A DNA stretch of 64,000 nt from Devosia subaequoris (GTDB taxonomy: Bacteria > Pseudomonadota > Alphaproteobacteria > Rhizobiales > Devosiaceae). The notes under the pieces were generated by a model. That model had not been told where the DNA came from and ran no database searches. It saw only the letters and a program-made list of their open reading frames with translations. The position numbers and the translations under genes are program-made. Position 1 is the stretch's first letter; each line of letters begins with the position of its first letter. Positions 1 to 64,000 of this stretch are shown piece by piece. Where the stretch lies: assembly GCF_014197055.1 (NCBI RefSeq), contig NZ_JACIEW010000002.1, forward strand, positions 310,001 to 374,000, read 5' to 3'.

Positions 1-324
1 GGTCTTGAAGCGCATGATTTCGGCCAGCATTTCGGCCCGGCGCACCACTGGCAGTGCCCGCGCCCGCGCCGCCATCAATTCGGGATTATCCTTTTTGATC
101 GCGGACGACACCACGACCACCTCGGCCTTGCCCAGATTGTCGCCGCTCTGGCCGATCTCCACTGTAATCCCCATGTCGCGCAAGCGCTGCACATTGGGAT
201 TGAGCGTCAGGTCCGAGCCCTGCACCACGTAACCCTGGTTGTGCAGGATTTCGGCGATACCGCTCATGCCGATGCCGCCAATGCCGATGAAATGAACCGG
301 CCCGATATTGCGGGGCATCTTCAT
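1..324 (-). CDS. murC: UDP-N-acetylmuramate--L-alanine ligase (MurC), N-terminal part
   Basis: Only the first 108 codons lie in the window; the gene runs off the left edge. MurC adds L-alanine to UDP-MurNAc using ATP in the cytoplasm, the first step of the peptidoglycan stem peptide. The N-terminus carries the Mur-ligase Rossmann signature [17 protein letters not shown], followed by the VQGSDL stretch and [13 protein letters not shown], all typical of MurC. The start ATG overlaps the stop of murG in an ATGA arrangement, so the two are translationally coupled. It is the last member of the dcw cluster seen here. Confidence 0.96.
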
Positions 325-1439
325 GGTGTGGGTCTCCCTTCGATCCGGCTATGTTTGCCCGCCAGCATCTCTGCGATGTCAGCCAGTTTTTCGACCGCGC
401 GGGGTTGCCCCAGCGCGCGAGCAGCAGCAGCCGCGCCTGTCAGCGTATCCGGATCAGTCAACAAATCCTGCAGTCGAGTGGCAAGCGATTGCGGTGAAAG
501 CGTGGCCTGTTCAGCCACCCAGCCGCCGCCGCCCTCTTGCAGGAACAGCGCATTGTGCTTCTGGTCCGAATCCAGCGCACCCGGCAGCGGAATGAGAATA
601 GCCGGACGCCCGATGACGCAAAGCTCGGTCACCGTGGAAGCCCCTGCGCGCCCGATCACCAGATGGGCATCGGCGATCCGCTCGGGTAGGTCGGTAATGA
701 AACTTGCCAATTCCACACTGGTGCGCGATTGCCGATAGCTCTCTGCCACCCGCTCGATATCCTCGGCCCGTGCCTGCTGCAGGATATGCAACCGATGCCG
801 CAGATCATCGGGCAACAGCGCAATGGCCGCCGGAACGATCTCGGACAAGGCCCGCGCCCCCTGGCTGCCGCCGGTCACCACCAGGCGAATGGTCCCCTTC
901 TGGTTCAGCCCCGGATAAGGCTTGCCCGCCAAGGGCCGCACGCGATCACGTACGGGATTGCCGGTCACAACCTTTTCCAGCGTCTGGTTTTCGGCAAAAC
1001 GTGTCACTGGAAAGCTCATTGCCAGGACATCGGCAAACCGGGCCAGCGCCCGATTGGCCCGTCCCATCACCGCGTTCTGTTCATGCAACACGCCGGGAAT
1101 GCCCAATAAATTGGCCGCGACGAAGGGCGGAAATGTCGGATAGCCCCCAAAGCCGATCACCGCATCGGGGCGCAGCTTGCGCAACACGTTCCAAGCCGTA
1201 CCGATCCCGCGCAGAATGGTCATGCCTGCCCCGATCAGCTTGAGCGGATTGCGGCCCGACGGTGTGGCTGCCGGCACGATATGGATGCGCCGGGCCGGAA
1301 AATCTGCGCCGTAGCTCTCCACCCTGTGGTCGGTCATCAATTCGACCGCGTGGCCGCGCCGGATCAACTCCTGCGCCAGGGCCATGGCCGGAAACAGATG
1401 GCCGCCCGTGCCGCCGGCAATAAGTACAAATGTTTTCAT
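321..1439 (-). CDS. murG: UDP-N-acetylglucosamine--N-acetylmuramyl-(pentapeptide) pyrophosphoryl-undecaprenol transferase (MurG)
   Basis: This GT28 glycosyltransferase transfers GlcNAc from UDP-GlcNAc to lipid I to make lipid II on the inner face of the membrane. The 372 residues match the family length. Visible motifs are [10 protein letters not shown] at the N-terminus, [12 protein letters not shown], the [12 protein letters not shown] stretch, the GGSQGA loop near the middle and the [12 protein letters not shown] donor-binding segment. The start overlaps the 3' end of ftsW by 4 bases and the stop overlaps murC, so the gene sits in a tightly coupled operon. Confidence 0.97.
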
Positions 1440-2599
1440 TCGGCGGGAGCTACCACGGCGCTGCGGTAGGTGGGAAGGCCGGTCACCATGCGCTCCTCAG
1501 GCTTGGTCCGCGTCAGCGCCAGCATCAACCCCATGCCGAAGGCCACGGCGATCATCGAGGTGCCGCCATAGGACACGAATGGCAGCGTCATGCCCTTGGC
1601 TGGCATCAGATTGAGGTTCACCGCCAAGTTGATGCCCGATTGCATTGCGAACTGCGCTGCCAGGGTCGAAGCGGCCAGCCTTGCGAACAGGCTCGCCTGG
1701 CGCTGCGCCGCCAGCATGGCGCGAATGGCGATGAAACCGATCAGACCAACCAGCCCCATGCAGAACACGATGCCGAATTCCCCGGCCGCTGCCGAAAACA
1801 CGAAGTCGGCATGGGCGTCCGGGATGAGCCGGTTGGCCACGGATTCACCCGGCCCCCGCCCAAACCAACCGCCCTCCATCAGCGACTGCAACGCCCGGTC
1901 CACCTGGTAGGTATTGCCCTCTTCCGGGTTGATGAAGGAGTCGATGCGGCGCGCAAAGTGCGGAAAAAACGCATAGCCGCCGACAAGCAATCCCCCGGCC
2001 ACCCCACCAAGCCCGACGATCACCCACCAGGAAATACCCGAGAAAAACAGCAACACCGCCCAGGTCGCCATCACCAGCGCCGTTTGCCCCAGGTCGGGCT
2101 GCAGCAACAGCGCGCCAACGAGCAGCCCCATGATCAGCGTGGCAATCGCGCGCCCAGGAACATTGCGGTGGATCATATACTCGGAAAACAGCCAGGCTCC
2201 GATTACGGCAAAGGCAGGTTTCACGAATTCAGTCGGCTGCACCGTCCAGCCCGCAAGGGAAATCCAGCGCTTGGCGCCCTTGACCTCGGTCCCGAAATGC
2301 AGCGTCGCCCAGAGCAGAATAGTCATCGCCACCAGCGTGCCCAGCGCCACGAAACGGGCCTGACGATGGCCCAGAAGAGACGTCGCCAGCATCACCGGCA
2401 CAGCCAGCAGGCAGAAGAATGCGTGGCGGATCACGAAATGCCATTCATCCAGGCCGATACGCTCGGCCACCGCCGGGCTGGCGCCGAAACTGAGCACCAT
2501 GCCCACGGCGAGCAGCATGATGAGCGCCCCGAGCAGTTCGCGGTCAATCGACCACCACCACTCGGCCAGGGGCGTTTTTTCGGCGCGGGAGAACATCAT
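1436..2599 (-). CDS. ftsW: Peptidoglycan glycosyltransferase FtsW (SEDS family)
   Basis: FtsW is the septal SEDS polymerase that works with the PBP encoded by ftsI. The 387-residue protein shows about ten hydrophobic segments and ends with the conserved FVSYGGTSMIAVAFGMGL stretch; GAKRWISLAG and the PDLGQTAL loop are also SEDS signatures. I chose the double ATG at 2599/2596 (MMFSRAEKTPLAEWWW) because rhizobial FtsW proteins begin close to this sequence. A TTG further upstream at 2644 would add 15 residues. The gene normally between mraY and ftsW, murD, is absent, and only about 120 bases separate mraY from this start. Confidence 0.95.
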   Translation of the reverse strand: MMFSRAEKTPLAEWWWSIDRELLGALIMLLAVGMVLSFGASPAVAERIGLDEWHFVIRHAFFCLLAVPVMLATSLLGHRQARFVALGTLVAMTILLWATLHFGTEVKGAKRWISLAGWTVQPTEFVKPAFAVIGAWLFSEYMIHRNVPGRAIATLIMGLLVGALLLQPDLGQTALVMATWAVLLFFSGISWWVIVGLGGVAGGLLVGGYAFFPHFARRIDSFINPEEGNTYQVDRALQSLMEGGWFGRGPGESVANRLIPDAHADFVFSAAAGEFGIVFCMGLVGLIGFIAIRAMLAAQRQASLFARLAASTLAAQFAMQSGINLAVNLNLMPAKGMTLPFVSYGGTSMIAVAFGMGLMLALTRTKPEERMVTGLPTYRSAVVAPAE

Positions 2600-2722
2600 C
2601 GGGAAAACCGGGCTACGCAATACGAATTGTATCGAGTGTATCAACCAGTTGGTTACCGATTTGCCAAAGCCTTTGCGTTTTGCGAATCCAATGCGTGGCT
2701 ATTGTGTCGCGGCGAGCCGGCG

Positions 2723-3808
2723 TCAGCGCAGTTTCAAACTCGACAGCCCGATCAGCGCCAGCACGAAGGAAATGATCCAGAACCGGATCACCACCTGGCT
2801 CTCGGTCCAGCCCAGATGCTCGAAATGGTGATGGATCGGCGCCATGCGGAACACTCGTTTGCCGGTCAGCCGGAATGAGGTCACCTGCACGATCACCGAA
2901 ACGGTTTCGAGCACGAACAGCCCGCCAATGATCGCCAGCACGATCTCATGCTTGGTCGCCACGGCAATGGTGCCCAGCGCCCCGCCCAGGGCCAGCGAAC
3001 CGGTATCGCCCATAAAGATCTGTGCCGGTGGTGCATTGAACCACAAAAAGCCAAGACCCGCCCCGATCAGCGCCCCGCAGACCACAGCAAGTTCAGCCGT
3101 TCCCGGCACACCATTAAGCAGCAGATAGTCGGCATAGGTCTGTGATCCGACGAGATAGGCGATCAACCCGAAACAGGCCGCTGCCACCATCACCGGCACA
3201 ATCGCCAGGCCATCCAGACCATCGGTCAGATTGACCGAGTTGCCGGCCGCGACGACGACGAAGCCGCCAAACAGAATGTAGAAATAGCCAAGATTGAGCG
3301 CCAGATCCTTGACGAAGGGAAACAGCAGCGAGGTTCCGTACGACCCCGAGGCCAGTTGCGAGATGAAGAAGGCTGCAATGCCCCCGATCAGCGCTTCGAG
3401 TATGAGCCGCTGCTTGGAGCCAAAGCCGGTATGGCTCATCCGCTTGACCTTGAGATAGTCGTCGTAAAACCCGATGGCGCCGAACCCGATGGTGACGAAC
3501 AGCACCACCCAGACATAGCCATTGGTCAGGTTCGACCACAGCAAGGTCGAGATCACCGCGCCCGACAGGATCATCAGACCGCCCATTGTGGGCGTGCCCT
3601 TCTTGGTCAGCAAATGCCCGGCCGGACCATCCTCACGGATCGGCTGGCCGCGCCCCTGCTTGACACGCAGCAGCGCAATCATCCCCGGCCCAAACATGAA
3701 GACAAAGAACAGGGCCGTTACCACCGCGCCCGCCGTGCGGAAGGTGATATAGCGGAACACATTGAAGGCGGCGAACTGCTCACCCAATTGGCCAAGGAAA
3801 TAGAGCAT
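2723..3808 (-). CDS. mraY: Phospho-N-acetylmuramoyl-pentapeptide-transferase (MraY)
   Basis: MraY attaches phospho-MurNAc-pentapeptide to undecaprenyl phosphate, giving lipid I; it is a polytopic inner-membrane enzyme. The 361 residues show ten hydrophobic segments and the family motifs [14 protein letters not shown] (acidic cluster), [25 protein letters not shown] and the histidine-rich loop [12 protein letters not shown]. The start is 26 bases after the stop of murF. Downstream, the conserved dcw order is broken because ftsW rather than murD follows. Confidence 0.97.
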
Positions 3809-3834
3809 TCTTGTCTACTACACTTTCGGGTGTA

Positions 3835-5226
3835 TCAGCTGCGCGCGAATCGCGATTTGATTTCGGTGACGACGCGCGACAGGCCTACGCCGTTGGACCC
3901 TTTGACCATAACTGCGTCGCCATAGGCAAGGTCGGCCATGATCACGTCCAGGCCTTCTTCGACCGAGCCATGATGGCTGGCCAACAGGGCCCTTGGCAGG
4001 GCAGCGGCGAGTGCCGCCATGCTTTTGCCCACCAGATGCACCCGCTCCGCCCCGCTATTGTGTACAGCGTCGACCAGCCCGGCATGCATCGCCGCGCCCG
4101 CTTCGCCCAGCTCCAGCATGTCCCCGAGCACCGCGATCTTGCGCCCCCCCGGCGCCTCCAGCGTCGAAAACACCTCCAACGCCGCTCCCATCGAGGCGGT
4201 ATTGGCGTTGTAGCTCTCATCGATCAGCAGCAGCGGCTTGTCTTCCGGCCCAAGCATCACGCGCTGCCCGCGCCCTGGTTGCGCACCGAACCCGGCCAGT
4301 GCGCGCAATGCCGTGTTCGCTTCAATCCCGGCCAGATACGCCACCGCCAGCGCCGCCGTCGCATTGGACAACATGTGCCGCCCGGTCACGCCCAGCCTCA
4401 ACGCATGGCTCTCATCGCCATGCACAATTGTCGCGAAACTGCGGTCCGCAGCCATTTCCGGCGCCGTGATCTGCCAGTCGACGCCCCGCGCAAACCCATA
4501 GGTCACAATACGCCCGACATCGGCCGCCGCCGCGAGTTCGAGCAGCAGATTGATCTGCGGATGGTCGGCATTGAGAACCGCCGTGCCGCCCGGCTCCAGA
4601 CCCTCGAAAATCTCGGCCTTGGCCCGCGCGATGTTGTCGAGACTGCCCAGCCTCTCCAGATGCGCCGGCGCAATATTGGTAATCACCGCCACATGCGGCC
4701 GCACCAATTGGCTCAATGGCCGGATCTCGTCGGGTGCGTTCATGCCCATTTCGAACACGCCAAACTGCGCCGTTTCGGGCATCCGCGCCAGCATCAGCGG
4801 CACACCCCAGTGATTGTTGAAGCTCTTGATCGAAGCATGGGTTTTCCCCGCCGCTTCGAACACCAGCCGCAGGGCTTCCTTCGTGGTTGTCTTGCCCACG
4901 CTTCCCGTCACACCGACGACAAATGCCCGGCTGCGTTCGCGCGCAGCAATTGCCAGATCGCGCAATCCGCCCAGCGCGTCGGGCACGACAATCCGGCCAT
5001 CCCCCTCGCCGCGGCTGACCAGCGCCGCAACCGCACCATTCTCAAGCGCTTTATCGACGAAGTCATGTCCGTCAAACCGGTCGCCCTTGATCGCTACAAA
5101 CAGCGCGTCGGCCCCCAGCTCACGCGAGTCGATGGAGATCGAGTTGATTTCCCTGGCCGACACCATGGTCGCTTCGCCACCGGTGGCCGCCAGAACAGCA
5201 TCGAGAGTAAACAGTGGTGGTGTCAT
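3835..5226 (-). CDS. murF: UDP-N-acetylmuramoyl-tripeptide--D-alanyl-D-alanine ligase (MurF)
   Basis: MurF adds the D-Ala-D-Ala dipeptide to UDP-MurNAc-tripeptide in the cytoplasm. The ATP-binding loop is GVTGSVGKTTTKE; SFNNHWGVPL, the FEMGMNAP segment and IDESYNANTASM are typical MurF features. The length of 463 residues is normal. It lies 36 bases after murE and 26 before mraY on the same strand, in the usual dcw order. Confidence 0.97.
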   Translation of the reverse strand: MTPPLFTLDAVLAATGGEATMVSAREINSISIDSRELGADALFVAIKGDRFDGHDFVDKALENGAVAALVSRGEGDGRIVVPDALGGLRDLAIAARERSRAFVVGVTGSVGKTTTKEALRLVFEAAGKTHASIKSFNNHWGVPLMLARMPETAQFGVFEMGMNAPDEIRPLSQLVRPHVAVITNIAPAHLERLGSLDNIARAKAEIFEGLEPGGTAVLNADHPQINLLLELAAAADVGRIVTYGFARGVDWQITAPEMAADRSFATIVHGDESHALRLGVTGRHMLSNATAALAVAYLAGIEANTALRALAGFGAQPGRGQRVMLGPEDKPLLLIDESYNANTASMGAALEVFSTLEAPGGRKIAVLGDMLELGEAGAAMHAGLVDAVHNSGAERVHLVGKSMAALAAALPRALLASHHGSVEEGLDVIMADLAYGDAVMVKGSNGVGLSRVVTEIKSRFARS

Positions 5227-5262
5227 GTCATGTGCCGCATCGCGCCTGGAACGAAACCGGCA

Positions 5263-6705
5263 TCACCCCTTGATCGCCGCCAAGACCACTTCATGGTCCG
5301 AGAAATGCGACTTGGTGGTACCCACGATCTGATAGGTCTCATGCCCCTTGCCGGCCACCAGCAGCACGTCGCCCGGTTTGAGCGATTTGACAGCATCTTC
5401 AATGGCCTGCTTGCGGTCGGCAATTTCGATCGCCCCCTTGGCTCCGGCGAGGACTTCGGCGCGGATCGCGGCCGGGTCCTCGGTGCGAGGATTGTCATCC
5501 GTAACAATCACCACATCGGCAAGCTCGCTGGCAATTTCGCCCATTTGAGGGCGCTTGCCCTTGTCGCGATCCCCGCCGCAGCCAAACACCACCTGCAGCT
5601 TGTTCTTGGCATAGGGACGCAGGGTCTGCAGCGCCACGCGCAGCGCTTCGGGCTTGTGCGAGTAATCCACGAAAATCGCCGCGCCATTATACTCTGCCAC
5701 CAGCTCCAGTCGACCGCGCGCGCCCACTAGCTCCGGCAATGCCGCAAAGGCATCGGCCTTGTCCACGCCCGCCGACATCGCCAGCGCCGCCGCAACCAGC
5801 GCGTTGGACACCTGAAATTCTCCGGGGAGCTTGAGATGGAAGTTCACCTTCTCGCCGATATGGCGCACGACCACGCGCTGGCCATAACCCTCGGGCTCGA
5901 TCGAGAGAATTTCCATGTAGGCGCCTTCGCGGCCCACCGTCAGCAGCGTCGCGCTGGCCGAGAGTGCAGCGAACATGAACTGCTCATGCTCGGGATCATC
6001 GACATTGACGACGGCCGCGCCCCCGTCCACCAGCAAGTCGGTGAACAGCCGCAATTTGGCGTTGCGGTATTCGTCCATGTCCTGGTGATAGTCGAGGTGA
6101 TCGCGGCTGAGATTGGTGAAAGCCACCGCCTCGAAATGCACGCCGTCCAGCCGATGCTGGTCCAGCCCATGGCTTGAGGCCTCGAGCGCCACATGGTCGA
6201 TCCCCTGCGCCTTGAGCGCCCGCATCGCCTGATGCAGCGTGCGCGAATCCGGCGTGGTCAGCGCACCCTCGATAACGCGCTTGGAAGTCTCGATGCCCAG
6301 CGTACCAATGCTGGCGCCAGGCACCCCGGCGTGATCCCAGATCTGGCGCACGAAGGAGGCAACGGAAGTCTTGCCATTGGTGCCCGTCACCGCCACCAGG
6401 ATTTCCGGCTGCGGTTCGAACACCCGGCTGGCCGCCCGCGCATAAGAGGCCCGCACATCCTTGACGATGATCACCGGCACACCGGGGTCACCCGGCGGGG
6501 CGGTATCGGTCACGACAGCCAGCGCGCCACGCTGGACCGCATCTGCCACGAATTGATTGCCATGCACCTTGGCGCCCGGCAGTGCAAAAAAGATATCGCC
6601 CGGTTCGATCCGGCGGCTATCCGAATTCAGCCCGAAGACCGCGCCGAGACCCTTTTTGGGACGGGCGCCGGACCCTTCGAGCAACTGGGTTACGCTGATA
6701 GACAC
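5263..6705 (-). CDS. murE: UDP-N-acetylmuramoyl-L-alanyl-D-glutamate--2,6-diaminopimelate ligase (MurE)
   Basis: MurE adds the third residue of the stem peptide. The ATP-binding loop VTGTNGKTSVASF and the segment DDNPRTEDP are visible; the DNPR motif is the known marker for meso-diaminopimelate as the substrate, as expected in a Gram-negative cell. The 480-residue length fits. Only three bases separate it from the end of ftsI, so the genes are probably co-transcribed. Its substrate comes from the MurD step, for which no gene is present in this cluster. Confidence 0.97.
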   Translation of the reverse strand: MSISVTQLLEGSGARPKKGLGAVFGLNSDSRRIEPGDIFFALPGAKVHGNQFVADAVQRGALAVVTDTAPPGDPGVPVIIVKDVRASYARAASRVFEPQPEILVAVTGTNGKTSVASFVRQIWDHAGVPGASIGTLGIETSKRVIEGALTTPDSRTLHQAMRALKAQGIDHVALEASSHGLDQHRLDGVHFEAVAFTNLSRDHLDYHQDMDEYRNAKLRLFTDLLVDGGAAVVNVDDPEHEQFMFAALSASATLLTVGREGAYMEILSIEPEGYGQRVVVRHIGEKVNFHLKLPGEFQVSNALVAAALAMSAGVDKADAFAALPELVGARGRLELVAEYNGAAIFVDYSHKPEALRVALQTLRPYAKNKLQVVFGCGGDRDKGKRPQMGEIASELADVVIVTDDNPRTEDPAAIRAEVLAGAKGAIEIADRKQAIEDAVKSLKPGDVLLVAGKGHETYQIVGTTKSHFSDHEVVLAAIKG

Positions 6706-6708
6706 CGA

Positions 6709-8445
6709 TCAGAATCCTTCTGGATAGAGTTGTCTGACTTCCGCAGGCACGATCTGCTGATCGACCGCTTCGCTGAAGTCCGGGGCAATTCCGAGCATGG
6801 GAGCGACGCGCTGAACAACGCGGCCCGTCAACATGCCGGCATTCCAGCCGGCCGTCGTGCCCGATTGGGCGTTTTCCGCCGTGGGTTCGTCCACCAGGAT
6901 CACCATGGCATAGCGAGGATTGTCGAGCGGAAATGCCGAGGCGAAAAAATTGGTGACCTTGCTGGATGAATAGCGCCCATCCACCACCTTCTCCGCCGTG
7001 CCGGTCTTGCCGCCAACGCGATAGCCCTGCGCCGTCATGTTCATCTTCGAACCCGAACCGCCCGTCGAAATTGCATTCAAGCGCATCAGATAGCGCAGAT
7101 AGCCGCTGGTCTCTGGGCGCAGCACCCGTTCATAAAGCGGCTCGGCCTCGGCGATATCGCGCTTGTAAAGCGTGGGTGCAATGTAGTTGCCGCCATTCAC
7201 AAAGGCCGCATAAGCGGTGGCCATGTGCAGCGGTGACACCGAAAGACCGTGACCGAATGAGGCTGTCGCCGCGCCCACCTCGGAAAAACTGTCCGGTACT
7301 GTCGGCACGCGCATTTCGGGCAATTCGAACTCCACGCGTTCATCGAATTTCATGCGAGACAGGAAGGCCCGGTAATTGTCTTTGCCCATTGCCTGCATGA
7401 TGCGGATCGTGCCGATATTGGACGAGTATTTATAGACCTCGGGCAGCGCCAGAATGCGGTGCTTACCGTGAAAGTCGTCGATCGTATAGCGGCCGAATCG
7501 AATGCCATAGCGCGCATCGAACTCGTCCGTGATGCTCACCGCGCCGCTATCGAGGGCCCCCGCCATGGTGACCGTCTTGAAGATCGAACCCGGCTCGAAA
7601 ATACCCGAGGTGATCCGGTTGAACGTGTCCTTGACCAGTGCCGTGGCAGGCTCGTTGGGATTGAAGTCCGGCACCGAGGCGAGCGCAATCACTTCGCCGG
7701 TGTAGATGTCCAGCATGACACCGGCCGCCGCGATGGCCTGATAGCGGGTCATTGCATCCATCAACTGCTCATGCAGCACATGCTGCACGCGCATGTCGAC
7801 GCTGAGCTCCACCGGTGTCAGTGCATTGCCGCGGGCCAGCCCGAGTTCCTGCAGCAGCGCCACCGATTCACTGTCCATGTGCCGCTCGATGCCGGCAATG
7901 CCCTGATTGTCCACATTGGTAGAACCCAGGATATGCGCGGCTTCATTCATCCCGGGATAGAAGCGCTTGGATTCGGTGATGAAGTCGATACCGGGGATGC
8001 CGAGGCGCATCACCGCCTCCTGGATGGCCGGGGTCAGCTCGCGCTTGACCCAGACAAAGCCCTGATCACCGGTCAGCCTGTCGCGCAGCCAGTCTTCGTC
8101 GATATCGGGCAACACGGTGCGCAACTCACGCACCGCCTCTTCCACATCGATAATCCGGCGCGGTTCGGCATACAGCGAGGGAACGCGGATATCGACCGCC
8201 ATTTCCAGCCCGTTCCGATCCAGGATTGGCGGCCGAGTCGCTGTGATGGCATCGCGCGTCTGCCCCTCGATGCTCTGGTCGGTTTCGGCCAGGCCCAACT
8301 GCACCAGCCGGCCACCGACCAGCCCCAGGCCCAACACGACAGCAAGTACCATCCAGCGAATACGCGCCTGCGTCAGGTTCCCCCGCTGCTTGCGCGCACC
8401 GTCAATGGCGATGGTCTGCACATGGCCTTCAGTGATGGCAGCCAT
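6709..8445 (-). CDS. ftsI: Septal peptidoglycan transpeptidase, penicillin-binding protein 3 (FtsI)
   Basis: This class B penicillin-binding protein cross-links septal peptidoglycan in the periplasm. It has a short cytoplasmic N-terminus, one membrane anchor (about residues 31-50), a dimerisation domain and a C-terminal transpeptidase domain. The catalytic triad motifs are visible: SIFK with nucleophile Ser287 and Lys290, SSN in YKYSSNIG, and KTG at Lys480 (GGKTGTAEK). The length of 578 residues is normal. Its start overlaps the last base of ftsL, and murE follows after three bases. Confidence 0.96.
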   Translation of the reverse strand: MAAITEGHVQTIAIDGARKQRGNLTQARIRWMVLAVVLGLGLVGGRLVQLGLAETDQSIEGQTRDAITATRPPILDRNGLEMAVDIRVPSLYAEPRRIIDVEEAVRELRTVLPDIDEDWLRDRLTGDQGFVWVKRELTPAIQEAVMRLGIPGIDFITESKRFYPGMNEAAHILGSTNVDNQGIAGIERHMDSESVALLQELGLARGNALTPVELSVDMRVQHVLHEQLMDAMTRYQAIAAAGVMLDIYTGEVIALASVPDFNPNEPATALVKDTFNRITSGIFEPGSIFKTVTMAGALDSGAVSITDEFDARYGIRFGRYTIDDFHGKHRILALPEVYKYSSNIGTIRIMQAMGKDNYRAFLSRMKFDERVEFELPEMRVPTVPDSFSEVGAATASFGHGLSVSPLHMATAYAAFVNGGNYIAPTLYKRDIAEAEPLYERVLRPETSGYLRYLMRLNAISTGGSGSKMNMTAQGYRVGGKTGTAEKVVDGRYSSSKVTNFFASAFPLDNPRYAMVILVDEPTAENAQSGTTAGWNAGMLTGRVVQRVAPMLGIAPDFSEAVDQQIVPAEVRQLYPEGF

Positions 8446-8828
8446 TATTCAATGCCCTCCATCTCGAGAATGGCGTCAATGGGATCGATGCCCGCGGAAA
8501 TGGCAGAAAACAGGGCATCCATCGCCGCAGTATCGGGTTTGGCCGGGCGCATTGGCAGCGCCGTAAAGGCGCCGAACTGCTCCTGCTGCACCGGAATGAT
8601 CGCGAGCTCATCCTGATGACGCTTAATGATAGGATCGATATGGCCCGGCTGGTTCAGCACCGCCCAATCGGCTTTAAGCAGAGAAAGCTGCCCTTCCTGA
8701 TCTTCAATCTGGGCCGCCAGCGCCGTGCGTTCGGACGCTGTCCCCTCGATGGAAAACTTCAGCGCATAGACACCGGCCAGCATCACCACCGACACGACCA
8801 ACAAGAAGATATTGAGATTGCGGATCAT
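8445..8828 (-). CDS. ftsL: Cell division protein FtsL
   Basis: A 127-residue bitopic membrane protein with an N-terminal transmembrane segment (about residues 5-23) followed by a predicted coiled coil (GTASERTALAAQIEDQEGQ). FtsL bridges early and late division proteins through FtsB and the FtsW-FtsI pair. Sequence conservation is low in this family, so the call leans on its size, topology and exact position between rsmH and ftsI. It overlaps both neighbours by 1-4 bases. Confidence 0.9.
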   Translation of the reverse strand: MIRNLNIFLLVVSVVMLAGVYALKFSIEGTASERTALAAQIEDQEGQLSLLKADWAVLNQPGHIDPIIKRHQDELAIIPVQQEQFGAFTALPMRPAKPDTAAMDALFSAISAGIDPIDAILEMEGIE

Positions 8829-9826
8829 GCGGCGCCCCTGATTCGAGGAACACCCAGCCCGGAAAGATCGACGGCGCGCGCGGCCTCGCTGGTGCGCACA
8901 CCGCTGCGCAACACAGCCGACCGGGCACGCGGATTGCGAGCCAGTTCGCTCTTGCCTGATTTGACCGCCTTGGACACTGGTTGCCAGCGGCGCGGCGCCA
9001 TCTCGACCTGAGGCAGATGACGCGAGGCCGTCGGCCCACCCTTGTCGGGATCAAAGAAGCGTTTGACGATACGATCCTCAAGCGAATGAAAGCTGACCAC
9101 GGCCAGCCGCCCGCCTTCGGCAAGCAACCGCTCGGCGGCGAACAACCCTTCGACCAATTGGTCGAACTCACCATTGACCGCAATACGCAGGGCCTGAAAC
9201 GAGCGCGTCGCCGGGTGGGCATCGCCGGGCTTGCGGCCAATGGCCTTTTCGATGATACGCGCCAGCTCCAGCGTAGTGGTGATCGGCGTCTCCTGCCGCG
9301 CCGCCACGATGAACTGGGCAATGCGGCGCGACTTGCGCTCCTCGCCATAAGCATAGAGCAGATTGGCCAGTTGCTCGGCCTCCAGCTCATTGACCAGGTC
9401 CGCCGCACTGGTTCCCGACTTGCTCATACGCATGTCAAGCGGGCCCTCCCGCATGAAGGAGAAACCGCGTTCCGCCTGGTCGAGCTGCATCGAGGAAACG
9501 CCGATATCGAGCACCACCGCGTCCACCGGATCGAGCTGGGCAACAAGCGTATCCAGCTCGGAAAATGTACCGGCAACAAAGGTGAAGCGATCCGGAAAAT
9601 CGGCCTTGAGCGCGTCGACATGCGGCGCGACCGAAGGATCGCGATCAATACCTATCACCTCGGCACCGGCTTCCAGCATGGCCCGCGAATAGCCCCCTGC
9701 GCCGAAGGTGCCATCGACGATGCGGCGGCCCGCCACCGGCTCCAGCGCCGCCAGCACCTCCGCAAGCAGCACGGGCACATGCGGACCACCCGGCTCTTCG
9801 GTTTCGGGCAGGGAAGGCTTGCCCAT
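8825..9826 (-). CDS. rsmH: 16S rRNA (cytosine(1402)-N(4))-methyltransferase RsmH (MraW)
   Basis: RsmH methylates N4 of C1402 in 16S rRNA using S-adenosylmethionine. The SAM-binding loop DGTFGAGGYSRAML, AVVLDIGVSSMQLDQAERGFSF (in two pieces of the same region) and the late segment VVSFHSLEDRIVK are family hallmarks. The length of 333 residues is normal. It is the first gene of the dcw cluster here. The gene that normally precedes it, mraZ, is absent, and a divergent histidine kinase gene begins about 200 bases upstream. Confidence 0.97.
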   Translation of the reverse strand: MGKPSLPETEEPGGPHVPVLLAEVLAALEPVAGRRIVDGTFGAGGYSRAMLEAGAEVIGIDRDPSVAPHVDALKADFPDRFTFVAGTFSELDTLVAQLDPVDAVVLDIGVSSMQLDQAERGFSFMREGPLDMRMSKSGTSAADLVNELEAEQLANLLYAYGEERKSRRIAQFIVAARQETPITTTLELARIIEKAIGRKPGDAHPATRSFQALRIAVNGEFDQLVEGLFAAERLLAEGGRLAVVSFHSLEDRIVKRFFDPDKGGPTASRHLPQVEMAPRRWQPVSKAVKSGKSELARNPRARSAVLRSGVRTSEAARAVDLSGLGVPRIRGAA

Positions 9827-10030
9827 ATCCGCTATACTCCACTCCGGTCGCCACAGACCGGTTACTTAAACTGTTGGCCGATCTTGCACGGCGACGCTTA
9901 AGATTCTGTTTCCCATTCGCGCTGTCGTTGAGGCCTGTGATTGCTCACAAATTTCGCCCGGACTTAATTTATGCATATTGCCCTGTGCGCCACTTCGCGC
10001 GATGTAGGGAAAAGCCACTCCGGGAACGTT
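9827..10030. promoter_or_regulatory. Divergent intergenic region, dcw cluster / histidine kinase
   Basis: About 200 bases separate the start of rsmH (leftward) from the kinase gene (rightward). It must carry the promoters for both. It contains one GANTC site (GATTC at 9902-9906), the recognition sequence of the alphaproteobacterial cell-cycle methylase CcrM, and an inverted repeat TGTGA-N4-TCACA at 9936-9949. No MraZ-box-like GTGGG direct repeats are seen, which agrees with the absence of mraZ. The regulatory role of the sites is inference. Confidence 0.4.
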
Positions 10031-11527
10031 ATGCCGATCACCAGCAAAACATTTGTGCGGTCCACTGCTGCGCTGCTGCTCGTTGGCCTGCTGGCGCTTA
10101 TGGGCATCGTGGGCACCACGCTTTGGCTGGTTGAGCGGACCCAGATCTATTTCAATGAAGTCGTGGAAGCACGTGAAGCACGCGGCGCAGCCGTAGACCT
10201 GCGCGCCCTCTTGCAGGACGCCGAGACCAGCCAGCGCGGCTATGTCATCACCGGCGACCCGATTTATCTTGACCCTTATAATGACGCCCAACCCCTCATT
10301 GCGGAGGCACGGGCGCGTCTCGACGCCGTTTTGGCCCCATATCCACAGGCCGCTGAACCACTGGCCCAGCTTCACACCGATATCGACTTCAAACTGTCCG
10401 AATTGAACCGAACCATCGATTTGGTCGCCGCGGGCCAGCGCGACCAGGCCATCGAGATTGTCGGCACCGATGCTGGCAACCAGGCCATGGAGCGGGCCCG
10501 AACATTCTTCGAGATGCTGATCGAGGCAGCAGACCAACGGATCGAGAGCGGCGTCAAGGATCAGCGCGATACTGCCAACCTGCTGCGTATCGTGTCCATT
10601 GTCGGCGCACTCGCCATCTTCGCAGTGATCGCTGGCGCCATATGGGCAGTCCTGAGCTACACCCAGGCACTGGCCAATGCCCGCAAGGCAGTCGAGGAAG
10701 CCAACGCCGGACTTGAAGAGCGCGTGCGCGAGCGCACCGTCGACCTAGGCAAGGCCAATGAGGAAATCCAGCGCTTCGCCTACATCGTCACCCACGATCT
10801 GCGCGCTCCGCTAGTGAACATCATGGGGTTTACCGCCGAGCTCGAAACCAGCATCGATGAGGTCAAGGCCTATATGGAGGGCCAGGAAGCTGACGAAAAT
10901 GATCCGGTTTCCAGCCAGGCCCGCCTCGCTGCCACCGAGGACCTGCCCGAGGCCCTCACCTTTATCCGTGCCGCCACGCGCAAGATGGACGGGCTGATCA
11001 ACGCCATCCTCAAGATTTCCCGCGAAGGCCGCCGCCAGCTCAAACCCGAGCCGGTCGAACTCGCCGATCTCGTGGAGGCCACCGCCGCCGCCGTTCACCA
11101 CCAGGTGGCCGAAAGCGACGGCACCATCGAGACCGATATTCGCGTCGGCCAGCTGATAACCGACCGCCTCTCGCTCGAGCAGATTCTGGGCAACATGCTG
11201 GACAATGCCGTCAAGTACCAGGAACCCGAGCGCCCCTTGCGGGTTATTATTCGCGCCCGGCATGTCCCAGGCAATCGCGTGGTGATCGAGATACAAGATA
11301 ATGGCCGGGGAATTGCTGATACCGATCACGAGCGCGTCTTCGAGCTGTTCCGCCGCTCAGGTTCTCAGAAGAATCCAGGAGAAGGCATCGGTCTGGCTCA
11401 TGTCCGCACCATGGTGCGCAGCTTAGGCGGCGATGTAACATTGACCTCGCAACTGGGCGAGGGCACCACATTCATCATCAATCTGCCGCGCGATTCCCGC
11501 GGCTTTCTGGGGAGACTAGGCGCATGA
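10031..11527 (+). CDS. Membrane sensor histidine kinase with CHASE3-type periplasmic domain
   Basis: A 498-residue sensor kinase. Order of domains: transmembrane helix (about residues 9-32), CHASE3-like extracellular domain (DAETSQRGYVITGDPIYLDPY is typical), second transmembrane helix (about 180-205), coiled coil, HisKA with phospho-acceptor His255 in HDLRAPL, and HATPase_c with NMLDNAVKY, DNGRGI and GEGIGLAHV. A start 60 bases upstream at 9971 exists, but the ATG at 10031 begins the first hydrophobic segment and is preceded by a GGGAA-like site. The stop overlaps the start of the next response regulator, so signalling partners are probably encoded downstream. The ligand is unknown. Confidence 0.9.
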   Translation: MPITSKTFVRSTAALLLVGLLALMGIVGTTLWLVERTQIYFNEVVEAREARGAAVDLRALLQDAETSQRGYVITGDPIYLDPYNDAQPLIAEARARLDAVLAPYPQAAEPLAQLHTDIDFKLSELNRTIDLVAAGQRDQAIEIVGTDAGNQAMERARTFFEMLIEAADQRIESGVKDQRDTANLLRIVSIVGALAIFAVIAGAIWAVLSYTQALANARKAVEEANAGLEERVRERTVDLGKANEEIQRFAYIVTHDLRAPLVNIMGFTAELETSIDEVKAYMEGQEADENDPVSSQARLAATEDLPEALTFIRAATRKMDGLINAILKISREGRRQLKPEPVELADLVEATAAAVHHQVAESDGTIETDIRVGQLITDRLSLEQILGNMLDNAVKYQEPERPLRVIIRARHVPGNRVVIEIQDNGRGIADTDHERVFELFRRSGSQKNPGEGIGLAHVRTMVRSLGGDVTLTSQLGEGTTFIINLPRDSRGFLGRLGA

Positions 11528-11967
11528 ACAATGCACGGCCCGTCACCATCATCATGGTCGAGGACGATGAAGGCCACGCCCGGCTCATCGAAAAGAACAT
11601 CCGGCGCGCCGGCGTCGCCAACGAGATCGTGCCCTTTGGCAACGGCACTGACGCGCTCGCCTATCTGATGGGACCGGACGGGTCGGGCCTCGTCAACAAG
11701 GGCCGTCAATTGCTGGTGCTGCTCGACCTCAACCTGCCCGACATGACCGGCATCGACATTCTCGAAAAGGTCAAGAGCAACGAGCACACCAGGCGCTCGC
11801 CGGTCGTGGTGCTCACCACCACCGATGACCAGGGCGAAATTCAGCGCTGCTATGACCTCGGCGCCAACGTCTACATCACCAAGCCGGTGGATTATGAGGG
11901 CTTCGCCAACGCCATCAAGCAGCTCGGCCTGTTCTTCTCCGTGATGCAGGTCCCCGAAGCAGAATAG
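11524..11967 (+). CDS. Single-domain response regulator (CheY/Rcp1-like)
   Basis: A 147-residue stand-alone receiver domain with no output domain. Acidic residues VEDDEGHA, the phospho-acceptor Asp68 in LLDLNLPDMTG, the TT pair in VVVLTTTDD and the lysine in YITKPVD are all in place. It resembles Rcp1-type regulators, which pair with CHASE3 or phytochrome-like kinases. It overlaps the upstream kinase by 4 bases and is 3 bases from the next gene, forming a three-gene signalling operon. Likely a phospho-relay intermediate between the two kinases, which is inference. Confidence 0.93.
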   Translation: MNNARPVTIIMVEDDEGHARLIEKNIRRAGVANEIVPFGNGTDALAYLMGPDGSGLVNKGRQLLVLLDLNLPDMTGIDILEKVKSNEHTRRSPVVVLTTTDDQGEIQRCYDLGANVYITKPVDYEGFANAIKQLGLFFSVMQVPEAE

Positions 11968-11970
11968 ACG

Positions 11971-13002
11971 ATGCCGAACCGCACGCCGCACGTACTCTAT
12001 ATCGATGACGATCCGGGCCTGATCCGCCTGGTTGAAAAGGCCATGCAGCGGCGCGGCTACATCTTTTCGCACGCCCAGTCCGGCGAAGAGGGCCTCGACA
12101 TGATCCGCCAGGGCGGCATCGATGTCGTCGCGCTCGACCACTATCTGCCCACCGGCACCGGCCTCGAAGTCCTCGCCGGCATGGAGGGCCTGGAGGATCA
12201 TCCGGCCACCGTCTATGTCACTGGCTCCTCGGAAATGGCGATCGCCGTCAACGCGCTCAAGGCCGGCGCCACCGATTTCGTGCCCAAATCGGGCTCGGAA
12301 GACTTCATGCCCCTGCTCCTGGCGGCAATCGACCACGCCATCGAGCATGTGCGCCTCACCCGCGCCAAGGCCAAGGCCGAGCGCGAAACTGAAGAGGCCC
12401 GCGACCGCGCCGAAATGCTGCTCGGCGAAGTCAATCACCGCGTCGGCAATTCGCTGGCCATGGTCGCGGCCCTGGTCGGCCTGCAAGCCAACGCCGTCGA
12501 GGATCCCGAGGCCAAACGCGCCCTGGCTGAAACCCAGATGCGGATCCAGGCCATCGCTGGCGTACACCGCCACCTCTACACCTCCGACGACGTGCGCACT
12601 GTCCAGATGGGCGAGTACATCAACAGCCTGATCGGCGAGCTGGAAAATTCCCTGCAGGCCGAAGGCAGCACCGCCAGCATCCGCGTCGATGTCGAAGGCT
12701 TCCCCCTCCCCACCGAAAAGGTGGCTTCTCTCGGCGTGATCGTCACCGAGCTGGTCACCAACGCCCTCAAATATGCCTATGCCGACAGCGAGCCGGGCGA
12801 AGTGCGCATTGCCATGCGCCGCGACGGCAGCCAGGTGCATCTGGTGGTCGAGGATGACGGCATCGGCTGGAACGGCAGCGGCAAGCCGCAGGGCACCGGC
12901 CTTGGCAGTCGCATCGTCAAGGCCATGGCCGTCAGCCTCAATGCCAGCGTCGCCTATGGCGATGGTCCCGGCACCCAGGTCAAGGTCAGCTTCGAAGGCT
13001 AG
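11971..13002 (+). CDS. Receiver domain - HisKA_2 family histidine kinase fusion
   Basis: 343 residues: an N-terminal receiver (residues 1-125; IDDDPGL, phospho-acceptor in VVALDHYLPTGTG, K in VPKSG), a coiled linker rich in Ala/Glu/Arg, and a HisKA_2-type kinase core with predicted phospho-His156 in EVNHRVGNSL, followed by an HATPase domain (ELVTNALKYAY, EDDGIGW, GTGLGSRIV). It is soluble. Its phosphorylation would be set by the upstream kinase through the receiver, so the operon encodes a cascade of kinase, stand-alone receiver and receiver-kinase. Its stop overlaps the convergent dehydrogenase gene by 4 bases. Confidence 0.92.
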   Translation: MPNRTPHVLYIDDDPGLIRLVEKAMQRRGYIFSHAQSGEEGLDMIRQGGIDVVALDHYLPTGTGLEVLAGMEGLEDHPATVYVTGSSEMAIAVNALKAGATDFVPKSGSEDFMPLLLAAIDHAIEHVRLTRAKAKAERETEEARDRAEMLLGEVNHRVGNSLAMVAALVGLQANAVEDPEAKRALAETQMRIQAIAGVHRHLYTSDDVRTVQMGEYINSLIGELENSLQAEGSTASIRVDVEGFPLPTEKVASLGVIVTELVTNALKYAYADSEPGEVRIAMRRDGSQVHLVVEDDGIGWNGSGKPQGTGLGSRIVKAMAVSLNASVAYGDGPGTQVKVSFEG

Positions 13003-14024
13003 GCGCCCACACTTGCCGCCGTGGCCGCCAGCAACAATGGTCCCTGCGCCACCGGCATGGTCACCACCACATCACCTGCTTTCACCTCCCGCTCGACATA
13101 GCGATGCGCCTCGACGATTTTGTGCAGCGGAAACACCCGGTCGGTCACCGCCCTGATCGCCCCCTGCTCCAATAGCCGGTTGAGCACATGCAAATCCTTG
13201 AGCTTGTCGCCGTCTGACCTGAGCCCCGTCGTCGCCAGCTTGCCGCGCTTGCCGCCCCGCTGCCCGCCGCTCAGCATCAGCCCGAAAATCCCCCAGCTCG
13301 GCACGGTGGTCAGATAAATCCCGCCCGGCTTCAACGTCGGCGCAGCCTGCGCAAAGCTCGATTTCCCCACGGCATCGAACACCACATCATAGGCGCCGCG
13401 CGCCGCCGTGAAATCGGCCACCTGGCGGTCGATGACATGATCTGCCCCCAGCCGCTCCAGCAGCGCCCGATGCCGCCCCGACGCCACCGCCGTCACCTCG
13501 GCGCCAAAATGCTTGGCCAGTTGCAGCGCGATTGCCCCCACGCTGCTCGCTGCGCCATTGATCAGCACATGGTCGCCCGGCTTCACCCTGCCCTCGTCCC
13601 GAATGAAAGGCATCGCCGTGAGATAGGAATAGCTCATGCCACCGAGCGGAATGAGGTCCACCCCCTCGGGCACTTTCACCAGCGCCGCGGTTTCCTTGAC
13701 GCACACATATTCCGCCATGCCCCCCAGCGCCGCCCCGGTGCAGCCATGCACCCGGTCCCCGACGGCAAACCGGCTCACCCCTGCCCCGATGGCCACCACC
13801 ACCCCGGCGATATCGTCTCCCAACACATCGAGCTTGGGCCGGAACAACCCGCCGAAGAGCCGCACGATGAACGGCTCGGCCTTGCGGAAGGCGCAATCGG
13901 CTAGCGTCACCGTGCTCGCACGCACCTCCACCAACACCTCGCCCGGCCCCGGCATCGGCTTGGGGCGCTCGACAATTTCGATCACGTCAGGTCCACCATA
14001 ACGTTGTTGTGCAGCAACTTTCAT
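12999..14024 (-). CDS. Zinc-type alcohol dehydrogenase-like / quinone oxidoreductase family protein (MDR)
   Basis: A 341-residue medium-chain dehydrogenase/reductase with a GroES-like N-terminal domain (GPGEVLVEVRASTVTLADC, DDIAGVV, FAVGDRVHG) and a Rossmann NAD(P)-binding domain (HVLINGAASSVGAIALQLAKHFGAEVTAV). The usual zinc-binding Cys/His set is not evident, so a zinc-free NADPH:quinone or enone reductase is more likely than a true alcohol dehydrogenase. I take the second ATG at 14024, which follows a GGAG stretch; a start at 14039 adds five residues. The substrate cannot be read from sequence. Confidence 0.88.
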   Translation of the reverse strand: MKVAAQQRYGGPDVIEIVERPKPMPGPGEVLVEVRASTVTLADCAFRKAEPFIVRLFGGLFRPKLDVLGDDIAGVVVAIGAGVSRFAVGDRVHGCTGAALGGMAEYVCVKETAALVKVPEGVDLIPLGGMSYSYLTAMPFIRDEGRVKPGDHVLINGAASSVGAIALQLAKHFGAEVTAVASGRHRALLERLGADHVIDRQVADFTAARGAYDVVFDAVGKSSFAQAAPTLKPGGIYLTTVPSWGIFGLMLSGGQRGGKRGKLATTGLRSDGDKLKDLHVLNRLLEQGAIRAVTDRVFPLHKIVEAHRYVEREVKAGDVVVTMPVAQGPLLLAATAASVGA

Positions 14025-14103
14025 TGGTCCGTTCTCCATGCGTGTTGGTCCGCGCGGCGCTCTGCCGCGTGCTCAAAATTTCTCGTCGTCAGTTCAGTTC
14101 AGC

Positions 14104-14340
14104 TCAGTCGGCGTCCGGCCCCGGCGGGGTCCATTGGAACACCTCGTCCAGCGGCACCCCGAACGCATGGGCAATCCGGAACGCCACCTCCAGCGAAGGT
14201 GAATAGCGCCCCTGCTCGATGGCCACGATGGTCTGGCGCGTCACGCCCACCTGCTTGGCCAGCGCCGCCTGGGTCATTTCCCCGGCATGAAAGCGCAGCG
14301 TGCGGATGGAATTGCTGACATTGGCCTGTCCCTTGCCCAT
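14104..14340 (-). CDS. XRE/Cro-type small helix-turn-helix regulator
   Basis: A 78-residue protein that is almost entirely a helix-turn-helix domain: [20 protein letters not shown] followed by [29 protein letters not shown]. It belongs to the small XRE regulators that often pair with a short membrane protein. A GTG at 14349 could also serve as start and would overlap the stop of the upstream gene as GTGA. It is co-transcribed with the membrane protein at 14346-14783, and the shared promoter contains palindromes that are likely its own operators. Confidence 0.88.
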
Positions 14341-14345
14341 AACGC

Positions 14346-14783
14346 TCACATCGTCCGGTAATAGTAGAGTTCGGAGGCCGCATTGATCGTCCCGCCGATC
14401 ACCGGCGCCACGAACAGCGCATAGATCGCCAGATTGGCATCAACCCCCAGCGCCAGCGGAATTAGCGCCAGCGCCGCCACGATCGACGTGACGATCCCGC
14501 TATTGCGCAGGCTCCTGGCCGCCACCGCATGGTCGCGCTCATCGGCCGGCTCGTCCTTGAGTTCCTCGCGCTGGGCGATCGACACCAGAATGGTCCCGAT
14601 AATCGCCCCCACGATATTGAACCCGACCATCGCCCCCACCGCCCAAAGCAGCTTTTGCGCAATCGCGGCGGTCGTACCCACCGCCCCGCCATTCAACGCA
14701 TCCCAGGCCAGCCAGCCACACACCACCACCACGCCCAGCAACTGCACCCAGGCCATCATTTCCTTCGAAGTCATCTCATACAT
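14346..14783 (-). CDS. Small polytopic membrane protein, unknown function
   Basis: A 145-residue protein with four hydrophobic segments (starting near [49 protein letters not shown] and [13 protein letters not shown]) and a charged cytoplasmic loop, [19 protein letters not shown] do not recognise a named family with certainty; DUF2178-like or DUF3796-like proteins have this layout. The ATG at 14783 lies about 20 bases from a promoter -10 box; an alternative ATG is at 14774. It overlaps the XRE regulator gene, so the regulator probably controls this protein. Confidence 0.8.
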
Positions 14784-14805
14784 CCGTGTCTCATCATCTG
14801 GACAC

Positions 14806-14853
14806 AAGGTATGCAAAACGAGACACCGTGTCAATTATTTCATACACCGTGTC
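14806..14853 (-). promoter_or_regulatory. Promoter with repeated GACACGGTGTC-type palindromic operators
   Basis: On the minus strand a perfect -35 (TTGACA, 14829-14834) and a -10 (TACCTT, 14806-14811) are 17 bases apart. The -35 overlaps an odd-length palindrome, GACACGGTGTC, at 14822-14832. A second copy with one end base changed lies at 14843-14853, exactly 21 bases (two helical turns) away, and half-sites (GACACGG, TTGTGTCC) lie nearer the gene. This is the pattern expected of autorepression by the XRE protein encoded in the operon. The sequence pattern is seen; the binding protein is inferred. Confidence 0.65.
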
Positions 14854-15064
14854 GCGCAAAAACGACAAACGCCACGCTCCAGCAGCATATGGGGATCGGC
14901 ATCAAGCAGCCGCAGTGCCATGTGCCGTCGGGCCCGATGGTCGTTCTACGCCCGGCCGTGATGGCTCTGCCCTGGTGGCACTTTTTTGCGAATTTGCAGC
15001 GACCGACGCGATCCATCTTGCCGCCCAGGCGTTCATTTCACTCAATCCCAATAGGAGACCGAAC

Positions 15065-15451
15065 GTGTATACTTTCGACAAGCAACTGCCTGACACCACA
15101 TTTGCCGACGCCGTAACGCGCACCAAGCAGGTCCTGGCCGACAACGGCTTCGGCGTTTTGAGCGAGATAGACGTTCAGAAGACCATGAAGTCCAAGCTGG
15201 ACGCCGACCTGCCCGGATACCTGATCCTTGGCGCCTGCAACCCGAAAATGGCATTCGAGGCATTAAAGCTCGAACCCCGGGTCGGCGCCATGCTGCCGTG
15301 CAACGTAATCGTCCGCGAGCAGGAAAACGGCGTGGTCGAAGTCAGCGCCATTGACCCTGTCGCCTCAATGCAGGCCATCGGCAATGCGGAACTGCAAGCC
15401 GTGGCTGGCAAAGTTCAGGCCATGCTCTCCGATGTCGTAAAGGCGCTCTAG
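15065..15451 (+). CDS. DUF302 domain-containing protein
   Basis: A 128-residue protein of the DUF302 family, recognised by YLILGACNPKMAFEALKLEP and VGAMLPCNVIVRE with their two conserved cysteines. The function of the family is unsettled; it is often near sulfur or redox genes. The start is a GTG at 15065, chosen because AGGAG lies about 8 bases upstream and because family members begin at this point (VYTFDKQLPDTTFADAV); no ATG exists nearby in frame before it. It stands alone, divergent from the XRE/membrane protein operon. Confidence 0.9.
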   Translation: MYTFDKQLPDTTFADAVTRTKQVLADNGFGVLSEIDVQKTMKSKLDADLPGYLILGACNPKMAFEALKLEPRVGAMLPCNVIVREQENGVVEVSAIDPVASMQAIGNAELQAVAGKVQAMLSDVVKAL

Positions 15452-15534
15452 CGGCGGAGAACGAGTTCCTCGTGGCTGGCTTGGGGTGGTTTGCAGACTG
15501 GCGGCTTTTGGCCGGGATGAGCAGAATCCAGACT

Positions 15535-15741
15535 TTAGGTTCCCCAGCCGAAGTGCAGCTTCAACAAATGGAATGGCAGATATAGCAAAGCGATTGCGAT
15601 GAGTATTATGTGCGTAAGGTACCAGCCCGATATCTTGCTGATATCCGTGTCCTTAGGCAGAGACCTCAGTATCAGAATTGCCAGCGGAAGCGGCACCAAA
15701 ACGAAGAACGCGCAGAAATAGACAACGTCGAACAGCTTCAT
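15535..15741 (-). CDS. Small membrane protein, unknown
   Basis: A 68-residue protein with two hydrophobic segments, LFDVVYFCAFFVLVPLPLAI and a second around THIILIAIALLYLPFHLL, separated by a charged loop RSLPKDTDISK. The start at 15741 follows an AGAGGATG stretch that fits a ribosome-binding site; a longer frame to 15807 adds an Arg/Pro-rich leader that looks non-coding. No family recognised. Confidence 0.6.
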   Translation of the reverse strand: MKLFDVVYFCAFFVLVPLPLAILILRSLPKDTDISKISGWYLTHIILIAIALLYLPFHLLKLHFGWGT

Positions 15742-16021
15742 CGCATCCTCTGGCCGAAACCTCGGCTTAGCACTTGGGTCAGGGGGTCTTCTTCTACGCA
15801 GATGCAAGCATGTTGGAAATCCGACCGTTTAAGCAGCTAGCTGCAGCGTCCATACCCGCCAGCCAACGGCCATTCCAAGGCACACTATTCCGACGCTACA
15901 TAGCGGCTTTCGGGAAAGCGCCAAAACCCTCGGCACGTCGTGAATGGGGTCGACGTTAGACTGACCGCTACTGCGGGTCGCAGGCCGTCCGGTCAAAGAG
16001 CCGATTGCACCAAAGGACGTA
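15742..16021. other. Intergenic stretch with no recognisable gene
   Basis: About 280 bases upstream of the small membrane protein and downstream of the next membrane protein, both on the minus strand. Base composition is lower in GC than the neighbours. I see no RNA gene, clear promoter or repeat in it. Confidence 0.4.
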
Positions 16022-16513
16022 CTACAGCCGGATGTCATCCAACTTCGAGAATACGACAGCGGCCACTGCACCCGCGAGCATGAAAACCGCGCTGAACTCG
16101 ATAGCCACATATGTTGAGCCGGATGCTTTCGAGACAAAGTATATCGGCAGGAAGACAATCAGGCCACTTGCCAAGCCAAGAAGCCAAACCCATGCAGTGT
16201 CCAACCCTGAATAACGTCGTCGAAGCCACATCCCAACCACCATTCCCGGAAGCGCCAGAAGCGCACCCGGAATAGTTCCAAGAATGACTGCCATAACGAC
16301 AAAATAGCTTGCCGAAGCCGGAGTACTCCCCCCGGCAAACACGTCGACTAGGCCGATCGCCACCCCCACAATGCCGCATCCAACGGCGACGCTTGCAAGG
16401 TACCTTAGGACCAACGCCGAAATTCCTCGTTCGTTCGCACTCTTCACTTTGCCACCATGCCGTTCGTCAAGGACACGCGCCCCCGACCGCATTACTTGTC
16501 TGCTATCGGGCAT
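16022..16513 (-). CDS. Polytopic membrane protein, unknown
   Basis: A 163-residue protein with four or five hydrophobic segments (ASVAVGCGIVGVAIGLVDVF, YFVVMAVILGTIPGALLAL, WVWLLGLASGLIVFLPIYFV, AIEFSAVFMLAGAVAAVVF). The first 30 residues are charged and cytoplasmic; a start at 16492 would shorten this leader. The coding sequence is less GC-rich and has more varied codon use than the adjoining genes, which may point to a different history. No family recognised. Confidence 0.65.
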   Translation of the reverse strand: MPDSRQVMRSGARVLDERHGGKVKSANERGISALVLRYLASVAVGCGIVGVAIGLVDVFAGGSTPASASYFVVMAVILGTIPGALLALPGMVVGMWLRRRYSGLDTAWVWLLGLASGLIVFLPIYFVSKASGSTYVAIEFSAVFMLAGAVAAVVFSKLDDIRL

Positions 16514-16593
16514 CAGCCAACAAGCCTTTGGTGTCTCGAAAGGGGTCGAAACCCGTCTTCTCGTTTTACCCTAGTTTCTCCACCGTCACCCGC

Positions 16594-16707
16594 TGTCACC
16601 CCGGGCTTGACCCGGGGCCCATCCTGAGACGGCGCCGCGCGTGCTAAACGCCTGTCAGGGCCGATGGGAAGCCGTCGGGATGAGCCCCGGCTTTCGCCGG
16701 GGTGACA
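16594..16707. repeat. Palindromic intergenic element (MITE/REP-like)
   Basis: The ends are inverted: it begins with TGTCACCCCGGGCTTGACC and finishes with GGCTTTCGCCGGGGTGACA. Each arm can also fold on itself (CCCGGG...CCCGGGG and GCCCCGGC...GCCGGGG). Such elements with a CCCGGGCTTGACCCGGGG arm are widespread between genes in Alphaproteobacteria (knowledge of the group). No transposase is near. Confidence 0.7.
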
Positions 16708-16976
16708 GTCCGCAGATCAGGGATGTCGCTGCGGCAAATCTCGAGCATTTGGCTGGCGACTATTATAGGTCGGCACCTACCTCTGAACAAAAGTAATCCC
16801 CGCTCCAAAGTCCTCCCCCATACTCCTCCCATCCCCGTCACACACGCGGCCCCGACGCAGGGCCGGGCGGGGAGGCCGGGAAGAGGGGCGCCTCTTTACG
16901 CGGGTAGAAGCTCGGCAGCCGGACCTGCAATAACGGTACCGCCTGAATCCGGACCCGTGGAAAATCCGTGTTTCCG

Positions 16977-17035
16977 TGACGAACGGCCAGTGGCTCGTTC
17001 TACCTTGTTTCGGAAGGGCCACTGGCCGTTCGTTA
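16977..17035. repeat. Long inverted repeat
   Basis: A 15-bp perfect stem (CGAACGGCCAGTGGC at 16980-16994 with its complement at 17018-17032) encloses 23 bases; one mismatch extends the stem to 18 bp. It lies between the 114-bp element and the chain of smaller hairpins. Confidence 0.75.
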
Positions 17036-17077
17036 CCGTGCAACCGCGACGCCTCAGGGCCGGGCGGCTTCGAACCA

Positions 17078-17114
17078 TGCCCGAAGGGCAAAATCTCCCC
17101 GGTGGGGAGATTTT
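17078..17114. repeat. Two abutting hairpins
   Basis: TGCCC-gaa-GGGCA (17078-17090) is followed directly by AAAATCTCCCC-ggt-GGGGAGATTTT (17090-17114), an 11-bp perfect stem with a 3-base loop. The second has T residues at its 3' end and could act as a terminator in either direction, though no gene ends immediately before it. Confidence 0.6.
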
Positions 17115-17194
17115 AGGTGACTTCGCAGACGATCCGCGACGCGGATGGGTGGCTCCTGTGGAGCCGCACAAGTCAAGAAGGCCATAAGAGCTAT

Positions 17195-17279
17195 GCTCGA
17201 ATGGCGGGTGGCATGTCCGAACGAAGGGCACATCGCGCCAGTGGCGCAACATGAGCGAACAAGGCTCGAATGGCGGGTG
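17195..17279. repeat. 16-bp direct repeat pair
   Basis: GCTCGAATGGCGGGTG occurs at 17195-17210 and again at 17264-17279, flanking a small GCGCCA-g-TGGCGC hairpin at 17235-17247. Confidence 0.7.
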
Positions 17280-17318
17280 CCACGCCCGCAAGAATGCGCT
17301 GGACCTCAAGCCGGAAAT

Positions 17319-17342
17319 AGATATAAAGATATCTTTATATCT
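17319..17342. promoter_or_regulatory. Perfect 24-bp palindrome, likely SahR-type operator
   Basis: The half-site is AGATATAAAGAT and the other half is its exact complement, centred between 17330 and 17331. It ends nine bases before the start codon of the ArsR-methyltransferase gene. AT-rich palindromes of the ATATAAAGATATCTTTATAT type are known targets of SahR, the S-adenosylhomocysteine-responsive ArsR regulator of methionine-cycle genes in Proteobacteria. Placement over the sahR-metF promoter indicates autoregulation and control of metF. The palindrome is seen; the regulator pairing is inference from family and position. Confidence 0.8.
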
Positions 17343-17351
17343 GAGGGCGTG

Positions 17352-18311
17352 ATGAGCGGATTGAACAAACTGGTCGGGGTGTTGAAGGCAGCGGGGGAAA
17401 GCACCCGGCTGCGCCTGCTTGCGCTTCTGGCCGATGGCGACCATTCGGTCAAGGATCTCACCGAGATCCTCGATCAGAGCCAGCCCCGCGTTTCCCGCCA
17501 TCTCAAGCTCCTGGCCGATGCCGGTCTCGTCCAGCGCCATGCCGAAGGGGCCTGGGCCTATTATCGGCTCGCGCCCGAGGGACAAGGCGCCGATCTCGCG
17601 CGCTGGTTGACCGCGCGGGTCGATCCCGATGCACCCGAGCGCCAGCGCGACAAGGCCCGCCAGGCCGAGGCGCGCGCCGCCCAGCAGGCCCAGGCCGCCG
17701 ATTATTTCGCCAAGGTCGCGGAAAGCTGGGACTTGCTGAAAACCCTGCATGTGCCCGAGGCCGCCGTGGAAGCGGCGGTATTGGCTGAGCTGGGCGGGCG
17801 CAAGGTCGATCTGCTGGTTGATCTGGGCACCGGCACCGGTCGCATGCTCGAAGTGCTCGCCCCCGCCTATGCGCGCGGCATTGGCGTCGATTCCAGCCGC
17901 GAAATGCTGGCCGTGGCGCGTTCGCGCCTGGCCGCCGCCGGCATCAGCCATGCCCAGGTGCGCCTGGGCGATATTGGCGGACTGGACCCGGCCATTGGCC
18001 TGGCCGATGTCATCGTCATCCACCAGGTGCTGCACTATTTCGACGATCCGGGCCGCATGCTGGCCCAGGCCCGTCGCCTGCTCAAGCCGGGCGGGGAAAT
18101 CCTCATTGTGGATTTTGCCCCCCATGAACTCGAATTCCTGCGCACCGAGCACGCCCATCGCCGGCTCGGCCTGTCGCGGGAGCAAATGAATGACTGGGCG
18201 GCCCTGGCCGGGCTCGATGTGCGCGCCGCTCGCGAATTTCCCAGTGACAGCAAGGATCGCGGCCTGACCGTGTGCCTTTGGCACCTCGGCGACCGCAGCA
18301 AGACGGAATAG
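17352..18311 (+). CDS. ArsR-family regulator fused to SAM-dependent methyltransferase domain (SahR-like)
   Basis: 319 residues. Residues 1-95 form a winged helix ArsR domain (STRLRLLALLADGDHSVKDL, QSQPRVSRHLKLLADAGLV). Residues 130-300 form a class I methyltransferase fold with the SAM-binding loop VDLGTGTGRMLEVL and the acidic end of strand 2 (GIGVDSS). This architecture is that of SahR, which senses S-adenosylhomocysteine and controls the SAM cycle; the methyltransferase-like fold probably serves as the ligand pocket. The ATG at 17352 follows GAGGG and a perfect palindrome. It is 3 bases upstream of metF, a core SahR target. A true catalytic activity cannot be excluded. Confidence 0.9.
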   Translation: MSGLNKLVGVLKAAGESTRLRLLALLADGDHSVKDLTEILDQSQPRVSRHLKLLADAGLVQRHAEGAWAYYRLAPEGQGADLARWLTARVDPDAPERQRDKARQAEARAAQQAQAADYFAKVAESWDLLKTLHVPEAAVEAAVLAELGGRKVDLLVDLGTGTGRMLEVLAPAYARGIGVDSSREMLAVARSRLAAAGISHAQVRLGDIGGLDPAIGLADVIVIHQVLHYFDDPGRMLAQARRLLKPGGEILIVDFAPHELEFLRTEHAHRRLGLSREQMNDWAALAGLDVRAAREFPSDSKDRGLTVCLWHLGDRSKTE

Positions 18312-18314
18312 ACC

Positions 18315-19208
18315 ATGATCGACGATAATCTGCGCGCCAGCCGCAAGACGGCTGACCAGCGCCCCGACCTGCAGCTTTCCTTCGAGTTCTTCCCGCCCAA
18401 GACCGACGCCATGGAGCAGCGGTTCTGGGACAGCATTGCCAAGCTCGCCCCGCTCAGCCCCCGTTTCGTCTCGGTAACCTATGGCGCCGGTGGCTCGACC
18501 CGCGAACGCACCCTGCGCATGGTGCGCCGCATCACCACCGATACCGGCGTGCCCGCCGCCGCGCATCTGACCTGCGTCGGCGCCACTCGCGATGAGGTCG
18601 ACGAAGTGGTACGCGGCTATGCCGAAGCCGGCGTCAACAAGATCGTGGCCCTGCGCGGCGATCCGCCCGAAGGCGTCGGCCAGCCTTTCACCCCACATCC
18701 GGAAGGTTATCAGAACGCCGCCGATCTGGTCGCAGGCATCCGTCGCTTGGGCAATTTCGACATTTCGGTTGCCGCCTACCCCGAAAAGCATCCGCAAAGC
18801 GCCGATTGGGATGCCGATATCGACAATCTCAAGCGCAAGATCGATGCCGGTGCCGACCGCGCCATCACCCAGATGTTCTTCTCCAACACCGATTTCCTGC
18901 GCTATCTCGACCGCGCCCGCAAGGCCGGCATCACCGCGCCCATCGTGCCGGGCATTCAGCCCATCCACTCCTTTAAACAGATCTCCGGCTTTGCCACCCG
19001 CTGCGGCGCTTCCATCCCCGATTGGCTGGCCGAGCGTTTCGAGGGACTGGAGGACGATCCGGAAACCCACGCGCTCGTGGCCGCCGCCGTCGCCGCCGAA
19101 CAGGTCACCGAACTGCTCGATGAGGGTGTCACCGAGTTCCACTTCTATACCCTCAATCGCTCCAACCTGGTCCTCGCCCTGGCACGGCTCCTGGGGCGGC
19201 GCACCTAG
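18315..19208 (+). CDS. metF: Methylenetetrahydrofolate reductase
   Basis: MetF reduces 5,10-methylenetetrahydrofolate to 5-methyltetrahydrofolate with FAD, supplying the methyl group for methionine synthesis. The protein (297 residues) is a TIM barrel with the family motifs LSFEFFPPKT, VTYGAGGSTRERT, HLTCVGATRDEV, NKIVALRGDPPEG and TQMFFSNTDFLRY. It follows the SahR-like gene after 3 bases and would be under the same palindromic operator. Confidence 0.97.
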   Translation: MIDDNLRASRKTADQRPDLQLSFEFFPPKTDAMEQRFWDSIAKLAPLSPRFVSVTYGAGGSTRERTLRMVRRITTDTGVPAAAHLTCVGATRDEVDEVVRGYAEAGVNKIVALRGDPPEGVGQPFTPHPEGYQNAADLVAGIRRLGNFDISVAAYPEKHPQSADWDADIDNLKRKIDAGADRAITQMFFSNTDFLRYLDRARKAGITAPIVPGIQPIHSFKQISGFATRCGASIPDWLAERFEGLEDDPETHALVAAAVAAEQVTELLDEGVTEFHFYTLNRSNLVLALARLLGRRT

Positions 19209-19337
19209 CGCCGACCTTGTTCAGCCTGCGTTCAGACAGCGCGGCTCAAGCTCACGGCAAACTGGCCTTTCATATTGTGGCCATGAAAAGGGACGATGTC
19301 CCCGCGCTCGAGCCGAGCATGTTGGAAGACGTATTCG

Positions 19338-20111
19338 ATGCAGATTGATCGCCGTATCACCAATGGCCTGGCCTGGGCTGGCGCCGTACTCATTGTCGCC
19401 ATCCCGGCCGCCGACGTAGCCCTGCGCCAGTTCGGCCCCGCCGACACCCCGCAGATCGCCGTGGTCGAAGAGCAGACTGCGCCTGCCGTGGAACCGGAAC
19501 CCGTGGGCAAGCCTGCCCCGAAGCCCGAGCCCGAACCAGTTGCCGAGCCCGAACCAGTTGCCGAGCCCGATCCTGCCGACAGCAATGCCGTGGACAGCTA
19601 CCTTCAATCCGGAAAGAAGTTGCCCAGCTATATCAGCGACGGCAGCCCGACCGAGCGCACCCAGACCGCAGCCCTCGCGCCAGCCGAGGAAGAAGTGACC
19701 AAGCCTGCACCCACGCCCGAACCGGCCCCAGATCCGGTTGCCACGCCGCAACCAACGCCAGAGCCCGTTGCTACGCCCGAGCCCGAGCCGGAACCTGTTG
19801 CTGCTGCGCCAGCCAAGGCGGTGAGCTTACCGACACCGGTTTCCCAGCGCCCCGCCTCTGTCCCCCGCAGCGCGGCCATCACGCCTCCACCACTGGTGAT
19901 CGACCAGCCGAACACCGTTGTGACGGCCGAAGACCTGGAAGAGTGGGAAAGCGGCCCGCTCTCGGACTTTCTCGCCCGCCGGCAGGCTGGATCGGCCCCG
20001 GTCTCGCCCGAATACGATCCGGACGGGTTTTTCCTCGACGAGGGCCCGAACTCCAGCGCCCGGGTCAACCGCTTTCCGCGCGCCTATGGAAGTGACGACT
20101 ATGCCTTTTAG
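19338..20111 (+). CDS. Pro/Glu-rich membrane-anchored envelope protein, unknown
   Basis: 257 residues. A short basic N-terminus and one hydrophobic segment (LAWAGAVLIVAIPAADVAL) are followed by a long low-complexity region of Pro-Glu, Pro-Val and Ala-Thr-Pro repeats such as KPEPEPVAEPEPVAEP and TPEPAPDPVATPQP. The C-terminal 70 residues are ordered (VVTAEDLEEWESGPLSDFLARRQ). The layout resembles TonB-type periplasm-spanning linkers, but the C-terminal TonB fold is not evident. ATG at 19338 has a GGAAG site upstream. Function unknown. Confidence 0.75.
   Translation: MQIDRRITNGLAWAGAVLIVAIPAADVALRQFGPADTPQIAVVEEQTAPAVEPEPVGKPAPKPEPEPVAEPEPVAEPDPADSNAVDSYLQSGKKLPSYISDGSPTERTQTAALAPAEEEVTKPAPTPEPAPDPVATPQPTPEPVATPEPEPEPVAAAPAKAVSLPTPVSQRPASVPRSAAITPPPLVIDQPNTVVTAEDLEEWESGPLSDFLARRQAGSAPVSPEYDPDGFFLDEGPNSSARVNRFPRAYGSDDYAF
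19527..19562 (+). repeat. 18-bp tandem duplication inside the Pro-rich gene
   Basis: GAGCCCGAACCAGTTGCC is present twice in direct tandem (19527-19544 and 19545-19562) and starts a third copy. It encodes the hexapeptide EPEPVA, so copy changes would keep the reading frame and alter linker length. Confidence 0.8.
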
Positions 20112-20174
20112 TGGTCAGCAGACCCGCTATGCCGCCGCGGCCATGGACCCTGATGGCAAGTCGGGGTAATTCTG

Positions 20175-20951
20175 ATGGCCAGGCGGGAAAGGGAAACCCC
20201 GAAAATGCTGTGTTGCGTCCGCAAGGCTGAAGACAATCGTGATATCTGGCAGAAACTGGCTGCCTTCCTGGGATCGTTTTCCCAGCGCACCGGCGTGGCC
20301 GGCCATGTTGCCAATATTCTGGACCCCGACACCTGGCTCCCGGGCGGCCGCGACGCCGCGTTTACCCTGGCGCTGATCGCCCTTTCCGCCAAAATGGCGG
20401 TGGCTGATGGCGCCGTCACGGCCTCTGAAGTGCGTGCCTTCAACGCGACGGTGGAAGTCACCAAGGGCAATGAACAGCAGGTGGAAAAGCTGTTTAATCT
20501 CGCCAAGCAGGATGTGGCCGGCTACGACGCCTATGCCCGCAAGGTGGCGCGGTTCTTTGCCGATACTCCCGACACGCTTGAGCATGTGCTCGACAGCCTG
20601 TTCTTCATCGCCACCGCCGACGGTCTCGTCCACGAAGCAGAGCTGGACTATCTGCGGGACGTCAGCGGAATTTTCGGCTTTGACGAGGCGCGGTTCGAAC
20701 AGATCGCCGCCCAGCATGTCATGCTTGAGGAAGGCGTTGACCCATATACTGTGCTCGGCCTCAGCCACGACGCCCCGCCCGAAGAGGTACGCCGGGTCTA
20801 TCGCCTTCTGGTTGCCGAACACCATCCCGACCGGCTGATTGCCAAGGGCGTGCCCGAAGAGCTCGTCGATGTGGCCACCGCGCGCATGTCGGCGATCAAT
20901 CTGGCCTACCAGGCCATCACCCGGCCCCAGCCGCAGCCACTGCTGGCTTGA
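20175..20951 (+). CDS. TerB-like domain protein with C-terminal J domain (DjlA-like co-chaperone)
   Basis: 258 residues. Residues 50-175 form a TerB/DjlA-type helical domain (ALIALSAKMAVADGAVTASE, FIATADGLVHEAELDYL). Residues 190-258 form a J domain (DPYTVLGLSHDAPPEEVRR) with the essential HPD tripeptide in AEHHPDRL. It would stimulate DnaK ATPase. Unlike enterobacterial DjlA there is no N-terminal membrane anchor. The start is uncertain: ATG at 20175 or the next at 20205. rnpB follows after about 30 bases. Confidence 0.9.
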   Translation: MARRERETPKMLCCVRKAEDNRDIWQKLAAFLGSFSQRTGVAGHVANILDPDTWLPGGRDAAFTLALIALSAKMAVADGAVTASEVRAFNATVEVTKGNEQQVEKLFNLAKQDVAGYDAYARKVARFFADTPDTLEHVLDSLFFIATADGLVHEAELDYLRDVSGIFGFDEARFEQIAAQHVMLEEGVDPYTVLGLSHDAPPEEVRRVYRLLVAEHHPDRLIAKGVPEELVDVATARMSAINLAYQAITRPQPQPLLA

Positions 20952-20980
20952 CGGCGACGCGCCGCTCCCGCACATAGGCG

Positions 20981-21366
20981 GCGCCAGTTGACCGGGTGAC
21001 CGCTGACGGACGGGTAACTGTCCGCCGGAGGAAAGTCCGGGCTCCATCGAAACACGGTGACGGCTAGCAGCCGCCGGGGGCGACCCCAGGGAAAGTGCCA
21101 CAGAAAGCAAACCGCCCCGGCATGCCGGGGTAAGGATGAAAGGGTGCGGTAAGGGCGCACCGGGTGCCTGGTGACAGGGACCGCACGGTAAACCCCACCG
21201 GGAGCAAGACCAAATAGGGATGACGCGGGCTTCGGCCCAGCCTGTTTCGAGGCCATGTTGTCCGGGTTGGTTGCACGAGCGCGCTGGCAACAGCCGCCTC
21301 AGATGAATGGTCACCACGTCGCGGCAACGCGGCCCTACAGAACCCGGCTTACAGGTCAACTGGCGT
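20981..21366 (+). ncRNA. rnpB: RNase P RNA component, class A
   Basis: The RNA is the catalytic subunit that removes tRNA 5' leaders. The universally conserved GGAGGAAAGTCCGGGCTCC is at about 21025-21045; ACAGAAAGCAAACCGCC (21099-21115), GGTAAACCCCACCGGGAGCA and CCAAATAGGGA follow, and the CTACAGAACCCGGCTTACAG segment near the 3' end completes the core. The ends are set by helix P1: GCCAGTTGACC at 20983-20993 pairs perfectly with GGTCAACTGGC at 21354-21364, extended one or two pairs outward. Boundaries are accurate to a few bases. Confidence 0.97.
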
Positions 21367-21496
21367 TGCCTTCCTTGCTTTCCGTCTGATGACCGTAGTT
21401 TAACGCGGCAGCAAGCAACGGATAGCTGGCGGCAATGATGCCGCAATGTGGGTGATGACAAGTTCTCTCCTGTTCACGACAACAAGGAGCCCCACA

Positions 21497-21646
21497 ATGA
21501 ATAAGATCGTCTCTGCCCTCATCGCCCTGACCATCGTCGCAGGCATTGCCGCCCCGGCCTTTGCCTGGACCGGCGACACCTGCCCGTTCACCGATAAGTC
21601 GATGTGCGACGTGGTGTCGCTGACCGACGATACCTCCGACGATTGA
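21497..21646 (+). CDS. Small secreted peptide, unknown
   Basis: 49 residues with a clear signal peptide (MNKIVSALIALTIVAGIAA ending in PAFA, cleavage before WTGDT), leaving a mature acidic peptide of about 26 residues with two cysteines (DTCPF and SMCDV). An AAGGAG ribosome-binding site lies 9 bases before the ATG, and a strong terminator follows at 21685. Too short for family assignment; the two cysteines could form a disulfide. Confidence 0.7.
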   Translation: MNKIVSALIALTIVAGIAAPAFAWTGDTCPFTDKSMCDVVSLTDDTSDD

Positions 21647-21684
21647 TTGCTTCGATCTGAGCTTACGATCGCTCTGCCTGCCCC

Positions 21685-21720
21685 TGTCCCCGAGGCGTCG
21701 CCTCGGGGACAGCTTGTTTT
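21685..21720 (+). terminator. Rho-independent terminator
   Basis: A 12-bp perfect stem (TGTCCCCGAGGC, loop GTC, and its complement, 21685-21711) is followed by GCTTGTTTT. It would end the small secreted peptide transcript. Confidence 0.75.
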
Positions 21721-21789
21721 GAGGGGTATTGATCATGACGGGCGAGGCCGTTACACCGTGCGGCTTTCTGCCGAACTGTTCCGGCGCCT

Positions 21790-22911
21790 ATGGAGCTTGA
21801 CGTCAGCGCGATGCCTTTGACGACCCCTTATTATCTGATCGACGAAACCGCGCTGGCCCGGAACCTTGAGCGGGTTGATGCGCTGCGTGCCGCGTCGGGC
21901 GCAAAGTGCCTGTTGGCACTCAAATGTTTTGCCACCTGGTCGACCTTTCCGCAAATCGCTCCGCATATGGATGGCACCACCTCGTCCTCGCTGAACGAAC
22001 TGAAGCTGGGCCGGGAGAAGTTCGGCGGCGAAACCCATGCCTATTCGGTGGCCTGGTCCGATGGCGAAATCGATGAGGCGATCGCCAATGCCGACAAGAT
22101 CATCTTCAATTCGGTGAACCAGCTCGACCGCTTCGGCACCAAGGCCGCGCACCTGCCGGTCGGTCTGCGGGTCAATCCCGGCGTCAGCCATTCCCATTTC
22201 GACCTCGCCGATCCGGCGCGAAAGTTCAGCCGACTGGGCGAAAGCGACCGCGCCAAGGTGGAAGCGGCGATGGATCGGGTGTCCGGTTTCATGCTGCACT
22301 GCAATTGCGAAAACGACTCGGTGGAGGCGTTTGCTTCCCTGCTCGATCAGATCGAGGATAAGATTGGCGACCTCTTGTCGCGGCTCGAATGGGTGAGCCT
22401 TGGTGGGGGCATCCACTTCACCAAGGAAGGTTACGACCTTGACGGTCTGGCGGCCCGATTGAAGGCCTTTGCCGACAAATTCGGGGTGCAGGTCTATCTC
22501 GAGCCGGGCGATACGGTGGTGACCGATACCACCACGCTCGAAGTGTCCGTGCTTGATATTATCGAGAATGAAATGTCGGTGGCCATTGTCGACAGCGCAG
22601 TGGAAGCCCATATGCTGGATTTGCTGGTCTATCGCGAAAGCGGGGCCGTGGCGCCAGACACGGGGCCGTATCGTTATCAAATTGCCGGGAAGTCCTGCCT
22701 TGCCGGTGATGTCTTCGGCACCTTCGACTTCCCCAGTCCGCTGGAGATAGGGGACCGTATTTCCCTATTGAATGCGGGGGGATATACCATGGTGAAGAAA
22801 AACTGGTTTAACGGCGTGGCAATGCCCGCTATAGCCATCCGCAGAAAAAACGGCGCTGTTGAGGTTGTGCAAAGCTTCGATTATGCCGACTATGTCGCCA
22901 GTCTGTCATAA
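21790..22911 (+). CDS. nspC: Carboxynorspermidine/carboxyspermidine decarboxylase (NspC)
   Basis: A PLP-dependent fold type III decarboxylase that converts carboxy(nor)spermidine to (nor)spermidine. The PLP lysine is in CLLALKCFA near residue 40; other family features are SLNELKLGRE, GLRVNPGVSHSHFDLADP, LHCNCENDS, WVSLGGGIHFT and LEPGDTVV. The protein is 373 residues from 21790; a start at 21811 (MPLTTPYYLIDE) fits the family equally well. It is followed 45 bases later by the partner dehydrogenase, the pathway used for spermidine by many bacteria that lack SpeD/SpeE. Confidence 0.93.
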   Translation: MELDVSAMPLTTPYYLIDETALARNLERVDALRAASGAKCLLALKCFATWSTFPQIAPHMDGTTSSSLNELKLGREKFGGETHAYSVAWSDGEIDEAIANADKIIFNSVNQLDRFGTKAAHLPVGLRVNPGVSHSHFDLADPARKFSRLGESDRAKVEAAMDRVSGFMLHCNCENDSVEAFASLLDQIEDKIGDLLSRLEWVSLGGGIHFTKEGYDLDGLAARLKAFADKFGVQVYLEPGDTVVTDTTTLEVSVLDIIENEMSVAIVDSAVEAHMLDLLVYRESGAVAPDTGPYRYQIAGKSCLAGDVFGTFDFPSPLEIGDRISLLNAGGYTMVKKNWFNGVAMPAIAIRRKNGAVEVVQSFDYADYVASLS

Positions 22912-22956
22912 GGGCAGGCTGATCCCGTCCACCGTGAAAAAGGTGTTTCGTGCCAA

Positions 22957-24243
22957 TTGAAAAAGAACCTGTTGATCATCGGCGCCGGAGGTGTCGCGCA
23001 AGTCGCTGCGTTTAAGGCAGCAATGCACAATGATGTGCTCGGAGACATTCACATTGCCTCCCGCACGGTTTCGAAATGCGAGGCGCTGGTCGCCGGCATT
23101 CTCGAGAAAAAGGCGCTCAAGCGCCCGGGTATTCTGGCCGCCCACCAGCTCGACGCCATGGATGTCGAAGCGACCAAGGCCCTGATCCGGCAGACCAAAT
23201 GCCAGATCGTTCTCAATGCAGGATCGGCTTTCCTCAATATGAGCGTGCTCAGCGCCTGTATCGACATGGGCGTGGCCTATATCGACACGGCCATCCACGA
23301 GGATCCCAAAAAGATCTGCGAGACGCCGCCCTGGTACGGCAATTACGAGTGGAAGCGCCGCGAGGCCTGCGAGCGCAAGGGCGTGACCGCCATTCTGGGC
23401 GCCGGGTTCGACCCCGGTGTGGTCAATGCCTATGCGGCGCTGGCCGCCAATGCCTATTTCGACCGGATCGACAGCATCGACATCATCGATGTCAATGCGG
23501 GCAGTCATGGCCGCTACTTCGCCACCAATTTCGACCCCGAGATCAACTTCCGGGAATTCACCGGCACGGTGTGGAGCTGGCAGCAGAGCCAGTGGACCGC
23601 GAACAAGATGTTCGAGGTCAAGCGCACCGACGATCTGCCGGTGGTGGGCGAGCACACCACCTATCTGACCGGCCATGACGAAATCCATTCGCTCTCGGCC
23701 AATCTCGGCGTGCCCGATATCCGCTTCTGGATGGGCTTTGGCGAGCACTACATCAACGTCTTCACGGTCCTGAACAAGCTCGGCCTGCTTTCCGAGCAAC
23801 CTGTGACGACGGCCGAGGGGCTTGAAGTGGTGCCGCTCAAAGTGGTCAAGGCCGTCTTGCCCGACCCGATGTCGCTGGCGCCCGATTATTCGGGCAAGAC
23901 CTTTATCGGCGATCTGATCAAGGGCGAGCGCAACGGGATCGAGACCGAATTGCTGGTCTATAACATTTCGGACCATGAAGACGCCTTTGCCGAGACCAAC
24001 AGCCAGGCGATCTCCTACACGGCTGGCGTGCCGGCCATTGCTGCCGCCATGCTGATCGCCAAGGGCGATTGGGACTGCCACCGCATGGCCAATGTCGAGG
24101 AACTGCCGCCCGTGCCGTTCCTGGACTTGTTGGGCAAGATCGGCCTGCCGACCCGCGTGCGCGACGAGAAGGGGGATCGTGCCTTCGATCCCGCCGAATT
24201 CGGCGAAAGCCGCGACGCGCGGCCCAAAGTGCGCCAAGCCTAA
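22957..24243 (+). CDS. Carboxynorspermidine/carboxyspermidine synthase (saccharopine dehydrogenase-like)
   Basis: 428 residues. It joins aspartate semialdehyde with putrescine or diaminopropane and reduces the imine with NADPH, forming the substrate of NspC. The N-terminal Rossmann loop is LLIIGAGGVAQVAA; IHIASRTVSKCEAL, NAGSAFLNMSVL and ILGAGFDPGVVNAYAA are typical of this family. The start is a TTG codon at 22957; upstream GTG codons run into a stop in another frame, and the Rossmann strand begins at once (LKKNLLIIGAGG), so TTG is required. A terminator follows at 24257. Confidence 0.93.
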   Translation: MKKNLLIIGAGGVAQVAAFKAAMHNDVLGDIHIASRTVSKCEALVAGILEKKALKRPGILAAHQLDAMDVEATKALIRQTKCQIVLNAGSAFLNMSVLSACIDMGVAYIDTAIHEDPKKICETPPWYGNYEWKRREACERKGVTAILGAGFDPGVVNAYAALAANAYFDRIDSIDIIDVNAGSHGRYFATNFDPEINFREFTGTVWSWQQSQWTANKMFEVKRTDDLPVVGEHTTYLTGHDEIHSLSANLGVPDIRFWMGFGEHYINVFTVLNKLGLLSEQPVTTAEGLEVVPLKVVKAVLPDPMSLAPDYSGKTFIGDLIKGERNGIETELLVYNISDHEDAFAETNSQAISYTAGVPAIAAAMLIAKGDWDCHRMANVEELPPVPFLDLLGKIGLPTRVRDEKGDRAFDPAEFGESRDARPKVRQA

Positions 24244-24256
24244 ACCGCCTACCGAG

Positions 24257-24281
24257 CGGCCGGGGTTCGCCCCGGCCGTTT
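24257..24281 (+). terminator. Rho-independent terminator
   Basis: CGGCCGGGG, loop TTCG, and CCCCGGCCG form a 9-bp perfect stem followed by TTT, 14 bases after the stop of the carboxynorspermidine synthase. Confidence 0.75.
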
Positions 24282-24527
24282 GCATTTCGGCATGAATTCG
24301 ACGAGCGTTCCGCAAGGCGCGAAGGCATGCTGCCCTAACCACACGGCCTCGCGGTTGCACAGTGAAAAGCGGCCTTCGCTCCTGAATAAATAAGGTTGAA
24401 GCTATACGCCTCTGCTGCCCTCTGATTCAGGGGGAAGTCGGGTGGGGGCGACAAATGGCACCAGCGAGTGACGGCTTCCGACCCCATTGCGGTCGGCATA
24501 GCCTCTCAAGAGGCCTCCTGACAGCTG

Positions 24528-24728
24528 TCATTTTGGTCGGGTCGCTAACCAGAGCGTCAGACGACCCAACAGGGCCAAAAATACTGACACTGCGACTATG
24601 GCGACAATGGCCGCCGCCGACTCGAACTGCGTGTGCCCTCGTCCAAACAAAGCGTTGCCCCAGTAGGGCGTCGAAAGCACACTCCCAACCAGACATCCGC
24701 CAAAGACGGCGAGAAAATTTGCTTTCAT
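24528..24728 (-). CDS. Small membrane protein, unknown
   Basis: 66 residues with two hydrophobic segments (FLAVFGGCLVGSVLS and AAAIVAIVAVSVFLALLGRLTLWLA). A GGAGAA site precedes the ATG at 24728. No family recognised. The 284 bases between it and the end of the upstream convergent gene hold only the terminator. Confidence 0.55.
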   Translation of the reverse strand: MKANFLAVFGGCLVGSVLSTPYWGNALFGRGHTQFESAAAIVAIVAVSVFLALLGRLTLWLATRPK

Positions 24729-24806
24729 CGAAATTCTCCGATGTCTTGGCACTTACCGAAATTGGCTTGGGGCTTCCGACCCCATCCCAGACGTTCCGAA
24801 CATAAG

Positions 24807-25496
24807 TCAGAATGCCTGGAAGCTGCCATTCTCCCTCCCACGGCCCTCAAGTAGCGCACAAACGTCATGTAGATCGCGCACGACTTGAACCGCCAGTTCG
24901 TGCATCTCTTGGGTGGCTTCAAGCAGGTCGGGAGCCATGATGGTGATCATTCCGGCGGCAGCAGCGGAGCGAACCCCGTTATAAGAGTCCTCAAGAGCCA
25001 GACAACGAGCAGGGTCCACATCGAGCCGTCTTGCCGCTGCAGCATAGGGCGCGGGATGAGGCTTCCCTTGGGCGTAATCGCCATAGGCGACGATGACGCC
25101 GAAGCGCTCGGCGATACCAGCCTTGGTAAGATGATGGTCGACCGTTGCCCGACCAGACGATGTTGCAATCGCACAGGGCAGGTTCAAATTGGCGAGCAGA
25201 TCGAGCAATTCGATGGCGCCTGCTTTCAACGTGAGCTGTGTTTCGGCCAGCGTTTTGAAATTGGCAGACGACGCTGACCAGAAAGCACCCACATCGAAGC
25301 CAGGAGGAAGATGCTCGGCCCAGATGGCGGTGCAGTCCGCTGCTGGTAGCCCGATCGTGCGATGGATCGCTGCAGGCGAGAGTGAAGCACCCATTTCGGT
25401 GACCGCCATCATCATGGCGTCTGAGTATAGCCGCTCCGTATCGAACAGAAGACCGTCCATATCAAAGATGACCGCCGCGACTCTCCGGAAAGACAT
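24807..25496 (-). CDS. HAD-superfamily phosphatase (phosphoglucomutase/phosphatase-like, subfamily IA)
   Basis: 229 residues. The nucleophile motif VIFDMDGLLFDTE (Asp11 and Asp13) opens the protein; CAIATSSGRATVDHH gives the Ser/Thr of motif II, the lysine of motif III lies in YAQGKPHPAPY, and motif IV is LALEDSYNGV. A cap domain sits between motifs I and II. Such proteins dephosphorylate small sugar phosphates or act as beta-phosphoglucomutase; the substrate is unknown. Start at 25496 (MSFRRVAAVIFDMDG); an open frame continuing further upstream is antisense-frame noise over the DUF2336 gene. Confidence 0.92.
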   Translation of the reverse strand: MSFRRVAAVIFDMDGLLFDTERLYSDAMMMAVTEMGASLSPAAIHRTIGLPAADCTAIWAEHLPPGFDVGAFWSASSANFKTLAETQLTLKAGAIELLDLLANLNLPCAIATSSGRATVDHHLTKAGIAERFGVIVAYGDYAQGKPHPAPYAAAARRLDVDPARCLALEDSYNGVRSAAAAGMITIMAPDLLEATQEMHELAVQVVRDLHDVCALLEGRGRENGSFQAF

Positions 25497-25576
25497 TCCG
25501 TGTCCCCATCTACCATGTCCGCCTGTCAGGTTCCTACGCCAATAGCCGACAGTCAGCAAACCACCCCATAGCCGAC

Positions 25577-25608
25577 ACAAAACACCCCCGGAAAACTCCC
25601 GAGGGTGT
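25577..25608 (-). terminator. Probable Rho-independent terminator of the DUF2336 gene
   Basis: On the minus strand ACACCC...GGGTGT with an inner CGG...CCG stem is followed by TTTTG, 30-60 bases after the stop of the DUF2336 gene. Confidence 0.6.
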
Positions 25609-25638
25609 CGCAACTTTTGAGCTGTGAACTGCCCTGCC

Positions 25639-26763
25639 CTAGGCGGACTGGCGGTCTTCGGCCATGGCCCGCTTGCGGAAGGAGTGGGCGCGCCAGAGTT
25701 CGAAAATGTGCATGGCATCGTCCCGGTCGAGCGCGTCGAAGCGCGAGAGGACCATTTTCTTGTCCGCGTCGCTGGGCAGGTCGCGCCAGGGGAGCGTGGC
25801 GACAATGGCCGCGAAGAGGTCCGGTGCCATGCCGGAGGCTCGCAGAGCCACGATAACCGCCACATAGTCCTGACCAGCCAGCCATTTGACGACGATTTCC
25901 GGAGCCACCTGCAGCATGACGGCCATGGCGGCGGCAGCGTGGTGGCCGTAGCCGAAGCGGGCGAAACGGGCCAGCGCACGATCGTCGAGCTGTTTGCGGT
26001 CGGCCAGGCCCTTGACCTGGTTATAGGCCACCTTCCACTCCTGCGCATTGAAGCCAGCGCGGTTGCGGATGCGGTTGTAGACCACGGTATTGATCTTGCC
26101 GGCAGCGACCGGATCGACCTGACGGTCAAGATTGCCCAGGGTTTGCAGCACCTTGCCGGCGACCTGATCGATTTCACCCCGCAACGACTTCCAGTCGATA
26201 TCGCTGCGGCCACGCAGATCGGAGGCGATCTCGGCATCCTCGGTGGCGCGCTTGACCAGTTTCTCCAGCGTCGCGCGGTCAAATTCGGCCTTGGGGTTGC
26301 GGACCAATCGCACCACGGAAGCGGTCTTGCCATGATCGACCAGCGCATCGCCCACCCGTTCGGTGAGCATGGAGCGGCCGGCAATGGCCACCCGATGATC
26401 CTCGGTCTGGTTGGAAATGATATCGATCAGGTCGTCATCGCTGAGCACATTGGAGAATTCGAGCAGCGGCCGGGCCACCTCGATGACATCATTGGCCAGC
26501 TTGACGACAACTGTGCCGGGCGCCCGCTCGAGCGGGGCCAGCAGCTTGGCCACATGCACCCTTGCCTCAACCTCCACCAGCTCTGCGAGCTGGCACAGCA
26601 CCTCGTCATATTGGGCAACCTGATCGTCGTCGCAACGGTCCGAAACGTAGCTGAACAGCTGCGCCGTCGTGCGAAACAGTTGCTCGCGTTCCATCTGGTT
26701 ATCATCGCCGTTGAGAACGCGGAAATTTGCGAACGCACGGTGGCTTTCATCGAGCTCTGTCAT
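25639..26763 (-). CDS. DUF2336 domain-containing protein
   Basis: 374 residues, all helical and soluble. The N-terminal 230 residues match the alphaproteobacterial DUF2336 repeat-like domain (ERVGDALVDHGKTASVVRLVRNPKAEF is typical: repeated short helices as in HEAT-like folds). The function is unknown; members are restricted to Alphaproteobacteria and some lie near cell-cycle or flagellar genes. It is monocistronic, with a terminator after it. Confidence 0.88.
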   Translation of the reverse strand: MTELDESHRAFANFRVLNGDDNQMEREQLFRTTAQLFSYVSDRCDDDQVAQYDEVLCQLAELVEVEARVHVAKLLAPLERAPGTVVVKLANDVIEVARPLLEFSNVLSDDDLIDIISNQTEDHRVAIAGRSMLTERVGDALVDHGKTASVVRLVRNPKAEFDRATLEKLVKRATEDAEIASDLRGRSDIDWKSLRGEIDQVAGKVLQTLGNLDRQVDPVAAGKINTVVYNRIRNRAGFNAQEWKVAYNQVKGLADRKQLDDRALARFARFGYGHHAAAAMAVMLQVAPEIVVKWLAGQDYVAVIVALRASGMAPDLFAAIVATLPWRDLPSDADKKMVLSRFDALDRDDAMHIFELWRAHSFRKRAMAEDRQSA

Positions 26764-26913
26764 AGTCGATCTCCCGGCTTCTGCCGCTTGGTTCGGGTCA
26801 GACTGACCGCCACATGCTTGTAGGGCCTGAAGGTGGGAGATCGGATTTGATTCAAACTTTAGACATTGGCCGCTTCTGTCCTCTGGACCGGGGTCCTGGC
26901 GGATACGCGAGAC

Positions 26914-26943
26914 AAAAAAGCCCCGGGGAAAATTCCCCGGGGC
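26914..26943 (-). terminator. Rho-independent terminator of katG
   Basis: GCCCCGGGGAA, loop of two bases, and its complement (26920-26943) followed by a run of six T on the minus strand, 25 bases after the katG stop. Confidence 0.85.
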
Positions 26944-26967
26944 CGGCAGAACTGTCCCTGAACGCGT

Positions 26968-29214
<2,247 letters not shown>

Positions 29215-29251
29215 TCGATAATTCTTCCTTCTCCAATAGGAAAAACTAATC

Positions 29252-30154
29252 GTGTCGATCACTCTGAAACAGATGCGCTATGCGATCGCCCTGGCAGAGG
29301 CCGGTCACTTCGGCCGCGCCGCCGAGGCATCTTCTGTCACCCAACCGGCATTGTCCCAGCAAATTCTGACGCTTGAAAGACTTTGCGGCACGCCGCTGTT
29401 CGACCGGCTCAAGTCCGGGGTGCGCCCCACCCCGTTTGGCCGGGAATTCATCACCATGGCGCGCGAAACCCTCAAAAGCGCAGAAGCGCTCGATGCCTTC
29501 GCCATTGGCCGCACTGGCACACCAGCGCGTGCCTTGCGCTTTGGCCTGATCCCGACAGTCGCACCCTATTTGCTGCCGGAAATCTTTCCCGCCCTCACCC
29601 GCGATCTGCCCGGGCTCAAATTCACCATCAGCGAAAGCCGCACCGAGGCCTTGGTCGATAGCTTGCGCGATGGAAGCCTGGACATTGCGCTGATTGCCAC
29701 CGAACCTGCCGGGACAGGGCCGCGCCTGGTGGACACACCGCTGTTCGAGGACAATTTCGTGCTGGCAACGCCCAGCGGCGAAACAACCAAGCTTCCGGTC
29801 TCTCTGGCCGCCCTACCCCCGGAACGCATCTTGCTGCTTGATGAAGGCCACTGTTTTCGCGACCAGACGATTTCAGCCTGCCGGCTGGATGCCGAGCGTG
29901 GTGCCAAGACCTTTGCGGCGACCTCCCTGTCGACCATCGTGGAGTTCGTCGCCAATGGCCAGGGGGTGACCCTGCTGCCCCAGATCGCCCTGCGCAAGGA
30001 GGCCAGCGACCCGCGCATCGCCGTGCATCCCCTCAACGACCCGGCGGCGGGACGACAGTTGCGGCTGGTTTGGCGCGATGCGACGCCCTTCGCCGCGACC
30101 TTCCAGCAGATCGCCGATGTAATCCGCGGCTTGCGCAACGGATCGGCGGTCTAG
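29252..30154 (+). CDS. oxyR: Hydrogen peroxide-responsive LysR regulator OxyR
   Basis: A 300-residue LysR-type regulator: N-terminal winged helix (FGRAAEASSVTQPALSQQIL) and a periplasmic-binding-like sensor domain. The redox pair is conserved: Cys201 and Cys210 in GHCFRDQTISAC, the same nine-residue spacing as Cys199/Cys208 of E. coli OxyR. This and the divergent katG make the assignment strong. The start is a GTG at 29252 with AGGA upstream. Its stop overlaps the convergent rarD by 4 bases. Confidence 0.95.
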   Translation: MSITLKQMRYAIALAEAGHFGRAAEASSVTQPALSQQILTLERLCGTPLFDRLKSGVRPTPFGREFITMARETLKSAEALDAFAIGRTGTPARALRFGLIPTVAPYLLPEIFPALTRDLPGLKFTISESRTEALVDSLRDGSLDIALIATEPAGTGPRLVDTPLFEDNFVLATPSGETTKLPVSLAALPPERILLLDEGHCFRDQTISACRLDAERGAKTFAATSLSTIVEFVANGQGVTLLPQIALRKEASDPRIAVHPLNDPAAGRQLRLVWRDATPFAATFQQIADVIRGLRNGSAV

Positions 30155-31095
30155 GCGACCATGCGCCGGCGCTGGCTGTAGCTGTCCCAGGAAAACACGA
30201 TCAGCGAGACCCAGATCAGTGCAAAGCTCAGCAGGCGCAATGAATTGAGTTCCTCGCCGAACATCAGGATCGCCAGAAGGAACTGGATCGAGGGCGCCAG
30301 ATATTGGAACATGCCGATGGTTGTCAGCCGCAACCGCCGGACGCCAAAGGCAAATAGCAGAAGCGGCACCGCCGTTGCCGGGCCGGTGGCGATCAACAGC
30401 AGCATCAGGGTAGGATCAGCGTGAACGCCCACACCGTTGCGCACGATATCGAAAATCACATAGCCCATGGCCAGCGGCGCAACCACCAGGGTTTCAGCGA
30501 ACAGTCCCGTCGCCGGGCCGGTTTGCGCGGTCTTGCGAATGAAGCCGTAAAAGCCGAACGAGAAGGCCAGACCCAGTGCAATCAGCGGTACGCGCCCGAT
30601 GCCGGCGGCCTGGATCAGGATGGCCACGATGGCGATAGCGATGGCGAATGTCTGCACGCGGTTCTGCCGCTCGCCCAGGAACACCATGCCGATGGCGACA
30701 CTGACCAACGGATTGATGAAATAGCCGAAGCTGGCCTCAAGAACCTGCTCGGTCTCCACTGCCCAGACATAGAGTAGCCAGTTGCACAACAGCAGCACTG
30801 CCGAAACGGCAATAACCCGCATGCGGCGGAAATCCGCCAATACGGATCGGATTTCTGAAAAGCCGGCAGTGAAGGCAATGAAAGCGGCGAGCAGAACCAG
30901 GGACCAAAGTGTGCGCTCAGCTACGATCAGGACGGATCCGGCCTGATCGAGCAGGTGAAACAGGATCGGCAGAAAGCCCCAGAGCAGATAGGCTGACAGG
31001 GCAGCAACAACGCCCTTGCGCGTTTCAGCAGCATCGGCCCTTCGCTGCGTAACGCTCTCTGCAGCCAGCTCGGGCGCTTGTTCTGGAAGGGTCAT
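30151..31095 (-). CDS. rarD: EamA-family permease RarD
   Basis: A 314-residue inner-membrane protein with ten hydrophobic segments in two EamA repeats. Typical RarD features are KGVVAALSAYLLWGFLPILF, WSLVLLAA, LLYVWAV and the late FQYLAPSIQFLLA. The substrate of RarD is unsettled (chloramphenicol sensitivity in Pseudomonas). Start at 31095 is chosen because the upstream extension is low complexity and non-hydrophobic. Confidence 0.93.
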   Translation of the reverse strand: MTLPEQAPELAAESVTQRRADAAETRKGVVAALSAYLLWGFLPILFHLLDQAGSVLIVAERTLWSLVLLAAFIAFTAGFSEIRSVLADFRRMRVIAVSAVLLLCNWLLYVWAVETEQVLEASFGYFINPLVSVAIGMVFLGERQNRVQTFAIAIAIVAILIQAAGIGRVPLIALGLAFSFGFYGFIRKTAQTGPATGLFAETLVVAPLAMGYVIFDIVRNGVGVHADPTLMLLLIATGPATAVPLLLFAFGVRRLRLTTIGMFQYLAPSIQFLLAILMFGEELNSLRLLSFALIWVSLIVFSWDSYSQRRRMVA

Positions 31096-31292
31096 GGCGG
31101 GACTCCGCACCGCGCTGCGGGTGCCCACTCCCATACCAACCCCAACCCGCCATGGGCAATCAGAGTTTGTGATCGCCCACCCTTGCAAAGCTGATGGCCA
31201 GGTCCCAACCTTTATCTGTGTCGGACGTTGGCCATGAGGAGCGCCGGCAATGCTCGTGCGCTTCGGACCCGTCCCAATACGAGGAGCAGCAG

Positions 31293-31742
31293 ATGAAAAA
31301 GACAGTGACCTGGATCCTGATCGCCGATGGTACACAGGCCCGCGTGGTTGAGCACGTCGGCCCCGGCAAGGGTCTCACGACCGTCAAGGGCCTCGACTGG
31401 TCCATTCCGCCGCTTCAGACCCAGGATATCAATGCCGACCGACCCGGCCGCAGCCATTCCTCGGTTGGCCATGGCCGCAGCGCCATGGAGCCCAAGACCG
31501 ATCCGGCCGACCACCGGGAAGCCGAATTCATGCGTTCGGTCGCTCATGTGCTGCAGGAAAAAGCCACGTCGGGCGCCTATGACCGTCTGATCATCGCCGC
31601 CGCGCCAATTGCGCTGGGCAATCTGCGAAAGTTGCTGTCCGATCATGTCAAGAAAACCGTGGTAGCCGAACTCGACAAGGATTTGACCAATGTGCCCACG
31701 CCGCAATTGGACAAGCATCTGGACGGCATCATCGCCGTCTAG
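31293..31742 (+). CDS. Host attachment family protein (PF10116-like)
   Basis: 149 residues. The opening KTVTWILIADGTQARVVEH, the central RSHSSVGHGRSAMEPKTDP and the ending LVNKDL-like VAELDKDLTNVPTPQL are characteristic of the family annotated as required for attachment to host cells, first described in Agrobacterium. The fold resembles the eRF1 domain 1/archaeal release factor superfamily. A GAGGAG site precedes the ATG. Its true biochemical role is unknown, and free-living bacteria also carry it. Confidence 0.9.
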   Translation: MKKTVTWILIADGTQARVVEHVGPGKGLTTVKGLDWSIPPLQTQDINADRPGRSHSSVGHGRSAMEPKTDPADHREAEFMRSVAHVLQEKATSGAYDRLIIAAAPIALGNLRKLLSDHVKKTVVAELDKDLTNVPTPQLDKHLDGIIAV

Positions 31743-31874
31743 TTCCGCGATCAGAATTTGCTACCGCACTTCAGAGACTTAGCGCGACTTCTGGAATCCA
31801 TCCCGACAGGCGTTGAATCAGATTATCAGTGCCAGGAAACACTCTCTGAAGTTCTTGATTCAAAATCAGAAGCA

Positions 31875-31903
31875 AGCGGCGCGATCTCTTCTATCGCGCC
31901 GCT
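31875..31903. terminator. Hairpin between convergent genes
   Basis: AGCGGCGCGAT, a 7-base loop, and the exact complement form an 11-bp stem that overlaps the stop codon of the hydrolase at 31902. No T-run follows on either strand, so it may act as a mRNA 3'-end stabiliser or weak bidirectional terminator. Confidence 0.5.
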
Positions 31904-32744
31904 AGTCGTCTGTTTCGTCGTCGTTTTCCTCGCCCGAAAACGCATCGAGGAACTGCAGCAGCACCGAATTGACCAGCCCCGGCTTCTCGATGCTGGGAAT
32001 GTGCGCCGCCCCTTCCAGAACCACCCCGATGGCGTTGGGCATGGTCTCGGATAAGGTCTCGTGCCGGTCGACCAGCGCGGTAAAATCCTCATCACCGACG
32101 ATCAACAGGGTGGGTGCTGCCACGGACTCGACCCGGTCCCAGGCATCGGGCGAAAGCTCTTCCTGAGTCAATTCCGGTTTGCTGAGCACGGCGGCATTCA
32201 TGTCCAGAAACAGCTCGCGCACCGCGCCGCCGACCCGGCCGCTCTGGCTGCGGGGGCCGTCGAGCCATTCATGGGCTTGCACGCGATTGAGCAGATCGAG
32301 GTCGCCGCGTTCCCACGCGTCTTCTTCCGCCATTTCGATGGCGCTTTCTTCCGCGGTCGTACTCCAGGGCGCCCCGTTGATCGAGGTGCCCATCAGTACG
32401 AGCCCGATCACACGACCGGGATAGGCAAGTGCGAAATCGACTGCCAGACCGCCACCCATGGAACACCCCACCAGAATGGCGGCATGGATATCCATTGCGT
32501 CGAGCAGGGCTTCGAGATCATCGAGATGGCTGAACGGCTCGTCTTCGGTGACTGTCTCGCCATAGCCGCGACGGTCATAGGCAATGGCATGCCAACCCTT
32601 GGCGGCAACCGCGTCCATCTGGTCGAGCCACATACGCTTGTCGCAGACCCCGGCATGCAGGAACACAACGGGAAGCCCCTCCCCCTGTTCAAGACCGCTC
32701 AGCGTGCCGCCGCCAATCTCCAGGGCAAATGGCTCGGCGCTCAT
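31902..32744 (-). CDS. Alpha/beta hydrolase
   Basis: 280 residues. The fold is recognised by VVFLHAGVCDKRMW (oxyanion-loop region), the nucleophile elbow GCSMGG with Ser95, the acid in VGDEDFTAL and the catalytic histidine in GAAHIPSIEKP. It resembles 3-oxoadipate enol-lactonase-like or general esterases; the substrate is unknown. The C-terminus is very acidic (FSGEENDDETDD). The start overlaps the upstream secreted protein gene as ATGA, so the two are co-translated. Confidence 0.9.
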   Translation of the reverse strand: MSAEPFALEIGGGTLSGLEQGEGLPVVFLHAGVCDKRMWLDQMDAVAAKGWHAIAYDRRGYGETVTEDEPFSHLDDLEALLDAMDIHAAILVGCSMGGGLAVDFALAYPGRVIGLVLMGTSINGAPWSTTAEESAIEMAEEDAWERGDLDLLNRVQAHEWLDGPRSQSGRVGGAVRELFLDMNAAVLSKPELTQEELSPDAWDRVESVAAPTLLIVGDEDFTALVDRHETLSETMPNAIGVVLEGAAHIPSIEKPGLVNSVLLQFLDAFSGEENDDETDD

Positions 32745-33079
32745 TGCACCAGCGCCGCGCAGAATTTCATGCCATCCTTGTCGCCCAGCCAGCAGCCCGG
32801 CTCACTCTCGACGGGAACAAACCGGCCCAGTTCCTCGGGGTAGCGGCCCGGTTGCGGTTCGGCGGGGATCAGATAGCCCAGACCTTCGCCATCGGCTTCA
32901 TGCGCAAACACGAACGTTTCTCCACTCGGCAGGGCGAAGGTGATGCCACCGCCATCGACAGTCACGTCGCAATCAAACGGGTCCAAACCCGTGATCGAAC
33001 ATTGTCCCGGCGCAGCAATTGCCGGAACGGCGAGGGCAAAGCTGACCAGCAGCACCGCCCCCGTCACGAAATACTTCAT
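32741..33079 (-). CDS. Secreted protein of unknown function
   Basis: 112 residues with a signal peptide (KYFVTGAVLLVSFALAVPAIAA, cleavage likely before PGQCS) and four cysteines in the mature part (QCSI, FDCDV, GCWLG, FCAAL), suggesting two disulfides. A GGGGGA stretch lies just before the ATG at 33079. Longer starts add a non-signal leader. Overlaps the hydrolase gene. Confidence 0.7.
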   Translation of the reverse strand: MKYFVTGAVLLVSFALAVPAIAAPGQCSITGLDPFDCDVTVDGGGITFALPSGETFVFAHEADGEGLGYLIPAEPQPGRYPEELGRFVPVESEPGCWLGDKDGMKFCAALVQ

Positions 33080-33203
33080 ACAGTCCCCCAAGAACCGATC
33101 TGCGAGGAGCATGGCTCCGTCCCGCCCAGTCTATTGCAGAAAGCGCAACAAACCCAACGCTTTTCACACGTCAATGGAGGATTGGTAAAGGCCGGCCGGC
33201 AAG

Positions 33204-33593
33204 TTAGACGCTCGCACCGAGCAGACGATCCAGCGCCTGTTCTACCTCGGTCTGGCTGTAAGGCTTGACGATGACCGCGTGGTCGTCCCATTCCGGCGGC
33301 AAGCCGTCCCGCCCATACCCCGTAGCAAACAGGATAGGCACGCCACGCTCGCGCAGTATCTGCGCCACAGGAAAAACCCTGGCGCCGCCAAGATTGACAT
33401 CCAGAATGGCGACGTCGATCGCCTCGACACTGGTGGCCAACTGCTCTGCCTCGGATAGGCGCATGGCTTGTGCCGCGACATTCCAGCCGAGCTGTTCCAG
33501 AATATCTTCGAGATTAATCAGAACCAGCGCTTCGTCCTCGACGACAAAAACGCGGCGTCCCGCACTAGTCAAAACGCGCCTCCTGTTCAGCAT
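33204..33593 (-). CDS. Single-domain response regulator
   Basis: 129-residue receiver domain: VFVVEDEALVLINLEDIL, phospho-acceptor Asp65 in AILDVNLGG, the threonine in LFATGY and the lysine in VIVKPYSQTEVEQAL. Receivers of this type (often annotated as general stress response PhyR-related or HWE partners) commonly follow HWE kinases in Rhizobiales. The start lies inside the end of the kinase gene (overlap about 29 bases), so it is coupled to it and is the likely partner. Confidence 0.88.
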   Translation of the reverse strand: MLNRRRVLTSAGRRVFVVEDEALVLINLEDILEQLGWNVAAQAMRLSEAEQLATSVEAIDVAILDVNLGGARVFPVAQILRERGVPILFATGYGRDGLPPEWDDHAVIVKPYSQTEVEQALDRLLGASV

Positions 33594-35007
33594 AGGCTGC
33601 CGCAGGGATAAGCACCTGTGCCCGAAGTCCATCCTGATCGTAGTTCAAATCTAAACCGCCGCCCAATTCGCCCGTTACCACCATGCGTAATAGCCGCGCA
33701 CCAAACCCCTGCCGCACCGGCTCGGTTGGCGTCGGCCCATTGCGCTCCACCCAGTCAACGACCAATTGCCCCTCTCCATCCCTACGCCATTTGACGGACA
33801 GGTTACCCTCAGGCACCGACAGGGCGCCGTGCCGAGCCGCGTTTGCCGCCATTTCGTGCAGTACCAAAGCAAGGGCCACGGTTGTCTTGGCATTCACCAT
33901 CAGCGTTGGGCCGCCATAGTCAACCTGTTCGTCGCCAAAGGCGCTCAGTTCCTGGTGCACAAGATTTCCAACCTCTGCATCACGCCAATGACGGTCGCTG
34001 AGCATCGTATGGGCATTGGACAACGCCATGATGCGGGCCTCAAGCGCCCGCCTGGCCTGCGCGAAATCGCTGGTGTTCCGTAGGGTTTGGCTGGCAATCG
34101 ACTGCACGGTGGCCAGCGTGTTCTTCACCCGATGGTTCAATTCGTCGATCATCAGCCGCTGTCGACGGACGGCCCGCACGGACTCGGTGCGATCCATGCC
34201 CTGCACGAAGACGCCAGTAATATTACCGGCTCCATCGCGGATTGGATTGTAGGAAAAATCGAGAAAGGTTTCTTCGGCTGGTCGGCCAGGCTCGTTTTCC
34301 AGCATCACGCGGGCCCCCTCGGCCGCATGCACATGGCCTTCACGATAAACCTTGTCCAATACCTCAATAAACCCCTGATCGATGACCTCAGGGAGAGCCT
34401 GCGCAACAGTCTGCCCAATGACGTCCCGCCCGCCGATCAGCTTGGTGTAGGAATCGGAGGTGAAGGTAAAAACGTGGTTGGGGCCAGAGAGCACGGCGAC
34501 GAACGCAGGCGCCTGCTGAAACAGCCGGCGGAACTCGGCGCTGGAAGCCTCGGTCTCGCGTGTGCGCTCGATCAGGCGCGTCGCCGCCGAAATCGATCCA
34601 TAGGGCAGTGTTGTCGCCTCGCGCATCCGCACCAATTCGGTGACGTCCACCGTGTTCTGCATCACATGTTGAACGGTGCCGTCGGGACCGGTGAGCGGCA
34701 CATGCACGGCGGTCCAATACCGATTGGTAACCGTGCCATCGGCCTCGGTAATGGGGTAGTTGATATAGGCCAGCGTGTCCGGCTCGCCAGTTGCCAGAAC
34801 GCGCTCAAAGGATTGACGCAATCGCACTCCGGCTTCGCCTTCATTGGGAAACAGCGAGAAGAGGTTTTGTCCCTGAAGCTGGGCAAACGGCGTTCCGACC
34901 ACCGCCTCATAGGCCGGATTGGCAGCTACATAGCAGAGTTCGCGATCCAGGATCATGAAGGGGCTGGGCAGCGCTTGAAATATGCGCGCAAAATCCAGCT
35001 CAGTCAT
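33565..35007 (-). CDS. PAS-domain sensor histidine kinase, HWE family
   Basis: 480 residues, soluble. Two PAS domains (about residues 5-130 and 155-275; PSPFMILDRELCYVAANPAY and FVAVLSGPNHVFTFTSDSY) precede a HWE kinase core with phospho-His292 in DELNHRVKNTLATVQS. The family-defining Trp-Glu pair is in VVDWVERNGP and the G-box in GFGARLLRMVV. The PAS signal is unknown; HWE kinases often sense light or redox. It overlaps the downstream receiver gene, its probable target. Confidence 0.92.
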   Translation of the reverse strand: MTELDFARIFQALPSPFMILDRELCYVAANPAYEAVVGTPFAQLQGQNLFSLFPNEGEAGVRLRQSFERVLATGEPDTLAYINYPITEADGTVTNRYWTAVHVPLTGPDGTVQHVMQNTVDVTELVRMREATTLPYGSISAATRLIERTRETEASSAEFRRLFQQAPAFVAVLSGPNHVFTFTSDSYTKLIGGRDVIGQTVAQALPEVIDQGFIEVLDKVYREGHVHAAEGARVMLENEPGRPAEETFLDFSYNPIRDGAGNITGVFVQGMDRTESVRAVRRQRLMIDELNHRVKNTLATVQSIASQTLRNTSDFAQARRALEARIMALSNAHTMLSDRHWRDAEVGNLVHQELSAFGDEQVDYGGPTLMVNAKTTVALALVLHEMAANAARHGALSVPEGNLSVKWRRDGEGQLVVDWVERNGPTPTEPVRQGFGARLLRMVVTGELGGGLDLNYDQDGLRAQVLIPAAAYAEQEARFD

Positions 35008-35120
35008 TGATTAGCGGTCCCCAAAAGCGTCGGGAACATGACCCCGATCAGACAGACGAACGTGATGGAACCCAACCGGTTCCATACCGAGAAAGTTTTT
35101 TTCGTGCGGCACGGAGGCCG

Positions 35121-35149
35121 AAAAAGGGCGCAACTCTCGCCGCGCCCTC
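35121..35149 (-). terminator. Rho-independent terminator of ettA
   Basis: AGGGCGC and GCGCCCT arms (35142-35148 with 35125-35131) followed by TTTTT on the minus strand, just after the ettA stop at 35158. Confidence 0.75.
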
Positions 35150-35157
35150 TTTGTTGG

Positions 35158-36813
35158 TTACCGCGTCAGCGGCTTGTAGGTTGCCCGCCGTGGATTGACG
35201 GCGTCGGCGCCAAGGCGCCGGACCTTGTCGGCCTCATAATCCTGGAAATTGCCTTCGAACCATTCGACGTGGCTGTCGCCTTCAAAGGCCAGCATGTGGG
35301 TGGCAAGGCGGTCAAGGAACATGCGATCGTGGCTGATGATGACGGCGCAGCCGGCAAATTCCTCGAGCGCTTCTTCCAGCGCAGCCAGGGTTTCGGTGTC
35401 CAGATCGTTGGTCGGTTCGTCGAGTAGCAGCACGTTGGCGCCGGATTTGAGCATCTTGGCCAGGTGTACGCGATTGCGCTGCCCGCCCGAGAGATTGCCC
35501 ACTTTCTGCTGCTGATCGCCGCCCTTGAAATTGAACGCCGAGGTATAGGCGCGCGAGTTCATTTCGCGCTTGCCCAGCATCAGGATGTCGTCACCCTCGG
35601 AGATTTCCTCCCACACGGTCTTGTTGGGGTCGAGCGCGTCGCGGCTCTGGTCGACATAGCCCAGATTCACGTTGTCGGCCACGGTGACCGTCCCGCTATC
35701 GGGCGTCTCTTGACCGGTCAGCATCTTGAACAGCGTCGTCTTGCCCGCGCCGTTGGGACCAATGATGCCCACAATGCCACCGGGTGGCAGCTTGAACGAC
35801 AGATCGTCGATCAGCAGGCGGTCGCCAAAGGACTTGCTCAGGTTTTCGACCGTGATGACATTCTGTCCAAGGCGCTCGCCGGGCGGAATGATGATCTGGG
35901 CGGTCTGTGACTGGGTGCGGGCCTCGTTGAGCTTGACCAACTCGTCATACGCCTTGATACGCGCCTTGGACTTGGACTGGCGCGCCTGCGGAGACTGGCC
36001 CATCCATTCGCGCTCTCGCTCAAGCACCTTGGCGCGAGCAGCATCCTCGCTCTTTTCCTGCGCGAAGCGCTTTGCCTTGGCGTCGAGATAGGCGGTGTAA
36101 TTGCCTTCATAGGGCACGCCGCGGCCACGATCGAGCTCGAGAATCCAGCCTGTGACATTGTCGAGGAAGTAGCGGTCGTGGGTAATGATCAGCACGGCGC
36201 CTTCAAATTCGCGCAGGTGCCGTTCCAGCCAGGCCGTGGTCTCGGCGTCCAGATGGTTGGTCGGTTCGTCGAGCAGCAGCAGGTCGGGCTTGGAGAGCAG
36301 CAGCGCGCAGAGCGCTACGCGGCGCTTTTCACCGCCCGAGAGATTGGTGACATCGGCGTCGCCAGGAGGGCAGCCGAGCGCCTCCATGGCCACCTCAACC
36401 TGGGATTCGAGATCCCACAGATTCTGTGCGTCGATGACGTCCTGGAGCTGGGTCGCCTCGTCCGCGGTTTCATCCGAATAGTTCATCATCAACTCGTTGT
36501 AGCGGTCGACAATGTCCTTCTTTTCCTTCACCCCGGTCATCACATTGCCCAGCACGTTGAGTGCCGGGTCGAGCTGCGGCTCCTGGGGCAGATAGCCCAC
36601 CTTTGCGCCTTCGGCGGCCCAGGCTTCGCCCGAAAATTCGGTCTCGATGCCGGCCATGATCTTGAGCAGGGTCGACTTGCCCGAGCCATTGGGGCCGAGA
36701 ATGCCGATCTTGGCGTCGGGGTAGAAGGAGAGATGGATATTATCCAGCACCTTCTTGCCGCCGGCATAGGCCTTACTCATTCCGTGCATGTGATAGATGA
36801 ACTGGCGCGCCAT
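35158..36813 (-). CDS. ettA: Energy-dependent translational throttle protein EttA (ABC-F)
   Basis: 551 residues with two ABC domains and no membrane segments. Walker A motifs GPNGSGKSTLLK and GPNGAGKTTLFK, signatures LSGGEKRR and LSGGQRNR, Walker B LLLLDEPTNHLD and LLLDEPTNDLD are all present. The EttA-specific arm (residues about 95-140) and the interdomain P-site tRNA-interaction motif region (residues 245-310, rich in Arg/Lys) distinguish it from other ABC-F proteins. It binds the ribosomal E site and links translation to the ADP/ATP ratio. Confidence 0.96.
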   Translation of the reverse strand: MARQFIYHMHGMSKAYAGGKKVLDNIHLSFYPDAKIGILGPNGSGKSTLLKIMAGIETEFSGEAWAAEGAKVGYLPQEPQLDPALNVLGNVMTGVKEKKDIVDRYNELMMNYSDETADEATQLQDVIDAQNLWDLESQVEVAMEALGCPPGDADVTNLSGGEKRRVALCALLLSKPDLLLLDEPTNHLDAETTAWLERHLREFEGAVLIITHDRYFLDNVTGWILELDRGRGVPYEGNYTAYLDAKAKRFAQEKSEDAARAKVLEREREWMGQSPQARQSKSKARIKAYDELVKLNEARTQSQTAQIIIPPGERLGQNVITVENLSKSFGDRLLIDDLSFKLPPGGIVGIIGPNGAGKTTLFKMLTGQETPDSGTVTVADNVNLGYVDQSRDALDPNKTVWEEISEGDDILMLGKREMNSRAYTSAFNFKGGDQQQKVGNLSGGQRNRVHLAKMLKSGANVLLLDEPTNDLDTETLAALEEALEEFAGCAVIISHDRMFLDRLATHMLAFEGDSHVEWFEGNFQDYEADKVRRLGADAVNPRRATYKPLTR

Positions 36814-36961
36814 GGGCGATGAACCTCTTAAAGGGTGTTCGGGGATTGGCGCCTATGTAGGGCATAGGGCAACGCGGAGCAACGGGGGGCCGGCGGTCAC
36901 GCAGCCGTCATCTGCTCTCACTAAGCAGGGCCCGCCTGCCATAGTACCCAAGAGCCTTGCC

Positions 36962-37783
36962 ATGACCCACCCGCTGCCCACCATCGGCGCCGCCCTTCTC
37001 ATCGACGATCTTGAGACGCTCGCACCCTGGCTGATCGATGGGCAGCGCGATGTCGAAATCCAGGACTTCATCTCCCCCAAGCGGCTGGATGGCGACTGGC
37101 AGGTTCAGGTCGAGCGCGCCCGCACCCTGCTTGATGGCCACACCGGGCGCCTGGGCATGCATGGACCGTTCATGGGCTTTTCCATTGCCACGCCCGACCC
37201 CGCCATCCGCGAGGCGGTGAAGCTCCGCCTGCGCCGGGGGCTCGACATCGCCGTGGCACTGGGCGCCACGCAGATGGTGGTCCACAGCCCCTACACCACC
37301 TGGAGCTACAACAATCTGGACAAGGATGCCGGCGCCCGCACGCGGATGATCGAATATGGCCATGCCACCATGGGCGATGCGGTCAAGCAGGCCGAGGACC
37401 ACGGCATCACGTTGGTCATTGAGAATATCGAGGACAAGGATCCGACCGACCGGCTGCACCTGGCCAATAGCTTCAACTCCGACGCGGTTGCCGTGTCCAT
37501 CGACACCGGCCATGCGCACTACGCCCATGGCACCACCAATGCGCCGCCGGTCGATTACTTCGTGACCGCAGCGGGCGACCGGCTGGCTCATATCCATGTG
37601 CAGGATGCCGATGGCTATGCCGATCGTCACTGGCGGCCGGGCATGGGCACGATCAATTGGCAGGCAGTCTTTGCGGCTATCGCTGCCCTGCCCCAGTCTC
37701 CGCATCTCGTGCTCGAACTGGCCGACAACAGCCAGTTGCGGGCCGGGGCCGATTGGCTGATCACGCAAGGGCTCGCGCGCTGA
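36962..37783 (+). CDS. Sugar phosphate isomerase/epimerase family protein (TIM barrel)
   Basis: 273 residues of the xylose isomerase-like TIM-barrel superfamily. Metal-ligand style motifs appear in order: GMHGPFMGF, MVVHSPYTTWSY, LVIENIEDKDP, SIDTGHAHYAHG, LAHIHVQDADG and LVLELADN. Such proteins act on small sugars or inositol derivatives, but the substrate cannot be read here. The ATG at 36962 is chosen; the frame is open further upstream but with no coding character. Confidence 0.88.
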   Translation: MTHPLPTIGAALLIDDLETLAPWLIDGQRDVEIQDFISPKRLDGDWQVQVERARTLLDGHTGRLGMHGPFMGFSIATPDPAIREAVKLRLRRGLDIAVALGATQMVVHSPYTTWSYNNLDKDAGARTRMIEYGHATMGDAVKQAEDHGITLVIENIEDKDPTDRLHLANSFNSDAVAVSIDTGHAHYAHGTTNAPPVDYFVTAAGDRLAHIHVQDADGYADRHWRPGMGTINWQAVFAAIAALPQSPHLVLELADNSQLRAGADWLITQGLAR

Positions 37784-37844
37784 GAAGCAGGTGGAACGAA
37801 GTCGCAGGAGATTGAGTTTGTCCTGAAAGCGTCAGGACTGTCAT

Positions 37845-39476
37845 ATGGCCAACCTCTGGTACAAGAACGCAATAATCTATTGCGTCGATGTCAAAAGCTT
37901 CATGGACGCTGATGGCGATGGAACCGGGGACTTCACCGGTCTCGCAGATCGTCTCGACCACTTGGAACGACTGGGCGTCACCTGCATCTGGCTCAACCCA
38001 TTCTATCCGTCACCCCGCCAGGACAATGGCTACGACATCTCCGACTATTACGGCATCGACCCTGCACTGGGCACGCTGGGCGATTTCGTCGAATTCATGC
38101 AGGCCGCCAGGGATCGCGGCATGCGGGTCATCATTGATCTGGTGGTCAACCACACCTCCGATCAACATCCCTGGTTTCAAGCCTCGCGGGCCGACCCGAA
38201 TTCGCCTTACCGCGACTGGTATGTCTGGCGCGACGAGAAGCCGGACAACATCACCGAGGGCATTGTCTTTCCCGGCGTGCAAAAGGCCACGTGGACCTAT
38301 GACCGGACCGCCAAGGCCTGGTACATGCACCGCTTCTACAAGTTCCAGCCGGACCTCAATACCACCAACCCGATCGTGCGGCAGGAAATCCTGAAAATCA
38401 TGGGATTCTGGCTGGCACTGGGTGTATCCGGATTCCGGGTCGATGCCGTGCCTTTCCTCATCGAGCCGCGTGGCGTCCAGACCGACAAGCCGCTGGGCGA
38501 TCCCCATGCCATGTTAACCGAGATCCATGACTTTCTCTCCTGGCGCAAGGCAGAGGCCATTCTGCTGGCCGAGGCCAATATCAGCTACGAGGAAGCCCCC
38601 GAATACTTCGCCGCCGGAGACCGCATGACCATGGTGTTCGACTTTGTCGGCAACCAGCAATTGTTTCTCTCCCTGGCCCGAAAAACGGCATCACCACTCC
38701 GCCGCGCCCTGGCGGCACGTCCCGAGCCTGAAGGGATGGGACAGTGGGCGGTCTTTCTGCGCAACCACGATGAACTCAATCTGGGCAACCTTACCGAACA
38801 GGAGCGCGGTGAATGCTTTGCCGCGTTTGGGCCGGACCCCGACATGCAAATCTATGATCGTGGCTTGAGACGACGGCTTGCCAGCATGTTCGATGGGGAC
38901 GAGACGCGGCTCAAGATGGCGTTCTCGCTGCTGTTGGCCCTGCCCGGCACACCGGTCATCTGGTATGGCGACGAGATCGGCATGGGCGAAAATCTCGCAT
39001 TGCCCGAACGCGAGGCCGTTCGCACGCCGATGCAGTGGTCACCCCGGCACAATGGTGGGTTCTCCGAGGCGCCCCAAGAGCAACTCGTTCGGCCGGCAGT
39101 TGATAAGGGCAAGTTCAGCTATCATCAAATCAACGCCGCGATGCAGACCCAGCATCGCGACTCTTTCTTCCACGCCATCGCCGACATGGTCTCAGCGCGC
39201 CGCTCGTCCCCCGAGATCGGCTGGGGTGGTGTCGATGTCATAGATGTGGGCGACGATGAACTGCTGGTACTCTCCAGTAGCTGGCGCGGCAATCGTATCG
39301 TCACCGGGCATAATTTCACCGGCAAACCAAAATCGTTTCACCTGGCGGACGAGGGCATCGACGAGCTCATGCCGATGCTCACCGACTCCCCTACCGGCCC
39401 GATCCCGGGCGACGGTGAAATCGCGCTTTCTGCCTATGGTTATTGCTGGCTGCGCTGCAATGGTGAGCGCCGTTAA
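37845..39476 (+). CDS. GH13 alpha-amylase family protein (trehalose synthase-like)
   Basis: 543 residues. The catalytic triad of the alpha-amylase clan is present: Asp200 in GFRVDAVPFL, Glu243 in LLAEAN and Asp309 in LRNHDEL. The opening WYKNAIIYCVDVKSFMDADG and WYGDEIGMGENL are closest in style to trehalose synthase (maltose alpha-D-glucosyltransferase, GH13_16). There is no C-terminal maltokinase domain, and no signal peptide, so it is cytoplasmic. Acting on maltose/trehalose is inference; oligo-1,6-glucosidase activity is the main alternative. Confidence 0.9.
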   Translation: MANLWYKNAIIYCVDVKSFMDADGDGTGDFTGLADRLDHLERLGVTCIWLNPFYPSPRQDNGYDISDYYGIDPALGTLGDFVEFMQAARDRGMRVIIDLVVNHTSDQHPWFQASRADPNSPYRDWYVWRDEKPDNITEGIVFPGVQKATWTYDRTAKAWYMHRFYKFQPDLNTTNPIVRQEILKIMGFWLALGVSGFRVDAVPFLIEPRGVQTDKPLGDPHAMLTEIHDFLSWRKAEAILLAEANISYEEAPEYFAAGDRMTMVFDFVGNQQLFLSLARKTASPLRRALAARPEPEGMGQWAVFLRNHDELNLGNLTEQERGECFAAFGPDPDMQIYDRGLRRRLASMFDGDETRLKMAFSLLLALPGTPVIWYGDEIGMGENLALPEREAVRTPMQWSPRHNGGFSEAPQEQLVRPAVDKGKFSYHQINAAMQTQHRDSFFHAIADMVSARRSSPEIGWGGVDVIDVGDDELLVLSSSWRGNRIVTGHNFTGKPKSFHLADEGIDELMPMLTDSPTGPIPGDGEIALSAYGYCWLRCNGERR

Positions 39477-39606
39477 CTTCAGCAGCACGACCCGGGACTG
39501 GCAGATGATACGCCACTGACTTGCGAGCATTCGTTTCCGTGAGCACGGGGCGTACATCGGAACATTTCTGATTGCTCCGCATTTAGACCGGGAACGAGGG
39601 CGTGCC

Positions 39607-41760
39607 TTGCCAGACCATCCTGCTCCTCCTGCTGTCTCTACTCGGCGACCCAAAGCATTCGAAAGCATTGCTGCTTTCGGGATTGTCGCGGTCTTGCTCT
39701 ATTTTGGTGCGGGGATTTTCGTTCCATTGGTCCTGGCGACCTTGCTGGCCTTCGCGCTCAATCCGCTGGTGTCCTGGATGAACCGGCGCCTGGGCTTACC
39801 TGATGCAATCGCCGTCATCCTCGCTGTGATGCTCGCGATCGCAATAATAGGCAGCTTTGCTGCCCTCGCCGGCTCCCAGATCACCAATCTCGTTCAGGAA
39901 CTGCCTCGCTACCGCCTGATCATTCAAGACAAGGTCAGCTTGCTTCAGGAGCAATTCGGCGGTCTCGTCTGGCTGGATCAGATCAGCGCCATGCTCAGTA
40001 ATGCTCAAGAGAACCTTGGCGAGAGTCCAACACCGGGCGAAAGACAACCGGTACCGGTCACCATATCCAACGAGTTGGGGCCGCTAAACATACTGACATC
40101 GATCATGGGATCTATCGTGGGGCCCATTGCCACGATTGCCATCATCGTCGTTTTTCTGATTTTCCTATTGCTCGGTCGCGCTGACCTGCAGGATCGCTTC
40201 ATTCGTCTGGTGAGCGCCGGCCGCTATTCCCTGACCAACCTCGCGATCTCCGATGCCAGTCGCCGGGTGGGCCGGTACCTGATCGTCCAACTCATGGTCA
40301 ACATCACCTATGGGACCATATTCGGCGTCGGCCTCTGGCTGATTGGCGTTCCCAGCGCCCCACTCTGGGGCCTTCTGATTGTGCTCTTTCGTTATATCCC
40401 GTTTGTCGGCGCACTTATCATCGCAGTCGTGCCATTTGCCTTGGCTTTTGCGGTCGACCCGGGCTGGAACATGCTGTTGCTGTCCATTGCACTCTTCCTG
40501 GTTATCGACCTCACCACTGCCAACGTCATCGAGCCTCGCCTCTACGGTTCCAGCACCGGCGTCTCGCCGCTCGCAATCCTTCTCTCGGCCATGTTCTGGG
40601 CGACACTCTGGGGGCCGGTGGGCTTGATACTGGCCACCCCCATGACGGTTTGCCTTGTGGTGATTGGGCGGCACCTCCCCCAATTCCAGTTCCTTGAGAC
40701 ACTTCTGGGTAGCGAGCCCGTGCTGACCCCGCCCGAGCGACTGTATCAGCGTATGCTCAAGGGCGACGCAGAAGATGCTCTGGATACGAGCGAAGAGTTC
40801 CTGGAAAAGCACGGGCGGCAGTCACTGATCCGAGATCTGATGTTGCCATCTCTTCGCCTTGGCACGTCCGAACTGTCGGACCGTCCGGATTCCGTACCTC
40901 AGCGCCGAAAGCTCATTGAGGCGTTTGAAATGGTTCTGGAAGTTGTCCTGGAACCCGTCTGGGTTGACTCGGCGCCGATCCTGATCGTTGGCGGTCGCAC
41001 GGAAATTGACGAGGCGGCAGCGCGTCTCATCGCGCTTGAGCTGGCCGATTTCGAGGTGAACGCCCACGTATTGCCGCCTGGAGCGGTTCGTCAGGAAGCA
41101 ATCGGCCGGCTTGACCTGGAAAACGTTCGCACCCTGGTGCTGGTGTTCATGGGCGCAGATCTGCGAGCTCAATGCCGCTATGTTTCGCGCCGGATCAGGA
41201 GAATGGCACCGGACGTCCACATCGCCGTCTGCGTTCTGAATGAGCTTGCGGCCACGGAGAGCGCCGATACGCTGCACGTTGATACGGTGCTGCGCGACTT
41301 CGACAGTGCTGTTGAACGCATCGCCTCGCTACACAAACCCGCCCTGTCACTTGAAAGGCGCAAGAAGAGACCGTTCTCCGGGCTCGGACGGGGGGATGAT
41401 GAACTGGGTCAGCAACTCGACGCGATTGCGGAACGATTCAACGTCCCGGCAGCGTTGATCAATCTTCTGGACGACGATCGACATCGTGAAGACGAGGATT
41501 CGTACCGTCTTACCAGGCTGGTGGTCGACCATGATAAACCGCTGATCGTTCACTCCGCCTCGCCTCACGACGGAGCCCGCGACAACACCTACCTCGTGAC
41601 CAACGGCATCGACTTCTACGCCGGCGTACCTTTGGCATCCCCGGAGATAGGCAAGGCGGGTGCGCTTGTACTGCTCGATTACGAGCCGCACGAGTTCTCC
41701 GAAGAAGACATTGAACGGCTCCAGAATGAAGCGGACGAGCTGGTAAAGCGCTTTGCCTAG
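39607..41760 (+). CDS. AI-2E/PerM family transporter with a long C-terminal cytoplasmic extension
   Basis: 717 residues from a TTG start. Residues 15-370 are a typical AI-2E/PerM membrane domain with about eight hydrophobic segments and the conserved LFRYIPFVGALIIAVVPF and IEPRLYGSSTGVSPLAI. The remaining 345 residues are soluble: a helical linker, an alpha/beta region around residues 455-560 (APILIVGGRTEIDEAAARLI) resembling a cobalamin-binding-like Rossmann domain, and a GAF-like C-terminus (residues 605-717; YAGVPLASPEIGKAGALVLL). Family members usually end after about 380 residues, so this is a fusion. It may combine transport with sensing; ligand unknown. Confidence 0.88.
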   Translation: MPDHPAPPAVSTRRPKAFESIAAFGIVAVLLYFGAGIFVPLVLATLLAFALNPLVSWMNRRLGLPDAIAVILAVMLAIAIIGSFAALAGSQITNLVQELPRYRLIIQDKVSLLQEQFGGLVWLDQISAMLSNAQENLGESPTPGERQPVPVTISNELGPLNILTSIMGSIVGPIATIAIIVVFLIFLLLGRADLQDRFIRLVSAGRYSLTNLAISDASRRVGRYLIVQLMVNITYGTIFGVGLWLIGVPSAPLWGLLIVLFRYIPFVGALIIAVVPFALAFAVDPGWNMLLLSIALFLVIDLTTANVIEPRLYGSSTGVSPLAILLSAMFWATLWGPVGLILATPMTVCLVVIGRHLPQFQFLETLLGSEPVLTPPERLYQRMLKGDAEDALDTSEEFLEKHGRQSLIRDLMLPSLRLGTSELSDRPDSVPQRRKLIEAFEMVLEVVLEPVWVDSAPILIVGGRTEIDEAAARLIALELADFEVNAHVLPPGAVRQEAIGRLDLENVRTLVLVFMGADLRAQCRYVSRRIRRMAPDVHIAVCVLNELAATESADTLHVDTVLRDFDSAVERIASLHKPALSLERRKKRPFSGLGRGDDELGQQLDAIAERFNVPAALINLLDDDRHREDEDSYRLTRLVVDHDKPLIVHSASPHDGARDNTYLVTNGIDFYAGVPLASPEIGKAGALVLLDYEPHEFSEEDIERLQNEADELVKRFA

Positions 41761-43982
41761 TCCTTTGCAGGCGAAACACTCACCGGCACGGACTTAAAGG
41801 CAGGCGTCTTGCTGCGCGGATCGACCGCTTGCCCCACCAGCACATTGGCTTCTGGATAGTAGGCCAGCACAGAGCCTGGCGGCAGATCGAAACGCGTCGC
41901 AATGCCACTCATCTCTCCGGCGTCGGACCGGACCACCACGGCCTGCCCCTCGACCAGTCCGCGCGCGGCCATGTCGTCTGCATTGAGAAAAACCGACTCT
42001 CGACCGGCCTTGCCGCGATAGCTGTCAGTTTCCTCGTAGATGATCGAATTGAACTGCCCCTCGCTGCGCATGCTGGCCAGCATCAGCCGACCGGGTGCCT
42101 GTTCGGGGACGGGTGTCACCACGAAATGCGCTTTTCCGTCCGCCGTGCCGAATGTCGGCGCATGCAGCACGCGATTGCGAATATGGAACTCACGCTTGGC
42201 TACATCGATGTCGGCCAATTGCTCCATTCCCGGCACAGTCGCAGCGATGGCATCGCGCAGCTTTGCATGGCCAGAGAAGGCGGCGAAATCGATGGGCGAT
42301 TGCGGCAGCATCCGCTCGCCCAACTGCCCCAGGATCCAGCTTTCAGGACGCACGGTCTCGATGCGTCGAATCCCGCCGTCGGACAGACGCACGAAATTGA
42401 ACATGGATTCCTGCGTGGTCGGCTCCCATTCCTCGTCGCGCGCGGTGACCGGCAGGATCATCATCTCGCCCTCCCCCACGCCATGCACATGCCCCTGATT
42501 GAGCGTGGTGGTGAGAAACAGCTTGAAGCCGATACTGGCCATGGCGCGGGATGAAAATGCAGTATCCGGCGTCGCAGCCCAAAGATTGCCCCCCATGATC
42601 ACGGCGGCGTCGATGTCGCCAGCTCCCGCCCTTTGCATACACGCCATGGTGTCGAGCCCCTGCTCTTCGGGGAACGTCACGCCGAACGCTTCTTGCATGC
42701 GATCGAGCACATCTCGCGCCAGCACCGGTTTGACGCCGATGGTGCCGATGCCCTGGACGTTGGAATGGCCACGCAAGGGCAACAGCCCCGCGAAACGGCG
42801 GCCGATCATGCCGCGCAGCAGCGCCAGATTGGCGATCGCCTCGACATTGGCCACGCCATGGACATGGTGAGTCATGCCCATTCCCCAGGCGAAGACGGCG
42901 TTCTTCGCGCGGCCATAGGCGGCAGCCACCCGTTCGATGTCGGACCGGGCGAGACCACAGGCGGCGGTGATGGCGTCCCAGCTCAGTGCATCAAGATCGG
43001 CCTTGAAGCTCTCAAAACCGGCGGCGTGTGATGCGATGAAGTCGCGGTCTGCCGTCCCCTGTTCGAGGACCGCCTTTGCGAGGCCCTTGAACAGCGCAAT
43101 GTCGCTGCCGATGCGTGGCTGCAGATAGTCCGAAGCAATCTCGCTGCCGCCCTTGAACATGGACATCGGTGATTTCGGCACGGCGAACTTCACCAGCCCG
43201 GGCTCCCTGGCCGGATTGATGACGATAACCTGCCCGCCCCGCTCGCGGCAGTTCTTGAGCATGTGGATGAAGCGGGGATGGTTGGACGAGGGATTGGCGC
43301 CAATGACGAAGATCAGGTCGGCACCGGTCAGGTCGTCGAGCTCAATGGTCGCCGTGCCGGTGCCGATGGTCGTCTTCAGCCCCTCGCTGGTCGCCTGATG
43401 GCAGTAGTAGGAGCAATTGTTGACGTTATTGGTGCCATAGGCTCGTGCCAGAAGCTGGAACAGAAATCCCGCCTCATTGGACGAACGCCCAGAGGAATAG
43501 AAAAAGCTGCGCTGCGGGTCGGTCTCGGCGAGGCGATGGGCGGCATGGTCGAGCGCCGCATCCCAGTCCAATGGCTCGAATCGGCTGGCACCGGCCCGCC
43601 GGAACAACGGCGTGCTTAGCCGGCCCAGGGATTCTATTTCCTTGCCGGATAACTCGGCCAGATCGTTGATCGTGTGCTCAAAAATCTGCGTGGGAATGGG
43701 GGGCTGGATATCGGTGGATTGGGCCTGCACCGACTTGTTACAGACCGAAGGGAATTCGCCGAGCTCATTGGTCATGCCGCCCTGCTGACCGCCCATGCCA
43801 TAGGCACAGGCCTTGCAGGTATTCTTGGCTGTCAACGCCTTGGCGGCCTTGCCCACCCCGATCCGGTTGATGGTCGAAAGGGTATAGAGGACCTTTTTCG
43901 GGCCGCCGCCCACGATATGGCTGGTCTCGGTCAAATCATCTCTCCTCGCCCCATTGTCCGCCAAGGGCGGGCTCTGGGGCAA
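41757..43982 (-). CDS. FdhF/YdeP-type molybdopterin oxidoreductase
   Basis: 741 residues of the DMSO reductase superfamily that bind bis-MGD molybdenum cofactor. An N-terminal Fe-S-type site is suggested by TCKACAYGMGGQQGG and a later Cys in SVCNKS; only three cysteines are in place, as in YdeP relatives rather than classical four-Cys formate dehydrogenases. Cofactor-binding stretches include FVIGANPSSNHPRFI, AWGMGMTHHVHGV and VIMGGNLWAATPD. The C-terminal domain begins near RLMLASMRSEGQFNSI. No partner subunits are adjacent. Start assumed at TTG 43982; the exact N-terminus is uncertain. It follows the ABC permease by 17 bases. Confidence 0.9.
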   Translation of the reverse strand: MPQSPPLADNGARRDDLTETSHIVGGGPKKVLYTLSTINRIGVGKAAKALTAKNTCKACAYGMGGQQGGMTNELGEFPSVCNKSVQAQSTDIQPPIPTQIFEHTINDLAELSGKEIESLGRLSTPLFRRAGASRFEPLDWDAALDHAAHRLAETDPQRSFFYSSGRSSNEAGFLFQLLARAYGTNNVNNCSYYCHQATSEGLKTTIGTGTATIELDDLTGADLIFVIGANPSSNHPRFIHMLKNCRERGGQVIVINPAREPGLVKFAVPKSPMSMFKGGSEIASDYLQPRIGSDIALFKGLAKAVLEQGTADRDFIASHAAGFESFKADLDALSWDAITAACGLARSDIERVAAAYGRAKNAVFAWGMGMTHHVHGVANVEAIANLALLRGMIGRRFAGLLPLRGHSNVQGIGTIGVKPVLARDVLDRMQEAFGVTFPEEQGLDTMACMQRAGAGDIDAAVIMGGNLWAATPDTAFSSRAMASIGFKLFLTTTLNQGHVHGVGEGEMMILPVTARDEEWEPTTQESMFNFVRLSDGGIRRIETVRPESWILGQLGERMLPQSPIDFAAFSGHAKLRDAIAATVPGMEQLADIDVAKREFHIRNRVLHAPTFGTADGKAHFVVTPVPEQAPGRLMLASMRSEGQFNSIIYEETDSYRGKAGRESVFLNADDMAARGLVEGQAVVVRSDAGEMSGIATRFDLPPGSVLAYYPEANVLVGQAVDPRSKTPAFKSVPVSVSPAKD

Positions 43983-43999
43983 GGGGAATGCTTGCGTGA

Positions 44000-44815
44000 T
44001 CAGTTCGACATTGTCGAGCGGTGCGCCCAGCCGGTCATGCGTTTTTCAACCCAGGCCATCAGCGCGTACATGGCGATGCCCTCGACGGCCAGCATCAGCA
44101 GGCCCGCAAAGACCAGCGGCACGTTGAAGTTGGACTGCGCCGAAGCCATCATCTGCCCCAGCCCCGAGTTCGACGCGACGGTTTCGCTCACCACCGAGCC
44201 GACAAAGGCCAGGGTAATGGCAACTTTCAGCGAGCCGAAAAAATATGGCATGGAGCGCGGAATACCGACCTTGAGCATGATATCGAGCTTCTTGGCGCCC
44301 AGCGCCCGCAACACGTCCTCGGTTTCCGGCTCGATGGTGGCAAGACCCGTGGCGACATTGACCACGATGGGGAAGAAGGAAATCAGGAAGGCGGTCAACA
44401 CCGCCGGTACCGTTCCGATGCCGAACCAGATCACCAGGATCGGCACCAGCGCCACTTTGGGAATGGCGTTGAACCCCACCATGATGGGGTAGAGCCCGGC
44501 ATAGATGGTCTTGGACCAGCCAATGAACAGGCCAATGCCGAGCCCGGCCACGATGGCGATGAGGAACCCCAGTACCGTGGTGTAGAGCGTCTGCACCGAA
44601 TTCTTCCAGATCGGCGACCAATATTGGAAGATGGCTTCGAACACCCGCGTGGGCGTGGGCAGGATGGTGTGCGGCAGGCCGGAAATGCGCGCACCCAGCT
44701 CCCAGAGCACGAACAGCCCAATGGTGTAGAGCACCGGCGACAACCGCACCCAGTTGACCTTGAGCGCCGGTTTCGGTGCTGCAGCGACAGGCGTAGTGGT
44801 TTGGGTGGTGCTCAT
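44000..44815 (-). CDS. ABC transporter permease (SsuC/TauC type)
   Basis: 271 residues with six hydrophobic segments and the binding-protein-dependent transport loop ALGAKKLDIMLKVGIPRSMPYF (EAA motif). The nearest relatives are the sulfonate/taurine/nitrate/pyrimidine family permeases. It overlaps the ATPase gene by 4 bases (ATGA) and precedes the molybdoenzyme on the same strand. Confidence 0.93.
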   Translation of the reverse strand: MSTTQTTTPVAAAPKPALKVNWVRLSPVLYTIGLFVLWELGARISGLPHTILPTPTRVFEAIFQYWSPIWKNSVQTLYTTVLGFLIAIVAGLGIGLFIGWSKTIYAGLYPIMVGFNAIPKVALVPILVIWFGIGTVPAVLTAFLISFFPIVVNVATGLATIEPETEDVLRALGAKKLDIMLKVGIPRSMPYFFGSLKVAITLAFVGSVVSETVASNSGLGQMMASAQSNFNVPLVFAGLLMLAVEGIAMYALMAWVEKRMTGWAHRSTMSN

Positions 44816-45603
44816 GCTGCAGCCCTCGCGGTGGCGATTTCCCCGTGCAGCTTCTGCACCATGTCGTTGAAGGCCGGCTCATAGAGCAGTTCAAGTTGGC
44901 GCGGCCGCTCGAAGGGCACGATATGCTCGGAAACAATCCGGCCCGGCCGAGCACTCATCACCACGACCTTGTCGGCCAGGAACACGCTTTCGCGCAGATC
45001 ATGGGTCACCAAGGCAATAGTGACGTCTTGGGTCGCGTGAAGGTCACGGATGACGCACCAGAGCTCCTCGCGGGTGAATGCGTCCAGCGCACCGAACGGT
45101 TCATCGAGCATCAGCAGTTCAGGTTCATGAATCAGCGCGCGACAAAGATTTGCCCGCTGCTGCATGCCGCCGGACAATTGCCAAGGAAATTTCTCGCCGA
45201 ACCCCTTGAGGCCGACGGTTTCGAGAAGCTTTTCCGCCTTGGCGACATATTCGGCCTTGTGGGCACGCAGCCGGTGGCGATGGCGCTCAACGATCTCGAG
45301 CGGCAACAGGACGTTGTCCAGCGTCGTCCGCCAGGGCAGCATGGTGGGGTTCTGAAATGCCATACCTACTATCGAAACCGGCTTGGTCACCTGGCTGTTG
45401 GCCACAACCACCGAGCCCGACTGCGGAATATGCAGCCCCGTCGTCAGCTTCATCAGGGTGGATTTCCCGCAGCCCGAGGGGCCGACGACAGCGACGAACT
45501 CGCCGCGTTGAATCTTGAGATTTAGCCCACTCACCGCGAGCGTGCCATCAGGTCCGCCATAGCGCATGTCGACATTTTCGATTGAAACCAGGGGCGAGGC
45601 CAT
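44812..45603 (-). CDS. ABC transporter ATP-binding protein (SsuB/TauB type)
   Basis: 263 residues. Walker A GPSGCGKSTLMKL, Q-loop AFQNPTMLPW, signature LSGGMQQRANLCRAL, Walker B LLMLDEPFGALD and the H-loop in ALVTHDLRESV are all canonical. The PWRTTLDNVLLPLEI segment is typical of the nitrate/sulfonate/taurine class. It lies between the substrate-binding protein gene and the permease. Confidence 0.95.
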   Translation of the reverse strand: MASPLVSIENVDMRYGGPDGTLAVSGLNLKIQRGEFVAVVGPSGCGKSTLMKLTTGLHIPQSGSVVVANSQVTKPVSIVGMAFQNPTMLPWRTTLDNVLLPLEIVERHRHRLRAHKAEYVAKAEKLLETVGLKGFGEKFPWQLSGGMQQRANLCRALIHEPELLMLDEPFGALDAFTREELWCVIRDLHATQDVTIALVTHDLRESVFLADKVVVMSARPGRIVSEHIVPFERPRQLELLYEPAFNDMVQKLHGEIATARAAA

Positions 45604-45631
45604 AGGCGTCTCCAGTCAAGGCAGAACAGGA

Positions 45632-45707
45632 CCGCCCCGAAACCATTCCCGTTCCCTCGGAAGAATGGCTCGGGGCGGATGACCCCGGGCGTCCCTTATC
45701 GCCCGGG
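45632..45707 (-). promoter_or_regulatory. Intercistronic hairpins after the substrate-binding protein gene
   Basis: Two stems lie in the 117-base gap between the binding-protein and ATPase genes: CCCGGGCG with its complement (45684-45707, 8-base loop) and a longer imperfect stem with arms 45632-45648 and 45663-45678. Such hairpins typically stabilise the upstream binding-protein mRNA and lower expression of the ATPase. No T-run follows, so full termination is unlikely. Confidence 0.55.
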
Positions 45708-45720
45708 AATGCAGCCGCTA

Positions 45721-46752
45721 TCAGGGCAGCATGCGCTCCTCTGCCGGAGGCAAATACTGCGCATCGAAGACATCGGCGGCAGTCACATTGCCCTCCAGGC
45801 CCATCGAGATCTTGAGCGTTTCGATGGACGCGTTCAGCCGCTCCTCATCGATACCGCCAAAGCCGTTCTCGACCACGTACGGGGTCTTGATGTTCATCTC
45901 ATTGGCCATTTCCAGGCGCTCGGTCTCGGTGTTGAGGTCGAGAATTTCGTTGCGCGCCAATACGGCGGCAGCCCCGGCCTCCGGATCGGCCACGGCATCG
46001 GCGAAACCCTTGGCCAGCGCGCGGAGGAATCCTTCGACCGCTTCCGGATTTTCTTCAGCAAAGCCCTCATTGACCATGATGGCATTGCCGTAAAGGTTCA
46101 GACCGTGATCCGCGAAGAGCAGCGGAACGATGTCGTCTTCCGGAACGCCATTGGCCTTGAGGTTAAGGATCACCGAAAAGGCAAACCCAAACACGCCATC
46201 CACATCGCCGGAGGCCAGCATCGGCTCGCGCACCGGGAAGCCGATGGATTCAAGGGTGATGCCGCTATCATCAATCCCGGCCACTTCCTTGAAGGCAGGC
46301 CATTGAGCAAAGGCGCCATCCGGTGGCGGCGCGCCCAGCGTCTTGCCCTCAAGGGACTTCGGGTCTTCGGTGATACCGAGCGACTTGCGACCGACAACGG
46401 AAAACACCGGCTTGTCATAGACCATCATCACGGCTTTGACCGGCTGGGACGGGTCTTCGTCCAGGAACTTGATCAGCGAATTGATGTCGCCAAAGCCAAG
46501 CTGATAGGCGCCGGTGGCGACACGTGGAATGGCCTCGACCGAGCCATTGCCGACATCAATGGTCACGTTAAGCCCTTCATCGGCGAAATAGCCATTGTCC
46601 TGGGCCAGGAGGAAGCCGGCGGCAGGCCCTTCAAATCGCCAGTCGAGGGTGAGCTTGATGTCGGTCTGTGCAAGAGCAGGCAACGCCAGACCGGAAACGG
46701 ACAGACCCGTTGCCAAAGCCAGAGCTGCGGTAAAGTGGCGGCGAGAAAGCAT
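45721..46752 (-). CDS. ABC transporter substrate-binding protein (SsuA/THI5-like, NMT1)
   Basis: 343 residues. The N-terminus MLSRRHFTAALALATG carries a SRRxF motif, which suggests Tat export, followed by a hydrophobic stretch and an Ala-x-Ala site (LPALAQT). The mature protein shows DWRFEGPAAGFLLAQDNGYFADE (split here: FEGPAAGFLLAQDNGYF) and GKTLGAPPPDGAF, typical of the NMT1/THI5-like family that binds sulfonates, pyrimidine thiamine precursors or related small molecules. It heads the transporter operon. The ligand cannot be decided by sequence. Confidence 0.9.
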   Translation of the reverse strand: MLSRRHFTAALALATGLSVSGLALPALAQTDIKLTLDWRFEGPAAGFLLAQDNGYFADEGLNVTIDVGNGSVEAIPRVATGAYQLGFGDINSLIKFLDEDPSQPVKAVMMVYDKPVFSVVGRKSLGITEDPKSLEGKTLGAPPPDGAFAQWPAFKEVAGIDDSGITLESIGFPVREPMLASGDVDGVFGFAFSVILNLKANGVPEDDIVPLLFADHGLNLYGNAIMVNEGFAEENPEAVEGFLRALAKGFADAVADPEAGAAAVLARNEILDLNTETERLEMANEMNIKTPYVVENGFGGIDEERLNASIETLKISMGLEGNVTAADVFDAQYLPPAEERMLP

Positions 46753-46893
46753 GGTTTTGACGTCCCCAGTTTTTGTTATGGGAGAAATCAAGCGCAGCCG
46801 CTGTCGGCGCGCAAGCACTTTCTGACTATTTTGACATCAGACAGCATTGCTGCCCAATTTCTCGGCAGCCTGCTATCTCTTTGTCATCCACGC

Positions 46894-47358
46894 TCAGATC
46901 GGCAAGCCCGAACGTGCCTTGACCCGTCTTATGCTCATATTGGAGTGGATGCGCGCTACCCCGGGCAACCGCGCGCTCAAACGGCGATGCAGATGTTCGA
47001 AGTCCTCATGGTCGCGGCAGATCACCCGCAGGATATAGTCGGACTGCCCGGCCATCAGATGGCATTCGAGCACTTCAGGAATATCCTGCACGGCAGTCTC
47101 AAAGGCATCGAGCGCCGCTTCGCTCTGGCTGGTTAACCCCACCTCAATGAAGAATTGCATGGCAAAACCCAGCCGGCCGGCATCAAGCTCGGCGCGGTAG
47201 CCCTGCACGAACCCAGCATCTTCCAGCGCCTTGATACGCCGGTGGCAGGCAGAGGGCGACAAGCCGACCGTGTCACCAAGAACCTGAACACTGCGATGGG
47301 AATCGCGCTGCAGCTCACGCAACAACTTCCGGTCTGTGGCATCAGGCTGCAGGGGCAA
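46894..47358 (-). CDS. Lrp/AsnC family transcriptional regulator
   Basis: 154 residues: winged helix N-terminus (ATDRKLLRELQRDSHRSVQ, VGLSPSACHRRIKALEDAG) and a RAM ligand-binding domain (VLECHLMAGQSDYILRVICRD). The family senses amino acids and forms octamers. A near-palindrome lies 20-41 bases before the start and is a likely own operator. Because the transporter operon is 141 bases downstream on the same strand, the regulator may also control it, but this is inference. Confidence 0.94.
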   Translation of the reverse strand: MPLQPDATDRKLLRELQRDSHRSVQVLGDTVGLSPSACHRRIKALEDAGFVQGYRAELDAGRLGFAMQFFIEVGLTSQSEAALDAFETAVQDIPEVLECHLMAGQSDYILRVICRDHEDFEHLHRRLSARLPGVARIHSNMSIRRVKARSGLPI

Positions 47359-47377
47359 GGATTCGGGTCTCCGGAAA

Positions 47378-47399
47378 ATTTATCAGTTGACTGACAAAT
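47378..47399. promoter_or_regulatory. Near-palindromic operator upstream of the Lrp-type gene
   Basis: ATTTATCAG-TTGA-CTGACAAAT: nine-base half-sites that match as an inverted repeat with one mismatch, placed just before the start of the Lrp gene. Lrp/AsnC proteins usually repress their own genes through such sites. Confidence 0.55.
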
Positions 47400-47403
47400 G
47401 CGC

Positions 47404-47437
47404 TCCCGCGGGATGCGTTGACAAGCATCCCGCGGGA
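47404..47437. repeat. 13-bp perfect inverted repeat
   Basis: TCCCGCGGGATGC, 8-base loop, then the exact complement. It sits between the end of the glycine-rich protein gene (47471) and the Lrp operator. It lacks a T-run on both strands; it may be a factor-assisted terminator for the glycine-rich gene or a second binding site. Confidence 0.6.
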
Positions 47438-47470
47438 TATCTCCCACACAATCCTCGGCGTGATACGAAC

Positions 47471-48226
47471 TTAGTAAACGTAGAGTACCAGGTTTCGTCC
47501 ACTTTGACGCGCAGCGAACACGCGCTCAGTCCCATAGGGCATCCGGCTCAGGGTAGCGGCAACCAGCGGATCACCGGTAATCGCCGAGCGCAATGAATTG
47601 TTCAGCCCTGTCTGTCGCAGCGCCGCAGCCAAATGCGAACGTAGTTCAGGGCACACCTTAACGCGTCGCACATTTACATTGGTCGCCCGGCTCCAGGAGG
47701 CGTCGACCCGTGTGGACTGGATCAACCGTTGCAGTTCGGCTGGCGAGATGCCCTGACATCCCTGGAAATCGGATGAGCCGGTGCCTGCAAGTTGGCCACC
47801 ACCGTTTCCACCCCCGCCGCTTCCGCCGCCGCCGGTGGTGCCGCCGCCGCCACTATCGTTTCCCGGTGTCGAGCCGCCGCCTATGCCGACATCGACATCG
47901 GCGAGATTGTCTCCTCCGACTTGGGCGCGGACCCTTACACCGTCGTTTAAAAGCCCGACATTGGCGTCGACCACAGACGAGCCTCCGGCACCAACGGTCG
48001 CATTGGCCACACTGCCATTGCCGACCTTTGCATCAAGAACCTGGTTGCCCCCCCCCCCGACCCCGACATTGACAAGACCGGAGTCGCCGGCATCGCCCTT
48101 TCCGAGGGTGACGAGTGCCTTGTCGTCCTTGCAACCGACAATACCGAGCAAGGAGCCCGCCTGCGCTGGAAGTGAAACGCTTGCAAGCAACGCAACAGAA
48201 AGAAAAGCAACCTTAGAAAAACTCAT
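47471..48226 (-). CDS. Glycine-rich secreted protein with an internal G11 tract
   Basis: 251 residues with a signal peptide (SFSKVAFLSVALLASVSLP, cleavage after AQA). The mature part has Gly/Val/Asp-rich imperfect repeats (VNVGVGGGGNQVLDAKVGNG, ADVDVGIGGGSTPG, SSVVDANVG) followed by a long Gly-Ser run and an ordered C-terminus with two cysteines (FQGCQG, VKVCPELR). The repeats are like beta-solenoid or adhesin-type folds, but I do not recognise the family. A GGAGG site precedes the ATG at 48226. An 11-base homopolymer within the repeats (48048-48058) could cause frameshifts. Confidence 0.8.
   Translation of the reverse strand: MSFSKVAFLSVALLASVSLPAQAGSLLGIVGCKDDKALVTLGKGDAGDSGLVNVGVGGGGNQVLDAKVGNGSVANATVGAGGSSVVDANVGLLNDGVRVRAQVGGDNLADVDVGIGGGSTPGNDSGGGGTTGGGGSGGGGNGGGQLAGTGSSDFQGCQGISPAELQRLIQSTRVDASWSRATNVNVRRVKVCPELRSHLAAALRQTGLNNSLRSAITGDPLVAATLSRMPYGTERVFAARQSGRNLVLYVY
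48048..48058 (-). repeat. Homopolymer tract: 11 G on the coding strand
   Basis: A run of 11 identical bases inside an open reading frame of a secreted glycine-rich protein; it encodes part of the GGGGN stretch. Such tracts are prone to slipped-strand changes. It could also be a sequencing artefact in length. Confidence 0.85.
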
Positions 48227-48641
48227 ACTGCACCTCCTTTGTCGACGACATGTCGCCAAAGAATAATGCACCAAAAAAATTTGGAGTCTTACCAACAGTT
48301 TGGCAAGAGTTTCTGCCTTTTTGATTACTACAATTGAATCGTATAGAAATTTCTATATATTTGTAACCAAGTTAACAATCTACGGATAAATCAGTATTTA
48401 TAAGTCCCAATATAAAAACAGGGCGCGAAACCGAAGTTTCGCGCCCCTCCGGGGCGACCTGCAAAGGAGCGTCAACCTCTGCGGCCGACCGCCGATCGGA
48501 TGGTGGAGGCTCTGTTGGCGTCCCACCATAGATTGGTCCGGCTCAATGCGTCCGGTTCGCTTGCTCAACGACCGGACACGCAGGCGGTTCCCGCCATTGG
48601 GGCTCACATTGATTTTGTGATCGGAGAAGGGCGTCGCGTGC
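48227..48641. other. 415-base intergenic region, AT-rich half and terminator
   Basis: The first 190 bases (48227-48412) are strikingly AT-rich compared with the rest of the window and form the upstream region of the glycine-rich protein gene. The rest has the terminator at 48414-48446 and normal composition without a credible gene. Confidence 0.6.
48414..48446 (-). terminator. Rho-independent terminator of the kinase/regulator operon
   Basis: GGGCGCGAAAC, loop of four bases and its complement (11-bp perfect stem, 48421-48446) with TTTTT following on the minus strand at 48414-48418; it lies about 200 bases past the stop of the LuxR regulator gene. Confidence 0.8.
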
Positions 48642-49571
48642 CTAAAGCTCGAATGGAGCCTGCAGTGCCTGGATTGCCTTGATCGCCGCCGAAGCTCGGT
48701 TCTCTACACCCAGCTTGGCATAGACCTGCTCAAGATGCTTGTTCACCGTGCGCGGGCTGAGCCCCAGAATTTCCCCAATGTCCTTGTTGGACTTGCCGCG
48801 GCCAATCCAGAGCAGCACTTCGCTTTCGCGTGCCGTCAGGCCGAATTGTTGGCGCAGGATTTCTTCTTGCCCCTCAACCTGAGCCCGGGCGATGCGGAAT
48901 AGATATTCGTCCCCACCCACCACGCCCAGAAAGGCAAAATGCAGACCCGTGCCGTCGCCCGTTTTGAGGTCGAACCCTCCCCCCGGCGTCGGCCGCTCGC
49001 CTTCGGCCAGGCGCCAGTCGACAAAGCACCGCGACATGATGAGTTGGACCTCCTGCCCCAGACCGGAGCGATCCAGCAGTCGATTGGCCTGCGGCGTCGA
49101 CCAAAGCACCAGCCCGTCGGCAGCAAAGGCCACCAGGTGCCGTCCGGCGGCATCCAGTGCGATGCGGGCACTTTGCGCCCGCCGCGCATTTGCCAGATGC
49201 ACCCGTATCCTGGCACGCAGTTCATCCACGTTGATGGGCTTTGAAAGATAGTCCACCCCGCCGCTTTCCAGTGCATGCACAACGTGCTCGGTCTCGGTCA
49301 GTCCGGTCATGAAGATGATCGGAACGTGAACCAGCGGCGGCAAGGCTTTCATCTGCCGGCAGGTTTCAAAACCATCCAGGCCCGGCATGACGGCATCCAT
49401 CAGCACGACGTCGGGCGTGACTCGTTCAACGATCTTGAGTGCGGCCTCGCCGCTACGGGCGACCAGCACGGTCACGCCTGCTTCTTCGAGCGCGGTGGTC
49501 AGAAACCCCAGCGACTCCGGCGAGTCGTCGACCAGAAGAACGATATCCTGCTCCCGCTCAATCCGGCTCAT
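48642..49571 (-). CDS. Response regulator with LuxR-type DNA-binding domain
   Basis: 309 residues. Receiver domain (1-125; LLVDDSPESLG, phospho-acceptor Asp59 in VVLMDAVMPGLDG, K in YLSKPINVDEL), a middle PAS-like region (about 140-235), and a C-terminal LuxR helix-turn-helix (LTARESEVLLWIGRGKSNKD, LGLSPRTVNKHLEQVYAKLG). The start ATG lies inside the end of the transporter-kinase gene (14-base overlap), so it is the likely cognate partner. It would act on promoters of nitrogen genes next to it (urtA), by inference from position. Its PAS-like insert is unusual for this class. Confidence 0.93.
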   Translation of the reverse strand: MSRIEREQDIVLLVDDSPESLGFLTTALEEAGVTVLVARSGEAALKIVERVTPDVVLMDAVMPGLDGFETCRQMKALPPLVHVPIIFMTGLTETEHVVHALESGGVDYLSKPINVDELRARIRVHLANARRAQSARIALDAAGRHLVAFAADGLVLWSTPQANRLLDRSGLGQEVQLIMSRCFVDWRLAEGERPTPGGGFDLKTGDGTGLHFAFLGVVGGDEYLFRIARAQVEGQEEILRQQFGLTARESEVLLWIGRGKSNKDIGEILGLSPRTVNKHLEQVYAKLGVENRASAAIKAIQALQAPFEL

Positions 49572-52500
49572 GGCCCACCCGCTCCAGCGTTGCGGCGAAG
49601 CCGTCGAAATCAAAGTTCTGCATATGCTGCCTTAGCGCCTCGACAAGCGGCAGATTGGCCGGGTCGGCCGCCAGCTCGCCCAACTTGTCATCAATGCCCC
49701 TGACATGACCGATTTGACCGAGCGCGGCCAGGTCACGCAAGTGCTCTGCGCCTGGAGAACGCATTTGCCTTTCCTGAGGCACGGCAGTACCAGGCGCTTC
49801 ATGGATCCACTCCAGCCCCAGATGCGTACCCAGCCGGTCGACAAGCTGGTTAAGGTCGAAGGGCTTGGCCAGCGAATCACTGTGTCCGGAATCAGAACTG
49901 GTAGGATTGGCGCCATCCCCGATATTGGCCGAGAGCATGATCATCGGCGCCACGACCCCGCGGGCGCGCATGGTCTGCACCAGATCCCAGCCGCTCATGC
50001 CAGGCATCCGGATATCGACAAAGTACAGGTCCGGTTTTGCCGTCTCTATGGCGGCAAGACAGGATTGGCCATCGACCGCGGCGAGCACAGTAAAGCCGAG
50101 CGGCGCAAGCATCTCATGCATCAACTGGCGGTGGTCGGCATTGTCATCGACAACCATGATGGTGCGTCGACTGCCCTGATACCCGATAATCTGCTGTGCC
50201 GGGGCCACACGTTTGGTCGGGCGCTCAACCTTGGACAACATCAGCCGCACCTGGAAGCGTGTCCCTTCGCCCACTGCGCTCGTGACAGTGATTTCCCCAC
50301 CCAGTGTCTCCGTCAGTAGCTTGGTGATGGTGAGCCCCAATCCCAGCCCCGGCGTAAAGCGGTTGCGCTCTGCCTCCCCCCGCACAAAGGGCTCGAAGAT
50401 ATGATCCAGATCGGCTGCCGCTATGCCGCTGCCACTATCTTCAACAGTGAAAGTGGCAACCTGCATGCGATAGCCGACGCTGAAACTGACATGGCCTGAA
50501 CTGGTGAACTTGATGGCATTGGACAGCAGATTGACGAGAACCTGCCGCAACCGTTTCTCGTCCGTACGCACATAATCGGGCAGCGCCCGGGCACGCTCAT
50601 GGCGGAACTCGAGTCCCTTGGCCCGCGCCTGCAGGCGGAACATGTCGACGATCTGATCCAGGAAGTCCTGGATATTGACCTCGCTGGTATAGACCTGCAG
50701 CCGCCCCGCCTCGATCTTGGAAATGTCGAGTAGCCCATCGATTAGTCCGGACAGATGCTCGGCGCTGCGACGAATAACCTGTGCCGAGCCGCGCCGGTTC
50801 TCCGGCAGTTGGCCATCGCGCTCGAGAATTTGCGCATAGCCCATCACCGCATTGAGCGGCGTGCGCAATTCGTGGCTTAGGCCCACAACATAGCGGCTCT
50901 TGGCCTGATTGGCAGCCTCGGCCTTTTCCTTGGCGCGCTGCAATTCGGCGTCGGTCTTCGAGTGCGCATCGATTTCTTTCAGGAGCAGCGTGTTCTGGCG
51001 CGAGCTTTCCTCCTCTGCCACCAGACGACTGTCATGCGCCAGTACCAGGAACCAGGTCATCACCCCCGCAGCCGCTGCAAAGACGAAGAACACGACCAGC
51101 AGCGTGCCACCGACGACGTCGGCCGTATTGGGCGCAGAGCGACCCGCAAAATAATAGATCAGCCCCAGAACGCCGCCCAGGATCGCCGTGGCAATGACCA
51201 TGGAAATGCCATAGCGCCCCAGCCGGGTCTGCAGTTTGTCGATGGCCCATTGCGGCAGGATGCTCGCGGCCACCGCATGGGTCTGCGCGCGGAAATGCGC
51301 GTGCGGCTTGCACATGTCGTGACAGCGCGCGTCGAGCGAGCAGCACAGCGAGCAGATCGGCGCAGCATAGGCTGGGCACCAGGCCATATCCTCAGGCTCG
51401 AACGGATGCTCGCAGATCGAGCAGGTGAGCGTCTGCCTCGACTGCCACTGCTTGCGCGGTTTGCGTGCGAGATAATATTTGCCCTTGGTGGCCCAGGCGA
51501 TGGCGGGCGAGGCAATCAGGCACACGATAAGGGCGATATAGGGCGAGAGCGCTGAGGCCATCTCGCCAAAGGCCCCGAAATGGGCGGTGAGCGCGATGAC
51601 CACCGACAGGGACATCGAGCCGACGCCGACCGGGTTGATGTCATAAAGATGGGCACGCTTGAACTCGATCCCCGGCGGCGCCAGGCCCAGCGGCTTGTTG
51701 ATGAACAGATCTGCCGAGATCGAGCAAAGCCAGGCCATCGCGATGATGGAGAATATGCCCAGCGTCTCTTCGAGCAGCCGATAGATGCCCAACTCCATCA
51801 GCAAAAGCGCAATGGCCACATTGAACAGCAGCCAGACCACGCGCCCCGGATGGCTGTGGGTCAGGCGCGAAAAGAAATTCGACCAGGCCAGCGAGCCGGC
51901 ATAGGCGTTCATTACGTTGATCTTGAGCTGGCTGACGACAACGAACACCGCCATCAGCATCAGCGCCACGAACTCATTGGGGATCATGTAGCCAAACGCC
52001 ACGGCATACATATGACCCGGTTCGGAGGCGTGTTCGGGCGACACCCCTGCGGAAAGCGCGAGGAAAGCGAGAAATGAGCCGGCGATCAGCTTGGGCGCGC
52101 CGACCACCACCCAGCCGGCACCTGCGAGAAAGATCCCCAGCTTGTGCCGCCATTTTGGCGCCCCTCCGGCGGGCAGGAAGCGCAGGAAGTCGACCTGCTC
52201 GCCGATCTGGGTCATCAGCGCCAGAATGACCGCCGAGGCCGCGCCGAATTTGGCGATGTCGAACGGCGCGATACCGCCCGCAATGCCTTCCGGCTGCCCC
52301 AACCCTGCAAAGGCGCGCCAGAGATCGAACTTTTCCCAATCCATGAAGGCGATGAAGAAGAAGGGCAGGACGTTAAGCAAGATCCAGATCGGCTGGGTCA
52401 GCATCTGGAACGACGAGATCATGCGGATGCCATGCGTCACCAGCGGAATCACCACCAGCGCCGAAATGATATGGCCGATCCAGAGCGGAATGCCGAACGC

Positions 52501-52926
52501 CAGCTCCAGCGCGCTCGACATGATCGAAGCTTCGATGGCGAATAGAATGAAGGTGAAGCTGGCATAGATCAGCGAGGTGATCGTCGAGCCAATATAGCCA
52601 AAGCTGGCTCCGCGCGTCAGCAGATCAACATCGACGCCATGCCGGGTCGCATAACGCGAGATCGGCACGCCAACCAGAAGGATGGCGACTGACGCGACGA
52701 GAATCGCGATCAGCGCATTGGTTGTGCCGTACGAAAGCGTAATGGCCCCGCCGATTGCCTCCAATGCGAGGAAGGAAATGGCCCCGATCGCGGTTTGGGA
52801 AATCCGGTCATTGGAGAAGCGCCGGGCCGACTTGGCGGTAAAGCGCAGGGCATAGTCTTCCAGGGTCTGGTTGGCCACCCAGCGATTGTACTCGCGCCTG
52901 ACCGGGATGATCCGTTGCCGTGCCAT
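49558..52926 (-). CDS. NCS1-like permease domain fused to hybrid sensor histidine kinase
   Basis: 1122 residues. Order: NCS1/CodB-like nucleobase-cation symporter domain (about 1-495, some 12 hydrophobic segments; LEDYALRFTAKSARRFSNDR, RYATRHGVDVDLLTRGASFGY), a cysteine cluster (Cys502, 505, 517, 525, 528, 529, 535, 539), two more hydrophobic segments (574-595, 606-629), coiled coil, HisKA with phospho-His685 in GLSHELRTPLNAV, HATPase_c (NLLSNAIKFTSSG, GLGLGLTITK), a receiver with Asp927/Asp928 and phospho-acceptor Asp971 in FVDIRMPGMSG, and an acidic helical tail. The transporter part probably serves as the sensor. It is divergent from urtA and overlaps the LuxR regulator gene. Ligand (urea, allantoin, cytosine-like compounds) unknown. 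Confidence 0.92.
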   Translation of the reverse strand: MARQRIIPVRREYNRWVANQTLEDYALRFTAKSARRFSNDRISQTAIGAISFLALEAIGGAITLSYGTTNALIAILVASVAILLVGVPISRYATRHGVDVDLLTRGASFGYIGSTITSLIYASFTFILFAIEASIMSSALELAFGIPLWIGHIISALVVIPLVTHGIRMISSFQMLTQPIWILLNVLPFFFIAFMDWEKFDLWRAFAGLGQPEGIAGGIAPFDIAKFGAASAVILALMTQIGEQVDFLRFLPAGGAPKWRHKLGIFLAGAGWVVVGAPKLIAGSFLAFLALSAGVSPEHASEPGHMYAVAFGYMIPNEFVALMLMAVFVVVSQLKINVMNAYAGSLAWSNFFSRLTHSHPGRVVWLLFNVAIALLLMELGIYRLLEETLGIFSIIAMAWLCSISADLFINKPLGLAPPGIEFKRAHLYDINPVGVGSMSLSVVIALTAHFGAFGEMASALSPYIALIVCLIASPAIAWATKGKYYLARKPRKQWQSRQTLTCSICEHPFEPEDMAWCPAYAAPICSLCCSLDARCHDMCKPHAHFRAQTHAVAASILPQWAIDKLQTRLGRYGISMVIATAILGGVLGLIYYFAGRSAPNTADVVGGTLLVVFFVFAAAAGVMTWFLVLAHDSRLVAEEESSRQNTLLLKEIDAHSKTDAELQRAKEKAEAANQAKSRYVVGLSHELRTPLNAVMGYAQILERDGQLPENRRGSAQVIRRSAEHLSGLIDGLLDISKIEAGRLQVYTSEVNIQDFLDQIVDMFRLQARAKGLEFRHERARALPDYVRTDEKRLRQVLVNLLSNAIKFTSSGHVSFSVGYRMQVATFTVEDSGSGIAAADLDHIFEPFVRGEAERNRFTPGLGLGLTITKLLTETLGGEITVTSAVGEGTRFQVRLMLSKVERPTKRVAPAQQIIGYQGSRRTIMVVDDNADHRQLMHEMLAPLGFTVLAAVDGQSCLAAIETAKPDLYFVDIRMPGMSGWDLVQTMRARGVVAPMIMLSANIGDGANPTSSDSGHSDSLAKPFDLNQLVDRLGTHLGLEWIHEAPGTAVPQERQMRSPGAEHLRDLAALGQIGHVRGIDDKLGELAADPANLPLVEALRQHMQNFDFDGFAATLERVGHEPD

Positions 52927-53161
52927 GCAAGCCTAAACCTTAACCAGTTCGCCGCGCTGCCCAAAAAATCGCCAGCTCTTCAATAGCACGGAATCCGGAA
53001 TAATCACGCGGTTTTTCAGGGCGTTCCGCCAATATCCGGAATCAACGCGACAGGCAGTTACGTCAATCGACGTATAGGGCGAACCTTAAGTTCTGTCCCA
53101 GTGTGCCTCCAGGACGCCTCCCGGTGTCTTGAGGGACTCAACAGGTCTAGAGGGACAACAC
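52927..53161. promoter_or_regulatory. Divergent control region, sensor kinase / urtA
   Basis: 235 bases. It contains an inverted repeat TACGTC-AATC-GACGTA at 53059-53074, 88 bases before urtA, in the size class used by LuxR-type regulators, and two direct repeats TCCGGAAT (52996-53003 and 53037-53044) 41 bases apart, about four helical turns. These are candidate sites for the adjacent LuxR-type regulator or a nitrogen regulator. No obvious sigma-54 element (GG-N10-GC with TGGCAC/TTGC) is seen. Confidence 0.5.
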
Positions 53162-54457
53162 ATGAAGAATTTCAGCGCGAAAAGCGCTCTGCTCGCCGCC
53201 GCTCTTGCTGGCAGCGTCTCGCTGTCTGCGGTGCCGGTCATGGCGCAGGACGACACCATCAAGGTCGGCATTCTGCACTCGCTTTCGGGCACCATGGCGA
53301 TCTCGGAAACCACGCTCAAGGATACCATGCTGTTCCTGATCGAACAGCAGAATGCCAAGGGCGGTGTGATGGGCAAGATGCTCGAACCCGTCGTGGTCGA
53401 CATTGCCTCGGACTGGCCGCTGGCCGCCGAGCTGGCCCGTCAGCTCATCGAAGTCGATGAAGTTGATGCGGTGTTTGGTTGCTGGACTTCCGTCTGCCGC
53501 AAGTCGGTGCTGCCGGTCTTTGAAGAACTCAATTCGCTGCTGTTCTACCCGGTGCAGTACGAGGGTGAAGAATCCCAGCGCAACGTGTTCTACACCGGTG
53601 CCTCCCCCAACCAGCAGGCCATTCCCGCCGTCGACTATCTGATGAACGAAGAGGGCGTCGAGCGCTGGGTTCTGGCCGGCACTGACTATGTCTACCCCCA
53701 GACCACCAACAAGATCCTCGAGCAATACCTGCTCGACCAGGGTGTGGCCGCCGAAGACATCATGATCAACTACACGCCTTTCGGTCATTCCGATTGGCAG
53801 ACCATCGTCTCCGACATCGTCGCCTTCGGTTCGGAAGGCAAGAAGACCGCCGTGGTCTCCACCATTAATGGTGACGCCAACGTGCCGTTCTACCGCGAAC
53901 TGGGCAATCAGGGCGTTGCTGCCGAGGACATCCCCGTGGTGGCCTTCTCGGTCGGTGAAGAAGAACTTTCCGGCTTCGACACCACCCCGCTGGTGGGTCA
54001 CCTGGCCGCCTGGAACTACTTCATGTCCGTGGATACCCCGGAAAACGAGCAGTTCATCGCTGACTGGCAGGAATTCATCGGCTCGGAAGACCGCGTCACC
54101 AATGACCCGATGGAAGCCCACCTGATCGGCTTCAACCTCTGGGTCAAGGCCGTGGAAGCGGCCGGCACCACCGATGCTGACGCCGTCATCGATGCCATTG
54201 TCGGTCTCGAAACCCCGAACCTGACCGGCGGCATGGCCACCATGCTCCCCAACCACCACATCACCAAGCCCGTGCTGATCGGTGAAATCCAGGATGACGG
54301 CCAGTTCTTCGTGGTCTGGGAAACCGAAGACCTCGTACCGGGCGATGCTTGGTCCGACTTCCTGCCAGAAAGCGCCATGCTCGAGGCCGATTGGACCGCC
54401 CCAATCAACTGCGGCAACTACAACACCGAAACCGAGAGCTGCGGCTCGGCAATGTAA
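53162..54457 (+). CDS. urtA: Urea ABC transporter substrate-binding protein UrtA
   Basis: 431 residues with a signal peptide (NFSAKSALLAAALAGSVSL, cleaved after MAQ). The periplasmic-binding protein of the Leu/Ile/Val type shows the UrtA hallmarks KVGILHSLSGTMAISE, VFGCWTSVCRKSVLPVFE, NSLLFYPVQYEGEES and ASPNQQAIPAVDYL. It captures urea (and short-chain amides) in the periplasm. First gene of the urtABCDE operon; a 10-bp hairpin lies just after it. Confidence 0.97.
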   Translation: MKNFSAKSALLAAALAGSVSLSAVPVMAQDDTIKVGILHSLSGTMAISETTLKDTMLFLIEQQNAKGGVMGKMLEPVVVDIASDWPLAAELARQLIEVDEVDAVFGCWTSVCRKSVLPVFEELNSLLFYPVQYEGEESQRNVFYTGASPNQQAIPAVDYLMNEEGVERWVLAGTDYVYPQTTNKILEQYLLDQGVAAEDIMINYTPFGHSDWQTIVSDIVAFGSEGKKTAVVSTINGDANVPFYRELGNQGVAAEDIPVVAFSVGEEELSGFDTTPLVGHLAAWNYFMSVDTPENEQFIADWQEFIGSEDRVTNDPMEAHLIGFNLWVKAVEAAGTTDADAVIDAIVGLETPNLTGGMATMLPNHHITKPVLIGEIQDDGQFFVVWETEDLVPGDAWSDFLPESAMLEADWTAPINCGNYNTETESCGSAM

Positions 54458-54475
54458 GGCAGCTTGCCTGACCTG

Positions 54476-54499
54476 GGCAGGGGCGTCGTCGCCCCTGCC
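54476..54499 (+). promoter_or_regulatory. urtA-urtB intercistronic hairpin
   Basis: GGCAGGGGCG, loop of four bases, and CGCCCCTGCC: a perfect 10-bp stem in the 79-base gap after urtA, with no T-run. It likely stabilises the abundant urtA message and lowers readthrough to urtB. Confidence 0.6.
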
Positions 54500-54536
54500 G
54501 ACTCGACTTTCCCGAACGACAAGGACTTGCCCCGCG

Positions 54537-56156
54537 ATGCTGAACCTCCGCGCTCTCCGCCTGGTGCTCCTGGCCCTGCCGTTCCTGCTGCTGTCTGCAA
54601 ACTCGCTCCGCGCACAAGATGCAGCAACAGACATTCCCGCCGCGATCCAGGCTATGGGCGAGGCGAACCTGCGCGAACTCAAACAGATTGTCGCCGCTCT
54701 CACCGCGACCGGTAGCGACACGGTTGTTCCGGTTCTGACCGCCCTGGGCGATGGCAATCTATATCTCGAAGAAACCTCGGGCGTCGTCCTGATCGAACGC
54801 GGCCCGGCCTATCTCGACCCACTTACGGGCGAGACCGTCGATCTGCGGGCCGATGCAGATCTCTCCAAGGTCCGCGTCAATAATGGCTTGCGGCGCGATA
54901 TCGCAGCCGCCCTGGCCGGCATGACGCTGATGAGTGACAATCCGGCCCGCCGCCTCACCGCCGCGCAGGGTTTTCTCGCCAATCCCGATCCGGCCAATGT
55001 TGCCTTGCTCGACGAAGCCATCGCTGCCGAAGCCGACGCCAAAGTGCTTGCCGCCATGCAGGCCGCCCGTGCCGTCACTATTTTGGGCGATGAGGAGCAA
55101 AGCATAGAGGATCGTCGGGCCGCCGTGCCGTTAGTCGCCTCGGGCGCCGGCCGCAATGCGCTGACCGTCCTCAATGCGGCGCTCAATGACGCGCCCGGAG
55201 AACTGGCGCCGGCGATCCAGTCGGCCATTGCTGGCCTCGAACAGGAACGCGCCATCTGGGGTGCGCTGCAAAATGTCTGGTTTGGCCTCTCGCTCGGCTC
55301 GGTCCTGCTGCTGGCCGCCATTGGTCTGGCCATAACATTCGGGGTCATGGGCGTCATCAACATGGCACATGGCGAAATGGTCATGTTGGGTGCCTACACC
55401 ACCTTTATCGTTCAGTTGGTCATTCGCCAGAACTTTCCCGGCCTGCTCGACTATTCCCTGCTCATCGCCCTGCCCTGCGCCTTCCTGGTCACCGGTGCGA
55501 TCGGGGTCGGCATCGAGCGCGGCATCATCCGCTGGCTCTATGGCCGTCCGCTTGAAACCCTGCTCGCCACCTGGGGCCTGTCGCTGATCCTGCAGCAGAC
55601 CGTGCGCTCGATTTTTGGTCCGACCAACCAGATGGTCATCGCCCCAACATGGATGTCCGGCTCGACCGAGTTCTTCGGGCTCTCGATCACCTATGGACGG
55701 TTCTGGATCGTCATCTTCGCGCTGATCGTATTCTTCATGTTGCTGCTGATCCTCAACCGCACGCCACTCGGCCTGCAGATGCGCGCAGTCACACAAAACC
55801 GCCGTATGGCCTCTGCCATGGGCATTCGCACGCCCTTTGTCGATGCCATGACCTTTGGTCTCGGCTCCGGCATTGCCGGCCTCGCCGGCGTAGCGCTGAC
55901 TCAGATCGACAACATCTCCCCCAATCTGGGCCAAAACTACATCATCGACAGCTTCATGGTCGTGGTCTTTGGCGGAGTCGGTAATCTCTGGGGCACGCTG
56001 GTCGGCGCGCTGACCCTGGGCATCGCCAACAAGTTCCTCGAACCCTATGCAGGGGCCGTGCTGGGCAAGATCCTGATCCTGGTACTGATCATCCTGTTCA
56101 TCCAGCGACGTCCTCGGGGTCTGTTCGCTCTCAAAGGAAGGGCAGTGGAACAATGA
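54537..56156 (+). CDS. urtB: Urea ABC transporter permease UrtB
   Basis: 539 residues. It starts with a signal-anchor (LVLLALPFLLLSANSLRA) and a 230-residue soluble region (periplasmic by topology) typical of proteobacterial UrtB, then a LivH-like permease with about eight membrane segments (IGLAITFGVMGVINMAHGEM, LATWGLSLILQQTVRSIFG, VVFGGVGNLWGT). Combined with UrtC it forms the channel. The start at 54537 is the ATG before the hydrophobic leader. Confidence 0.95.
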   Translation: MLNLRALRLVLLALPFLLLSANSLRAQDAATDIPAAIQAMGEANLRELKQIVAALTATGSDTVVPVLTALGDGNLYLEETSGVVLIERGPAYLDPLTGETVDLRADADLSKVRVNNGLRRDIAAALAGMTLMSDNPARRLTAAQGFLANPDPANVALLDEAIAAEADAKVLAAMQAARAVTILGDEEQSIEDRRAAVPLVASGAGRNALTVLNAALNDAPGELAPAIQSAIAGLEQERAIWGALQNVWFGLSLGSVLLLAAIGLAITFGVMGVINMAHGEMVMLGAYTTFIVQLVIRQNFPGLLDYSLLIALPCAFLVTGAIGVGIERGIIRWLYGRPLETLLATWGLSLILQQTVRSIFGPTNQMVIAPTWMSGSTEFFGLSITYGRFWIVIFALIVFFMLLLILNRTPLGLQMRAVTQNRRMASAMGIRTPFVDAMTFGLGSGIAGLAGVALTQIDNISPNLGQNYIIDSFMVVVFGGVGNLWGTLVGALTLGIANKFLEPYAGAVLGKILILVLIILFIQRRPRGLFALKGRAVEQ

Positions 56157-56193
56157 TCGTCTTGCCTCCCCTCCCGACCTCCGGAGACCTTGC

Positions 56194-57405
56194 ATGCTGA
56201 CCCAAGCCCTGTTCCGTGCGCTCGACAAGAAGGCCATCTGGGTCATCGCCATCTTCATGGCCGTCGCGGTGCTCGTGCCCATGGCCAACCTTCTGATCCC
56301 GCCGGGTCAGTTCGGCCATGTTCCGACCTACCTTGTCTCGCTCATGGGCAAATATCTCGCCTATGCCATTCTCGCCCTCGCCCTCGACCTTGTCTGGGGT
56401 TATTGCGGCATTCTCTCGCTTGGCCACGGCGCCTTCTTCGCCCTGGGCGGCTACGCCATGGGCATGTACCTCATGCGCCAGATCGGCAGCCGGGGCGTCT
56501 ATGGCAATCCGATTCTGCCCGACTTCATGGTGTTCCTGAACTATTCCGAACTGCCATGGTTCTGGCAGGGCATGGACAATTTCTGGTTCGCCATGCTCAT
56601 GGTGGTCCTCGTGCCGGGGCTGCTGGCTTTCGTATTTGGCTTTTTCGCCTTCCGCAGCCGCGTCACCGGCGTCTATCTCTCCATCATTACGCAGGCGGTG
56701 ACTTTTGCCCTTCTGCTGGCCTTTTTCCGCAACGATATGGGCTTTGGCGGCAATAACGGGCTGACTGACTTCAAGGATATTCTGGGTGTTTCGGTGCAGG
56801 CGCAAAGCACACGCGCCACGCTTTTCGCAGCAACCGCAATTACCTTGGCGCTCTCGGTGCTGGTCTGCTCGATGATCGTCAATTCCAAGCTGGGCAAGGT
56901 GATGATCGCGGTGCGCGACGCAGAAAGCCGCACCCGCTTCCTCGGTTATCGAGTGGAATATGTGAAGCTCTTCGCCTTCACCGTCTCGGCCATCATGGCC
57001 GGCATCGCCGGGGCGCTTTACGTCCCGCAGGTGGGGATTATCAATCCATCCGAGTTTGACCCGGCCAATTCCATCGAGGTGGTGATCTGGACGGCCGTGG
57101 GCGGGCGCGGCACGTTGATCGGCCCGATCATCGGCGCCATCGTGGTCAATCTGGGCAAGTCCTGGTTCACCACCACCCTGCCCGAGCTTTGGCTGTTTGC
57201 CTTGGGCGCGCTGTTCGTCTTCACCACGCTATTCCTGCCCAAGGGCATTGTGGGCCTGTGGAACCAGGCGCAGGGCAGAATGCGCCGCAGAACCGAGCCC
57301 GTAGCGCGGCCCGAGCCCCCCACGCCAGCTCAGTCTACAGATATCGAGCGCGGTGAAGACCCCGCCAGCTTCGGCCACGGCCCCCAACCCAAACCGGCGG
57401 AGTAA
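56194..57405 (+). CDS. urtC: Urea ABC transporter permease UrtC
   Basis: 403 residues, LivM-type permease with about ten hydrophobic segments (YAILALALDLVWGYCGILSLGHGAFF is split in two motifs: LDLVWGYCGILSLGHG and AVGGRGTLIGPIIGA). The last 45 residues are a Pro/Arg-rich cytoplasmic tail (RPEPPTPAQSTDIERGEDP). Follows urtB by 37 bases and urtD by 5. Confidence 0.95.
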   Translation: MLTQALFRALDKKAIWVIAIFMAVAVLVPMANLLIPPGQFGHVPTYLVSLMGKYLAYAILALALDLVWGYCGILSLGHGAFFALGGYAMGMYLMRQIGSRGVYGNPILPDFMVFLNYSELPWFWQGMDNFWFAMLMVVLVPGLLAFVFGFFAFRSRVTGVYLSIITQAVTFALLLAFFRNDMGFGGNNGLTDFKDILGVSVQAQSTRATLFAATAITLALSVLVCSMIVNSKLGKVMIAVRDAESRTRFLGYRVEYVKLFAFTVSAIMAGIAGALYVPQVGIINPSEFDPANSIEVVIWTAVGGRGTLIGPIIGAIVVNLGKSWFTTTLPELWLFALGALFVFTTLFLPKGIVGLWNQAQGRMRRRTEPVARPEPPTPAQSTDIERGEDPASFGHGPQPKPAE

Positions 57406-57410
57406 AGGCC

Positions 57411-58160
57411 ATGAGCGCGCACACCGATACCATGCTCTATCTTGACGGCGTCTCGGTTGCCTTTGACGGCTTCAAGGCGATCAACAACCTTGCCATCATT
57501 GTTCAGCCAGCCGAGATGCTGGCGATCATCGGGCCCAACGGTGCCGGCAAGACCACCATGATGGACATTATCACGGGCAAGACCCGGCCCGACACTGGCC
57601 AGGTGCTGTTCGACGGTCGGACCGACCTGACCAGGTTGGACGAGGCCGCCATCGCCAATCTGGGCATTGGCCGAAAATTCCAGAAGCCGACCGTATTCGA
57701 GAGTCACACCGTCTGGGACAATCTGGAGATGGCGCTGAAAAAGCCGCGCGGCATCTTTTCGACGCTGTTCTACGCCGCCAGTGACAACGATGTGGCGCGG
57801 ATCACCGAAATTCTCGAGACAGTCAGGCTTATCAGCCGGAAGGACGAACTCGCAGCCAATCTCAGCCATGGACAAAAACAGTGGCTCGAAATCGGCATGC
57901 TGTTAGCTCAGGACCCCAAACTTCTGTTGGTCGACGAGCCGGTGGCCGGGATGACCGACAGCGAAACCGAAGAAACCGCCAAGCTGCTGCGCAAGATTTC
58001 ACAGACCCGCTCGGTGGTGGTGGTTGAGCATGACATGAGCTTTGTCCGTGAACTGGGTTCGCGCGTCGTCTGCCTTGCGGAGGGATCGGTGCTCGCCGAA
58101 GGCTCGCTCGACCAGGTCAGCGCCAACCCTGTCGTAATTGAACGCTATCTGGGGAGGTGA
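57411..58160 (+). CDS. urtD: Urea ABC transporter ATPase UrtD
   Basis: 249 residues, LivG-type ATPase. Walker A IGPNGAGKTTMMDI, signature LSHGQKQWLEIGMLLAQ, Walker B LLLVDEPVAGMTDSE and the H-loop EHDMSFVRELG are canonical; SHGQKQWLEIGM is typical for UrtD. Overlaps urtE by 4 bases if the GTG frame is counted. Confidence 0.97.
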   Translation: MSAHTDTMLYLDGVSVAFDGFKAINNLAIIVQPAEMLAIIGPNGAGKTTMMDIITGKTRPDTGQVLFDGRTDLTRLDEAAIANLGIGRKFQKPTVFESHTVWDNLEMALKKPRGIFSTLFYAASDNDVARITEILETVRLISRKDELAANLSHGQKQWLEIGMLLAQDPKLLLVDEPVAGMTDSETEETAKLLRKISQTRSVVVVEHDMSFVRELGSRVVCLAEGSVLAEGSLDQVSANPVVIERYLGR

Positions 58161-58162
58161 GA

Positions 58163-58867
58163 ATGGCAGCTGCACTCTCAATCAATTCCATCGACCTGCA
58201 CTACGGTGCCGCACAGGCGCTCAAGGGCATCTCCCTCACCTGCCAGCCGGGAAAGATCACGGCCGTGCTGGGGCGCAATGGCGTGGGCAAGTCGTCCACC
58301 TTGCGGGCCATCACCGGTATCAATCACCTATCTGCTGGTGACATCACCTTCGGCGAGGAAGTGCTCAAAAGAACCCCGCCCTATAAGCGCGCCCGCATGG
58401 GCATCGGCTATGTGCCGCAGGGCCGCGAAATCTTCCCCCTGCTCACCGTCAAAGAAAATCTTGAGACCGGCTATGCCGGCCTGGCCCGGTCCGAGCGTAA
58501 CGTGCCCGAATACATTTTCGAGCTGTTCCCGGTGCTCAAATCCATGCTTGGCCGCAGGGGCGGCGATCTTTCGGGCGGTCAGCAGCAGCAATTGGCCATC
58601 GGCCGTGCGCTGGTTACCCGGCCCAAGGTTCTGGTGCTGGACGAGCCCACCGAGGGCATCCAGCCTTCGATCATCAAGGATATCGGTCGCGCCCTGCAAT
58701 TTCTACGCGACGAAAAGGGCATGACCATCCTGTTGGTGGAACAGTTTCTCGATTTCTGCCGGGAGATTGCCGACGACATCTATGTGATGGACCGCGGCGA
58801 GATCATGCATACCGGACCGGCGAGCGATCTCGACCTGCCCGACGTGCGCAAACATCTGATGGTATGA
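58163..58867 (+). CDS. urtE: Urea ABC transporter ATPase UrtE
   Basis: 234 residues, LivF-type ATPase. Walker A LGRNGVGKSSTLRAI, signature LSGGQQQQLAIGRALV, Walker B VLVLDEPTEGIQPSI. The ATG at 58163 has GGAGG 6 bases upstream; an earlier GTG at 58157 is less likely. Last gene of the urt operon; a terminator follows. Confidence 0.97.
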   Translation: MAAALSINSIDLHYGAAQALKGISLTCQPGKITAVLGRNGVGKSSTLRAITGINHLSAGDITFGEEVLKRTPPYKRARMGIGYVPQGREIFPLLTVKENLETGYAGLARSERNVPEYIFELFPVLKSMLGRRGGDLSGGQQQQLAIGRALVTRPKVLVLDEPTEGIQPSIIKDIGRALQFLRDEKGMTILLVEQFLDFCREIADDIYVMDRGEIMHTGPASDLDLPDVRKHLMV

Positions 58868-58875
58868 ACAAAAAC

Positions 58876-58905
58876 AGGCGCCCGACCGAAGTCGAACGCC
58901 TTTTG
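58876..58905. terminator. Bidirectional terminator after urtE
   Basis: AGGCG with CGCCT arms and an inner GAC/GTC pair (58876-58901) flanked by TTTT on the plus strand and AAAAAC (TTTTT on the minus strand) on the other, so it can end both urtE and the convergent small gene at 58924. Confidence 0.75.
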
Positions 58906-58923
58906 GAAGCCGGATGAACCCGA

Positions 58924-59259
58924 TTACATGTGGTCTTCAAGCCAGTCGCCTTCCATGCACTGTTCCAGCGTGATCAGATCGAGATCAACAGAAACAGCGG
59001 TTTCAGCCTGTGCATCGGGGACATCGACAATGTCAGCATCGCCCACGACCGAAGCTTCGTTCTCGTTTTCGGCGTCCTCGGTGCTTGAGAGCGACTGGCT
59101 TTCATCGGCCAGTTTCAGACGTTCGCAGCGAGCCTTGACGGCACCGACATCGGTTTCGGCTACGGTCTGGGTACCGATCATCATGGTCTGGGCGAAAGCC
59201 GGGGCAGCCATCAGGCCAGCGGAAAGAGCGATAGCGGAAAGTGCAGATTTAATGGTCAT
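58924..59259 (-). CDS. Small acidic secreted protein, unknown
   Basis: 111 residues with a signal peptide (TIKSALSAIALSAGLMAA, cleavage after AFA) and a very acidic mature part (ADESQSLSSTEDAENENEAS; DVPDAQAETAVSVDLDLITL) with two cysteines (ARCERL, EQCMEG). It lies alone between the urt and ure genes on the opposite strand. Not recognised as a family. AAAGG before the ATG at 59259. Confidence 0.7.
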   Translation of the reverse strand: MTIKSALSAIALSAGLMAAPAFAQTMMIGTQTVAETDVGAVKARCERLKLADESQSLSSTEDAENENEASVVGDADIVDVPDAQAETAVSVDLDLITLEQCMEGDWLEDHM

Positions 59260-59337
59260 TTGGTACAACCTTTTGAAAATTATCTCTGAAAGAGCGTTTG
59301 CTCACCCCCTCAACGACAAGGCCAGCGGATCGTTGCA

Positions 59338-60180
59338 ATGAAGTTTGCCGAGGCAGAAATTGTGAACGGCGCCATACTGCAGCGCGCCCGCGGCATCGGC
59401 CGCGTCGCGGCCAAGCAGGTCGGCGACCGCACGCGCCTTGCCACTTTGTTCCAGGAGGGGTGTGGCAAGATCCGCCTGCCCAACACCCATTCTAGCAGTT
59501 TAGAGGCCGTGCTGATTAACACGGCGGGCGGCATAACGGGTGGCGACTATCTGCAATGGGGTGCCGACCTGGGGGCGGGCGGTCACATGGTCCTGACCAC
59601 CCAGGCCTGCGAGCGAAGCTATCGCTCCACCGGCGGTTTCGGGCGCGTCGAGACCAGCTTGAAAGTAGGCGCTGGCGGCCATCTCGACTGGCTACCCCAG
59701 GAAACCATTCTCTTTGCTGCCAGCAAGCTCGACCGCCGGTTGGAAGTCGACCTGGAAGAAGGCGCCACTCTGACCGCAATCGAGGCGGTGCTGCTGGGCC
59801 GGGACGCCATGGGCGAGGATGCCGCCGACGCCCTGCTGCGTGACAATTGGCGTATCCGTCGCAATGGTCAACTCATCCATGCTGAAGCCACCCGGTTGCA
59901 CGCATCCGCTGAGGAGCGGCAGAGCCTTTCGCTGCTGAATGGAAACCGGGCCTTTGCCAGCGTACTGCACGTTGCCGCAACGCCGGACCGCGCCAGCAGC
60001 ATCGGCAAACAGATCCGCGCCCTGCTGCCGGCGGACCAGACAATCGGCCTCAGCGTCAATCAATCACGCCTGGTCATACGCGCCATGGCCCAAACCGGGC
60101 TTGCCCTGCGCCGAATGATCGTACCAGTCTTGCTCGAACTCACCGCCGCGGGCAGCCTGCCCCGCCTCTGGCATCTCTAG
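59338..60180 (+). CDS. ureD: Urease accessory protein UreD
   Basis: 280 residues. UreD is a scaffold for nickel insertion in the UreD-UreF-UreG complex. Motifs typical of the family include LINTAGGITGGDYLQW, HMVLTTQACERSYRS, LDWLPQETILFAASKLDRR and the acidic segment AVLLGRDAMGE. Starts the ure operon; ureA follows after 9 bases. Confidence 0.95.
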   Translation: MKFAEAEIVNGAILQRARGIGRVAAKQVGDRTRLATLFQEGCGKIRLPNTHSSSLEAVLINTAGGITGGDYLQWGADLGAGGHMVLTTQACERSYRSTGGFGRVETSLKVGAGGHLDWLPQETILFAASKLDRRLEVDLEEGATLTAIEAVLLGRDAMGEDAADALLRDNWRIRRNGQLIHAEATRLHASAEERQSLSLLNGNRAFASVLHVAATPDRASSIGKQIRALLPADQTIGLSVNQSRLVIRAMAQTGLALRRMIVPVLLELTAAGSLPRLWHL

Positions 60181-60189
60181 GACCGGAAG

Positions 60190-60492
60190 ATGAATCTCAC
60201 GCCTCGCGAAAAAGACAAACTGCTCATCTCGATGGCCGCCATGGTCGCGCGTCGGCGCCTTGAGCGTGGCGTCAAGCTCAACCACCCCGAAGCTATCGCG
60301 CTGATCACCGACTTCGTAGTGGAAGGGGCGCGGGACGGCCGCGCCGTCTCCGAACTCATGGAGGCCGGCGCCCATGTTATCAGCCGCGATCAAGTCATGG
60401 AGGGCGTTGCCGAAATGATCCACGACGTTCAGGTCGAAGCCACTTTCCCCGACGGCACTAAGCTCGTCACCGTCCATCAGCCGATCCGATAA
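60190..60492 (+). CDS. ureA: Urease gamma subunit
   Basis: 100 residues, the usual length. Opening [22 protein letters not shown] and [25 protein letters not shown] (split motifs) are the family signature, with [20 protein letters not shown]-like end. Small structural subunit of the nickel urease. Confidence 0.98.
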
Positions 60493-60503
60493 CGAGGCCT
60501 CAA

Positions 60504-61082
60504 ATGCTCAAGCGCAGCCTGTTGACCCTGGCAATCTCCATCACCGCAACCTTGCCGGCCTTTGCCCATCTTGACCCAACAGAACATGGTTCGATTGCCG
60601 CCGGCCTCAGCCACCCCCTGTTCGGCCTGGACCATGCTCTGGCCATGGTCGCTGTCGGCCTCTGGGCAGCCATGCAGGGCGGGCGCGCGCTTTGGTTGGT
60701 ACCGGCCGCCTTTGTCGGCACCATGGCGCTGGGATTTATCGCTGCCATTGCCGGCATTCCCTTGCCCTTTGTCGAGCCAGTGATCCTGGCCTCGGTGATT
60801 TTCATCGGCATTGCCGTCGCACTGGCCCTGCCTGTCCCTGCCTCGACAGTTGCCGCCATGGTCGGGTTCTTTGCTTTCTTCCACGGCCATGCCCATGGCG
60901 GTGAACTGGGCGGGGCAGCTGCCTGGGAATTCGCCATTGGCTTCGTCATGGCCACGGCCGGCCTGCATGCAGCGAGCATTGGCGCCGGCCTAGCACTGGC
61001 GCGGTTCAGCGGCAAGGTGCTGACCCGCCTCGCAGGCGCGGCAACATCGTTGGGCGGCCTCTACCTGACAATCGGCGGTTGA
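60504..61082 (+). CDS. HupE/UreJ family membrane protein, probable nickel permease
   Basis: 192 residues with a signal-like start ([19 protein letters not shown]) and six hydrophobic segments. Metal-site motifs [13 protein letters not shown] and [10 protein letters not shown] are characteristic of HupE/UreJ nickel transporters that occur inside urease operons. It sits between ureA and ureB, where it would supply nickel for urease assembly. Nickel as the substrate is inference from family and location. Confidence 0.94.
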
Positions 61083-61092
61083 GGATATGGCC

Positions 61093-61398
61093 ATGATCCC
61101 CGGAGAAATCATCCCCGTCCACGGCGACATCGAGCTCAATGCCGGAGCTGAACAGATCGTGCTGGAAGTCGCCAATGCCGGCGACCGCCCGATCCAGGTC
61201 GGTTCGCACTATCATTTCTTCGAAGCCAATGCCGGTCTGCGCTTTGATCGCGGCCGGGCGCGCGGCATGCGTCTTGATATCGCAGCGGGCACGGCGGTGC
61301 GATTTGAGCCGGGGCAATCACGCGAAGTTCGGCTGGTGCCGATCTCGGGCGACCGCCGCATTTTCGGATTCCGGCAACAGATCATGGGAGATCTCTGA
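61093..61398 (+). CDS. ureB: Urease beta subunit
   Basis: 101 residues. Opening [33 protein letters not shown] and [17 protein letters not shown] (all UreB signatures). The ATG at 61093 is chosen over 61087 because GAGG is then 8 bases away, and UreB proteins normally begin MIPGEI. Structural subunit of urease. Confidence 0.98.
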
Positions 61399-61491
61399 AC
61401 CCTGTGGGCGGCGCGATATTGTCCCGGCGGGCCATGGCATCGCCGGGTGAAAGCTGGTTAAAGGGCACGTCTCGAAAAAGAGGATCGTGCC

Positions 61492-61893
61492 ATGACCATC
61501 GAACCCAGCAAGGAAGCCCAGTTCAAGCAACGCTTCATTTCCGTCGTGGCGGATCTGCGGCAGAACGGCCTCAATGACCCGGAGGCCATGGCGCATATCG
61601 GTGGTCTGGCAGTCGAATTGTCCGATGCGCTGAACCAGAAGAGCTGGGTCGCGGTCAAGCAGAGCATGACCCCTGCGACCTATGACGAGTTGCTCGCGAC
61701 TTTCCAGAAGCGCGGCACCGAGTACCACAAGGATGGCCGCACCAAACTGGCCTACGCCATCCAGCTACTAAGCGTTTCGCTGGTCGCCTTTACCCAGCGC
61801 AGCGATGCCGACATCGCGGCCGGTGAAAACCTGGTGGACCAGTTGATCGACCAGGCCGCCACGCGATACCGCCAAGTCCGTCCCAAACACTGA
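61492..61893 (+). CDS. Unknown conserved-style protein inside the urease operon
   Basis: 133 residues, soluble and helical, with no signal or membrane segment and no cysteine. Stretches such as AHIGGLAVELSDALNQKSWV and YAIQLLSVSLVAFTQRS look like packed helices. It lies between ureB and ureC, where most urease operons have no gene. I do not recognise the family; a role in urease assembly or nitrogen sensing is only suggested by position. Confidence 0.78.
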   Translation: MTIEPSKEAQFKQRFISVVADLRQNGLNDPEAMAHIGGLAVELSDALNQKSWVAVKQSMTPATYDELLATFQKRGTEYHKDGRTKLAYAIQLLSVSLVAFTQRSDADIAAGENLVDQLIDQAATRYRQVRPKH

Positions 61894-62011
61894 TTGGGCT
61901 GGGGCGAGACTGGCTTGAACGACGTGTTCCGGGCCCTTGCCAGTCCGGACACCATAGGCCAAAGTCACGCCCGGGAAGCCTTTGTTCCGGGCCATTCGAA
62001 CGGGACACGAC

Positions 62012-63721
62012 ATGCCAGCACGGATTTCTCGCGCCACTTACGCCGATATGTACGGCCCCACTACGGGTGACCGCGTCCGCCTCGCCGATACCGAACTCTT
62101 CATCGAGGTGGAGAAGGACTTCACCACCTATGGCGAAGAGGTCAAATTTGGTGGCGGCAAGGTCATTCGCGACGGCATGGGCCAGTCTCAACGCACCCGC
62201 ACAGAGGGCGCCGTCGACACGGTTATCACCAACGCGCTGATCGTCGATCATACCGGAATCTACAAGGCTGATATCGGTCTCAAGAATGGGCTGATCGCCG
62301 GCATCGGCAAGGCCGGCAATCCCGATACCCAGCCCAATATCGACATCATCATCGGGCCCTCGACCGAGGCCATTGCCGCCGAAGGCAAGATAGTTACAGC
62401 CGGCGGCATGGACGCTCACATCCACTTCATCTGCCCCCAGCAGATCGAGGAAGCGCTGATGAGCGGGGTGACCACCATGCTCGGCGGCGGTTCCGGTCCC
62501 GCCCAGGGGACCCTGGCCACCACCTGCACCGGCGCCTGGCATATCGAGCGCATGATCGAAAGCTTCGACGCTTTCCCGATGAACCTGGCGCTCGCCGGCA
62601 AGGGCAATGCCGCAGTCGCTGCGCCGCTCGAAGAAATGATCCTTTCCGGCGCCTCATGCCTCAAACTGCATGAAGACTGGGGCACCACCCCGGCGGCCAT
62701 CGACAACTGCCTCTCGGTCGCGGACGACTACGATGTGCAGGTGATGATCCACACCGATACGCTCAATGAAAGCGGCTTCGTCGAAGACACTGTCGGCGCC
62801 TTCAAGAACCGCACCATCCATGCCTTCCACACCGAAGGCGCAGGGGGCGGGCATGCGCCGGACATTCTCAAGGTTGCGGGCCTGCCCAATGTCATCCCCT
62901 CTTCGACCAATCCGACGCGGCCCTACACGGTCAACACCATTGCCGAGCATCTCGACATGCTCATGGTGTGCCACCACCTCGATCAGTCGATCCCCGAGGA
63001 CGTGGCCTTCGCTGAATCGCGCATCCGCAAGGAAACCATCGCCGCCGAGGACATCCTGCACGATATGGGCGCGCTTTCGATCATTGCTTCGGACAGCCAG
63101 GCCATGGGCCGCGTCGGCGAAGTGCTGATCCGCACCTGGCAGACGGCCGACAAGATGAAACGCCAGCGCGGCCGCCTGCCGCAGGAAGCCGGCGACAACG
63201 ATAATCTCCGCGTCAGGCGCTATGTAGCCAAATACACCATCAACCCGGCCATCGCCCATGGCATGAGCCAGCACATCGGCTCGATCGAAGTGGGCAAGCG
63301 GGCGGACCTTGTGCTCTGGAACCCCGCCTTCTTTGGCGTAAAGCCGGAAGTGGTGTTGCTCGGCGGCTCCATTGCGGCCGCCCCGATGGGCGACCCCAAT
63401 GCCTCGATCCCGACGCCCCAGCCCATGCACTACCGCCCCATGTTCGGTGCCTATGGCAAGCTCGTAAGCCGCTCCTCTGTCGTGTTCATTTCCCAGGCCG
63501 CGCATGATGCAGGCCTGCGCAATCGCCTTGGCGTCGATAAGCAATTGCTGCCCGTATCCAACACCCGTGGCGGCATTGGCAAGGCGGCCATGAAGCTCAA
63601 TACAGCGACCCCGAAAATCGACGTGCACCCCGAAACCTACGAGGTCCGCGCCGACGGCGAACTGCTCACCTGCGAGCCCGCAACGGTACTGCCCATGGCG
63701 CAGCGCTATTTCCTGTTCTGA
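62012..63721 (+). CDS. ureC: Urease alpha (catalytic) subunit
   Basis: 569 residues, the normal length of UreC. The two-nickel active site is bridged by carbamylated Lys218 in [20 protein letters not shown] and [18 protein letters not shown] carry metal/flap residues, and Cys320 in MVCHHLDQ is the mobile-flap cysteine. Opens [20 protein letters not shown] as usual for UreC, supporting the ATG at 62012. Hydrolyses urea to ammonia and carbamate. Confidence 0.98.
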
Positions 63722-63905
63722 TGGGAATGGCATCCGGTGCGGAGCCGAGCGGAAAGCCATCCGCACGCCCCGCGCCTAAGGCAGGCTGATCGTTGTACCG
63801 CCTGGGGTTGAGACAAAATGGTGGAACCCTGTCTTCTCGTGAGAATTTCACTCTGTCGTTCCCCCTCCGACAAGATAAACCATGCAAGGACCAAGGAGCC
63901 AGAAC

Positions 63906-64000
63906 ATGCCCTATTTCCAGCGTGATCTCGGGACCCGGCCCCCCTCGCAGCGCAAGCTCTATGCGCTTTACGAACTGACCTACACGCTGATCGATGTGTC
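63906..64000 (+). CDS. Partial gene after ureC, unknown
   Basis: The start and 31 codons are in the window (MPYFQRDLGTRPPSQRKLYA then LYELTYTLIDV). AAGGAG lies 9 bases upstream of the ATG. It does not resemble UreE, the common next gene; the sequence hints at the start of a membrane protein (for instance a YrhK-like family), which is uncertain. 184 non-coding bases separate it from ureC. Confidence 0.55.
   Translation, partial: MPYFQRDLGTRPPSQRKLYALYELTYTLIDV

Follow-up and report, generated by a model that had tools for sequence, protein, structure and literature searches.

The urea uptake genes urtABCDE of Devosia subaequoris are divergent from the gene of a hybrid sensor kinase with a permease-like N-terminus. 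Sensor and adjacent regulator probably form a two-component system in which the NCS1-related permease domain is the receptor and urtABCDE is activated via a palindrome. Four results obtained from sequence support this reading: the architecture of the sensor, its genetic linkage, an operator candidate, and the restriction of that candidate to sensor-linked promoters. The window analysed, to which all coordinates refer, is the whole stretch of 64,000 nucleotides. The passages of literature considered here assign no tested sensor for urea or short amides that switches on high-affinity uptake; the family supplies sensor, regulator and candidate operator, all testable in rhizobia, and it brings a further transporter fold into the group of transporter-kinase fusions, together with a lysine that maps to the ion site of CbrA.

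Architecture, neighbourhood and occurrence of the sensor

The sensor is encoded by one open reading frame of 1122 amino acids on the minus strand (49558..52926, start ATG). From the N-terminus it comprises an NCS1-related permease domain (residues 1-495; 51442..52926), supported by profile-profile comparison and site alignment; an eight-cysteine domain with the spacing CxxC-x11-C-x7-CxxCC-x5-C-x3-C (residues 502-539; 51310..51423); two hydrophobic segments leading from the cysteine domain to the kinase (residues ~569-633; 51028..51222); and the Pfam domains HisKA (residues 676-741; 50704..50901) with the phospho-acceptor H685, HATPase_c (residues 788-897; 50236..50565) and Response_reg (residues 923-1032; 49831..50160), the receiver, with D971. 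HisKA, HATPase_c and receiver with conserved His and Asp identify it as a hybrid histidine kinase. A Kyte-Doolittle scan gave about 12 transmembrane-like segments up to residue 482 and the two further ones at 569-633. H685 is present in 143 of 143 labelled sensors, and the D971 column is a gap in three of these. The eight cysteines (502, 505, 517, 525, 528, 529, 535 and 539) are invariant in 21 of 21 diverse members and show no variation in the 143 labelled sensors; the larger sets were partly picked with a cysteine-motif pattern. The domain probably binds metal. The single fused frame, the positions of H685, D971 and the cysteine cluster, and the extra membrane segments are all as the original prediction described them. 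The acidic tail that it placed after the receiver exists as a stretch of sequence, which is more than a mere acidic tail because it closes with an FDFxxYxxxLE-like motif common to relatives. The genome holds one full-length copy of the sensor, the remaining matches spanning the kinase or receiver only.

The regulator gene (48642..49571, minus strand; ORF to 49613) encodes REC and GerE domains (Pfam) and hence a LuxR-type response regulator of the NarL/FixJ kind, as does the Acinetobacter partner. The likely start codon, ATG at 49571, falls within the last codons of the kinase gene and the kinase stop (49558-49560) is overlapped, which confirms the predicted overlap. Divergence from the urt genes was likewise confirmed: urtA (53162..54457, likely ATG 53162; ORF from 53129) is on the plus strand, and its product, the urea ABC transporter binding protein, scored 534.9 bits against the NCBIfam TIGR03407 cut-off of 492.75. 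It is followed on the same strand by the permease genes urtB (54537..56156, start chosen within a longer ORF) and urtC (56194..57405), the ATPase genes urtD (57411..58160) and urtE (58157..58867), and a urease gene block (59338..63721) as a possible downstream output, with ureD (59338-60180), ureA (60190-60492), hupE/ureJ (60504-61082), ureB (61087-61398) and ureC (ORF 61982-63721), where ureA and ureB were named by position.

The sensor is common and found in many Proteobacteria. With residues 1-655 as query, 33 of 150 genomes of the order sample matched; in the phylum sample, a profile search at E ≤ 1e-30 matched 52 of 398 genomes (own genome counted in both), a recurrence that places the fused frame beyond chance. 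Three of the 33 (G031, G055 and G121) are weak matches to stand-alone permeases. A common family of such permeases was considered and rejected: in 299 phylum genomes, all listed matches at E ≤ 1e-60 lay in long fused frames. Among the matches listed for GTDB contigs, at least 594 relatives were confirmed, and a set of 80 was retained. The plasmid records gave 530 matches; coverage of the query reached at least 80% in 508, and 342 of the 530 are from Klebsiella. Genes for urtA occur commonly without the sensor, a UrtA match being present in 98 of 150 order genomes and the sensor in 29 of those.

Genetic linkage and a candidate operator

Sensor loci were compared in three fetched sets (n=29, 80 and 34; 143 in total). 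A regulator lies within 5 kb of the sensor in 140 of 143 loci (27/29, 80/80 and 33/34 by set), and a urt, urease, formamidase or amide-channel gene lies within 10.5 kb in 138 (28/29, 77/80 and 33/34). Four of the partnerless loci (L059, L077, L113 and L231) are cut by contig ends; the other, L122, shows no recognisable partner gene across 22 kb but retains the palindrome described below. Since 148 of 149 compared sensors are distinct at 98.5% identity, the linkage does not come from duplicate sensors. The original prediction is supported in so far as it links a sensor kinase derived from a transporter with urea uptake. It named co-occurrence with urt across genomes as its own test; this test was run and did not refute it, 138 of 143 loci carrying urea or amide genes and the candidate operator tracking urtA.

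The partner genes are of several types. Some loci have a true urtA (69-99% identity at order level), with urease present or not; others have a urtA relative (35-39% identity to the UrtA of the window), often together with the formamidase gene fmdA and a zinc-ribbon gene. Where the partner is not urt, the sensor adjoins urease directly or genes for formamidase and an AmiS/UreI channel; the Acinetobacter partner is a stand-alone permease. Of the 143 sensor loci, 46 carry fmdA, and four genomes (G293, G359, G379 and G510) have two sensors each, at a formamidase operon and at a urease locus. A tree of a thinned set of 79 sensors, 76 of which have a partner label, shows 7 changes of partner type, compared with 28.9 on average and never fewer than 22 when the labels were shuffled 100 times. 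In this tree urea linkage has more than one origin, and the sensors linked to amide genes sit close to the root, the placement of which is unsure because of long outgroup branches.

Gapped palindromes were enumerated without prior assumption in 94 sensor-urtA intergenic regions, that of the window included. The core TACG-N8-CGTA occurs in 81 of the 94, and the exact form TACGTC-N4-GACGTA in 39; mononucleotide shuffles (n=200) yielded the core in 0.39 of the 94 regions on average and in no more than 2. With the motif set aside, the regions form 56 clusters of dissimilar sequence, and in 45 clusters at least one member has the core; when nine promoter regions, of which several are from Devosia, are aligned, the palindrome arms are the only invariant block besides one column. 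In the window the candidate operator is TACGTCAATCGACGTA (53059..53074), located before urtA and the sole perfect copy in the genome. A wider regulon was considered and rejected, the relaxed form TACGYN6RCGTA occurring at 6 places in this genome and the perfect form at urtA only.

The palindrome follows urtA. Of 133 sensor-linked loci, 113 have a strict palindrome no more than 700 bp from urtA; the loci contain just 129 strict palindromes in all across 2.74 Mb, and the median position of the site is 113 bp upstream of the start of the UrtA match. Where urtA is about 1-10 kb away from the sensor, the palindrome stays at urtA (35/40), as it does in L240 and L251, where urtA is on the other side. 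In genomes without the sensor, the core was found at none of 20 urtA promoters, chosen from 69 such genomes with a UrtA match; within sensor genomes, it was found at 0 of 14 unlinked urtA-like promoters. The strict form is missing from 20 of the 133 sensor-linked urtA promoters. A one-mismatch form, TGCGTCAAATGACGTA, is present in four of the regions that lack the motif. The palindrome was not found in L067, L183, L221, L239, L245, L246, L247, L249, L250 and L252 (no urtA start in the stretch), in the stretches of L070, L150, L237 and L241, or at urease-only loci; loci of this kind imply another site or mechanism there.

From this distribution we infer that TACGTC-N4-GACGTA is the operator of the linked regulator, and the presence of a switch site before the adjacent uptake genes suggests that the sensor controls them. 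That the kinase represses the transporter, or that the palindrome belongs to another regulator co-inherited with the sensor cluster, seems to us unlikely. The median position of the site fits either sign, and the 20 linked promoters without the strict form would suit such an arrangement; against another regulator, an unrelated site should not be missing from 20 of 20 sensor-less and 14 of 14 unlinked urtA promoters.

The permease domain and its possible ligand

The domain had been described as an NCS1/CodB-like transporter, a description that holds at the level of profiles and fails for the Pfam family model and in single-sequence comparison with CodB. When the profile of the sensors was compared by hhalign with an NCS1 alignment of 27 rows (CodB, AllW and 25 further proteins), the result was 98.9% over 391 columns, which indicates profile-level homology. 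An HMM of the NCS1 proteins found 11 of 21 sensors at E ≤ 2.5e-15, that of the window not included, and the sensor HMM found 1 of 27 NCS1 proteins. Comparisons with single sequences were weak: CodB (2.8%) and AllW (0.6%) did no better than the controls PutP (0.6%), UraA, LysP, UrtB, UrtC and reversed CodB and AllW (each <1%). Among the 20 Pfam families listed at E ≤ 10 for 21 diverse members, PF02133 was absent, and it had 0 matches in the genome of the window at E ≤ 1e-5; an ordinary Pfam assignment as cytosine/purine permease was rejected for want of a match in the 21 members. The NCBIfam cytosine permease model matched 4 of the 21 sensors (best E 6e-5), the protein of the window not shown among them, and a PDB profile search at E ≤ 10 listed a cysteine-rich protein (E 3) as its sole match and no NCS1 chain (Mhp1, CodB). 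By sequence comparison the permease domain is NCS1-related, only distantly, and is not an NCS1 member, since the profiles match but family models and single-sequence comparisons are weak.

The relevant passages of PMC9379551 describe Trp108 and Phe204 of CodB as sandwiching cytosine and as conserved in the family, and Na+ as bound by Thr278 and Thr279. In an alignment of about 16% identity, based on sequence only and with a gap adjoining the Phe204 column, CodB Gln105, Trp108, Phe204 and Ala207 map to T125, L128, L237 and Q240 of the sensor, and Thr278, Thr279 and Asn280 to K335, I336 and N337. The Trp108 column holds Trp in 25 of 25 NCS1 rows (2 gaps), and Leu (12) or Phe (9) in 21 sensors; the Phe204 column is aromatic in 22 of 27 NCS1 rows and Leu in 21 of 21 sensors, so that the two-aromatic sandwich is absent from the sensors in this alignment. 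The hydroxyl pair of the Na2 site is also replaced, by Lys and Ile in 21 of 21 sensors, although Thr278 is a weak criterion, as it is Thr in just 11 of 27 NCS1 rows. Asn280 is kept as Asn337 in 21 of 21. No variation was seen in the 143 labelled sensors at T125, L237, Q240, E243, Q244, K335 and N337, of which E243 and Q244 are also at or near the mapped substrate and Na2 sites. The site comparison with CodB that the original prediction had called for went against a nucleobase ligand, the cage appearing replaced in the alignment (Trp108 to Leu or Phe, Phe204 to Leu). Its loss would speak against a flat-ring ligand, and the fixed polar set would suit a small amide. The best separator in the pocket is position 128, with Leu in 79 of 84 urea-linked and Phe in 51 of 52 amide-linked sensors. 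Because the urease-only group is mostly Phe (6 of 7), this position may mark ancestry rather than ligand, and a specificity residue at 128 or 339 was set aside, the pattern being broken by that group.

These alignments and the partner genes are best read as direct sensing of urea or short amides, an argument that turns on the presence of both partner types, urea and formamide, and not on their share. It seems unlikely that the permease domain responds instead to the nitrogen or metabolic state of the cell (ammonium, pH, or an ion or proton gradient via Lys335) and that the linkage reflects a nitrogen-scavenging programme. The invariant lysine at the mapped Na2 position fits this possibility, as does CbrA, where Lys196 occupies the Na2 site and the simulated conformations change with its protonation state (PMC13022988). 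A general nitrogen sensor, however, need neither stay with urea and amide operons nor sort its paralogues between the amide and urease loci of one genome, and the perfect operator occurs just once in the genome of the window.

The original prediction had proposed a urea precursor (a purine, allantoin or hydantoin) as the ligand. This is unsupported, given the switching between urea and formamide partners, the absence of allantoinase- and cytosine-deaminase-like genes, and the apparent replacement of the cage. The search covered AllB- and CodA-like genes and one hydantoinase; at E ≤ 1e-20, AllB- and CodA-like genes were found in 0 of 148 sensor loci each and the hydantoinase in one (L219). Sensing or carriage of a precursor that pre-induces urea uptake and urease is very improbable in view of these counts, of fmdA in 46 of 143 loci and of the replaced aromatic cage, even though profile comparison relates the fold to NCS1, whose carriers transport nucleobases and allantoin (annotations of E. 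coli CodB and AllW), and a distant stand-alone relative in Rhodococcus adjoins hydantoinase genes. Two loci point weakly to a precursor: in L072, outside the 148, hydantoinase/oxoprolinase genes follow the regulator gene, and in L185 genes of the xanthine dehydrogenase family lie about 8 kb away.

Proposed mechanism and relation to known systems

For direct sensing of urea or short amides, we infer the following ligand, coupling path, phosphate route, regulator binding and direction of control. Small amides, outside or crossing the membrane, would bind the permease domain; in the clade of the window this ligand would be urea, in sister clades formamide or another short amide. The conformational change would pass through the eight-cysteine domain and the two extra transmembrane helices to the HisKA/HATPase core, and phosphate would move from H685 to D971 and on to the REC-LuxR regulator, directly or via a relay. 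The phosphorylated regulator would bind TACGTC-N4-GACGTA upstream of urtA and activate urtABCDE, and urease might be activated too, by readthrough or indirectly.

Like the sensor, the SLC5/STAC kinases (CbrA, CrbS and RpuS) have a transporter domain before a histidine kinase and nutrient uptake or use as output, and Lys335 maps to the Na2 site as K196 of CbrA occupies it. They differ in their SLC5 transporter domain, in place of which the sensor has an NCS1-related one, and in carrying STAC (CbrA also PAS) where the sensor has the eight-cysteine domain and two transmembrane segments; the linkage to urea and amide genes via a tandem REC-LuxR regulator sets the sensor further apart. Pfam listed no SSS (SLC5) family for the sensors, in line with the PutP comparison. 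Residues 1-660 of the protein of the window had no Pfam match at E ≤ 0.01, a search in which the place of the STAC model in the library is unconfirmed. The family would thereby work in the manner of the SLC5/STAC transceptors, using another permease and another coupling domain. Systems of the UhpC/UhpB type, in which a relative of a carrier is the receptor for the carrier's substrate, resemble what is proposed for the sensor; they consist of separate proteins and belong to another transporter family. With the NCS1 transporters (CodB, Mhp1 and AllW), the sensor shares homology at profile level over about 390 columns and the retained Asn280 (Asn337), but it has no PF02133 match, the aromatic sandwich and the Na2 threonine pair are replaced, and a kinase is attached.

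Plasmid L069, the only plasmid neighbourhood examined as a sensor locus, carries a urt-formamidase cluster that diverges from this sensor-regulator pair; the palindrome lies in between. By gene content we identify this cluster as the Klebsiella "UTS" cluster (UrtABC/AmiF) of lineage CG307. The UTS paper names the transporter and the formamidase, and in the text available the terms 'two-component', 'sensor' and 'LuxR' occur 0 times (PMC13060141). In Ectopseudomonas, genes for a hybrid kinase and for a LuxR-type regulator, function unassigned, have been drawn beside a urtABCDE operon in a source whose available text contains 'permease domain' 0 times (PMC13296017). Titles and abstracts in the literature, top matches only for large result sets, did not name the fusion or a urea two-component system. 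We lean somewhat towards regarding the NCS1-derived fold as a class of receptor for urea and short amides for which no described precedent was found, marked by loss of the cage and the Na2 site, fixation of Q240/E243/Q244-K335-N337, coupling through eight cysteines, a dedicated regulator on one palindromic operator, several amide-urea switches, and spread on Klebsiella plasmids.

Stand-alone relatives occur as well. A urease-linked "cytosine permease" of Klebsiella, which stands without a kinase, is 40% identical to the sensor domain. This permease and a sensor-linked one of Acinetobacter (loci L181 and L184 for the two) share Leu at the CodB 204 column, Gln at 207, Lys at 278 and Asn at 280, as well as a shortened copy of the cysteine domain ending in ICSLCK; they are perhaps true carriers. 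In the sensor tree, stand-alone permeases group with receiver-less amide sensors (support 82, long branches). In Acinetobacter the stand-alone permease gene diverges from the sensor gene with the palindrome between them, and plasmid record CP125156.1 carries a stand-alone permease instead of the sensor.

Stand-alone permeases related to the sensor domain

The permease domain of the sensor, a hybrid histidine kinase, has stand-alone relatives. A 'cytosine permease' gene that follows the urease operon on a Klebsiella chromosome (locus L181, 7944-9551) encodes a protein sharing 40% identity with the sensor domain and containing a shortened form of the cysteine motif; this protein is a candidate urea carrier. 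Its Acinetobacter counterpart is 73% identical to it and is encoded divergently from a sensor gene, with the palindrome, the candidate operator found upstream of urtA, located in between (L184, 10189-11965). CP125156.1 (5.37 Mb), which holds a stand-alone permease, and NZ_CP077849.1 (3.66 Mb) are filed as plasmids and resemble chromosomes.

Sensor loci and neighbouring genes

A Klebsiella plasmid (L069, NZ_OM489433.1; 5900-16240) carries a urtABCDE-formamidase cluster with the sensor, its LuxR-type response regulator and one palindrome, and heat-shock and resistance genes lie farther outward. Such sensors are annotated as 'ATP-binding protein', 'response regulator' or ArcB. The sensors of the formamidase and AmiS/UreI type (L183, L067 and L247) have short reading frames (873-899 aa) and seem to lack the receiver domain.

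In the window, the minus strand near the sensor (44003-46818) encodes an ABC transporter whose binding protein is NMT1/THI5-like. Downstream of the regulator, a 274-aa reading frame (47471-48295) with a signal-peptide-like stretch had no Pfam or NCBIfam matches. At one Rhizobium locus (L084, 7912-10053), a reading frame with PAP2 and autotransporter-repeat matches is placed between sensor and urtA.
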